Part shown: positions 1-40,216 of the stretch, piece by piece
Position numbering within the stretch: position 1 is the stretch's first letter
Layout: each line of letters begins with the position of its first letter
Source: a virus
Virus record (IMG/VR): IMGVR_UViG_3300042446_000399
Coordinates: 1 to 40,216 of that record
Direction: 5' to 3' (one strand)
Length of the DNA stretch: 40,216 nt
Made by a program: the position numbers and the translations under genes
Notes under the pieces: model-generated
The model's input: only the letters and a program-made list of their open reading frames with translations
Told to the model about the DNA's origin: nothing
Databases searched by the model: none

Positions 1-1
1 A

Positions 2-526
2 AAATGTCTTGTGGCCTATCGAACACTGCCGGGCGATGCATATCACGCCGTTATTATTCCCACTGAAAATTTACCAGATAGTTATCACGATGCACTGATT
101 CAACTGGTAGAATCTAGTTCAGCACAGGATAGTTATGAACTGGCTGATGTATTGAGCAGAACTAATTTTCCTGATGGTTCGACAATGTTGGCAGCACTAC
201 ATACACAAGGCCGTATGGTTCGTGTTCCTACTAGCGATATCTCAATGACACCTACACTGAGTGAAAGCATTAATCTTGACGAACTCAATGCGTTAATTGC
301 CGAACAACGTGGTATTGCTATAGATGATCTTCATGTTAAATCTGAAAACTCACAAACTGAGATCAAAGAAATAGTAGAAGTAAAAGACATTACTCCTCCT
401 AAAGATGAAGAACACATGACTTCTGTTGATCGTGCAGCCAAATATAGAAGTGAGGCTGATAGATTATACAAAGAAGCAGCTAAACTTAGAAAAATGGCTT
501 TAGAATTGGATCCAAAAGAAAAGTGA
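2..526 (+). CDS. Conserved hypothetical protein, 5' end cut by window edge
   Basis: The reading frame is open to the left edge. A GTG codon at position 11 could start it, but the frame continues upstream with no stop, so the true start probably lies outside the window. The visible part is about 175 residues. The first ~100 residues look globular (TLPGDAYHAVIIPTENLPD, then a stretch with YHDALIQLVE). A linker of mixed charge follows, and the last ~35 residues are a charged probable helix or coiled coil (RAAKYRSEADRLYKEAAKLR). I recognise no enzyme motif, signal peptide or membrane segment. The last four bases overlap the next gene as GTGA, so it is translationally coupled to the hypothetical and thyX that follow. 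Function unknown. Confidence 0.75.
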   Translation, partial: KCLVAYRTLPGDAYHAVIIPTENLPDSYHDALIQLVESSSAQDSYELADVLSRTNFPDGSTMLAALHTQGRMVRVPTSDISMTPTLSESINLDELNALIAEQRGIAIDDLHVKSENSQTEIKEIVEVKDITPPKDEEHMTSVDRAAKYRSEADRLYKEAAKLRKMALELDPKEK

Positions 527-840
527 TTTTAAAAAAAACTTTGCCTAAAGAAGTAATAGATCATTGGCCTGAAGTTTTTGGAGAAATTAATTTAAAAGTT
601 ATTCCAATAAAATATTTGGATTCAATACTCATTAGTTTTAAAGACGGCAGATCCTGGAGTATCTCTGTGAGATCAAAACTTAGGGGCAATGATTCTTCGA
701 AAGTAGAAGCAGAACTTCAAGAATTTTTCACTGCATACGACGATGCTATTAGTAATATTGATTTCAAACTAGATACCGAAAAAGTAAAACGTGATATATT
801 AAAGATCACAGGTAAATTTTTAAAGAAAAGAAAATTGTGA
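523..840 (+). CDS. Small conserved hypothetical protein (105 aa)
   Basis: Starts with GTG overlapping the stop of the preceding gene (GTGA) and ends with another GTGA overlap into thyX, so it sits in the middle of a tightly coupled operon. The GTG start gives an uninterrupted frame and is favoured by that overlap; no later start has a better site. The protein is small and soluble-looking, with many lysines at the C terminus (ending KFLKKRKL). A beta-rich centre (IKYLDSILISFKDGRSWSI) is followed by a helical half (VEAELQEFFTAYDDAI). No membrane segment, metal site or catalytic motif is visible. It could be a small regulator or nucleic-acid-binding protein given the basic tail, but that is a guess. 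Confidence 0.7.
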   Translation: MILKKTLPKEVIDHWPEVFGEINLKVIPIKYLDSILISFKDGRSWSISVRSKLRGNDSSKVEAELQEFFTAYDDAISNIDFKLDTEKVKRDILKITGKFLKKRKL

Positions 841-1529
841 AAATACAACTGGTAAGTCATAGTCAGCCAACTGCTGAATTTCAGAAACTAAAAATCAATG
901 ATGCACAAGATCTTGTAGCGTATTGTGCCAGAGTAAGTAATCCTGCTAATCAATTTAACACAGAAACCAGTGAAAAACTAATTGGCTACTTAATCAAACA
1001 TCAGCACTGGTCGCCTCTCGAAATGGTCAGTATGTGTTTGGAAATCGAAACTACTAGAGACATTGCACGACAAATTTTACGCCATAGAAGTTTTTCGTTT
1101 CAAGAATTCAGTCAACGTTATGCTGATCCCACAGCAGAGATGACCGAAGCGTTTGTTGTTCGTGAAGCAAGATTTCAGGACACAAAGAATCGACAAAACA
1201 GTGTTGAGTTTGATATGAACGACGAAAGCCAACGTTTACTGGCTATTGAATGGGAACGTGCTCAAAAACGAGTATTATACACTGTTGAGAAAGAGTACAA
1301 ATGGGCCATTGCTAACGGCATTGCTAAAGAACAGGCTCGTGCTCTATTGCCAGAAGGACTTACTATGAGTCGTATGTATATGAACGGAACATTACGTTCA
1401 TGGATTCATTATATTGAACTGCGTAGTTCTAATGGCACACAGAAAGAACATATGGAAATTGCTAAAGAATGTGCAGCGGTAATCAGCACAATATTTCCGC
1501 TGGCTAAAAAATTGCTTAGTGAGCAATAA
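837..1529 (+). CDS. thyX: Flavin-dependent thymidylate synthase ThyX
   Basis: ThyX makes dTMP from dUMP using methylene-tetrahydrofolate and reduced FAD, and in phages supports rapid DNA synthesis. The family signature RHRx7S is intact near residue 80 (RHRSFSFQEFS). The C-terminal substrate and flavin region is also present: LLPEGLT, then MNGTLRSWIHYIELRS and GTQKEH. At 230 residues it is of normal family length. The GTG start overlaps the upstream stop as GTGA, so translation is probably coupled to the two hypotheticals before it. Its last 14 nt overlap the 3' end of a convergent gene on the other strand. A perfect hairpin with a T-rich tail lies about 30 nt downstream. Identification is by motif and is firm. 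Confidence 0.97.
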   Translation: MKIQLVSHSQPTAEFQKLKINDAQDLVAYCARVSNPANQFNTETSEKLIGYLIKHQHWSPLEMVSMCLEIETTRDIARQILRHRSFSFQEFSQRYADPTAEMTEAFVVREARFQDTKNRQNSVEFDMNDESQRLLAIEWERAQKRVLYTVEKEYKWAIANGIAKEQARALLPEGLTMSRMYMNGTLRSWIHYIELRSSNGTQKEHMEIAKECAAVISTIFPLAKKLLSEQ

Positions 1530-2529
1530 ATAATTTAGGATATGCTTCTTTAAACTGACTATGCAGCCATGCATAGTCATTTATTTTGGCTATTTTTAGT
1601 GTATCTAAACTATTAGATAATGCATACTTATTGCCAGCCTTGGCTCCTAACACTGCATAGCCTCCATTGGGTTTAGAGAGACCTTTGGTCATCCAGATTT
1701 TTAATCTTTCTTGACTATCAGCGTCGTCTTGTAGTGTTAGTTTAACTGCTTCTCTAAATCCTGTGCGCCATGCAATATAGGGGCGGTTTCCGATACAATG
1801 TATGCTAGCTAATTCTGATAAAATTTTTATCTGGTCACTTAGACTTGTAGTAATATCAACTTTGCCTGTGTGTTCAATATCAAATAAAAACTTTGGTAAT
1901 AATTTAATGCCACCATTACCATATACTGCATCATTGATATCGTTTTTACTGTGCCATATATGCACAACATCAAATTCTACAGGATCAACTTTATAAGTAA
2001 ACTTAAAGTTTTCTAAAACTATTGTATCAGCATCTACGACCCAGAAATGACTAGTTGACGACTTAATAGCCGCCACTTTATGAGCTGCATATATACCTTT
2101 TACACCGTCTACTCGTTGTGCAGTTGGGAATCGATTTTTTAATATGTGAAAATGTTCGTTAGCAAACGGTTCGCCGCAACTTATAAAAAAGATATCGTAT
2201 TCTGGTTGTTTATAAAATACTGATGTAGATTCTATAATTTTTTTATTTTCAAATTCGCCATACGAATCTTTTTTAAATTTGTATCTATAGGGAATTAAGT
2301 ATAATCCTTTAACACCATTATTTTCAAATTGATGTATGTAAGTTTCGTCCCACTCGTTGATAACAAACTTTAAAGAAAAGTTTACGTCTAAAGTAACATT
2401 ATAATCAACATACCAACAATATTTTGTAGAATAACAATCGTCAATTGATTCTACAGGAATTGCATTAGGATACTTTTCAAGTAGCATTGATGCCGCCTTG
2501 CTATTTTTTTGATAAAAAATATCAATCAT
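1516..2529 (-). CDS. Glycosyltransferase-like protein, paralogue of the next gene upstream
   Basis: 337 residues, last gene of the long minus-strand late block. From about residue 130 it shares a clear architecture with the 306-residue gene transcribed just before it: a YDI-FI-S--EP opening, GVKGIYAAHK, a VVDADTIV segment with a DxD-type metal/nucleotide-sugar site, YGNGGIKLLPK, and WRTGFREAVKLTL near the end. This pattern of an N-terminal Rossmann-like half with DxD followed by an acceptor half suggests a GT-A-type glycosyltransferase. The first ~130 residues are extra and unrelated by eye to the paralogue, so this may be a two-domain protein. ATG overlaps the upstream stop as ATGA. No signal peptide, so it is probably cytoplasmic. 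Substrate unknown; virion proteins are a plausible target because it is co-transcribed with them. Confidence 0.7.
   Translation of the reverse strand: MIDIFYQKNSKAASMLLEKYPNAIPVESIDDCYSTKYCWYVDYNVTLDVNFSLKFVINEWDETYIHQFENNGVKGLYLIPYRYKFKKDSYGEFENKKIIESTSVFYKQPEYDIFFISCGEPFANEHFHILKNRFPTAQRVDGVKGIYAAHKVAAIKSSTSHFWVVDADTIVLENFKFTYKVDPVEFDVVHIWHSKNDINDAVYGNGGIKLLPKFLFDIEHTGKVDITTSLSDQIKILSELASIHCIGNRPYIAWRTGFREAVKLTLQDDADSQERLKIWMTKGLSKPNGGYAVLGAKAGNKYALSNSLDTLKIAKINDYAWLHSQFKEAYPKLFIAH
1557..1587 (+). terminator. Candidate intrinsic terminator after thyX, inside the convergent gene
   Basis: A perfect 9-bp inverted repeat (GACTATGCA / TGCATAGTC) with the 4-nt loop GCCA spans 1557-1578 and is followed on the plus strand by ATTTATTTT. 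This shape suits a Rho-independent terminator for the thyX operon, although the stem is only moderately GC-rich. The same bases encode a DYAWLHSQ stretch near the C terminus of the opposite-strand glycosyltransferase-like gene, so they serve two roles if the call is right. Confidence 0.45.
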
Positions 2530-3446
2530 TCTTTTTCCAAAAATCCATAATTTGATCTATTAGAATTTTTAAAGACACCTTTGAAAAATTTACTGGCATC
2601 CGCATCTAGATCACAAATTTCAAGATCTAATCGTTTCTTCAATTCATTGCCATAAAAAGTAATTTTATCAGACAATTCTTCTGTTGTCATACCGTTGACT
2701 TCTTCATTCCAGAAATCTGTTAAGTATTCAAAGTCTCTAACTTGTATGTAATCCCAATCAGTGCAATTGGTCATATAGCAACCTTGACGAGCTCCTAATA
2801 TAGCCCATTCACCGTTGTCAGAATCTTTACCGATGTTAAGCCACACTAATAAACGTTGCATATTTTTCCAATGTATACTGGTCTTGAATGTTCTATTTTC
2901 TAAACGAACACCTCTTTCTAATGACATCTTTACACCTTCACGAAATCCTGCTCGCCATGCTTGGAACGGACTAGCATTATTATAAACATCACTGAAGCAT
3001 CTATTCATCTGTATGTATTCAGCATCCCAACAAAAATCCACCTGTGCATTAGGATCGTCGGCGGGTGCGTTTTCATGAGTTTTCATGTCTAAAACATATT
3101 GTTTTGGCCATAGTTTTAATCCGCCGTTGCCATACATAAGTCCGTTGACTACATTATAACCTGCCCACGATATAACGCACTTTGATAAATCTTTGTGCTC
3201 ATCAAAGTTTACTTCTTGATTAAGGAAATCTTCTCGTATAACGTTATCACCATCTACAGTGACAAAACGATCTGTTTCACTGAGATTTGCACAGGCTTTG
3301 TGTGCGGCATCGCTGCCTTTGACTCCGTGGATACGTTTTGCCCAAGGCACTTTTGCCAACAAGTCTGCATAATTTTTTTCAGCGTTCGGTTCGTCGTAGC
3401 TGAGATAGATAATGTCGTAATCAAGAATTTTAACTGTTTGAGTCAT
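2526..3446 (-). CDS. Glycosyltransferase-like protein (306 aa)
   Basis: Starts with YDIIYLSYDEPNAEKNYADL, followed by a PWAKRIHGVKG / AAHKACA block and TDRFVTVDGDNVI, where DGD is the likely DxD metal-binding site. YGNGGLKLWPK and WRAGFREGVKMSL blocks follow, all shared with the 337-residue neighbour. The two are clearly tandem duplicates that diverged. This copy lacks the ~130-residue N-terminal extension of its partner but has a longer C-terminal part (about residues 195-306, including WAILGARQG and a DFEYLTDFWNEEV stretch). It overlaps both neighbours by ATGA and so belongs to the coupled late operon. Glycosyl transfer is inferred from motif order, not from a confident family match; another nucleotide-sugar enzyme is possible. 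Confidence 0.7.
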   Translation of the reverse strand: MTQTVKILDYDIIYLSYDEPNAEKNYADLLAKVPWAKRIHGVKGSDAAHKACANLSETDRFVTVDGDNVIREDFLNQEVNFDEHKDLSKCVISWAGYNVVNGLMYGNGGLKLWPKQYVLDMKTHENAPADDPNAQVDFCWDAEYIQMNRCFSDVYNNASPFQAWRAGFREGVKMSLERGVRLENRTFKTSIHWKNMQRLLVWLNIGKDSDNGEWAILGARQGCYMTNCTDWDYIQVRDFEYLTDFWNEEVNGMTTEELSDKITFYGNELKKRLDLEICDLDADASKFFKGVFKNSNRSNYGFLEKE

Positions 3447-4060
3447 GGCGCAATTAATCCGTATGATTTAAAAAATGGTTTAGTATAAAATTTTATTTTG
3501 TTTGACGATTGTTCTGTCAATGTGACGTGATCTATATATACAGTGTCATTGTATGCTAAATCAATAGTGTCAATTTTGATTGTACGTATTAGATAACTAG
3601 CATTCTTTAAAAATGTTACATAGAATTCTAACTTGGAATTAATCTTATATTTTTTTATATACGATTTTTCTTCTTCGTTGAGTTTAAATGCCCATTGTTT
3701 AGTATTGGTATTATTCTTAATAGATAATGCACCAGCAAAAGATTTCAACACAGGGATTTGTAATAACACTCGTTGATCATCATTTTGTGCATCTTTTTGC
3801 ACAATCTTAGATTCTGTAGGACTAGTATATGATACTCGATAGGTAGAATAATTTATTTTACCACTTAGAAAATCTTCAATATCCGTAGATGGAACTTCTA
3901 TATGATGAGAATAAGCCGAGTTAACTTCATTTGTGATAGCGTAAATATCACCAGTAATGTTATCAAAATATATTTTATAAAGACCGTTGCTCTCAGTAGA
4001 ACTAGAAATTCGAAGAATTTCTTCGTCTGTAATAATTGTGTTGTCGTGTTCAGCCAGCAT
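3443..4060 (-). CDS. Hypothetical protein between two glycosyltransferase-like pairs (205 aa)
   Basis: Not recognised. 205 residues, probably beta-rich: many alternating hydrophobic stretches such as LYKIYFDNITGDIYAITN and FYVTFLKNASYLIRTIKI, with few cysteines and no membrane segment. It overlaps the upstream 275-residue gene by 11 nt and the downstream gene by ATGA, so it is made with the glycosyltransferase-like proteins. The N-terminal GLYKIYFDNITGDIYAI reads like a short beta-hairpin region also seen in small virion or fibre-associated domains, which is weak evidence for a structural or accessory role. It might be a glycosylation partner or a minor virion protein. Confidence 0.6.
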   Translation of the reverse strand: MLAEHDNTIITDEEILRISSSTESNGLYKIYFDNITGDIYAITNEVNSAYSHHIEVPSTDIEDFLSGKINYSTYRVSYTSPTESKIVQKDAQNDDQRVLLQIPVLKSFAGALSIKNNTNTKQWAFKLNEEEKSYIKKYKINSKLEFYVTFLKNASYLIRTIKIDTIDLAYNDTVYIDHVTLTEQSSNKIKFYTKPFFKSYGLIAP

Positions 4061-4877
4061 GGTTGATATAATCTTCTAAAAATGAATTCTCTATATAATG
4101 CAGCACACCTGTTTGTTTAAATTGATTAATATATATCGTATCAAGATCAATTATTTCAACTTGTGCAACTTTGGTCCAATCGGGGTGAACACTGTGCCAC
4201 CCCTGTATTAATGACTTCATGTGAGTGAAACTACAAATTTGATTTGAATCAAAACAGTTTTCAAGTCCTAAAATTTTAGCCGCAATGCTTATTGTAACAT
4301 CAAGACTGTAAAATTTTTGATAATTTTTAGGACTAAATTCACCATAAAATTTTTCCCAGTTGTATGTTATAAATTCGACTAATTTCCAAAATTCTAAACT
4401 TTCATCTGATTTTTTAAAATAACAAAATCCACTGTAAAGATTAGGCAAAGAATTTTCTATAAATGTTTTTCGATAAACTCGATCAGTGAGTATATCTCCC
4501 CTGAAGTTTTTAACTTGACTGGTAAAATATAAATTTTTATCTTGCAACTGTTTCCAGACATTGTCTAAATCTGACAATATCAACATGTCTGCATCTAGTA
4601 AAATAGTGCGTTCATACGGTGTAGCATGATATGCTTTCCATCTATTTTGCACTTTCCATTCACTGTTTAGTGCATGGTCTTCAAATGGAATTTTAATTAT
4701 TTTATCAAAAGCAGAAACATACTCCGCAGGCACTGTGTCGTTAGTCATAAGTGATATGTTTTTTATAGTTGACTGGCTGCGGTTAATACTTTTGGCAAGA
4801 TAGTATGCTTGTTTAACATAGTCACAGTCTAACGAATTTTGTGCTACAACAAAAAATCCTTGATTACTTTCCGTCAT
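4050..4877 (-). CDS. Glycosyltransferase-like protein, GT8-type layout (275 aa)
   Basis: The N terminus (GFFVVAQNSLDCDYVKQAYY) is followed by a NISLMTND strand, then NRWKAYHATPYERTILLDAD, where DAD at about residue 97 is the expected DxD Mn/nucleotide-sugar site. SDLDNVWKQL and an LYSGFCYFKKSDESLEFW acceptor region come next. This order is typical of GT8/glycogenin-like retaining transferases. It is a clear paralogue of the 281-residue gene transcribed immediately before it (shared AQN-D-DY-K, AY--PY--TI-LD-D, SD-L). Its start overlaps that gene by 14 nt, and a GAGG site lies 7 nt before the ATG. The donor sugar and target cannot be read from sequence. Confidence 0.75.
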   Translation of the reverse strand: MTESNQGFFVVAQNSLDCDYVKQAYYLAKSINRSQSTIKNISLMTNDTVPAEYVSAFDKIIKIPFEDHALNSEWKVQNRWKAYHATPYERTILLDADMLILSDLDNVWKQLQDKNLYFTSQVKNFRGDILTDRVYRKTFIENSLPNLYSGFCYFKKSDESLEFWKLVEFITYNWEKFYGEFSPKNYQKFYSLDVTISIAAKILGLENCFDSNQICSFTHMKSLIQGWHSVHPDWTKVAQVEIIDLDTIYINQFKQTGVLHYIENSFLEDYINHAG

Positions 4878-5709
4878 CGATTAACCTCAACAAACTATAC
4901 TTGTTCATAACATGCACATCTATCCCTTGAGTTTTTAACGCAATATATTCGCCTAGATATTTTTCTTTTTCTAACAAAAATTTAAACTTATCATCTGAAA
5001 TGTCAATCATTACATCTTTATCTAAAGTGTAAAACTTTTTGCCTGGCAAAATTGACACTACTGGGCTGTCAATGTTTCCGTTAAAAATATGTATTGCAAT
5101 ACTAAATGCAAAATCGTTTCTATACATTTTTGAATCAATTTTATAAAGCAATCTATAGTAGCCCCAATTTTTTCTAATGTGTTTTAACAACTCAAAAAAT
5201 GATTCTGTAAATTTATTTTTTCTAAAAAATACAACTGTAGCCCAATAAAACGGAATACTCTGATCATTGATAAATTCAAATGATTCTACATTTCGCCATT
5301 GTGCTAAATCGTGACTATTTCTAAATAATGCTAAATCATTTTCGTGATCGAATTGGTGTGCAAGGTAATCGGAAGAAACAATGTAGTCACTATCTAAAAT
5401 AATTGTTTCGTCATAGGGACTTAGATCATATGCTTCCACCCTGGAAAGATTTTTCCAGACTAATTGTTTGCTGTATAAAGATCCATCACTAAATCTTCGT
5501 TGCTGTGTAGTGTCAGTGTATGCTGTGATAATTTGATCAAATAATTCAACAGCATCTGGCTGACTAGTTAATAACCATTCCTTACTGTCAGTTACCAATG
5601 TGATTGGCAAATCAATGTATTTCTTAAGACGACGGGCGCAAAATGTGGCGATCTTGCAGTAGTCAACATCAGAATTATTCTGAGCAAAAATTAAAAAACC
5701 TCTAGTCAT
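4864..5709 (-). CDS. Glycosyltransferase-like protein, GT8-type layout (281 aa)
   Basis: Opens with MTRGFLIFAQNNSDVDYCKI, then a PITLVTDSKEW strand, and SRVEAYDLSPYDETIILDSD, where DSD at about residue 110 is the likely DxD site, followed by YIVSSDYLAHQF. The second half holds YWATVVFFRKNKFTESFFELL, matching the acceptor-side block (FYLYSGFCYFKKS) of its 275-residue paralogue. The pair almost certainly arose by tandem duplication. The ATG overlaps the stop of the preceding small gene as ATGA. It lies in the late transcription unit just after the virion genes, so the enzyme is probably made late and may decorate virion proteins or surface glycans. Soluble, no signal peptide. Confidence 0.75.
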   Translation of the reverse strand: MTRGFLIFAQNNSDVDYCKIATFCARRLKKYIDLPITLVTDSKEWLLTSQPDAVELFDQIITAYTDTTQQRRFSDGSLYSKQLVWKNLSRVEAYDLSPYDETIILDSDYIVSSDYLAHQFDHENDLALFRNSHDLAQWRNVESFEFINDQSIPFYWATVVFFRKNKFTESFFELLKHIRKNWGYYRLLYKIDSKMYRNDFAFSIAIHIFNGNIDSPVVSILPGKKFYTLDKDVMIDISDDKFKFLLEKEKYLGEYIALKTQGIDVHVMNKYSLLRLIDDGK

Positions 5710-6050
5710 AGATTAATTAAATTAGAGATATTTCTTTGCTTTTTTATGTTGTTGTATTTGGCAAGATATTTCTCAGATTCTTTTTTGTATAATGTTAAAC
5801 ATTTATTCAAAAAATCTTTTAAATCTGCTACTTCCATAGGAATATTATTATTATCAACAACGATTGCAGATTCTTCATGCAAAGACAACATGTGAATTTT
5901 AGTTATTGTTTCTAAATCTGCAGTAAAACTACAACCATTTTGATAGAATATTAGACCTTGTTTAAATTCTTCAAAGGCAGTTTTGCGTGAAAGATTTAAA
6001 GTAGCCATAAAATTGGCTGTTTGAAATGCTTTTTCTAAGCGTTCATCCAT
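5706..6050 (-). CDS. Small conserved phage hypothetical protein (114 aa)
   Basis: A 114-residue, mostly helical protein beginning MDERLEKAFQTANFMATLNL, with a central strand IVVDNNNIPMEVADLKDFLN and a basic C-terminal helix (YLAKYNNIKKQRNI). From memory, proteins with this DERLEKA... start and a VID-N--PIE-KDLE centre are common, uncharacterised neighbours of structural genes in T4-like cyanophages; I could not check this by search. The ATG has an AGGAA site 6-7 nt upstream, and that site adjoins a perfect hairpin in the leader. ATGA overlap with the first glycosyltransferase-like gene downstream couples their translation. Function unknown. Confidence 0.75.
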   Translation of the reverse strand: MDERLEKAFQTANFMATLNLSRKTAFEEFKQGLIFYQNGCSFTADLETITKIHMLSLHEESAIVVDNNNIPMEVADLKDFLNKCLTLYKKESEKYLAKYNNIKKQRNISNLINL

Positions 6051-6059
6051 AGAAATTTC

Positions 6060-6085
6060 CTAGATAGTTACAAGTAATTATCTAG
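6060..6085 (-). promoter_or_regulatory. Hairpin in the 62-nt leader of the 114-aa gene
   Basis: An 11-bp stem (7 Watson-Crick pairs CTAGATA/TATCTAG, one G-T pair on the plus strand, then three A-T pairs) closes a 4-nt loop. In the minus-strand transcript the stem's last bases run into the AGGAA ribosome site of the 114-residue gene. The T-run is on the upstream side (6086-6092), not the downstream side, so it does not look like an intrinsic terminator for this transcript. It may influence translation start or RNA processing between the virion genes and the glycosyltransferase-like cassette. Confidence 0.4.
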
Positions 6086-6112
6086 AAAAAAATAGTGAGT
6101 GATTTGTTTTGA

Positions 6113-7078
6113 TTAAATCAGACCAGAGCCCGATGCTGTGGGCGTTGGTACTGACACGTTGGATCCTGATGGGCGAACTTGGCGGATTAAACTTTGCAAA
6201 TTGCCATCAATATCTTCGTCGATATTTGGATTAGGACCTGCATCATCTTTGAATTGAATGGTAAGAATTAGTTGGGTAGACCCTGCATCTCTACGAGCAT
6301 ATACTTCATAATCATTGGCAGCGTAGTTGCCTGCAGGTGCTGCTTTGTTAAAAATCAGTTGGTCACTGGTAGACAGGTCGTACCATCCAATACCGTATGT
6401 TGTACCAGCAGATGATGCTGTGCCAACAACTGTGGTAGTAGCAGTATAGTTAAAAGATATAGTACCAAATCCACTAGGAGTAGTGCCGTCTCCTAACATT
6501 GTGGTCCACGTGATGTTTTTAGATGCTGACGTAGATCCGCCACTTTTTGCTGCACTGATTAAAATTTGGCCACCACCATTAAAAAATGCTCGTGCATGAT
6601 TAACTGCACTGACTGTTAACCCACCAGTGGTATATCCAGGAAAAGTTATTGTTACAGTGTGTGTTAATGTACCATTCCAACTGGCGGTTCTAGTTTGATT
6701 TACTAATGTTTCTGTAGAACTGTTGCCTCCAGTGGTTGCTAATGTTAATCTAGACGATCTTACAAGATTAGCAAAAGTAAAATATTGATTGGCCAATGTG
6801 CTGTCGATACTGATAGCACTAGATGCTAATGCCAAATTGCTGCTTTCACTTACTCCAGTTTGATGTTGCCTGGCTAGAATCATATCGGTACGCAATCTTG
6901 ACCATTGAATAACTTGTGCAGTAGTGCCTGGAACAATCTGACTACTAACAATTTCTTGTCCGTACCCTTCATCTCCTGCACCTATACCCATTACTGCAGC
7001 TATGGTAGACTGTATGGTATTATAATCGGCTGCAAAAATTAATTCGCCTGTTACTTTTGGAAATACACCAGATGGCAT
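6113..7078 (-). CDS. Probable virion structural protein (321 aa)
   Basis: ATG at 7078 is chosen over a GTG one codon earlier because AAAGGA lies 6 nt before it. The protein starts MPSGVFPKVTGELIFAADYN, a head region I associate with virion proteins of T4-like cyanophages. It has a helical part up to about residue 75 (QVIQWSRLRTDMILARQHQ) followed by about 240 residues rich in Ser, Thr, Gly and aromatic beta strands (for example TASWNGTLTHTVTITFPGY), as in fibre or appendage proteins. No catalytic motif, no membrane segment. It follows three paralogous fibre-like genes with a 10-nt gap, supporting a tail fibre or whisker-type role. Assembly position in the virion is unknown. Confidence 0.7.
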   Translation of the reverse strand: MPSGVFPKVTGELIFAADYNTIQSTIAAVMGIGAGDEGYGQEIVSSQIVPGTTAQVIQWSRLRTDMILARQHQTGVSESSNLALASSAISIDSTLANQYFTFANLVRSSRLTLATTGGNSSTETLVNQTRTASWNGTLTHTVTITFPGYTTGGLTVSAVNHARAFFNGGGQILISAAKSGGSTSASKNITWTTMLGDGTTPSGFGTISFNYTATTTVVGTASSAGTTYGIGWYDLSTSDQLIFNKAAPAGNYAANDYEVYARRDAGSTQLILTIQFKDDAGPNPNIDEDIDGNLQSLIRQVRPSGSNVSVPTPTASGSGLI

Positions 7079-7088
7079 CACTAATCCT

Positions 7089-8540
7089 TTATAATATTAC
7101 ACATTCAACTAGTTTGATACCAGCATCTGCATTTGTTTCTAGAGCAATAGCAAACACATTTGAATTATGTGCTGCTGAAATAACAGCAGTACCATCATTG
7201 GCCGCTACCAATCTCTGTCCTTTGATCACAGTGCCTGCAACTTTTACAGGAACTCGTCCTTTCAAGGCAACATACACTCCTCCCTCTAAATCCTTGTTCA
7301 TCATAAACGCTGGATTTTCACTGATTACACCTATTGCTCTGTCACCCGAGTTACTGGCTGTTATTTCTTTGCTGCCACCGACCGACACAACAGTTCCTAC
7401 AGAATATTCTGCATCTGGCAGATATTTTTCAGCCAAGTCAGCATATTGCGCAGAAGTTGCTGTTCCATTAAAAATATTAGCAGCCAGATTACCTGATCCG
7501 TCTCTTACTGCTACTGTGTTGATTGTAGCAGCAACTGCGGCTGTTCGATATGTTCCACCAACATTTAAACTGTCAGATTGCGTAGCAGGCCCGTTAAAAC
7601 TGTTTGCATAAACAGTGGCAAATTTTAAAACTGAAGATCCTAAATCTGTAGTGTTGTCTACACCAGGTAACACATCTTCTGCTACTAATTTCAGCGGAGT
7701 TACTGTGGTGCTGGCTGATGTGGTTTGGAAGGTAATAGTATTACCAACTTGGTTTTGAATCGTAGGAGTATCACCGCCTGAGACAAAAACTCGTAGATCA
7801 TTATCGTTACCTACTCTAAAGCCCACGTCTGCAAAACTAACAAGACCGCTAAAGTTAGATGCCGATGCTAACACAAAATCACTAGAACTTAATCCGTTTA
7901 ATTTTAAAGAATTACTAGAAGTTCCCCAATACACATGATCTGTTGATGTTATTCCCGAACTTGAATAAATTAAGGTAATTCCTTTTTTAACTAAACTATA
8001 GCCAGTAATTGCATTGCTAACGTTCAAGGTAAATTCATCTGCAGAAATTATAAAAATTGTGACGCCATCGACGATGGATTCAATAACAGCATGACTATTA
8101 CCCAGTGTATCTAACACATTTCTAGATCGAAATTGTGTGGTACCGGCACCAGAAACCCCTAACGGACCTACTAGAACAAATGCGCCGCCGTCCCATGAGT
8201 ACAATTGTTTATTAACATTGTCCCACCAAAAATCACCAGTAGTCAGTCCACTAGGAGCATTAGGGCCAACTTCGGCGCCACCCGTGGTTCTAAATTTGAT
8301 GCCATCGTAAAATTTAAGTTTACTGTTGGAACTGTCAAACCAAAGTTGCCCGCTTAATGGCCGAGCAGGTGCATCGGCTCCTGAAAAGTTTTCTAATAAA
8401 TGTACAAAATTTTCATTTTGTAACTCTCCATAACCGGCATAATTTTTACCAATTAATTTGATATCTAAACTACTATCAATGGTGCCGTCCTCAACTGTAT
8501 AAGTTGCTGACCCGCGATATCTATCTACACTATAGGACAT
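7089..8540 (-). CDS. Fibre-like virion protein, GYGE/GQLWYD head domain (483 aa)
   Basis: ATG at 8540 (MSYSVDRYRG) is preferred to a TTG two codons upstream: AGGGG lies 7 nt before it and the two paralogues start with the same MSY/MTY pattern. Residues ~1-130 form the shared head domain: LIGKNYAGYGE, ENFVHLLENF, GQLWFDSSN, then GDFWWDNVNKQLYSWDGG and VGP. A middle region (about 130-300) resembles the other two. The C-terminal ~120 residues are distinct: YADLAEKYLPDAEYSVGTVV, then GVISENPAF and GRVPVKVAG, a compact beta domain often found at the end of phage fibre proteins. It has its own TATAAATA late-promoter motif 20 nt upstream, separate from the two preceding paralogues. Confidence 0.8.
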   Translation of the reverse strand: MSYSVDRYRGSATYTVEDGTIDSSLDIKLIGKNYAGYGELQNENFVHLLENFSGADAPARPLSGQLWFDSSNSKLKFYDGIKFRTTGGAEVGPNAPSGLTTGDFWWDNVNKQLYSWDGGAFVLVGPLGVSGAGTTQFRSRNVLDTLGNSHAVIESIVDGVTIFIISADEFTLNVSNAITGYSLVKKGITLIYSSSGITSTDHVYWGTSSNSLKLNGLSSSDFVLASASNFSGLVSFADVGFRVGNDNDLRVFVSGGDTPTIQNQVGNTITFQTTSASTTVTPLKLVAEDVLPGVDNTTDLGSSVLKFATVYANSFNGPATQSDSLNVGGTYRTAAVAATINTVAVRDGSGNLAANIFNGTATSAQYADLAEKYLPDAEYSVGTVVSVGGSKEITASNSGDRAIGVISENPAFMMNKDLEGGVYVALKGRVPVKVAGTVIKGQRLVAANDGTAVISAAHNSNVFAIALETNADAGIKLVECVIL

Positions 8541-8560
8541 TACCAAACCCCTTTATTCTA

Positions 8561-8568
8561 TATTTATA
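8561..8568 (-). promoter_or_regulatory. T4-type late promoter octamer TATAAATA
   Basis: A perfect match on the minus strand to the T4 late-promoter sequence, in the 34-nt gap between two fibre-like genes and 20 nt before the ATG at 8540. It has the same spacing as three other such sites in this window, which argues against chance. Expected to be read by RNA polymerase carrying the late sigma factor gp55. Confidence 0.75.
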
Positions 8569-8574
8569 TCAAAA

Positions 8575-10422
8575 TCACAGTCCGAGGCCCGTGGTATAGC
8601 CAGCACCACGTTCTATGGTCTTAGCCCAGACTCCGCTTTGTATTTGAAACTGCTTGAATAGTCGTGTAACTGTGATAGTAGCACTACCAGTAGGAACACT
8701 ACCAATACTGAAATCTTCTAACACATTTTCTTGTGTAGAACCGTCTATACTTAATACGGCTTTGTAAGTTCTAGAAATCTGACTGGCTACATCAATAGCC
8801 GTAAACTGGGCTTGAGTGCTGGTACACAGCACTTCAGCAAGAGTTCCGTTTTGATAGGATCCAGGCGGATACAGTGCAGTTAAAATAATACCCACTTTAG
8901 TGTCAATATTACCCACTGTAAAATCACTACAATCAATTGTCACTGCAAGAGTTCTGCCTTTAACAAAAGTTTCTACAGAATTTTTAGTAGCTGCATCTTG
9001 TGCGCCAGACGGATCAGTAACATTAATAATGCGGCTGGAAACAACATCGACAACTCCAGTGCCTTGAGGAGATAATATCAAATTACCATTAACGTCCGTA
9101 GTAGAAATAGTATTACCGTCTATAAGGATATTATCAACTGTTAGTTGTGTTTGTGGTCCAAAACTAGTAATACCAGGAGCACTGGTAATACTTGCTCCTA
9201 AACTTGTTGAACTTAATACCAATTGTCCGTTTATGCGGATTTCTTTGCCAACCAATAAATTGACATTATCGCTGATATTAAATTGGCCACCACTGACTCC
9301 ATTGTCTTTTTCCCATAACATAGAGTGATTTGGTGTACCTGTAACAATAAACCCGCCACCATCTGCATAATCTTCACTGGCAGTGCTGTCACTAGATTTT
9401 GCTAAAGTAATAACTCTATCTTCAACAGTTAAATTAGTAGTTTCTATTGTGGTAGTTGCACCTTTAACTGTTAAGCTGCCGCTGATAAAAACATCGCCGC
9501 CCACATCCAATGTGGCCACTGGGTTGGATTTATAGATACCTATTCTTTGATCAGTAGTACGGATTGTAAAAGCATCTTCTAAACCAGCACCTGTTTTGGT
9601 TCTAATTTTAAAATCTTGCCCTGTGTTGTTACTGATGTGTTCTATCAAAGTTAAACTGGTTCTAATTTCATTATTTTGATTAGGACCAAGTATTAAAGGT
9701 GTAGAGTTTTGAATTGTAACAGTGCCTACTGTGCTGGTATTTTCTTCAGTAAGCATGAAACTGCTGGTAGTTTTTAATGCACCACTAGGTGCTACCAATG
9801 CATCAGCAGCAGATGCTGTAACGTAAAATTTCTGACCAGTTAATGTACCAGGATTAAATCCTCGTCTAATTTGTCCAGTAAATCCCGTGATCGGATTTAA
9901 AGGAGTATATGCAGTGTCTTTGCTGAAAATTCCAAGTAGACTATTACCTATCCATAGAAAAACCGCAGTGTGTTCAATCAGAAATGAATCTACTATTGTA
10001 ATAACTTCAAAACCACTTTTTCCCTGAGTATCTTTATAGACTGGACCTGCCAATGTTAAATCGACACCATCATAAAAATATAGTTGTTTATTGATATTGT
10101 CGATCCAAAAGTCACCTTCGACAAAACTAGTAGGCTGTGATCCTGAAACAATAGGGCCACTGCCTACTCCAAAACCGGTACCGTTATATACTTTAAGACG
10201 TCCGCTTGTTGTGTCATACCATAACTGTCCTGCTATGGGATTGTTGGGTTGTGTCGAACTGGCAAAATTTTCTAGAATTTTTATAAAATTTTCATTTATA
10301 TATTCACCATACCCACTGACGTTTTTACCAATTAAAGTAATATCAGTAGATGTTTGGTCAATTGCAGAATCTGCTACTTGTGCTAACAATGATCCATCAG
10401 TTTTGTTAATATTATACGTCAT
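8575..10422 (-). CDS. Fibre-like virion protein, GYGE/GQLWYD head domain (615 aa)
   Basis: The first ~220 residues match those of its two neighbours: LIGKNVSGYGEYINENFIKI, LENFAS, GQLWYDTTSGRLKVYNG, GDFWIDNINKQLYFYDG, then a GFEVITIVDS / GIFSKD / IRRGFNPG block. The rest differs. Residues ~285-345 contain RIGIYKSNPVATLDVGGDV and an SGSLTVKGATTTIETTNLTV strand-rich repeat, and a GNTISTTDVNGNLILSPQGTG segment follows. These are typical of trimeric phage fibre shafts. There is no tail-collar domain. It starts 5 nt after the stop of the upstream paralogue, with no good Shine-Dalgarno site, so reinitiation or coupling is likely. Probably one of several fibre components encoded by tandem duplicates. 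Confidence 0.8.
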   Translation of the reverse strand: MTYNINKTDGSLLAQVADSAIDQTSTDITLIGKNVSGYGEYINENFIKILENFASSTQPNNPIAGQLWYDTTSGRLKVYNGTGFGVGSGPIVSGSQPTSFVEGDFWIDNINKQLYFYDGVDLTLAGPVYKDTQGKSGFEVITIVDSFLIEHTAVFLWIGNSLLGIFSKDTAYTPLNPITGFTGQIRRGFNPGTLTGQKFYVTASAADALVAPSGALKTTSSFMLTEENTSTVGTVTIQNSTPLILGPNQNNEIRTSLTLIEHISNNTGQDFKIRTKTGAGLEDAFTIRTTDQRIGIYKSNPVATLDVGGDVFISGSLTVKGATTTIETTNLTVEDRVITLAKSSDSTASEDYADGGGFIVTGTPNHSMLWEKDNGVSGGQFNISDNVNLLVGKEIRINGQLVLSSTSLGASITSAPGITSFGPQTQLTVDNILIDGNTISTTDVNGNLILSPQGTGVVDVVSSRIINVTDPSGAQDAATKNSVETFVKGRTLAVTIDCSDFTVGNIDTKVGIILTALYPPGSYQNGTLAEVLCTSTQAQFTAIDVASQISRTYKAVLSIDGSTQENVLEDFSIGSVPTGSATITVTRLFKQFQIQSGVWAKTIERGAGYTTGLGL

Positions 10423-10427
10423 TTTTA

Positions 10428-12524
10428 TTATCTACCAGTGTAAATGATATAGTTAACTGTCATGTAGGGATTCATGATACTGAAAGCAACCCCTAGACTA
10501 CCAGCAGTGTCAATGCCGCCACTAGTTGGAAGATATTGCCCAGTGCCGGATGCCGTAGGACCTTGTCCTGTGATATAGTTAGTATCAGGAATAACAGTGC
10601 TTGAGTTTCTAAATGCAAAAAACTGTGTTCCTGCATTGGCTCTTAAATCATGTTCGTGATCAGGAATATTAGACAATGTTAAAGATTTTTCAGCAGTACC
10701 AGACCCTGTACCCAGTGTATCAGCAGAAACATCAGTTACTCTATCTGCGTTACCTCCGCCAGCATCAATTAATATAGTCGGGTCAGCAATACTAGGTACA
10801 GTGTTGCCGTTGTCCATATTGTCTCTGCCCAATGCAAATCTTCCTCTTAAATCTGGAAGTGCAAAAGTGGCACTGCCAATAAGCAAAGATGTGGCTTTGA
10901 AGGTATAGCCTATAACTGCAAAAAGTTCAGGATAATCACCGATTCTAATTTCACTACCGTCACAGAACAAATAGCCCAACGGGGGTGCTGAACCACCAAA
11001 GCCCATAATTGTTCCAATTGGCATAGTTGCTACGCCTTGCAACAGTGTTGTCTTGGTGAGTTTTCTTAATCCTGTACCGGGTCGATTAATTAAAATTTCA
11101 TCATTAAGTTGACTAGTAAGTGTTTCTGTTCGATTAGTTAAAAAATCTTGACTGATAGTAGTGGTAAAAGTTGCAAACCCTGCAGTACTTTGTCCATCAA
11201 AACTTACAGTGTTGCTGGAAACTTCGCCAGCAAGTTGAAAAACAGTAGGTGAACTTAATTTACTAGCAGATCCTGTAACATTACCAGTAACACTGCCTGT
11301 TAAATTGCCAACAAATTCTTGTGATAAAATTTGATCAGCATATATCCTACGCCATGCTTTGCCGCCAGTCAGCGGTTCTGTTCCTAAATCATAAGTTCCG
11401 TCGGCGTCTGGAATCACATGATATGTAGTCGACGTGCCAGTGACTGCAAAATTACCACCTACTCTTAAATTTTTAGTTATGGCTGCGCCGCCTGCAGTCT
11501 TAATACTGCCCGTGACTAAACTAGTAGAATCAGTAGTTCCTGCAACAATTAAACTGTCACTGATTCTGATGTTACCAGTAACGTCTAACGCTTCAGCAGG
11601 TGCTGTATTGTTAATACCAACAGCCCGTGTGCTGTCGATACGCAGCACTGTAGAAGTTACTCCGTTATTGACTGTTTTAAAATCAAATGCTGATCCGTTG
11701 GCCTTGTTGTTAAATGTAGGGATATTACTGTCAATGGTGATACTTAATTCACCTGAACTACCAACAGTAAGTCCACTGGGGTTTCGAACGTTGAACTGAA
11801 AATTTGTTGTACTTGCTGTGTCGCCACGTAAAAAACTAGAAGCCGATACTGCATTTCCACCAATTACTAAAGAATCAGCCTTTTCACTAGTGCCCCAAAA
11901 CTTGTTTGGTAAACTGTTACTGTTAAAATCTTTACTAGATAGATTAAATCCTTGTCTAATTTCACTAAATCCAGAAATTGTAGATTTTGGAATAAATGCA
12001 TCTTTACTGATAATGCCGACTTTTTCGTCGCCAACAAACAAATTCAATACACTGTGAGTAATGTTACTTGCATCAACAACACTTTCAACTTCGGCACCAG
12101 TTCTTAATCCACTGCTAAACTGTGGTCCAACCAATACCCAGTTACTGCCGGTGAACAAATAAAGTTGTTGATTATCAGTATCCGCCCACAAATCACCTAG
12201 ATTGCTGTTGGCCACTGCAGGAGCAGTGTTAGATTTTTTAATACTACCAGCAGGAGCCCAAGTTGTGCCGTCATATACCTTTAATTGATTTACCCCAGCA
12301 CTGTTATCATACCATAACTGTCCTTCAACAGGATTAGTGGGTGCAGAAGTTTTGGCAAAATTTTCTAAAAGATGTAAAAAATTCTCAGCAATAATTTGTG
12401 CATAGCCAACATAATTTTTTCCCACAAAAGTTACAGGTAATTGTTGGTTAAGAGTTTGATCCTCAACTGTTATATCTGGTTTTTGAGGATTACCTGTTTC
12501 AGTATATTTGATAGTGTATGACAT
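10428..12524 (-). CDS. Tail fibre protein with phage tail-collar domain (698 aa)
   Basis: Longest of three tandem paralogues. The head domain (VGKNYVGYAQIIAENFLHLL, GQLWYDNSAG, GDLWADTDNQQLYLFTG) and the EVESVVDAS / GIISKDAF / IRQGFNLSS block fill about residues 1-220. A strand-rich shaft follows with NTAPAEALDVTGNIRISDSL and GSIKTAGGAAITKNLRVGG. From about residue 500 comes a tail-collar domain: MPIGTIMGFGGSAPPLGYLF, CDGSEIRIGDYPELFAVIG, FALPDLRGRFALGRDN. The end is rich in Gly, Ser and Asn (IPDHEHDLRANAG, then PYMTVNYIIYTGR). Collar domains occur in short tail fibres (T4 gp12) and receptor-binding tips, so host contact is likely. It begins with TAATG shared with the preceding gene's stop. 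Confidence 0.88.
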   Translation of the reverse strand: MSYTIKYTETGNPQKPDITVEDQTLNQQLPVTFVGKNYVGYAQIIAENFLHLLENFAKTSAPTNPVEGQLWYDNSAGVNQLKVYDGTTWAPAGSIKKSNTAPAVANSNLGDLWADTDNQQLYLFTGSNWVLVGPQFSSGLRTGAEVESVVDASNITHSVLNLFVGDEKVGIISKDAFIPKSTISGFSEIRQGFNLSSKDFNSNSLPNKFWGTSEKADSLVIGGNAVSASSFLRGDTASTTNFQFNVRNPSGLTVGSSGELSITIDSNIPTFNNKANGSAFDFKTVNNGVTSTVLRIDSTRAVGINNTAPAEALDVTGNIRISDSLIVAGTTDSTSLVTGSIKTAGGAAITKNLRVGGNFAVTGTSTTYHVIPDADGTYDLGTEPLTGGKAWRRIYADQILSQEFVGNLTGSVTGNVTGSASKLSSPTVFQLAGEVSSNTVSFDGQSTAGFATFTTTISQDFLTNRTETLTSQLNDEILINRPGTGLRKLTKTTLLQGVATMPIGTIMGFGGSAPPLGYLFCDGSEIRIGDYPELFAVIGYTFKATSLLIGSATFALPDLRGRFALGRDNMDNGNTVPSIADPTILIDAGGGNADRVTDVSADTLGTGSGTAEKSLTLSNIPDHEHDLRANAGTQFFAFRNSSTVIPDTNYITGQGPTASGTGQYLPTSGGIDTAGSLGVAFSIMNPYMTVNYIIYTGR

Positions 12525-13135
12525 TATGCTACCTCACTCAGACCGGTTAAACTTTGAATACGCACAGTATAGTCAATTTGAATAAGTCGGTTTAATGATT
12601 TTTGCACAGGATGAAAAATTACATGCGTCAATAACTTACTTTGACCCGTGGCGCTGTATGATTTCAGCCCTAGTTCGTCAAAAACAAAGGCACTGTCAGT
12701 GTTACTACTAGTATCAATGGCATCTTGGCCGCTAGGTTCGCCGTAATCTAATAGACAAGTGATAAACACATCCGTGTAGTTAGTACCAGTTACATGTCGT
12801 GTTTCAATTTTATTTCGTGTAGGATCAACATTGGCCACGGCTCTGTCGTCAATTACTTTGGTATAAGTTTGATTGTACAATGCTGCATTGGTGCCAACAC
12901 TGTTGGGAGTCAAATAGGTAATTATACCGGTAGGATCAACGGCTGTGCCGCCGTTACCAAAGGCCATTTCGTAAATGAATCCCTGACCTGAATTGCCAAT
13001 GCTATCTGCTAATGCTACACTCATATTCTCATAATGAATGGCATTGCGTTTATTAATGGCAATTTCACCAGATTCGGGGTACCATATCTTGATGTGTCCC
13101 TCGATGTTTAATCCTGAAAAATCTCTGCTAAACAT
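12524..13135 (-). CDS. Conserved virion protein following the giant gene (203 aa)
   Basis: Starts MFSRDFSGLNIEGHIKIWYP and keeps a mixed, globular composition: AIHYENMSVALADSI, IYEMAFGNGGTAVDPTG, then a C-terminal LLTHVIFHPVQKSLNRLIQI with DYTVRIQS. No enzyme motif. Its place after the giant gp7-position gene is where T4 has gp8, but T4 gp8 is 334 residues and I see no convincing similarity, so I do not assign it. I associate this type with small structural proteins of T4-like cyanophages from memory. It has its own TATAAATA motif 20 nt upstream, and its stop overlaps the tail-collar gene's ATG by one base. Probably a baseplate or fibre-attachment component. Confidence 0.75.
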   Translation of the reverse strand: MFSRDFSGLNIEGHIKIWYPESGEIAINKRNAIHYENMSVALADSIGNSGQGFIYEMAFGNGGTAVDPTGIITYLTPNSVGTNAALYNQTYTKVIDDRAVANVDPTRNKIETRHVTGTNYTDVFITCLLDYGEPSGQDAIDTSSNTDSAFVFDELGLKSYSATGQSKLLTHVIFHPVQKSLNRLIQIDYTVRIQSLTGLSEVA

Positions 13136-13155
13136 AATTTGCTCTCATATTAATG

Positions 13156-13163
13156 TATTTATA
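13156..13163 (-). promoter_or_regulatory. T4-type late promoter octamer TATAAATA
   Basis: Perfect octamer on the minus strand, overlapping the stop-codon region of the giant gene and lying 20 nt before the ATG of the 203-residue gene. It would restart late transcription after the 13.7-kb giant gene and so help supply the fibre genes downstream. Spacing is the same as at the other late-promoter sites in the window. Confidence 0.75.
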
Positions 13164-16100
13164 GTGGCCAAACACCGGGCGCTGACTTTATAAAATTAGC
13201 GATATTGTTGGTGCTATCCACTAAACTGGTGTCAAGATCACTCCACATTTTTCCAATCTTTTTCACAACTACAATCTTGGTATCATCGGGCGGAGTTGTT
13301 GTGAGTCTTACTGTAGAAGTTTCACCGTCAACACTGAATTCTGATTCATATTGTACATCGCCTTCGGGACTTTCTAAATGCACCGTGATATCATGCAGTT
13401 TATAAGGAACTTTCTTCAAGCGATATCCAGCCACAAAAACTTCAATTTGATCACATTGACCAAAATTTGACGGAATAGTGTTTCTATACCAAGGAGTATA
13501 TACAGTACTGCCGTCATCAATAGTTGCCGGTGTTGCCTCTGGAACAAAGTTAGTGTGCAGTACATTACTGCTGTCAGTTGAAACAAAAGTTTCTATTACT
13601 AGTTCGTCCTTGTACGGAATAGTTTCTGAAATACCAATATTGATAATATCTGTACCAGAACGATGCACAGTAGGTACACCTGTACCTAATGTACCTCTTC
13701 GCAATCTACTTAACACGTTGCCAGTTTTAGCAAAATATTCGATACGTTCACCGTTGATATACACAATACCTGGTAAATTTCCTTCAGGATTAGGATCGTC
13801 TAGTACACTAGCGTTGTCAACTGTTATGCCTATGTCTGTTTGATTTAGATCATTTACAATAAACGTTTGCTTATTTTTATTCAATCGTTTGTAGTGTGTT
13901 CTATTCAGCATGTCTTTGAACTGCATATAAGAGTATTGTTCTGTTACAGCAGTTGGATTATATCCTATCACTGACAATTTGTCATTAGGTAATACATCTT
14001 TAACTTCTATTGTTCTGCGATCTGCTAACAATTTCCAGTCAACGCTGTGTGTTAACAAATTACCATTTTTAATTACCCAAACAAAATCATCAGACACAGT
14101 TGTCCTGTCTAAAACAAATAGTCCTCTTTCTTTATTTCTAAAAGTAAAATAATCAACTGTACCTGCAGTCAAACTGATTGCCGATGTAATAGTATCCGAC
14201 TTACGTTGAATATCCATAACGTCGTGATTGTAAAAACTAACAATTTCAAATTCAGTTCCCGCTGGCCATACTGTGTTGACAAATTGAATAGTGCTGGCAG
14301 TCATTTTGTATTCTGCATCAGTATCAACTACTACAATTAATTTTCCGTTGTCAATATATTTACTACTGGTCAACACAACACTCACTGTGCCAAAATCAAA
14401 AATGTATTCACTACCAACAATCAATTGTACTCCATTTAGATATACTTTTAAATTAATTGGGGCAAAAGAATACGGTGCAAATTTATGCTGTGGTAACGAA
14501 TAAATTAAATTGTTGTTAGTCAGTGTAAAATATTCAGCACTAGATGATCGTAAAATTGTTTGTCCAGTACGTACTATAACATTATTTTCATATATGTCAT
14601 TGAATCCCACAACGTTTGTTAAAGAATATACAGTTGTAGATCCGTCTGTAACAATAGTTTCAGATTTAACTACGCTTGTTTTTTGTAATTCTGTAGAGTC
14701 ATCACTAAAAAATTGTCGCTGAATTAGATAATTTACAATACTGCCAGATGGTGGTGGTGAAACAAATCTTATTCCAACTCGATAAGCACTTTGGTATGTG
14801 ATATCAGTTTGAAATAAATCATAGTTTAATAAATCGCCGTTGACCAATACTATAGATGTAGCGCCAGCAATCCAACTAGTATTGGTAATAAATTCCATTG
14901 TACTACCATCTCCTACAAAATAATCAAGATCTAAAATGCCTTCGCCATTGAATGAGAAACTAGATACGGCTACATCTGAATCCAGTACAGGAGGTACAGT
15001 AAACACTACATTTGAATTTTGCCAATCAACAGTATAATCAATGCTTTGTTCTTTGACGATGCCGTTGACTAATACTGTAATTGCCTGTTTAGAATTAGCA
15101 TATTGTTTTAAACTAAAGTTTACATTAGTGCCATTGCCTTTGTAGTTGTTCCATTTAATTTTGGCACTGCCATCTCTGCTCATTGCATAAACTTTGATAG
15201 CCACTGCATCTAAAATTTGTCCAGGGACTAATTCTTCAGGACCATGGCTGGTATCAGGAGTAACAAAATTATCACCATCTAATATAATATCATCAGGTGC
15301 AATACCAGTAGCGGTAGTGTACGCTAAGTTTCCGCCTTGTAAAATAGTATCATATTCATTTTCATTAGGTAAGAAACTGCCGTCGCTTGTGCTCTTACGG
15401 AAAATAATCTTGTCCCCATCGTTGATGTTTAATGGATACGGATCTGTTAGATTAGGTAAATCTATAACATTTGTTATTCCGTCTCCAATAAAGGTAGACA
15501 TTACTACCCAATCTTGTGCTAATTTTCTACCGTTGGGTTGAATAGTTGAGCCATCATATAGATCAAAATATGGATCATCTATACGTAAACCATTTACATA
15601 GATGTTGATTTCTTGACCCAGTGTTGGGGTGTAAGGCAGAGTGAATACATAGGTGCTGTCGCCAACGGTTACTATATAATCATCAAAAGCAGCATCAAAG
15701 CCGTCCCACTGATCAGAAAACCAAGGCAGTGCATCCCATCCTGCACCGGCACCAAATCCTAAACCAGTAACATTGACGCCGCCGTAATCAACACCTACTA
15801 AAAGTTGTCCAAGGTCGTTGCCTAACTGTCCTGTTGTAGGATTGTAAAAGAAATTAATTCTATCTGCCGCAGATAATAATGTAACATCTTTATAATAATT
15901 TACTGAAACTGTTTCTCCAATGGCTGGGGCTTCATCCAAAGTAAGAACACTGTAATATGCAGTATATCCTCTAGTCACTGAAGATTTTTTAGTTATTGTA
16001 TAATTTTCTCTCAGAATTTCTTGGCCTGCTACAGTTATTGTAGATTTACCAACTTTAACATCAGCGGGCCACTTTAATATAAACTGTTTTAAACTTCCAG

Positions 16101-19100
16101 ATCCAGTAAATGTTTCAGTTTCTGTAAGTTCGGTGATATAATAATTTTTACTAGTTCTGTCAAACTTTACAGACACATGCATAGATCGTACAACTTCACT
16201 TTCTATAATAGCAACTGCTTGTGCAGCAACTCCGTTTTCAGCAAGGCCGCCATCTAATATCACTGTAGGCGCTGACAAGTAACCTGTACCAGGATTAATA
16301 ATTTTAATTCTGTTTACTTTTCCGTTGGCAATAAATGCTGATGCAACTGCTCCAGTGCCGTTACCAGAAATTCTTACCACAGGTGGAATAACATAGCCGC
16401 TGCCACCGTTGACAATTTCTATAGATTTAATTTTAAATCCAACATTGTCGTACCAGTTTTTCCAAGGATATTCTAACACTTGAGAACTGTTATAAATTAC
16501 AGTGTTATCAATATATCTAACATTTATTGGTTCAATTTTTCCTTCGCTGTTATATACTTGAGGCAAATCAAAATCTGAAATCATTGACGGTGCACCATCT
16601 ACTTTACTGTATGCACTGATATATTCTCGAACTTTGGTTCTGTAAGGTTTAACTTCGTTAATATAATCTTCATAATTTTCAAGATTATCATTGTTGTAGT
16701 TTACTTTTTGCTTTAGTTCTCCAGCATTGTGTGTTGCTTTAATAAAACTAGTTTTCATTAGCCAGTCAAGATACGACTGTTCACTGAGTGCATATCTAAA
16801 CCCAACAAATAATAAATCTAACCAGTATTGTCTATAGTTGTCAACGAATATCTTGTTCTTTAAAGTTTCTAAAATAATGCGTAATTCGATTGTGGCTGAA
16901 TTGTCATAACTGTTATTGTCATATAATCCTCCATCGAAAGTCAGTAGACTGTTTGTTAGTTTATAAAGACTAGAACTAAATTCTATTGTGCCGCGTTGAC
17001 GACCAATAACTTTATAACTCTGAGTATAATCTTGACTGTTTACCTGTGCATATTTTTCTAACAATAGCCAGCCACCAGTCCCAACGTTGAAAACTTTGAC
17101 AGTCTCACCTATGTTTGACTGTATCAATGGAATTTGATAAGTGTAATTTACACTGTAATCTATTTGAGTAAACTGATTGTATCCTTCAGCAAACCAATCA
17201 ATATAATTCCAGAAATTAGTTACATCGTAACTTTGACTTTTTACACGACTCCAAGTTAGAGATCCAGTGTCATAAGCATATACACTCCATCTGTTTAGTG
17301 CTTGACTATCTGACGTAACCAACACACTGTAAGGTCGCACTGACAGTGTAGTAGATGCCGTATAACCTATGCCACTGTTCAACACAGTCACTCCTGTTAT
17401 TCTACCTTGTGCATCCAATGTAGTTTTTAACGAAGCATCTATACCCTTGCCTGAAATTTTTACATACGGGGCATTAGTATATCCAATTCCAGAATCTATC
17501 ACTGTGGCACCTATAATTTTTCCGTCAACAATGATAGGCGTCAGTCTAGCAGACCGTAATCCGTTTGTAGATATAAATCTAATTTCTGCATCAGTGTCTA
17601 ATACTCTGTCGTATACTCCTCTGGATGCTGCAGGAATATTTTCTGCTTGTTGTAAATCTGTTAGATCAAAATCATCAACCACTAATAAATTCTGTAGTAT
17701 GCTGTTGGTACGTTCAATAACTTGTTTTAATGCTTCGTATCTATAGACAAACATACTTTGTCTTGGTCTAAATTCAATTCCATATTTTTTCTTAACTGGT
17801 AAATTGATATCTGGCACAAGTCTATCATTTTTGTCTTTTCCGACAAGACTGTCAATCCATTTATTTTCAATAGCAGCCGGCACAATGCAGTCTGCATCTT
17901 GTCGTATTAACTTCCACTGACTGTGAATGTTTACAGTATCATTGGGTACTAGCCAATACTGTACATTTAATTTAACACTGTCTGCAGACAACAGATTTTT
18001 GCAATTAAACAAATGAATACTATTTGCCGAACCGAATGCTACAAATTTGTAATTTTGAGATTTTGGATCAGAGATCAATCGACTTACGGCTAATGCAGAA
18101 AGTGTTCGACCCTCTATATTTGCAGGAATAGTAGTTTTGTTTTTTACCCAAAAGTAATAACTGGTTTTGAAATTTTTAGTTTGCGTGTCATATCTACGCT
18201 TTGTGCTGACAATGTTATCACCATATCTGGCTTGGCCACTAATTCCTTGCGCCAATCCTTCTTCAGTATCTGCAAGTTCATTCCATCGCGAAGGAGTAAA
18301 TTTACTTTTTACCCATTCAAACACATCTATGCTGGCAGTTTCATACAGCGTGTTCCAGGTGGTATTTCTATATGCAACATCACTGTCGTAATGATCTAGA
18401 AACTTTGCACGAGTCAGATCCCACCACAATGTGCCTACAAATTTATCAGTCCAATTGGCGCCATCATCTACTATTACACTGTCAATACCTGTGCTGTAAG
18501 TTGCAGGATCGTAATATGTTTTGTACTTTATTTCTTGATCTGCAACTCCTGCAATTTTTCCCCTAATAGGATCAATAGTATCAATATAACTGATTAATTG
18601 ATTAGTATCAGCATTATAAAAATATAACTTTTTAATCTTATCAATGTCAACATAGTCCGCTTGCTGATGCAGAATAGACCAACTGTAACTAGTACCTGGA
18701 CGATTATACAACCATATTGCACCGGCAGACGGTAAATTATTATAAGTTGCTAACGGCGCAGACACTAGAACATTGTATCTTGATGTTTCTATTACAGAAC
18801 CATATCCATCATCTTGTATTTCTAGATAAGTTTTTAAACTTTCACCATATACATAGTTGTTTAGATATTTGTCATAGATATCAACCCGGCCACTGTCAAC
18901 GAATGTGTCTGTCAGCGACATGTTGTTTCCGTCGAACGTAGTTGGTGTGGCCAAACTGATATCAAACGTAATTGTTATTGAACTGTCGCCACGTTTGGCA
19001 AAAATTGCTAGAGATTTGTCGTCATCAAAAAATCTCACCGTGCTGCCAAATTGCTCAGCAACTTCTGCATATTTCTTTTTAATAATTTGTAAATCGTCAA

Positions 19101-22100
19101 ATCTATTTAAAGTATTGTTGTAATTAAAAACAAACACCGCACCCTGATCTGATGTTTGATCATCATACAATATTGATCCCACTGCCAGTGTACTGCCAGA
19201 TCGGGTTAATGAAACACTTTCGCCAAATCGGCACTGTTGGTCTATGTTGAAATCTCTACTGCTGAGAGTATCAATCAATTGAAAAGTGTCTTGGGTATAG
19301 GTGTACACAAACACTTTACCCTTGTCAATTGCTGTTAAGTCTAAAGGTGTCCATTTATCATAATTGAAATTTCCAGCATTAAAAATTTTAGTAGAATCTT
19401 CTATTGCTGTGCTGTCACCTTCTTCACCATAAGGGCCTGTAAATTGCCAGTATTGACCATTATAAATTACTATTTCGCCAATAAAGTAGGCCATGTCACT
19501 ACGGTATGGACCTTTGTATCCGTCGTAATTGAGATTGTCACTGTGTGGGGCCGACGCAACCAACATTGATCCGTCTGTTGATAGATCAAACTCATAACCA
19601 AATTTGTCGCCGGCAAACACAGACTCTACATTTTCTGATTGTAGTAAAGTTGTACTGCCATCGTTTATTACTTGTTCATCTATATCCAGTGTTGTTATCA
19701 ATTTAGGAACAAAACATTGTATATTTGTGTTGTCTATTTCTTGCCATAAACTAGGATTGTTTTCAAAAGGATCTGTTGGCACTTGTGCAATTGCTTGGTA
19801 TATCTTGAAATCATAATACACAATGTCACCGACATTATATTCAAATCCTGGATTATGATAACCACGATATGCTCTGTTGTAATCCATGTGCCACTCAAAG
19901 CCGCTGTCTACAGATACATCGCCGTATCTAAAGAAATACAAGCGACCTTGATTGGCGTTGGTACCGGGGCTGCTAATTACCGCTAGATATTCACCATTGT
20001 TTTCTGTGATTTTTATTTTTGATCCAAACAATTCACTTTGTGCAGGGTACGGACTTACAATAGAGTGATTTAAAATGTAATTTCCAGTATCGTCTCGTTG
20101 GTAGATATACACCATACCCTGATTGGTCAATCCGCTGCCAGTGCCCGACAACTCAGCCTCAATTAATCTTGCTGGCTCCCAGTCGTCAAGAAATTCAGTA
20201 ATAACAGCACTGTCTGCACCTAAATTATACATTGCTCGCCAATGCGATAATCCGCTTTGTACTATTGCACCTTGTGGATAACTTTGTGGAAATTGAAGAT
20301 TACCAACAAACTTTGTTTTAACATCCGTAGCAGTAGGTGCACCTACGAACAACCATCTAGCATCTTTACTTAAAGTCACAGATGCTCCAAATCTATTACC
20401 TGCTGCAGATAGATTTTGCAGTTGTTGAATTGTTTGTTTTTGTACCCAATTACCTTCAGGACTTTTTGCAAAAATAAACACAGATTGTAATGCAGTCGAA
20501 ACTGCCATAGTATTTGCAGCGTCATCGATAGAAAAACTTGTTCCAAATTTTTGCTGTGCAACAGGCAAACCCTGATCCATTTGGTCTATTGAGAAAACTG
20601 AATTATTTTGCCAAACCGTCCATTTGTTGTTGTTGTCTGTCCACAACAACTCATTTCTTTTTAAATTTTCAGGAAGACGATCATTGGCGTCATCAATGTT
20701 GGTTTCTAATCTAGCAGATACAAATTTATAAACCAGTATCTGACTGCTGTCTCCAGCATCGTGAGTACCTTTGTTAGTATTTGTTAATGTTATTTTTCTT
20801 CCTACAATTTGAGAAATTTTGTAGAAACCGTTCAGACTAACAGTATTAGCAATGCCAATGATATCGCCCACTGCAAGATCTGTAAGTTTTGAAAAATCAA
20901 GTTGTACTGTTGTAGTAGTAGTTTCTATTACTTCAACGCTGTTGACTATTTTAGTATATCTATAAACGTTCCAATCTATGCCGTCAAACACTGTCCAAAC
21001 ATAGTCGCCTTCTTTCAAAGTCACAGACGAGTTTGCAGGCAACAATAAATCTGCCAACGAATCAATATTCAATGCCACATCATTATATCGCACATAGCCG
21101 GCATTTCTTAACAATTTCGAAGATGTTGTTAGTGTTGGCCAGAAATCATATGTAAAGTTTACTGGTTTTAAATATATGTCGTTGATATTTTGTCTAATTA
21201 TAAAATCAACATTGTCAACTGATGTGTTACTAGTCAGTTCAAGGCCTTGTGGATTTGTTTTAAATTGTTCTTCATCTAAAGTAAATTCAATTTCTTCATA
21301 GGCGGCACTGCCACCGTATTGTCCTACACGAACTGCCCATTCTTCGTCAAGTGTTAAACTTTCTTGAGTAGTTGCACTTAAAACATCAAATAATTTATTG
21401 AATACATTTTCTGTACCCTTTTCAATAATCATGCCTTGATAAAATTTATATTGGCTGACATCGTCTTTGATTATGTTTTCAAGATAGGTACGCTTTTGAT
21501 ATCCAATAAGGTGTTGTGCAACCTTTTGCTGATTGGTATCAAAATTGTCAGTATTTAAATCGTAGAAATCATTAAACTGTTCGGCCTTGTAATCCCAGTT
21601 AGGCAATAGACCTTTTTGAGGCTTGTCTTCTAATATATTCCAATTGTCGTTGTCGAATTCTAAACTACCCGGAGTAAATTTCTTTGCTGCGTAGTAATAT
21701 TGTTTATATTGTACAATGTCTCCTAGATAGTAATCAGTCCAAGATTTCCAAACTTCAACTTTGGCTTCGTCATATATAAATCCTGGAATGTTAAAACCAC
21801 CATCCCAATTGTTGGAAAGATATCCCAACACTTTAATTCTTTCTTGTCTGTATCCAGGTTGTAGATCATAAATCACATCATTAAACTGTGTGATATTATC
21901 TAACAACAATACATGTTCTTTTTGTATGAGATAAAAAGATGCACCATATATTCCTTGCCCAGTATTTTTTGGCGATAATGAGTAGACATTGTCTTCTCTA
22001 TTAGTGTTGATAAAGTCAGCAGACAATGGCTGGCCGTCACTTTGTAAAATAGAGTAAGGATAAAATATATCAAAAATATTGTTAATTTGTGCAAGTTCTG

Positions 22101-25100
22101 TTCGCAAGGAAATTTTCAATGCACTAGGACTCAAACACAATACTGTGCCAACAGTCCAATTCTGTGTTAACCAGAATGCAAACTCTTTAGCACTGGTTTC
22201 CCAGTTGGTTATTGTGTTAAGTGCAGAGTTGAAACTGTCAAAAATAAATCCTAATGTTTCTAAACGTTTACCGTAGCCGATTAGAAAATCTACAACATCT
22301 TGATACTCTGTAAATTTTGTTCCGTACGGTACTCTAGTAATAGAAGTTGCAAAAGACTTTTTAATCACAATGTCTCTGCCGCCAGAGATAGGCAAAGCAC
22401 TCAGTCTAATAAACTTAGTTTGATCAAAACTGTCGGTACTGGTGTGTGAAACAGTGCATTTAAAAAATTGATTATTTTCTCTAACAATTGTTTGAATACG
22501 ATAAACTTGGCCAGCTGACCAATTTAGAAACGATTCACTTATACCCCCGATATTCACTACTCGGCCAGCACCTTGAGGTTGATAATAATCAAAATACGGA
22601 TCATCAAAATTATATCCGCGGACTTCAAATCCGTCAACAGACTTTTGTATTACTACACCGCTATAATTTATTTTTTGTATTGGCGAGTTAGTGTTTAAGA
22701 AAATATCATAATTTTCGTCAGGCACAAATACATTTGATGTACTAGACGGACTCTTGCTATCTAACAGTAACCTAAATTTTTCTTTACTAGTGAATCCACC
22801 TAACTTACTAGTTAATCCGCATGTGATATTTTTAAGATCATATTTGTAACCATTGTAAATTTCAACATTAACTCCTGTTTGCGAATCTACAATCCAATTG
22901 ATAATTCCAGCAGTATATGTTCTATCAGTAGACTGCACAGTTGCCGGCAAAATTATGTCTTTAAATTTTATTCTTAAATTAGTGTCAGCATAAACAAATT
23001 GTCCTGTAAGATTTTTTACAGTACGTGATCTATCAAGATAAAGGCCTAATGTCTTATTAGGATACATCAACAATGCGGTTTGTATTACTGCAAATGCATA
23101 ATAACTAGATCGTGACCATGCAGTTTCTGTAGGGGCGCTGTCTCCGAACACAAAATCATTGTTAGCGTCAACTTGAATAAATCCAAAAATTGAATTACTC
23201 AGCAAGGGGCTTGTCAAGTTTCCATCCTGATCAACTGGGATTCTTGACAACAACCCGGGTCTTACAAATTTTTCTCGAGTAACTACAGGTGTATTAGGTT
23301 CTCTAACATAGCCGTTTTGCAAATCTTCCCAAAGAATTAAGTTATCCGAAGTATACGGTCTTGGACCGTATACTGATTGCCACCAACTAGGTTCTATACT
23401 AAATCCTAAACATTCCCAAGGATGAGTATGAGGCCTATCAGTGTCTAATAGATATCTGTAAATTCCTCTCCAAAATCCAGGACTGTCTTCCCCGTTAGGC
23501 AATTTATTTTGATTGTAATTAAAAGTAAAAGGATCTAATCTATCAAAAAAATCATTTACGACAATATTATTATCTATTAATGATGCCCATCGATAAAAAC
23601 TACCGCTCAAGATATCTAAAAATTCTTGACGAGAATATTCTGTTGCTCGAGAATACCCTGGAATAATATCATAGATATCTATGATTTCAGAATCATAGTT
23701 GACTTTTATATTATTGTAAATTCGTTTTTCTAATTCTAATATTAAATCATCTCGGTAATCATTAAATGCCAAAGTTATACTACCGTCGTGACCTTGTATT
23801 ACTCGAGTAGATTCTAAATAGGTGTCATCATTATAAATTTCAGGAACAAATTTTGGATACAGTCCTAACTTAGACGGAGTAGATGGGATAAAACATCCGT
23901 CAGTAGAATCATATTCTGCAATGTCAATTGTATCACCTTCGGCTAAACTTATAAGAATGTTTACAAATCCCTGACTATTGAATTCATAATCTTTTGCAAA
24001 AATAAGTTGTTCGCCATTTAGATATACTAATACAGCATGATTCGACAGCGTCGACATATCAAAATTAAAAGACAAAGGATATGTTGAAATCTCAGAATCT
24101 AGTACAGTGAATTGATAATTCTGTAAACCGGTATGAGGCACCATATCACTGAGATAATATTTTTCAGTATTAGATTTTGATTTATTAATTTCATTTAATA
24201 CTAAATCTACAAAGTCTCGAGGAGTAGTGTCAATGCCGAGATTTTCAGCAGTCATTAAAAAATTTCTTTTGAATTTGCCGTAATCATCTCCCGCAGTATC
24301 AATTGCATTTACGGCGTTCGATGTTCTACTGCCAATATGATACAAACTGTTAACCAAGGGGCCGCTGTGTTGAATGAACCGTGTGCCGTACTGTGCAATT
24401 GAACCTAAATCTCGTAAATTATTGTTTCCAGGAAATACTCCTTCAAAATTTGTAAGATTGTTGATAATGCTGTCAACATGATTATTAACTTGTCCCAATG
24501 TAAAAATGTTGACATTTTCATTCAATGGATTGTTTTGTAGACTAACTGGTAACTCATAATATCCGTTGATGTTTTTTGCTTGAGTAGCCAATGTTTTTAT
24601 CACAATAACATCATTGAGATCAGCACTGACATTTAGTACAATGTATTTGAATTTGATACCATCTTCAATTACATATTGTGTATTTGATAATCTGATTCCA
24701 TTTAGATATACACTGACTCTTAAATCTGCAAGATCATTTATATCATCATACACATCTATATTAAAATTATTTGTTTGGACTTGACCTTTATAAATTCTAA
24801 TAACTCTTTGAAAATCGTCGTAGTAATTTGTTATCCATCCGTTAGTGTAAGTCTCAGTGTCATCTAACACAATTTTTAAATAATTTGTTGACACATCGAC
24901 TGTTATTAATTCAGCGGCTTGTTTGTAAGAAAATTTATCTGTTGTATAATTAAAATTAAAAACCACATCTCCAATGTTGTTGATGTTTCTATATGTCAAT
25001 GGAAATTTTAATACACTATCATCAATTCCTGTACCTCGTTGATAGGAAAAAACTTTTGTACCTACAAACGTACTGCCTTCGTATTTGTTAATGTCCGATA

Positions 25101-26817
25101 TACCAACGTTATCGTTGTCATAAACATCAAATAATACATCTTGATTTATGCTGATTTTTTCTTGGCCTAATTTCCAAGTAGCACCGTCAAACCAATACAT
25201 CTTGCCTTGATTGGTTCCTAGTTTAACCAATACTGTTTGATCCCGTTGAGGCTCTGTATCATCAACTTCGATTAATGTTATTTGTTTTTGACGACCTAAT
25301 CCGAATTGTACTTCGATAAATTTTACTTGAAAAATTCTACCCACTACTCTAATGTCAGTGTCAGCAGTAACTAACAATCTGTGTCCGTCGGCTAAATTAA
25401 CTCCGTCTACATTATATCCTAAACTGCCTTCGATAGTACTGAAAACATCAGTAGTAAACGTATCAATCAAGTCGATATTTTTTTTGGCGTTGGTTCCAAA
25501 ATTATAAAGTTTAATTCCAGCCGCAAATTCAATAATTGGTCGCTTGGCTCTTGCGCTCTGATCTAACTCTGTTGTTATTCCGTTGATCGTAGATGTAATA
25601 TCTATAATGCCTTTATGAAACCATCTGTTATAACGACTCCACGGATTTCTATCTGGGCTTGCTCGATTAACTGTAATATAGTCTTGATCTCCAGCAAATG
25701 CAGTAGCATCATCGAATGGTAATTCATCGAATGCTGTGTCATCAAACAACACTGATCTCTGCTCGCTGTAACCACTGACAATTTCTAAATCATCTGCAGA
25801 CACTAAACGAATTTTATCACCAACTCCCTCAACATACCAATATCCTAAAGCATATTTCGATGGCGATACCTCGCCAACAAAGTTTACTTTCATGCCATTA
25901 CTAAGCGGATATCCATTACCCATGGTATATGTTTTTTTGCCTATAATTTCTTCGTCAACATCAATTTCTGTATTCTCTTCTATATTTTGAATTTGTAATA
26001 CGCCACCGACATTGACATCATCTTCGCTGACATAGAATAAAACATTAGGGGCATCTAGCGGAATTTCAAAAGTCAATATTCCAGACTCTACAGCAGTTGC
26101 TCCACTATCATCAACTGATATACCCGAAGTATATCGACTCAGTGTTCCACCTATTCTCTGAGTTTTGATACTAAATGCTTGGTTTGGCGCTGTAACATTA
26201 AATTTGTATGTTTGGCCTCTGTATAATTTTAATACTGGATTTCGAGTCAGTCCATCAGGATTAAAAATATAAGCAAAATTATCTCCCTCGTCTACTAAAC
26301 TTACAGTGTATTCGCTTTGAATTGTTTTTTGTTGGCCGTAAACTGGGATAGCAGCAGGTCCGTAAGGCAACCAATAGTATTGTTGAAAATTTACAAACTT
26401 ATCCCAATCTATCAATGGATTCCAACTGTAAAATTCTTGTTTGTTTAATCTACGATGATTATTTGTTATACCACCTTGCACACTAATATGGTTGATATGA
26501 TCTAGATAATCTTTGTTAAACACAACATTATCTAGATCATCTTTGATGATAGCACTGGGTTCTAATTGATAATTTTGTCTGTCAGTAGTAGAAGTTTGAA
26601 CAAAGATATCATCAGCAGTGGTGGCTTTGCTGTCTTGACGACCAATAAATCCGTTGACTTTTTTTACAGTGCCAGGCTGTAACAATTGTTCTAATGTAGC
26701 GTGAACAAATTTTTTGTTGCTGTCAGATCTATAAAAACGAGGCAGTAGGCTAGAAATTTTTCTTGAAGAAGGATCTATCGGAACTGGGTATTCGTTTTGA
26801 CTGTTGTCGTATGCCAT
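13159..26817 (-). CDS. Giant multidomain baseplate/fibre-type virion protein (4552 aa), gp7 position
   Basis: One uninterrupted 13.66-kb frame, a third of the window, starting 9 nt after gp6 with AAAGG before its ATG. It sits where T4 has the wedge protein gp7 (1032 aa); overall similarity to gp7 is not visible. The N terminus (SSLLPRFYRSDSNKKFVHAT) and a WWQSVYGPRPYTSDN block near residue 1150 look like conserved cores of giant cyanophage virion proteins. Modules seen: YLNG-type beta repeats near residues 694, 926 and at least six from ~3600 to ~4460; CBM5/12-like GDIVxY modules near 1430, 1690, 2320 and 2440; a seven-bladed FG-GAP-like propeller at ~2090-2710; GxGY repeat pairs near 3090-3160 and 3460-3525; an EVKPYRTKVREYISAY block near 3400; RLRRGTLGTG near 4370. 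No enzyme site or membrane segment found. Likely a giant wedge or peripheral baseplate protein with sugar-binding surface modules; role inferred. Confidence 0.9.
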   Translation of the reverse strand: MAYDNSQNEYPVPIDPSSRKISSLLPRFYRSDSNKKFVHATLEQLLQPGTVKKVNGFIGRQDSKATTADDIFVQTSTTDRQNYQLEPSAIIKDDLDNVVFNKDYLDHINHISVQGGITNNHRRLNKQEFYSWNPLIDWDKFVNFQQYYWLPYGPAAIPVYGQQKTIQSEYTVSLVDEGDNFAYIFNPDGLTRNPVLKLYRGQTYKFNVTAPNQAFSIKTQRIGGTLSRYTSGISVDDSGATAVESGILTFEIPLDAPNVLFYVSEDDVNVGGVLQIQNIEENTEIDVDEEIIGKKTYTMGNGYPLSNGMKVNFVGEVSPSKYALGYWYVEGVGDKIRLVSADDLEIVSGYSEQRSVLFDDTAFDELPFDDATAFAGDQDYITVNRASPDRNPWSRYNRWFHKGIIDITSTINGITTELDQSARAKRPIIEFAAGIKLYNFGTNAKKNIDLIDTFTTDVFSTIEGSLGYNVDGVNLADGHRLLVTADTDIRVVGRIFQVKFIEVQFGLGRQKQITLIEVDDTEPQRDQTVLVKLGTNQGKMYWFDGATWKLGQEKISINQDVLFDVYDNDNVGISDINKYEGSTFVGTKVFSYQRGTGIDDSVLKFPLTYRNINNIGDVVFNFNYTTDKFSYKQAAELITVDVSTNYLKIVLDDTETYTNGWITNYYDDFQRVIRIYKGQVQTNNFNIDVYDDINDLADLRVSVYLNGIRLSNTQYVIEDGIKFKYIVLNVSADLNDVIVIKTLATQAKNINGYYELPVSLQNNPLNENVNIFTLGQVNNHVDSIINNLTNFEGVFPGNNNLRDLGSIAQYGTRFIQHSGPLVNSLYHIGSRTSNAVNAIDTAGDDYGKFKRNFLMTAENLGIDTTPRDFVDLVLNEINKSKSNTEKYYLSDMVPHTGLQNYQFTVLDSEISTYPLSFNFDMSTLSNHAVLVYLNGEQLIFAKDYEFNSQGFVNILISLAEGDTIDIAEYDSTDGCFIPSTPSKLGLYPKFVPEIYNDDTYLESTRVIQGHDGSITLAFNDYRDDLILELEKRIYNNIKVNYDSEIIDIYDIIPGYSRATEYSRQEFLDILSGSFYRWASLIDNNIVVNDFFDRLDPFTFNYNQNKLPNGEDSPGFWRGIYRYLLDTDRPHTHPWECLGFSIEPSWWQSVYGPRPYTSDNLILWEDLQNGYVREPNTPVVTREKFVRPGLLSRIPVDQDGNLTSPLLSNSIFGFIQVDANNDFVFGDSAPTETAWSRSSYYAFAVIQTALLMYPNKTLGLYLDRSRTVKNLTGQFVYADTNLRIKFKDIILPATVQSTDRTYTAGIINWIVDSQTGVNVEIYNGYKYDLKNITCGLTSKLGGFTSKEKFRLLLDSKSPSSTSNVFVPDENYDIFLNTNSPIQKINYSGVVIQKSVDGFEVRGYNFDDPYFDYYQPQGAGRVVNIGGISESFLNWSAGQVYRIQTIVRENNQFFKCTVSHTSTDSFDQTKFIRLSALPISGGRDIVIKKSFATSITRVPYGTKFTEYQDVVDFLIGYGKRLETLGFIFDSFNSALNTITNWETSAKEFAFWLTQNWTVGTVLCLSPSALKISLRTELAQINNIFDIFYPYSILQSDGQPLSADFINTNREDNVYSLSPKNTGQGIYGASFYLIQKEHVLLLDNITQFNDVIYDLQPGYRQERIKVLGYLSNNWDGGFNIPGFIYDEAKVEVWKSWTDYYLGDIVQYKQYYYAAKKFTPGSLEFDNDNWNILEDKPQKGLLPNWDYKAEQFNDFYDLNTDNFDTNQQKVAQHLIGYQKRTYLENIIKDDVSQYKFYQGMIIEKGTENVFNKLFDVLSATTQESLTLDEEWAVRVGQYGGSAAYEEIEFTLDEEQFKTNPQGLELTSNTSVDNVDFIIRQNINDIYLKPVNFTYDFWPTLTTSSKLLRNAGYVRYNDVALNIDSLADLLLPANSSVTLKEGDYVWTVFDGIDWNVYRYTKIVNSVEVIETTTTTVQLDFSKLTDLAVGDIIGIANTVSLNGFYKISQIVGRKITLTNTNKGTHDAGDSSQILVYKFVSARLETNIDDANDRLPENLKRNELLWTDNNNKWTVWQNNSVFSIDQMDQGLPVAQQKFGTSFSIDDAANTMAVSTALQSVFIFAKSPEGNWVQKQTIQQLQNLSAAGNRFGASVTLSKDARWLFVGAPTATDVKTKFVGNLQFPQSYPQGAIVQSGLSHWRAMYNLGADSAVITEFLDDWEPARLIEAELSGTGSGLTNQGMVYIYQRDDTGNYILNHSIVSPYPAQSELFGSKIKITENNGEYLAVISSPGTNANQGRLYFFRYGDVSVDSGFEWHMDYNRAYRGYHNPGFEYNVGDIVYYDFKIYQAIAQVPTDPFENNPSLWQEIDNTNIQCFVPKLITTLDIDEQVINDGSTTLLQSENVESVFAGDKFGYEFDLSTDGSMLVASAPHSDNLNYDGYKGPYRSDMAYFIGEIVIYNGQYWQFTGPYGEEGDSTAIEDSTKIFNAGNFNYDKWTPLDLTAIDKGKVFVYTYTQDTFQLIDTLSSRDFNIDQQCRFGESVSLTRSGSTLAVGSILYDDQTSDQGAVFVFNYNNTLNRFDDLQIIKKKYAEVAEQFGSTVRFFDDDKSLAIFAKRGDSSITITFDISLATPTTFDGNNMSLTDTFVDSGRVDIYDKYLNNYVYGESLKTYLEIQDDGYGSVIETSRYNVLVSAPLATYNNLPSAGAIWLYNRPGTSYSWSILHQQADYVDIDKIKKLYFYNADTNQLISYIDTIDPIRGKIAGVADQEIKYKTYYDPATYSTGIDSVIVDDGANWTDKFVGTLWWDLTRAKFLDHYDSDVAYRNTTWNTLYETASIDVFEWVKSKFTPSRWNELADTEEGLAQGISGQARYGDNIVSTKRRYDTQTKNFKTSYYFWVKNKTTIPANIEGRTLSALAVSRLISDPKSQNYKFVAFGSANSIHLFNCKNLLSADSVKLNVQYWLVPNDTVNIHSQWKLIRQDADCIVPAAIENKWIDSLVGKDKNDRLVPDINLPVKKKYGIEFRPRQSMFVYRYEALKQVIERTNSILQNLLVVDDFDLTDLQQAENIPAASRGVYDRVLDTDAEIRFISTNGLRSARLTPIIVDGKIIGATVIDSGIGYTNAPYVKISGKGIDASLKTTLDAQGRITGVTVLNSGIGYTASTTLSVRPYSVLVTSDSQALNRWSVYAYDTGSLTWSRVKSQSYDVTNFWNYIDWFAEGYNQFTQIDYSVNYTYQIPLIQSNIGETVKVFNVGTGGWLLLEKYAQVNSQDYTQSYKVIGRQRGTIEFSSSLYKLTNSLLTFDGGLYDNNSYDNSATIELRIILETLKNKIFVDNYRQYWLDLLFVGFRYALSEQSYLDWLMKTSFIKATHNAGELKQKVNYNNDNLENYEDYINEVKPYRTKVREYISAYSKVDGAPSMISDFDLPQVYNSEGKIEPINVRYIDNTVIYNSSQVLEYPWKNWYDNVGFKIKSIEIVNGGSGYVIPPVVRISGNGTGAVASAFIANGKVNRIKIINPGTGYLSAPTVILDGGLAENGVAAQAVAIIESEVVRSMHVSVKFDRTSKNYYITELTETETFTGSGSLKQFILKWPADVKVGKSTITVAGQEILRENYTITKKSSVTRGYTAYYSVLTLDEAPAIGETVSVNYYKDVTLLSAADRINFFYNPTTGQLGNDLGQLLVGVDYGGVNVTGLGFGAGAGWDALPWFSDQWDGFDAAFDDYIVTVGDSTYVFTLPYTPTLGQEINIYVNGLRIDDPYFDLYDGSTIQPNGRKLAQDWVVMSTFIGDGITNVIDLPNLTDPYPLNINDGDKIIFRKSTSDGSFLPNENEYDTILQGGNLAYTTATGIAPDDIILDGDNFVTPDTSHGPEELVPGQILDAVAIKVYAMSRDGSAKIKWNNYKGNGTNVNFSLKQYANSKQAITVLVNGIVKEQSIDYTVDWQNSNVVFTVPPVLDSDVAVSSFSFNGEGILDLDYFVGDGSTMEFITNTSWIAGATSIVLVNGDLLNYDLFQTDITYQSAYRVGIRFVSPPPSGSIVNYLIQRQFFSDDSTELQKTSVVKSETIVTDGSTTVYSLTNVVGFNDIYENNVIVRTGQTILRSSSAEYFTLTNNNLIYSLPQHKFAPYSFAPINLKVYLNGVQLIVGSEYIFDFGTVSVVLTSSKYIDNGKLIVVVDTDAEYKMTASTIQFVNTVWPAGTEFEIVSFYNHDVMDIQRKSDTITSAISLTAGTVDYFTFRNKERGLFVLDRTTVSDDFVWVIKNGNLLTHSVDWKLLADRRTIEVKDVLPNDKLSVIGYNPTAVTEQYSYMQFKDMLNRTHYKRLNKNKQTFIVNDLNQTDIGITVDNASVLDDPNPEGNLPGIVYINGERIEYFAKTGNVLSRLRRGTLGTGVPTVHRSGTDIINIGISETIPYKDELVIETFVSTDSSNVLHTNFVPEATPATIDDGSTVYTPWYRNTIPSNFGQCDQIEVFVAGYRLKKVPYKLHDITVHLESPEGDVQYESEFSVDGETSTVRLTTTPPDDTKIVVVKKIGKMWSDLDTSLVDSTNNIANFIKSAPGVWPL
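18690..20560 (-). repeat. Seven FG-GAP-like propeller blades encoded inside the giant gene
   Basis: Protein-level repeat. Seven copies of FGxxxxxxxDxxxLxVxAP...GxVxxY start near residues 2091 (FGTSFSIDDAANTMAVS), 2143 (FGASVTLSKDARWLFVGAP), 2265 (FGSKIKITENNGEYLAVIS), 2406 (FGYEFDLSTDGSMLVASAP), 2533 (FGESVSLTRSGSTLAVGS), 2590 (FGSTVRFFDDDKSLAIFA) and 2669 (YGSVIETSRYNVLVSAP). Seven is the blade number of integrin-type propellers. Positions are estimated by counting and may be off by a few residues. Confidence 0.7.
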
Positions 26818-26826
26818 TGTTTACCT

Positions 26827-29800
26827 TTAAGAACTAGAAATTTGATTTTTGTTTGCAATTTTTTCGGTTGTCGTAATTGCACCGATGGCTTTTATTTTAC
26901 TTGCTGTAATACTGGATACAATTTCGATATCATCAACTGTTGCTCCATTTACAAAAATTTCATCTTTTTCACATGTGATTTCAAACAAACTACCAAAATA
27001 TAAATTGTCTGCTTTGGGCACAATGACGAAACTCACTATAAACGGTGAAAGTTCTGCTAATACAAATGTTGATAATTCCCCGAAATAAAATGTATTTCCA
27101 AAATCCCAATTTTCAATTGAGAAAAATTTTGTTATAGAATTTAATATTCGTGTTTTAACATCATTGTCACTGATAACTTGTTCTGTGTTTTTTACCACTT
27201 TGAATGTGGCCTGCAAATCTATTTTTGCAAGACTGCCAAACAATATTTTAAATTTCACAGGATGATAAATGATTTCGTCACTTATAGATTTAATTTTTCT
27301 TAATGTAGGATGAAGATCATTATATAAACTGTCACTGCTAGGAGGTAGCGGTTCTTCTTCGATTGAACCGTTGACATATTGTCTATATGCAGTGTCGTAT
27401 TCTTTAGTTAAAATAAAAATATCAATAATGTTTGTAATTCCAGGATCAATTCTAGTTTCATAATCTGCATTATGAATATACTGGAATTTTAATCTATCTC
27501 GACCAACTAATACTTTGTATTGCAAACTTGGTATCAGCGTAGACGCAACTTTGTCTAATTTTTTTACTACATCAGTGTCAATAAAATAAAAATGTTGTGC
27601 TTCTACGTATTGAGAATAAGAAGAAATTGAGGTCTCTGACGGTAAAATTATAACTACAGGATTAGTTAAATCATTATAGATGTATCGATAATCTTCCTGA
27701 CGATCACCGATAGTATATTTTTCTTGTATAATATATTTTCTCTGAAGGACTTCAAGATTTGTTTCTGTAACAGAAGGAGGATCAACAATATCATTAAAGA
27801 TATCTGGATTATCTACAACACTGTCTTCGTCCGTATCGGTAAAAGTAATTTCAATTTTCTTAGTGTCAACGTATCCATCTAATCCACTGTATTCTTTGAG
27901 AATAGACCAATCTCTATCAAAAGTATAAGCAGAAGTCAATGGTGCGGGCGCAGTGTTTATACTTAAAACTTTTATCTTATCTTTGGCCACTGTGTTTGTT
28001 CTAGTGTCATAAATTTTATCACTGCTGTCGTAATAAAATCTAATTTGTTGATCACTCTCAAATATGTAACGAAGTTTTCTAGAATTAACTGTGTAAAATT
28101 CATCGTCTGGTGTGAACAAAATTAACCAACTAGAATCTAACTTTTGATTAGATCTGTCACCTGCTTTACCTAGACTAAACAGATTAGACACATTTAAATT
28201 TTGTTCAAAAACAATTTTCCAAGTTCTAGTTGTTCTGTCATATCTCAGACCAAATGGTCTATTATCAAACACTAGATCAATAATAGTTGTAATTGTGCTG
28301 CTTTCGATTGTATTTTTATATTTAGGAATAATTCTAGATAATCTAGCATCATTAGGAACAATGTCATTTAATATAATAGGACCAAAACCGGTAGACAAAG
28401 TGCCGGTGTTGTTGGCAGTGCCGTCACCGGTCACAGATACAACTTTAGTCCATAATACTGTAGATCCGTTAGATGGAATTCCGCTTGACGGAATTGTTTC
28501 TAATTTATTATTGGAAGATTTATTGAAATACTGACCAGTAGGCGCAGTAAATTTAACCAATGCTCCCGATTCAACATAAGTTAAATCAGTGCTGGTAAAT
28601 TGTCCGGTTGCATACGGAATAGTGTCTACTATATTTCCAAAATATCCAGTGCTTTGATTAGTGTCTACTGTCTTAGAATACCATCTTGAAATAATAGTTG
28701 CAGATGTATCAATTTCGTAATTGGCATAGAAATAATTTTTTAAGTTATCATCTTTGATAACATTGAATAATTGATTATAAACTACAAACTCAATATCAGT
28801 TTTAGTCACATAAGAAAATCTAAAACTGTCAGAATACAATTCTTTATAAACTACGCCGTCATCAGAAAATAAATTTGTTTTACTGTATTTTCCTGTAGGA
28901 TCCACTAGATCAAAATAACGACTTATTCCGCTGGAACTTCTATTAACTGCTTTGATCTTGAGAATTTCCTGACTCACTGCTAAAGGACTAATATTATAAT
29001 CCTCTCCTGTGATCATTCTATTTTGAGTGTAATAACTGGCCGGCGCATTAGTTTTGATACTGTCATTAGTTTCTGTGGCGGCTGCATTGACCACAGTGGA
29101 CAACAAACTCATGTTAATTGTTAATACTTCAATTTGACCTGTATTACTGACATAAGAAATATCCACACTTACTGAACGAATGTCTTTGGGATTAATAGTG
29201 TAGGAAAATCCATTGCTGGTTCTATAGTAGATTCTAAAAGTGCCTAATGGCAACGTGCCGAATACTCCGTCAGAAAAATTCAAACTTATTCTATCACCAA
29301 CACGGGTAATGACACTATAGATGTTTCTTATATTTTTTTCTAAACTGTTGTAAATGGTGTTGTTGCCTTTGAAATCAGATACCGGAGCCCAGTACTGAGA
29401 TTCTCTACCGTTGTTGTCTAATTTGTATAGCCATACATCTGTGTTGTTGATGTTGGCAGCATCTATGTCAACAATTTCATTTGACCCTGGTTGATCTAGT
29501 GTAAATGTGCCGGTATTAAGTTGGCCCTGTCTAAAGTGAAAGAAAAATCCAGTGTTACTTGACCCAGTGCCCTTGCCATCATCCTTGTAGATAAAAGCAG
29601 GTGTTACGCCCAATGCTGGTGGCTCTTCTTTCACCACGGAATTCAACGTGTCTATAACTGTGCTGGTAATTTCAAATTGCATGTTTCGGCCATCAACTGC
29701 TTTAGTAAACCCAAACACTGGCACATCGGTGCTGATGCCTTTAAATCTATACTGCTCTGTAGGAACTCCTACTATGGTGGCCTTGGCATCAGGTTTACCA

Positions 29801-30309
29801 AATTGTCTGTTGGGTTCCAATGCCGAATTAATTACTTTGATAAATTGCTCGTTCCAATTGGCGTTGGTGGGGTCATTCCATGCTACTGTGATGCCTGAAA
29901 GATTTCTGTTGTTAGAATCAATCACTGCTTCTGTAGTTTTTACGCTGGTAAATTTTAAAAATCCGTTGGCTGCTAAATTCCGCTTGGCATTGTAACTTAA
30001 CAGTCTTGCTAATCTCAATACACTTTCGCGACGTTCTGCTAGTTCTAAAAAATTATCACGGGCATTTAAATCTACACGAAATGCTATGCTTTGTCCTAAA
30101 AACGCAATAAGATCTATCAACGCTAGGTATTCAGAACTTTCAACATAGTCATTAAAATCTTCAGGGTAGTTTTCTCTAATGTAAGATATCATTACTCTGC
30201 GAAGATTTTCAAAGTCGTAACTTTGGAAATCAGCATTTCTAAAAGTCTGATATATGCGTTTCCAGTCTTCAGCAACTAGTAATCGATTCTGACGATCGGT
30301 AGATGACAT
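26827..30309 (-). CDS. gp6: Baseplate wedge protein gp6, enlarged (1160 aa)
   Basis: gp6 forms the inner ring that joins the wedges of the contractile-tail baseplate. The N terminus is clear: TDRQNRLLVAEDWKRIYQTF, then YIRENYPEDFNDYVESSEYL and ALIDLIAFLGQSIAFRVDLN with NFLELAERRESVLRLARLL, the conserved T4 gp6/gpJ-like core. The C-terminal gpJ-like region is also present (FGNTFYFGELSTFVLAELSP, then a VTFEI-type strand). T4 gp6 is 660 residues; here about 500 extra residues lie in the middle (about 380-1000), rich in beta strands and Tyr/Asp. ATG has AAGGA 6 nt upstream and follows a 46-nt gap after gp25 that holds an AATAAATA late-promoter motif. gp25-gp6 order is as in T4. Confidence 0.93.
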   Translation of the reverse strand: MSSTDRQNRLLVAEDWKRIYQTFRNADFQSYDFENLRRVMISYIRENYPEDFNDYVESSEYLALIDLIAFLGQSIAFRVDLNARDNFLELAERRESVLRLARLLSYNAKRNLAANGFLKFTSVKTTEAVIDSNNRNLSGITVAWNDPTNANWNEQFIKVINSALEPNRQFGKPDAKATIVGVPTEQYRFKGISTDVPVFGFTKAVDGRNMQFEITSTVIDTLNSVVKEEPPALGVTPAFIYKDDGKGTGSSNTGFFFHFRQGQLNTGTFTLDQPGSNEIVDIDAANINNTDVWLYKLDNNGRESQYWAPVSDFKGNNTIYNSLEKNIRNIYSVITRVGDRISLNFSDGVFGTLPLGTFRIYYRTSNGFSYTINPKDIRSVSVDISYVSNTGQIEVLTINMSLLSTVVNAAATETNDSIKTNAPASYYTQNRMITGEDYNISPLAVSQEILKIKAVNRSSSGISRYFDLVDPTGKYSKTNLFSDDGVVYKELYSDSFRFSYVTKTDIEFVVYNQLFNVIKDDNLKNYFYANYEIDTSATIISRWYSKTVDTNQSTGYFGNIVDTIPYATGQFTSTDLTYVESGALVKFTAPTGQYFNKSSNNKLETIPSSGIPSNGSTVLWTKVVSVTGDGTANNTGTLSTGFGPIILNDIVPNDARLSRIIPKYKNTIESSTITTIIDLVFDNRPFGLRYDRTTRTWKIVFEQNLNVSNLFSLGKAGDRSNQKLDSSWLILFTPDDEFYTVNSRKLRYIFESDQQIRFYYDSSDKIYDTRTNTVAKDKIKVLSINTAPAPLTSAYTFDRDWSILKEYSGLDGYVDTKKIEITFTDTDEDSVVDNPDIFNDIVDPPSVTETNLEVLQRKYIIQEKYTIGDRQEDYRYIYNDLTNPVVIILPSETSISSYSQYVEAQHFYFIDTDVVKKLDKVASTLIPSLQYKVLVGRDRLKFQYIHNADYETRIDPGITNIIDIFILTKEYDTAYRQYVNGSIEEEPLPPSSDSLYNDLHPTLRKIKSISDEIIYHPVKFKILFGSLAKIDLQATFKVVKNTEQVISDNDVKTRILNSITKFFSIENWDFGNTFYFGELSTFVLAELSPFIVSFVIVPKADNLYFGSLFEITCEKDEIFVNGATVDDIEIVSSITASKIKAIGAITTTEKIANKNQISSS

Positions 30310-30328
30310 CGTTTATCCTTGTTCAGTA

Positions 30329-30336
30329 TATTTATT
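30329..30336 (-). promoter_or_regulatory. T4-like late promoter octamer AATAAATA
   Basis: Minus-strand octamer one base off TATAAATA, in the only real gap (46 nt) between gp25 and gp6 and 19 nt before the gp6 ATG. This variant fits the looser NATAAATA form described for T4-like phages of cyanobacteria. It would drive gp6 and the giant gene directly. Confidence 0.65.
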
Positions 30337-30355
30337 TGTAAATTAAACTACGCAT

Positions 30356-30799
30356 TTAACTTATTAGACCATTGTCTTGATCAAATTTAAATTGCAAACT
30401 TTCACTTATATTGAAATTTAAATATACCAATTCACATTCAATTTGTATCCCACTTTCGTATTGATTTACAATGATTTGGTCGGCCTTGATCCGAGGATCG
30501 TAATTTATAATATCTTCAACATTTTTTACAATGGCATTTCGAACTTCGGGAGTAAATGGTTCATACAATAGGTCCCAAATCACTGTGCCAAATGTTGGAT
30601 TTTCTAACTTTTCGCCTTGGCGAATGTGAAAATGATTTACTATGTCTTGTTTGATCAATGCGAGATCATACAATCCAAAATTTTCAGTAGCATTACTAAT
30701 TGTACTGAAACCTTTGTAAATTTTTGTGTTGGGAGTTTGTTGAGATTGACCTGGTCCCTTGACTGTGATTCTATTATATAATCTGTTGTTGATTGTCAT
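30356..30799 (-). CDS. gp25: Baseplate wedge protein gp25 (147 aa)
   Basis: gp25 is a core wedge protein at the sheath-baseplate junction of contractile tails and secretion systems. The family core is evident: FGLYDLALIKQDIVNHFHIR, QGEKLENPTFGTVIWDLLYE, PFTPEVRNAIVKNVEDIINY, then DPRIKADQIIVNQYESGIQI. The NPxFG...WDLLFEP and DPR motifs are diagnostic of the GPW/gp25 family. At 147 residues it is slightly longer than T4 gp25 (132), with an extra basic N-terminal arm (NRLYNRITVKGPGQSQQ). Start overlaps the gp5 stop as ATGA, so it is coupled to the spike gene. Gene order gp5-gp25-gp6 supports the call. Confidence 0.96.
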   Translation of the reverse strand: MTINNRLYNRITVKGPGQSQQTPNTKIYKGFSTISNATENFGLYDLALIKQDIVNHFHIRQGEKLENPTFGTVIWDLLYEPFTPEVRNAIVKNVEDIINYDPRIKADQIIVNQYESGIQIECELVYLNFNISESLQFKFDQDNGLIS

Positions 30800-32751
30800 A
30801 TTTCGCTTGCTCCTGAAATTTTAGCAAATGTATCTGTTCCAGTAGTGTATTTTTTCCAATATTCAGACGTATCGGCGATTGACGAACTATTTCCCTCGTT
30901 CCTATCATCGATATCCCTATCAGTCTGATCAGGTTTAAATTTTACCGGGTCAAGATTTTCATGATGTGGCCAAGGCTCGTGTGTGGGTATTCTACGCATG
31001 ATCGACTGCGTTAATTCACTGCCTTCTTCATCTGGTAAACTGTGAGTTTTTAATTCTTTTGGTAGTTCTGCTTCGCTGGCCTCACTTGCAGAGTCGGCGC
31101 CGCCAGGTGCTGCGGCAACTGCTGCCGTAACTGCTGTGGGTGCTGCTGGACCATTAAGATTAATTGTACCAGCACTAAGCACCAATGATGCTCCGCCAAT
31201 GCTGGTTGCGCCACCACCGGTCCATCTACTGTCTCCGCCACTTTTAATATCTAGTGACCCGCCAGATGTGATTGCAGTGTTGCCGCCAGTATTAATATCT
31301 AAATTACCAGTAGTAGTAATTTTTCTGTTACCTACTACAGTATAATCAATATTACCTGTTCTTTTAATAACTTCACTTCCAAAAATGGTAGAATTTACAG
31401 TTGCGCCGCCGCCAGACCCACCGCCTACGTCCCAGTTGAGTCCTTGTTGAAAGTTCCAGTCTACTTGGCCTGTTACTTTATGTTTCCAGTTGGCATCGTA
31501 CACCCAGTCTACATCGCTTTTTACATGATGTAGATAATTTGCATCAAACAAAATATTAACATCTTCTTTTACATGGTGAGTGTATGTTGTATCATATGTT
31601 ATATCTACTGCTGCTTTAATATGAATTTTTTGATTAGCATCAACGATTAAAATTTGATCTCCAATAACATGTGTGTGCATTTCACCTGCAACTTTAGTAT
31701 TAAAATTTCGTCCTGCCTCAAAATTAATATCTCTATCGGCATAGAAATTTAAATCTTGTTTAGTGTGCAAACTTACACTATCTTCAGCATAGATATCTAT
31801 TTTGCCATCACTGGTCATTTCAATCCAACTGGTGCCACGAGCATTGCCAATATAAATTAAATCTTCTGTATTGTGTAGCAGTATTTGATGACCTGTACGT
31901 GTTCTAAATCTTAATAAATCATTGTGGGGTCTATAAACATCACCGTCAGTTTCATCTTGTTCAACTGCTGCGTATTCAGGAGGACCTTCTGACGGTGATG
32001 TCTTACGAAGAAATTTATCATCACCGTCGTCCATAACAAAACTTGAGCCGCCAACTCTGCTGATAAATGCTTCGTTAATAGCATGCTCAAATTTTCCAAC
32101 TTTTCCACGTGGACCTTTTTTATCAATTGGGCCAGGAGTCGATATGCCAAACACAGCACTGGGAATTTCTCTTCTAGCACTGGATGTGGTAATACCTCTA
32201 ATGTCATCCTCTAACAGGCCTTGTTCAAGATATCTGTCTTGCAAAAATGGATGAAAAGGTTTCAACAATCGTGTGGTATCTTTAGCACTGATATCGTTTG
32301 CTTTTTTATTATATTCAGCAACGGGAGTTCTTGATTTATCGCCGTCTACATTAAATGATGTAGCAGCATACCCCGGTACCATAAAGTTTACATTAGGATC
32401 TAACACACACCCAATCCAAAATCCTCTTCTAGGATCCCCGTCTATAAAGATTACTACAACTGTGTTGCCAATATCGGGCGGCACCATCCACATGCCGTAT
32501 GATTTTTGTGTGCTGTTGTATTCGTTGTTTTCGTCCACATATGCCACACTGGTACTGCCAGCAAACGGACTTAGGTATTTGACCTGATGCACTTGGCCTT
32601 CTCTAGCATTTTGATTGCCAGACTCGTGTAACAGTTCCACTTCCAATGTGCCCATATAATAGGGATCAGTGATACTGACCACTCTGGCTAAAAAAGGTCC
32701 AGGACGAGAATCCGGTTTAGCGCCTTCTGCTAGTCTATCGTCATTACTCAT
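30796..32751 (-). CDS. gp5: Baseplate central spike protein gp5, no lysozyme domain (651 aa)
   Basis: gp5 forms the membrane-puncturing spike under the hub. Start: ATG at 32751 shares its base with the upstream stop (TAATG); a TTG four codons earlier is also possible but less likely. Residues ~15-130 form the OB-fold: GPFLARVVSITDPYYMGTLE, VKYLSPFAG, GMWMVPPDIGNTVVVIFIDG, RRGFWIGCV. The middle (to ~290) is a linker. From about 290 to 520 comes a beta-helix, first RTGHQILLHNTEDLIYIGNA, then four 16-residue repeats and a GNLDINTGGNTAITSGGSLD octad region. T4 gp5 has a lysozyme domain between the OB-fold and the helix; none is visible here. A Pro/Ala-rich segment follows and the charged C terminus may act as a tip adaptor. 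Confidence 0.9.
   Translation of the reverse strand: MSNDDRLAEGAKPDSRPGPFLARVVSITDPYYMGTLEVELLHESGNQNAREGQVHQVKYLSPFAGSTSVAYVDENNEYNSTQKSYGMWMVPPDIGNTVVVIFIDGDPRRGFWIGCVLDPNVNFMVPGYAATSFNVDGDKSRTPVAEYNKKANDISAKDTTRLLKPFHPFLQDRYLEQGLLEDDIRGITTSSARREIPSAVFGISTPGPIDKKGPRGKVGKFEHAINEAFISRVGGSSFVMDDGDDKFLRKTSPSEGPPEYAAVEQDETDGDVYRPHNDLLRFRTRTGHQILLHNTEDLIYIGNARGTSWIEMTSDGKIDIYAEDSVSLHTKQDLNFYADRDINFEAGRNFNTKVAGEMHTHVIGDQILIVDANQKIHIKAAVDITYDTTYTHHVKEDVNILFDANYLHHVKSDVDWVYDANWKHKVTGQVDWNFQQGLNWDVGGGSGGGATVNSTIFGSEVIKRTGNIDYTVVGNRKITTTGNLDINTGGNTAITSGGSLDIKSGGDSRWTGGGATSIGGASLVLSAGTINLNGPAAPTAVTAAVAAAPGGADSASEASEAELPKELKTHSLPDEEGSELTQSIMRRIPTHEPWPHHENLDPVKFKPDQTDRDIDDRNEGNSSSIADTSEYWKKYTTGTDTFAKISGASEI
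31442..31632 (-). repeat. Four tandem 16-residue repeats in the gp5 beta-helix
   Basis: Protein repeat units near residues 374-437: QKIHIKAAVDITYDTT, YTHHVKEDVNILFDAN, YLHHVKSDVDWVYDAN, WKHKVTGQVDWNFQQG. Each is two octads of the gp5 spike type (VxGxxxxx in T4), here with HHVK and aromatic residues in fixed places. They are likely consecutive turns of the trimeric beta-helix, and their similarity suggests recent internal duplication. Confidence 0.75.
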
Positions 32752-35222
32752 TATCCGTTCCAATCGCCTAGTGCGGCATTGTTATTTGTTATTTCTTGGT
32801 CGCTTATAGTAGATTCCGAACCAACACTGTCTGCTTCAATATTAGCAATGGCCTGTTCATAATCAGGATCATCAGATTGCAGCGAAGTGTCGACTGGGGG
32901 ACCAGCATCTTGGTTAACACCCAGCGCAACTTCTGGTGCATTTCTGTCTACCAATTCTTGATGTACTTGTCTAATAATTTCTAATGTCTGCGTAAATTTG
33001 CCACCAGAAAACCTGCTTTCTACAAACTTTATCTTATAAAGCCCACTGAAACTTTGTACCAACATAGAACTAGATTGTAAATTTTTGTAAACGTTGGTAC
33101 CTTCTTGAATGTCTGTAGGTGTTCTAAAATTAACAACTATATAGATTTCAGTATTCTGATAATTCATACTGCCGTCACTGTTGATCATCCTATAATTTGT
33201 TTCAGGACTGGTATAATTTCCAATTCCGCTATCACCAAGAAAATAAGGATCTCCATGAATTTTCAAATCTGTATTCACTAGATCCTGTCCCAACACCAGT
33301 GCATCCATAAAATTTCTAGCTATTCGTGTGGAAATATCTTCTTGGCCGCCGCCACCTTTTTTATCTGTACCACTTTGATCAGCAGTATATGACACTTGTC
33401 TTGTTGTAGCATTGGCAATGTTATTAGCACCACTGTCAAATGTGGGCTCTTTGTCTACTTCTGTTGCATCTTGTCCTGTTTGTTGTTTAGTTTTAGTATC
33501 TTGAGATGATTTAAATCCGTCAGGGGCTACTGCTTTTCTAAAAGTAGCATCAAGATTAATTTGGAAATCAATTACTTCAGTATTCTTACCTGTGTAGATA
33601 TAGTCATAAACTTTGATTGCTTCTTCTTTTAATTTCTTAGCACCTTTTGGTGCTGCACCGGGAGGTAACAGTATTGCCGAATTGACCTTGTATGCCACTA
33701 CCCTGAACACTATCAATTTGGGAAGTCTGCCGGTTTTGCCTAAGTTTGCTGTGGTTTTCTTTTCGTATACTTGCGGATCAATACGCCACCACGGTATCAT
33801 ACCTGCATCATCAACCTGCCCGTCACGTAGAGCCTGTTTAGCGTAGTCACTCATTAACACCACTTGATTGATTACGTTGGTAATGTCAGTGCCTTGTAAA
33901 AATTTAAAATCGCTAGTGGTCACGTTGACTTCTAAATTTCCTCTTACGTAAACACCTTTTTCTTTATCGTAGATAGCATTGTCTTTGCCAAACGGACTGT
34001 CGCCTTGCCTCGCCGAAGTAAATCCCATGCTGGCTGATCCAACAGTGTTAACCGAACCTGTTTCTTGCACCTGAGTTTTGTTTAATTCTCCAGTGCTTCT
34101 TTTTAATTTTAATTTACTGTAGATGTCGTTGCTTCCAGCAGAGTTTTTAGGATTTTTTGTTGCAGCATTGATATCTTCAGCGGCTGATTGCAGGGGTGAA
34201 GACGGATCTTGTGGGAATAATATCACAATTTCATCTGGTTCACGATTGTCAGTTTTTGCTTGTTCTATGAGATAATCATTAATCACACGTTGTAAACTTT
34301 TTTCTCCAGTTTGCAACATTTCTTGAACTGTTTCTCCGCTGATGTTCGTATCACTTTGAATTACATGAAAACCTCTGTTAAATGCCTGTTGATTATGAGG
34401 ATTGGCTACGATTTCATATTCTGTGCCTTTGGTAGTAACTCGGGCATTGATTGTAGCAAAAGTAAAAGGATATAATCTTCTTTCTAGAGGCAACGAAGCA
34501 GCCAATTGATCTTCTGTGTGCCCAGCAAAGTCAATGGTTAATAAAAATGGTGTGTTGCTTAAGTAAGTTGAATATCCTGCGTCTTCAGCAGCAACTTGTA
34601 ATGCCTGCGCAAATAATCCCATACTGTAAGGTTCAATAACTTTAAATCGAAATGTCATATTGTTGGTATTGACAGCGTCTTTGCTGAATGAACATGTATG
34701 TGGTATGGTTAAATCATCCATAAAAAAATCATATTTTCCGAATGCCGTGTTGACTCGATTTTCTGGATTTATTGAGCCGCTGGCCAGCACCAACTGATTA
34801 AATCTTCCGGCGCGGTATGTAGAATCAGGAAAATTTATGCTTTGATTATCAAGACACGATATAGTAAAAATATAATTGTAACTGGCAAATTTACTTAGAA
34901 TATTAGCAAATGGAGGTTTTTGAGAAATTGTGTTTTTTGTTTTTGCACCTTCAGCATTTTCATTGATATTACCAAGATTTACTTTTAACTCAGGAACAAA
35001 ATTTCCCAAGGCACGCAATACTCCAGCACCACCTAGCAATTGTCCGGCTGCCGAGGCCAATTGATTACCTAGTTGTGGAACAATACTAGTTGGGTTGGCT
35101 ATTGCTCCTGCAAGACTTTTTACAGCATTAACGCCTTGTACAATACTAGCACCGGTTAATACTGTTGAGACTGCCTTAGTTGCGGTGGTTGCACTTAATT
35201 TGTCAAGACCAAAATTAGACAT
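32751..35222 (-). CDS. Baseplate hub-like structural protein between gp53 and gp5 (823 aa)
   Basis: Begins with an Ala/Gly-rich low-complexity region (about 1-75, e.g. QLASAAGQLLGGAGVLRALG), followed by a beta-rich domain (KPPFANILSKFASYNYIFTI, FPDSTYRAGRFNQLVLASGS). A second part contains GTEYEIVANPHNQQAFNRGF, and near residue 750 the segment SFSGLYKIKFVESRFSGGKF with TQTLEIIRQ. That last segment resembles the end of hub or tube-associated proteins of other contractile phages (SGLY-V--VE--F--GKFTQ-LE--R). Its position just before the spike gene gp5 also fits a hub subunit, comparable in role to T4 gp27, but I see no direct gp27 match. Starts 1 nt after the gp53-like stop. Assignment to a T4 gene is left open. 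Confidence 0.7.
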   Translation of the reverse strand: MSNFGLDKLSATTATKAVSTVLTGASIVQGVNAVKSLAGAIANPTSIVPQLGNQLASAAGQLLGGAGVLRALGNFVPELKVNLGNINENAEGAKTKNTISQKPPFANILSKFASYNYIFTISCLDNQSINFPDSTYRAGRFNQLVLASGSINPENRVNTAFGKYDFFMDDLTIPHTCSFSKDAVNTNNMTFRFKVIEPYSMGLFAQALQVAAEDAGYSTYLSNTPFLLTIDFAGHTEDQLAASLPLERRLYPFTFATINARVTTKGTEYEIVANPHNQQAFNRGFHVIQSDTNISGETVQEMLQTGEKSLQRVINDYLIEQAKTDNREPDEIVILFPQDPSSPLQSAAEDINAATKNPKNSAGSNDIYSKLKLKRSTGELNKTQVQETGSVNTVGSASMGFTSARQGDSPFGKDNAIYDKEKGVYVRGNLEVNVTTSDFKFLQGTDITNVINQVVLMSDYAKQALRDGQVDDAGMIPWWRIDPQVYEKKTTANLGKTGRLPKLIVFRVVAYKVNSAILLPPGAAPKGAKKLKEEAIKVYDYIYTGKNTEVIDFQINLDATFRKAVAPDGFKSSQDTKTKQQTGQDATEVDKEPTFDSGANNIANATTRQVSYTADQSGTDKKGGGGQEDISTRIARNFMDALVLGQDLVNTDLKIHGDPYFLGDSGIGNYTSPETNYRMINSDGSMNYQNTEIYIVVNFRTPTDIQEGTNVYKNLQSSSMLVQSFSGLYKIKFVESRFSGGKFTQTLEIIRQVHQELVDRNAPEVALGVNQDAGPPVDTSLQSDDPDYEQAIANIEADSVGSESTISDQEITNNNAALGDWNG

Positions 35223-35223
35223 A

Positions 35224-35532
35224 TCAAATTCCCAATGTTGAAACTAATCCAGATTTTTTAGGGATAAAAATCTGAGTACCTGCAATAAAATCAAACACAG
35301 GATCTTGTATTATATCTAGATTTCGTTGTGCAAATACCCACCAAAGTTTGGATGTGCCATACAGATCAAACGACAACAGATCAGGTCTGTAGGTATATTG
35401 AGGTTCAATAGTGTAAAGATAATCATCTTGTTCTGCAGACACTGGTCTAATTTTTAATATGTCAAGATAGTCCTTGGCAATTCTAGTAGAAAACCAAGGA
35501 CTGGTGTTAGTATAGATGCTGTTAACTGACAT
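35224..35532 (-). CDS. gp53: gp53-like baseplate wedge protein (102 aa)
   Basis: Short protein dominated by one motif, YTYRPDLLSFDLYGTSKLWW followed by VFAQRNLDIIQDP and FDFIAGTQIFIPKK. The RPD-hydrophobic-YG----WW----N-I-DP layout is the core of the T4 gp53 family and of LysM-like tail proteins that join wedges to the hub. At 102 residues it is about half of T4 gp53 (196), so it may be the minimal core. ATG overlaps the gp48 stop as TAATG and the next gene starts 1 nt after its stop, so it is made in a fixed ratio with its neighbours. Position between gp48 and gp5-type genes fits. Confidence 0.8.
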   Translation of the reverse strand: MSVNSIYTNTSPWFSTRIAKDYLDILKIRPVSAEQDDYLYTIEPQYTYRPDLLSFDLYGTSKLWWVFAQRNLDIIQDPVFDFIAGTQIFIPKKSGLVSTLGI

Positions 35533-36569
35533 TAGATATATCCTGTTCCGTTAGATTTAACATAGTCACCGTTGACGAATTTTTGTAGACTAAATGTTCT
35601 AGCACTGTCTCTACTGTATATTGGTTGCAATGAAATTGACATTGAACTTTTTGTAGGTACATACGTTTTGCTGCCGCTTGTGCCACCACCAGCATTGGCC
35701 AATTGACGAGCAAAACTGTTGGCTACGCCCGAAATCCCTTGTATAACATTGTTTGCTTTGCTTAATGCTGCTCCGGCTCTTGGATTTATTGCTCCCAGTA
35801 TGCCCACTGTAGCGTCAGCTAATCCAAATGCTGCACCAAATGTGTCCACGTTGGCTGCTTCTGACATGTCTGTGGCAATATAATCGCTGGCAGCATCAAG
35901 ATCCACACTGACATTGGTAACCACTACTGGTATATTTTTAAAAACAAAATCACCATAGGCACTGAAATATAAAATTGGGGGCGGGTTACCTGCTAATGCA
36001 TCTTGGCCGCTGAACATCTTAGTCACTGATCTTAAAAAATGCACCATAGATACCCAATATGCTGCTTGCACACTGTCTTCACAATAGAAAGGTGCAGTGA
36101 TGTTAATTGAGTCTGCTTGACTGTTTACATAACTTTGAAATGCAAAATTTTGATGTATTGGTTTGGTCGCATCATAATTTGCACTGTTACTGATTCTTAT
36201 AGTAGGTGTATACGGGAACACTGCGCCGCCTGCGGCTCGTAACGGTGCCAGTATCGGACTACTGGTGAAACTGTCTATACTAGGAATACTTAATCGCACA
36301 CGCCAGTCCGTATCACTAAACGTAGCAGCAGCATTGTTTATTTTACCAGTAGGCTCACCTTTAGATGGAAGATTGATACTTCTAATTGAACTAATGATGC
36401 CGCCTACTGCTGCTAAATTATTAAGAGCGCCGCTGAGTCTGTTGGCTGCGCCGCCAATGGCTCCAAGATTGCCTGTGGCTAGGCCCGAAATAGATCCAAT
36501 AGATCTAGCCGCGGTTGCCAGTGTGGCAGCGCCGGATCCGAATCTGTTACTGTCAAAAATAGATGCCAT
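35532..36569 (-). CDS. gp48: gp48-like baseplate tail-tube cap (345 aa)
   Basis: gp48 caps the hub and starts tail-tube polymerisation. Start chosen at ATG 36569 (MASIFDSNRFGSGAATLATA): GGGAG lies 5 nt before it, while the in-frame ATG seven codons upstream has no ribosome site. An Ala/Gly/Ser-rich N-terminal part (to ~75) is followed by a beta domain (WRVRLSIPSIDSFTSSPILA; FPYTPTIRISNSANYDATKP), EDSVQAAYWVSMVHFLRSVT and a C-terminal MSISLQPIYSRDSARTFSLQ. Length (345) is close to T4 gp48 (364), and the final strand plus short tail match its layout. First gene of the late block, with a late-promoter motif 19-20 nt upstream. gp54 shares this fold, so confusion between the two is possible. Confidence 0.75.
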   Translation of the reverse strand: MASIFDSNRFGSGAATLATAARSIGSISGLATGNLGAIGGAANRLSGALNNLAAVGGIISSIRSINLPSKGEPTGKINNAAATFSDTDWRVRLSIPSIDSFTSSPILAPLRAAGGAVFPYTPTIRISNSANYDATKPIHQNFAFQSYVNSQADSINITAPFYCEDSVQAAYWVSMVHFLRSVTKMFSGQDALAGNPPPILYFSAYGDFVFKNIPVVVTNVSVDLDAASDYIATDMSEAANVDTFGAAFGLADATVGILGAINPRAGAALSKANNVIQGISGVANSFARQLANAGGGTSGSKTYVPTKSSMSISLQPIYSRDSARTFSLQKFVNGDYVKSNGTGYI

Positions 36570-36588
36570 GTGTACTCCCAATATCATC

Positions 36589-36596
36589 ATATTTAG
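36589..36596 (-). promoter_or_regulatory. Late promoter motif CTAAATAT before gp48
   Basis: Minus-strand CTAAATA(T), a variant of the T4 late octamer, 19-20 nt before the gp48 ATG. It heads the whole structural block. It directly abuts the -35 box of the plus-strand gp55 promoter at 36597, so both promoters share one short control region. Confidence 0.6.
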
Positions 36597-36625
36597 TTGA
36601 CAAAATTAACTGTATAGTTTAAAAT
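36597..36625 (+). promoter_or_regulatory. Sigma70-type promoter of gp55
   Basis: A perfect -35 box TTGACA (36597-36602), a 17-nt spacer and a TAAAAT -10 box (36620-36625, five of six bases). Transcription would start near 36632, about 12 nt before the gp55 ATG and next to its AGGA site, giving a very short leader. It should be used by the host polymerase before late transcription starts. Confidence 0.65.
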
Positions 36626-36643
36626 AGCATAAGGAAAGATATA

Positions 36644-37465
36644 ATGAAAATAAATTATTTGAACAATAAAGACATTTTAGAAGAGATACATCGCAGTAAA
36701 AATTCATTTAGTTCTTATACACAACCAGAATTTCATCAATACGATATTATTTTACCAACTGTAGAAAAGATCAATATTCGTACTGTTGCAGAGGCTAAAC
36801 GTGCTAAAGCAAAACGATTAGGGGATGCTGAATATCATCGACGTAAAGCAGCCGGTGAAAAAGTCAAACAAGTAGACACAGAAGTCGATTATAAAAAAAT
36901 AGCAAAGACTGATGTAATTTTTAGAATCATGACCTATGAGCATATTCCTGCAAATTCTACTAGAAAACGCAATCCAAAGAGTGAAGCAGATAAAAGAGAT
37001 CGAGTAAATTTTCCGGCGTTCCAGCATTGGAAATTCGATGAAAATGATCAATTAATATGTGTGGGCAAAAGTCATTGGCAAGGCGCATTAGACACTGGGC
37101 ATTTTAATAAAGATCACGGACAAATTACACCCACATTGGCACGTATGTTTTTGAAACTGTGTGAACGTTATGCCACTCGCGGCAATGTGCGTGGTTATAC
37201 TTACAACGATGAAATGCGTGGACAGGCTATTTTGCAATTGACGCAGATCGGCCTACAGTTTGACGAATCAAAATCAAACAATCCGTTTGCCTATTACACT
37301 GCTGCCGTAACTAACAGTTTTGTTCGAGTTATTAATATTGAAAAACGTAATCAAAGTATTCGTGATGATATTTTAGAAATAAACGGAATGAATCCTAGTT
37401 ATTCAAGAACTGGGGCCGGTGAACACGCTGCTGCTATCAAACGATTTGACGAAACAACCGATTGA
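36644..37465 (+). CDS. gp55: Late-transcription sigma factor gp55 (273 aa)
   Basis: gp55 directs host RNA polymerase to late promoters. The C-terminal half aligns with T4 gp55 by eye: GYTYNDEMRGQAILQLTQIG, then FDESKSNNPFAYYTAAVTNS and FVRVINIEKRNQ, the sigma region-2-like core that contacts core polymerase and the -10 region. The start (INYLNNKDILEEIH) also resembles T4's NYVNNKELLQAI. Between them lies an insert of about 120 residues not in T4 (185 aa total), very basic at the beginning (EAKRAKAKRLGDAEYHRRKA). The T4 C-terminal clamp-binding tail (SLDFLYE type) is not visible; this protein ends in AAAIKRFDETTD. ATG has AGGA 8 nt upstream. gp47 and gp46 follow, as in cyanophages. Confidence 0.92.
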   Translation: MKINYLNNKDILEEIHRSKNSFSSYTQPEFHQYDIILPTVEKINIRTVAEAKRAKAKRLGDAEYHRRKAAGEKVKQVDTEVDYKKIAKTDVIFRIMTYEHIPANSTRKRNPKSEADKRDRVNFPAFQHWKFDENDQLICVGKSHWQGALDTGHFNKDHGQITPTLARMFLKLCERYATRGNVRGYTYNDEMRGQAILQLTQIGLQFDESKSNNPFAYYTAAVTNSFVRVINIEKRNQSIRDDILEINGMNPSYSRTGAGEHAAAIKRFDETTD

Positions 37466-37490
37466 TCTCTGTTGGTCATTGTTGTATAAT
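37462..37490 (+). promoter_or_regulatory. Candidate sigma70 promoter for gp47-gp46
   Basis: TTGATC (37462-37467, four of six to the -35 consensus), 17-nt spacer, perfect TATAAT (37485-37490). The -35 box overlaps the gp55 stop codon. Transcription would start near 37497, at the AAGGA ribosome site of gp47, so the leader would be very short, as at gp55. Confidence 0.5.
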
Positions 37491-37508
37491 AGCAAAAAGG
37501 AATTTACA

Positions 37509-38522
37509 TTGAGCAATCTTTTTAAAAAAGTAGCGTGTTTTACAGACATACATTTTGGTCTTAAAAGCAATTCATCAGTCCACAATCAAGATTGTGAGGA
37601 CTTTGTTGATTGGTATATACAAAAAGCCAAGGAGCAAGGATGTGACACAGGTATTTTTATGGGCGATTGGCATCACAACCGCAATAGTCTTAATATTACA
37701 ACTATGGACTACTCCCTTCGAGCACTGGAAAAACTCGGACAGGCTTTTGATCAGTTTTATTTCTTTCCTGGTAATCATGATCTTTACTATAAAGATAAGC
37801 GTGATATCCACTCTGTAGAATTTGGCAAATATATTCCTGGCATCACTGTGGTGCATAAACCTATGACTCAAGGCGATGTTACACTGTGTCCTTGGCTTGT
37901 TGGAGAAGAATGGCGACATATTGGCAAGAAGGGTGGCAAGTATATCTTTGGACATTTTGAATTGCCCAGTTTCTTTATGAACGCCATGGTGCAGATGCCG
38001 GATCATGGAGAAATAAATCTTGAAAGTTTTAAAGGTTATGAATTAGGGTTCAGTGGACATTTTCATAAACGTCAACAACAACGTAATATGATCTATATTG
38101 GCAATGCATTTCCTCACAACTATGCAGATGCATGGGACGACGAACGTGGTATGATGATATTAGAGTGGGGTGGACAACCAGAATATATCAATTGGCCTGA
38201 CTGTCCTAAATTTAGAACTATCAAACTAAGTCAACTTATTGATCAAGCAGACAATTTGTTAAGCAGTAAGATGCATCTTCGAGTTACATTAGATATTGAT
38301 ATCAGTTACGAAGAAGCCAGTTTTATCAAAGAAAAATTTGTTAATGATTACGACATTAGAGAACTTACACTTATTCCAGAAAAGAAAGAAGTTGAGATGA
38401 ACACTAGCATTGATGTTCAAAGTTTTGAAAGTGTTGATCAAATTGTTAGTAAACAATTGATAAACATAGAAAGTGATACTTTTGATACCAAAGTACTATT
38501 GAGTGTATATAATAATTTATGA
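37509..38522 (+). CDS. gp47: Recombination nuclease subunit gp47 (Mre11/SbcD-like, 337 aa)
   Basis: gp47 is the nuclease of the gp46-gp47 complex that resects DNA ends for recombination-dependent replication. Calcineurin-type metallophosphatase motifs are in order: FTDIHFG (D and H metal ligands), FMGDWHHNR (GD-H), FFPGNHDLY (GNHD), and later FGHFELPS and GFSGHFHKRQQ (GH-H). Start: TTG at 37509 has AAGGA 7 nt upstream and gives MSNLFKKVACFTDIHFG and a length of 337, near T4 gp47's 339. A GTG at 37419 is in frame but would add 30 residues overlapping gp55 with no Shine-Dalgarno. Stop overlaps the gp46 start as ATGA, fitting a stoichiometric complex. Confidence 0.95.
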   Translation: MSNLFKKVACFTDIHFGLKSNSSVHNQDCEDFVDWYIQKAKEQGCDTGIFMGDWHHNRNSLNITTMDYSLRALEKLGQAFDQFYFFPGNHDLYYKDKRDIHSVEFGKYIPGITVVHKPMTQGDVTLCPWLVGEEWRHIGKKGGKYIFGHFELPSFFMNAMVQMPDHGEINLESFKGYELGFSGHFHKRQQQRNMIYIGNAFPHNYADAWDDERGMMILEWGGQPEYINWPDCPKFRTIKLSQLIDQADNLLSSKMHLRVTLDIDISYEEASFIKEKFVNDYDIRELTLIPEKKEVEMNTSIDVQSFESVDQIVSKQLINIESDTFDTKVLLSVYNNL

Positions 38523-40216
38523 TTCGTATAAAAGATCTAACTGTAAAAAATTTCATGAGTGTGGGTAATCAGACTCAGGCTGTAAACTTTGATCGAGAAC
38601 AACTGACATTGGTACTAGGTGAAAACTTAGATCAAGGCGGCGACGACAGCGGCAGTCGCAATGGAACTGGTAAAACTACCATTGTAAATGCATTAAGTTT
38701 TGCATTGTATGGTCAGGCACTAACTAATATCAAAAAAGATAATTTAATCAACAAAATCAACAACAAAAACATGTTGGTCACGTTGACATTTAACAAAGAC
38801 GGTGTTGATTATCGTGTAGAGCGTGGGCGTAAACCCAACGTTATGAAATTTTTTGTTAATAATCAAGAGCAGGCATCTGAATCATCTGACGACAGTCAAG
38901 GCGACATGCGAGAAACTCAGAAAGATCTAGACGAATTGTTGGGTATGAGTCATACCATGTTTCGACATATACTGGCTTTAAACACATATACCGAACCGTT
39001 TCTGTCGATGAAAACCAACGAGCAGAGAGAAATTATCGAACAACTGTTAGGCATTACTCTACTCAGTGAGAAAGCAGAATCTCTTAAAGAACAAATACGC
39101 ATTAGTAAAGACAGTATCTATCAAGAAAATGCTGATATCGAGGCTGCTAAAAAATCAAATGAAAAAATTCAGATCAGCATTACTGGTTTAGAAACCAGAC
39201 AAAAAGCATGGTATAGTCAACAGAAAGACGATTGTGCAAAAATTATACAGAGTATTGCCGAACTGCAGAGTGTAGACATTGAAAAAGAATTAGAACAACA
39301 TGCTAAACTTAAAGTTTATGATGAGCAGAGTGCTAAGATTAAGAGTCTTAACAAAGAAAAAGCCACATTAGAAACAGCAGTAGTTCAAGCAGATAAGTCT
39401 GTAAACAAATATTCTAAAGAAGTTGAACAGTTAAAGAATAAGACATGCCCGGCATGTGAACAAGAACTGCACACGCACAAGCATGAAGAAATGACTGCTG
39501 GTGCTGAAAAGAACTTGATCGATGCACAAACTTATCTTGATAAAGTCAGCAACGATTATGCTGCCGTTGTTTTAGAGTTAGAGACTATTGGTGATATCAA
39601 TGGTAGACCTAAAATATACTATGATTCGTTAGAAGCGGCATTGAAACATCAAAATAATCTTGCAAGTTTAGAATCAGCACTGTCTAGTAGACAAGTTGAA
39701 GTAGATCCTTATCAAGAACAAATTGATGATTTGAAACATACTGCTATTCAAGAGATCAATTGGGATAATATCAATGCCATTACCACATTGAAAGATCATC
39801 AAGAGTTTCTTTTAAAGTTATTAACCAGTAAAGACAGTTTTATTCGTAAGAAGATCATTGATCAAAATCTTGCCTATCTAAACAATCGGTTAACTTATTA
39901 TCTTGACAAGATGGGATTACCGCATCAAGTTAATTTTCAAAACGATCTCAGTGTAGAAATTACACAGTTGGGTCAAGATTTAGATTTTGACAACCTAAGT
40001 AGAGGCGAACGCAATCGTTTAATTTTAGGATTGTCATGGAGTTTCCGTGATGTATGGGAAAGTCTATATCAAAATATCAACTTGTTGTTCATTGACGAAT
40101 TAATCGACAATGGTTTAGATTCTGCAGGTGTTGAAAGTGCATTGAGTGTTTTGAAAAAGATGGCTCGAGAGCGCAACAAAAATATCTATCTAATCAGCCA
40201 CAAAGACGAATTGATA
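38519..40216 (+). CDS. gp46: Recombination ATPase subunit gp46 (Rad50/SbcC-like), 3' end cut off
   Basis: ATPase partner of gp47. The frame runs 566 codons from ATG 38519 to the window edge with no stop. Seen in order: MIRIKDLTVKNFMSVGN, a Walker A (SRNGTGKTTI, near residue 50) preceded by an unusual Gly/Asp loop (ENLDQGGDDSG), the segment LLGITLLSEKAESLKEQIRI entering a long coiled coil, the zinc hook KTCPACEQ (CxxC) near residue 313, a second coil, then the ABC signature LSRGERNRLILGLSW and Walker B LLFIDELIDNGLDS, and finally SHKDE. T4 gp46 is 560 residues with about 20 after SHKD, so only a short tail should be missing. ATGA overlap couples it to gp47. Confidence 0.96.
   Translation, partial: MIRIKDLTVKNFMSVGNQTQAVNFDREQLTLVLGENLDQGGDDSGSRNGTGKTTIVNALSFALYGQALTNIKKDNLINKINNKNMLVTLTFNKDGVDYRVERGRKPNVMKFFVNNQEQASESSDDSQGDMRETQKDLDELLGMSHTMFRHILALNTYTEPFLSMKTNEQREIIEQLLGITLLSEKAESLKEQIRISKDSIYQENADIEAAKKSNEKIQISITGLETRQKAWYSQQKDDCAKIIQSIAELQSVDIEKELEQHAKLKVYDEQSAKIKSLNKEKATLETAVVQADKSVNKYSKEVEQLKNKTCPACEQELHTHKHEEMTAGAEKNLIDAQTYLDKVSNDYAAVVLELETIGDINGRPKIYYDSLEAALKHQNNLASLESALSSRQVEVDPYQEQIDDLKHTAIQEINWDNINAITTLKDHQEFLLKLLTSKDSFIRKKIIDQNLAYLNNRLTYYLDKMGLPHQVNFQNDLSVEITQLGQDLDFDNLSRGERNRLILGLSWSFRDVWESLYQNINLLFIDELIDNGLDSAGVESALSVLKKMARERNKNIYLISHKDELI

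Follow-up and report, generated by a model that had tools for sequence, protein, structure and literature searches.

A seven-bladed FG-GAP_2 propeller inserted in a giant baseplate-position protein of a phage

Propeller domains have been described in phage tail proteins that bind receptors or lie peripherally; PMC6115969 names phi11 gp45, PRD1 P2 and the seven-bladed phiKZ gp131C. These are other proteins in other contexts, likened to the propeller reported here by description. Among possible counterparts of the protein that carries it, T4 gp7 (1032 aa against 4552 aa) is encoded directly after gp6, as is the protein studied here; the gp7 of PMC10966104 is a neck protein and different from the T4-type gp7. 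The giant proteins of jumbo phages collected in PHROG 10938 match in sequence. In the jumbo-phage records examined, the giant encoded next to gp6 carries no annotation beyond 'virion structural protein', 'structural protein' or hypothetical.

The window analysed spans positions 1 to 40,216 of the IMG/VR virus record IMGVR_UViG_3300042446_000399, from an uncultured phage with a large genome, and all features given below lie on its minus strand. The 4552-aa giant virion structural protein (13159..26817) matches the PHROG 10938 profile in four stretches (E=0, 1074 bits). Ahead of its gene lie, in order, those of a gp53-like baseplate wedge subunit (35224..35532; phrog_7145, 'baseplate wedge subunit'), a gp5-like baseplate hub or OB-fold protein (30796..32763; Pfam Phage_base_V and phrog_13211, 'baseplate hub subunit and tail lysozyme'), a gp25-like wedge subunit (30356..30799; phrog_261 and phrog_43, 'baseplate wedge subunit') and, directly upstream, a 1160-aa gp6 homologue (26827..30309; phrog_10646, E 4.7e-288, and phrog_219, E 1.8e-18, both 'baseplate wedge subunit'). 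We take the product of 26827..30309 to be gp6 from its position and family, and the names gp25-like and gp53-like are likewise our presumption. The sequence-only reading had placed the giant protein in the baseplate region, and this gene cluster agrees.

Homologues of the giant protein were found by tblastn in PA5oct, Atu_ph07, SCTP-2, PBECO4, GAP32, Vibrio phage 2.275.O and RaK2. In PA5oct, Atu_ph07, PBECO4, GAP32 and RaK2 the homologous gene stands directly behind one annotated 'baseplate wedge subunit', and the entry for the PA5oct homologue carries an ESI-MS/MS mark. Comparison of T4 gp7, used as a single-sequence template, with three scaffold profiles and the propeller profile in hhalign detected no similarity (probabilities of 0.1-0.2), and Pfam, read down to E <= 1, reported no Gp7 domain in the ORF. 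The contrast with T4 gp7 drawn in the sequence-only reading is tentative on these comparisons. As a single sequence, the whole ORF matched nothing in the PDB but a chitinase (E 0.16). A conserved stretch of the scaffold, residues 1600-2000, was modelled by AF2 at a pLDDT of 56.4 and a pTM of 0.28.

Residues ~2056-2718 (18664..20652) are well supported as a seven-bladed FG-GAP_2 propeller with an entry hairpin, both in their fold and as an insertion. The assignment draws on AF2, Pfam and fold matches, and the borders are those of the empty site in L227, a relative that lacks the propeller and keeps the hairpin (20605..20652, residues 2056-2071). Blade 1 (20425..20553, residues 2089-2131) is followed by blade 2 (20059..20397, residues 2141-2253), blade 3 (19885..20034, residues 2262-2311), where the least secure of all strand assignments is that of outer strand D, blade 4 (19261..19608, residues 2404-2519), blade 5 (19081..19233, residues 2529-2579), which holds the best Pfam FG-GAP_2 stretch, blade 6 (18835..19056, residues 2588-2661), with a long B-C loop, and blade 7 (18664..18810, residues 2670-2718), the weakest in the window. 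In both blade 2 and blade 4 an insert separates strand B from strand C. The FG or YG blade starts fall at residues 2091, 2143, 2264, 2406, 2531, 2590 and 2672. Seven FG-type repeats in a row had been read from the sequence at about residues 2090-2710, and they are recovered here; these starts put the location first proposed, 18690-20560, no more than about ten residues off the blades, and inclusion of the hairpin and last strand extends it to ~18664-20652.

The repeats were scored in a leave-one-out scheme, in which training omitted one blade position at a time, against 650 shuffles per blade. Blades 1 to 7 of the window scored 32.3, 28.8, 19.1, 29.7, 36.3, 13.9 and 4.5 bits, with shuffle maxima of 9.2, 7.9, 7.9, 8.9, 7.0, 11.7 and 8.8 bits, respectively. 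Each of blades 1-6 exceeded all 650 of its shuffles; blade 7 passed the 95th percentile (3.7 bits) and stayed below the shuffle maximum. Among 12 relatives, one of them a near-copy and seven having contributed their other blades to training, the numbers above the shuffle maximum were 9, 12, 11, 12, 12, 9 and 9 for blades 1 to 7. Chance repetition is ruled out by this test, blade 7 of the window alone being weak.

Pfam FG-GAP_2 (PF14312; cut-off 23 bits) matched the whole protein at 34.3 bits and the isolated domain at 47.4 bits, with just one stretch in the window over the cut-off by itself. At E <= 0.001 the model matched 70 of 77 propellers scanned, a set made up of the window and 76 of 91 non-redundant relatives. 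Left out were seven relatives above 800 aa, seven with some of the weakest propeller matches and L002, which duplicates the window region (L104 had already been removed because of a stop or N); the rate may slightly flatter the family because long and weakest-match relatives were excluded. When five long slots were scanned separately, FG-GAP_2 exceeded the cut-off in L106 and L205, fell below it in L175 (20.6 bits) and had no match in L189 or L128. The older FG-GAP model, PF01839, matched nothing in the window record and one of the 77 members; PF14312 is the fitting model.

The AF2 model of the propeller, built with 77 sequences, reached a pLDDT of 88.6 and a pTM of 0.89 and predicts a closed ring of seven four-stranded blades, with 28 blade strands assignable. 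Searched against the PDB, the family profile returned integrin alpha-4 first (E 1.5e-6), and integrins made up 11 of the 12 rows at E <= 0.01, the remaining one being a 6-phosphogluconolactonase. Integrin alpha chains also headed both fold comparisons (Foldseek and VIA-align). In VIA-align, integrin alpha-M aligned at Z 23.4 over 354 residues (2.9 A, model residues 32-675) and a designed seven-blade protein at Z 22.4 (2.6 A, model residues 34-666). Fold scores cannot separate integrin from WD40 propellers, since a G-beta WD40 chain ties at Z 22.9. Foldseek TM-scores were modest (0.30/0.35 for the top match; 0.41/0.62 for 9ind_A). The sequence-only reading had proposed a complete seven-blade FG-GAP propeller and had named as counter-evidence a fold without a ring, fewer than about five blades or no FG-GAP profile hit. 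A ring was predicted, the blades numbered no fewer than five and FG-GAP_2 matched over its cut-off; this structural proposal is upheld, and the receptor-binding or docking platform that the reading saw in it is kept here as a hypothesis.

Extra segments, which the earlier reading did not mention, interrupt the propeller at blades 2-4; the side of the ring that bears them was argued from strand order. The insert in blade 2 (20125..20334, residues 2162-2231) resembles CBM5/12 by eye, and its Pfam scan gave no CBM5/12 and GYF_2 alone, at E 0.15. The insert after blade 3 (19615..19884, residues 2312-2401) holds a CBM5/12 module at ~2323-2359, with CBM_5_12 (PF02839) scoring 30.2 bits (E 4.7e-7; cut-off 26.2) when the whole domain was scanned and 22.6 bits, under the cut-off, when the insert was scanned alone. 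Similarity is weak in the insert of blade 4 (19327..19545, residues 2425-2497), where CBM_5_12 scored 16.3 bits (E 0.0099), again under the cut-off. Pfam support over the cut-off thus covers one of the three inserts, that after blade 3. Extra segments longer than 15 residues occur in 66 of 91 relatives, and CBM5/12 in 11 of the 77 propellers. A separate CBM5/12 module lies in the scaffold (22432..22524, residues 1432-1462), detected by Pfam and again when the PDB was searched with the scaffold profile; the PDB matches of this module are deacetylases and chitinases.

Among 233 relatives (240 minus seven with less than 500 aa upstream; anchors below 200 aa had been dropped before, uncounted), the propeller is present in 185 and absent from 48. 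On a tree built without the propeller, this pattern takes two changes, in the simplest case a single gain and a single loss, which would mean that the whole clade gained the propeller once; on the propeller side of the tree, 185 of 186 rows keep it. In L227 it is missing exactly at the hairpin of insertion, a clean natural empty site. No propeller occupies the slot in the seven jumbo-phage homologues listed above. Rescanning the 48 slots that lack a propeller at lenient settings produced many weak, short matches, none of which we read as a propeller; the best, in L227 (E 2.4e-7), consists of border pieces of the profile only. Ten of the 27 long slots without a propeller were scanned with Pfam, which detected CBM_5_12 in two of them and DUF5666, weakly, in one; scans of the PA5oct, SCTP-2 and Atu_ph07 slots found no match. 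Absence from related isolated jumbo phages and clustering in one clade are features not visible from the window's sequence alone. The scaffold is thus fixed, and its one slot is near-empty, holds a propeller or holds other large stretches, depending on the clade.

Against a phage collection, neither the propeller of the window nor that of a distant relative had a match, records very near the window possibly being excluded. The propeller of a minimal relative gave three weak matches (22-25% identity) in other protein architectures, and no cultured phage with this propeller was found with these three queries. In the literature covered, outside which lie most subscription papers and bioRxiv, FG-GAP together with a phage baseplate or propeller was not found among the matches listed. 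Judged by title and abstract opening, no match to 'FG-GAP repeat' with phage and tail concerned phage tails, and an 'integrin-like' propeller with phage virion returned no match.

Across ten near relatives, the six 100-residue bins with the lowest conservation in the protein are those of residues 2001-2600, a low conservation that comes partly from segments the relatives lack. In 88 of 89 relatives, similarity was lower in the propeller than in either flank (89 of 91 gave a row, one identical to the window, and most loci had been found through the flanks). Relaxed constraint could also account for this.

We consider it somewhat better than an even chance that a closed seven-bladed FG-GAP_2/integrin-alpha propeller, inserted as one domain in a hairpin of the gp6-adjacent giant, serves attachment to the host surface; with the phage propellers of PMC6115969 as a precedent, it probably helps the phage tail to recognise the host. 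The carriers would be one large phage clade with jumbo myoviruses as relatives, in which the giant protein may sit in the baseplate wedge in several copies per virion. From this scaffold the propeller would jut out and show a variable face. In the window the extra segments of blades 2-4, one of them a sugar-binding module of CBM5/12 type, would widen that face. It may bind glycans or another host-surface structure as a secondary or irreversible attachment point. Presence or absence of the propeller on the same scaffold supports its being a surface module, as do its low conservation relative to the flanks and the extra segments seen in 66 of 91 relatives.

The propeller might instead be an internal docking or spacing domain for wedge proteins, fibres or sheath that never touches the host, a reading that we hold to be unlikely yet the most serious of the alternatives. 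Its mid-chain place in a wedge-position protein, away from any fibre tip, would fit such a part, as would its near-universal retention on its side of the tree and the good conservation of some strands, such as C6 and D6. Against this, the 48 relatives with the same scaffold manage without a propeller, L227 cleanly so, and among near relatives no other part of the protein varies as much as the propeller; less variation would be expected of a surface that meets conserved partners.

An enzyme trimming surface polysaccharide is a far less probable identity. Polysaccharide degradation is known from several phage tail proteins, CBM5/12 modules are frequent companions of chitin-active enzymes, and the deacetylases and chitinases matched by the scaffold module point the same way; the Pfam scan of the 77 propellers, however, contained no enzyme family, its further matches being propeller or PEP5/VPS11 models in at most five members each and a tail-sheath domain in one, and the eight invariant columns of the family alignment are G, W, Y and a single D. 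That the FG-GAP label is superficial and the domain a generic WD40 or PQQ-type propeller is largely refuted and hardly credible: the tie of G-beta with integrins in VIA-align and matches of Beta-prop_EML_2 to five of 77 members speak for it, whereas FG-GAP_2 matches 70 members against five or fewer for any other propeller family, and integrins dominate the PDB profile search.

Returning to host-surface attachment, we tentatively propose, at less than even confidence, that after a single gain the clade has used the propeller as an evolvable attachment organ, a rigid ring set within the baseplate to which insertions in the blade loops add sugar-binding modules or swap them; in sister clades, other and unrelated modules would occupy the slot. 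If the propeller binds the host, recognition would be partly built into the baseplate wedge and not left to fibres, and the slot would show where a determinant of host range could be sought in jumbo phages from metagenomes. Exact borders for a propeller deletion are supplied by L227, which lacks the domain naturally.

Compared with known systems, the protein of the window matches the profile of the PHROG 10938 giants and carries a propeller that its seven jumbo-phage homologues lack. FG-GAP_2 also occurs in other phage records, UFOVP1367_22, Phosso (3162 aa) and C48C1 (1480 aa), with three, six and seven separately significant stretches; the first and last lie near tail or baseplate genes, but all three are separate genes of other architectures rather than insertions in a gp6-adjacent giant. 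With the integrin alpha propeller (alpha-4, alpha-M), which came first in the PDB profile search and in the fold comparisons, the domain shares seven FG-GAP blades, whereas its context is a phage virion with no known partner subunit. The pattern D.[DN].[DN]G is absent from all 4552 residues, and with it the DxDxDG-type loop that we take to be the calcium-loop motif of integrins. With the FG-GAP_2 family (PF14312) it has both repeat sequence and blade layout in common, and it differs in being nested within a giant baseplate-position protein and in bearing extra segments in blades 2-4.

The largest ORF (13159-26817, minus strand) of the 40,216-base viral window encodes a protein of 4552 residues, in which seven FG/YG blade starts were located at residues 2091, 2143, 2264, 2406, 2531, 2590 and 2672. 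The repeat was assessed using a profile trained on six blade positions from seven minimal relatives; the left-out seventh was scored and compared with 650 shuffles per blade. Blades 1 to 6 of the window each scored above all 650 shuffles, while blade 7 achieved 4.5 bits, above the 95th percentile (3.7) and below the shuffle maximum (8.8). The numbers of relatives exceeding the shuffle maximum at blades 1 to 7 were 9, 12, 11, 12, 12, 9 and 9, respectively (n = 12). Since blades 1 to 6 outscore every shuffle and most of the 12 relatives pass at each blade, the seven-fold repeat is genuine, although one blade is weak in the window's own sequence. The sequence-only reading, which described seven consecutive FG-GAP-type copies, is upheld with blade 7 as its weak member. 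In two related loci, L031 and L038, the giant ORF stays open over at most 1678 and 2955 residues, respectively, yet the match spans the whole protein, which could reflect an assembly error or a real break.

The propeller belongs to FG-GAP_2. Pfam analysis placed the window propeller over the cut-off for this family (PF14312), which was present in 70 of the 77 propellers examined (the window together with 76 of 91 non-redundant relatives). CBM_5_12 was detected in 11 of these 77, an EML propeller model in five, and eight further families in one or two each, including the older FG-GAP model and, in a single member, a tail-sheath domain. A separate Pfam scan of five longer slots (the slot being the site between fixed anchors where the propeller sits or is missing) returned FG-GAP_2 in three, one of them below cut-off. 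AlphaFold2 prediction of residues 2042-2742 using 77 sequences was confident (pLDDT 88.6, pTM 0.89), and 28 blade strands could be assigned from strand order, with A4 and A7 comprising just three residues each and D3 the least certain. Both the family match and the predicted fold are as the earlier reading had anticipated. Foldseek against the PDB ranked integrin alpha-4 chains top (E 6.7e-11) with modest TM-scores. With VIA-align, integrin alpha-M ranked highest (Z 23.4; 2.9 A over 354 residues), G-beta was on a par with it (Z 22.9), and a designed seven-blade protein reached Z 22.4. In a PDB sequence-profile search, integrins occupied 11 of the 12 rows at E <= 0.01 (best 1.5e-6). Among viral predicted structures, fold matches included giant-virus FG-GAP proteins and those from an uncultured Caudovirales phage; BFVD matches also included a 393-aa 'hemagglutinin' of Atu_ph07 and a virion protein of cyanophage S-TIM5.

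The propeller is an insertion into the scaffold. Most of the scaffold could be aligned across a set of 24 sequences. When identity was computed in 100-residue bins for ten near relatives (gaps scored as differences), the six bins covering residues 2001-2600 were the least conserved of the whole protein at 13-32%; bin 2601-2700 (36%) was similar to three bins near the C-terminus (35-36%), and the remaining bins gave 38-68%. Residues 2001-2700 were just 15-39% filled in six isolated jumbo phages. These isolates were the six sequences without a propeller among 110 distinct sequences, the other 104 possessing one between fixed anchors, in a sample skewed to near relatives (best 80 loci per scan). 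A second search was therefore started from the isolates, yielding 240 distinct anchors, or 233 once seven with fewer than 500 residues upstream were left out. The propeller was found in 185 of 233 (E <= 1e-5; weakest match 1e-21). The 48 propeller-less members comprised 21 with a short slot of 230-353 residues and 27 with 424-1565 residues of other sequence, the contents of which look like other exchangeable modules. Loci with such long slots include L229, L226, L243, L273, L318, L313, L216 and L043 (Atu_ph07). Pfam analysis of ten long slots gave CBM_5_12 in two and a weak DUF5666 in one; that of Atu_ph07 had no Pfam match.

A tree was built on the anchor after the propeller, with propeller columns excluded. 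The propeller label required 2 changes, against an average of 43.9 after shuffling; a single gain and a single loss would be the simplest account. The tree was a quick build in which 58 of 230 inner branches were open, and the branch leading to the propeller side had an SH-aLRT of 92 and was not starred. Because the tree was rooted by midpoint alone, the propeller may alternatively be old and later lost in the other half of the tree. L227, a 353-kb contig, is the sole propeller-less member on the propeller side and offers a natural empty site. Its slot is 255 residues, and its entry hairpin runs directly into the counterpart of D7 (strand D of blade 7) and downstream sequence (profile pieces 15.0 and 7.6 bits). 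L227 thereby delimits the inserted domain, and this junction suggests that D7 is part of the scaffold. By eye, a W-x-V hairpin motif occurs twice in the scaffold shortly before the propeller (about residues 1936-1953 and 2056-2071), nearly 120 residues apart, an arrangement also seen in L227.

In 88 of 89 relatives the propeller was less similar than either flank, with means of 66% (left flank), 35% (propeller) and 56% (right flank), many of these loci having been retrieved via those flanks; the same low conservation was observed in the whole-protein alignment of ten near relatives. Extra segments of more than 15 residues were missing from 25 of 91 non-redundant relatives, and elsewhere clustered, with 37 in the blade 2 B-C loop, 21 following blade 3, nine within blade 6, seven in the blade 4 B-C loop and five separating blades 1 and 2; 54 were left unplaced because local alignments overlap or stand apart. 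The window has three, at blades 2, 3 and 4, one of which contains a CBM5/12 module (Pfam, 30.2 bits). The blade-4 insert has weak CBM5/12 similarity and the blade-2 insert is without Pfam support. If D3 of the predicted model is residues 2307-2311, we infer that all three would exit B-C or D-A loops. In integrins, these loops form the ligand-binding face.

Upstream of the giant gene lie baseplate genes (gp6, gp25-like, gp5-like and gp53-like), T4-style names that we take to apply here. Using residues 1-1685, tblastn found 138 phage records, 19 with at least 80% query coverage in one place. In PA5oct, Atu_ph07, PBECO4, GAP32 and RaK2 the homologue immediately follows a gene annotated as baseplate wedge subunit; the preceding gene encodes 1287 residues and is named for a CBM5/12 module in Vibrio phage 2.275.O, and is 9.3 kb with an unannotated product in SCTP-2. 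The PA5oct homologue is marked ESI-MS/MS in its record. The scaffold matches PHROG 10938, whose category, 'head and packaging', does not fit the baseplate-wedge neighbours in the window and five isolates.

Elsewhere on the minus strand, adjoining proteins of 485, 615 and 698 residues (7089-12524) look like paralogues with differing ends, as judged from an N-terminal module common to all (phrog_14394 and phrog_15511 in 3/3). The 485-aa tail-region protein (7089-8546) has a C-terminal Peptidase_G2/IMC autoproteolytic domain (PF11962, E 2.7e-6), and the 698-aa protein a Pfam Collar domain. Downstream of the tail genes (1516-5709, minus strand) are ORFs of 337, 306, 275 and 281 residues, with a 205-aa ORF between. 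At least two of the four resemble glycosyltransferases (LDADM and LDSDY motifs, by eye), possibly candidate decorators of the virion or host surface. A putative ThyX-type thymidylate synthase, as we read the sequence, is encoded at 837-1529 (plus strand).

We consider it fairly probable that the propeller is held by the wedge on the surface of the baseplate, and that its variable loops, together with the added modules, would bind host-surface glycans there and so provide a secondary or irreversible attachment point. The main rival, a propeller acting as an internal docking domain, appears rather unlikely. Propeller domains have precedents among phage proteins that recognise the host or lie at the periphery of the tail: that of phi11 gp45 has five blades, that of PRD1 P2 six and that of phiKZ gp131C seven (PMC6115969).

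FG-GAP_2 arrays recur in other phage proteins, namely those of Phosso (L210, 3162 aa), C48C1 (L211, 1480 aa) and UFOVP1367 (L209, 473 aa); thus, modules of this type are present in several phage architectures. Searches of an open-access collection, with few subscription journals and no preprints, turned up no account of a phage baseplate carrying an FG-GAP or integrin-like propeller. The giant protein occupies the same gene position as T4 gp7, and no homology was detectable by hhalign of the scaffold and propeller profiles against the single gp7 sequence. The phage propeller has its fold in common with integrin alpha propellers but is missing their calcium motif, no DxDxDG-type motif having been found in the giant protein. 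In the related jumbo phage RaK2, gp098, a baseplate protein other than the giant scaffold protein, has been proposed as a secondary receptor-binding protein (PMC10253068).
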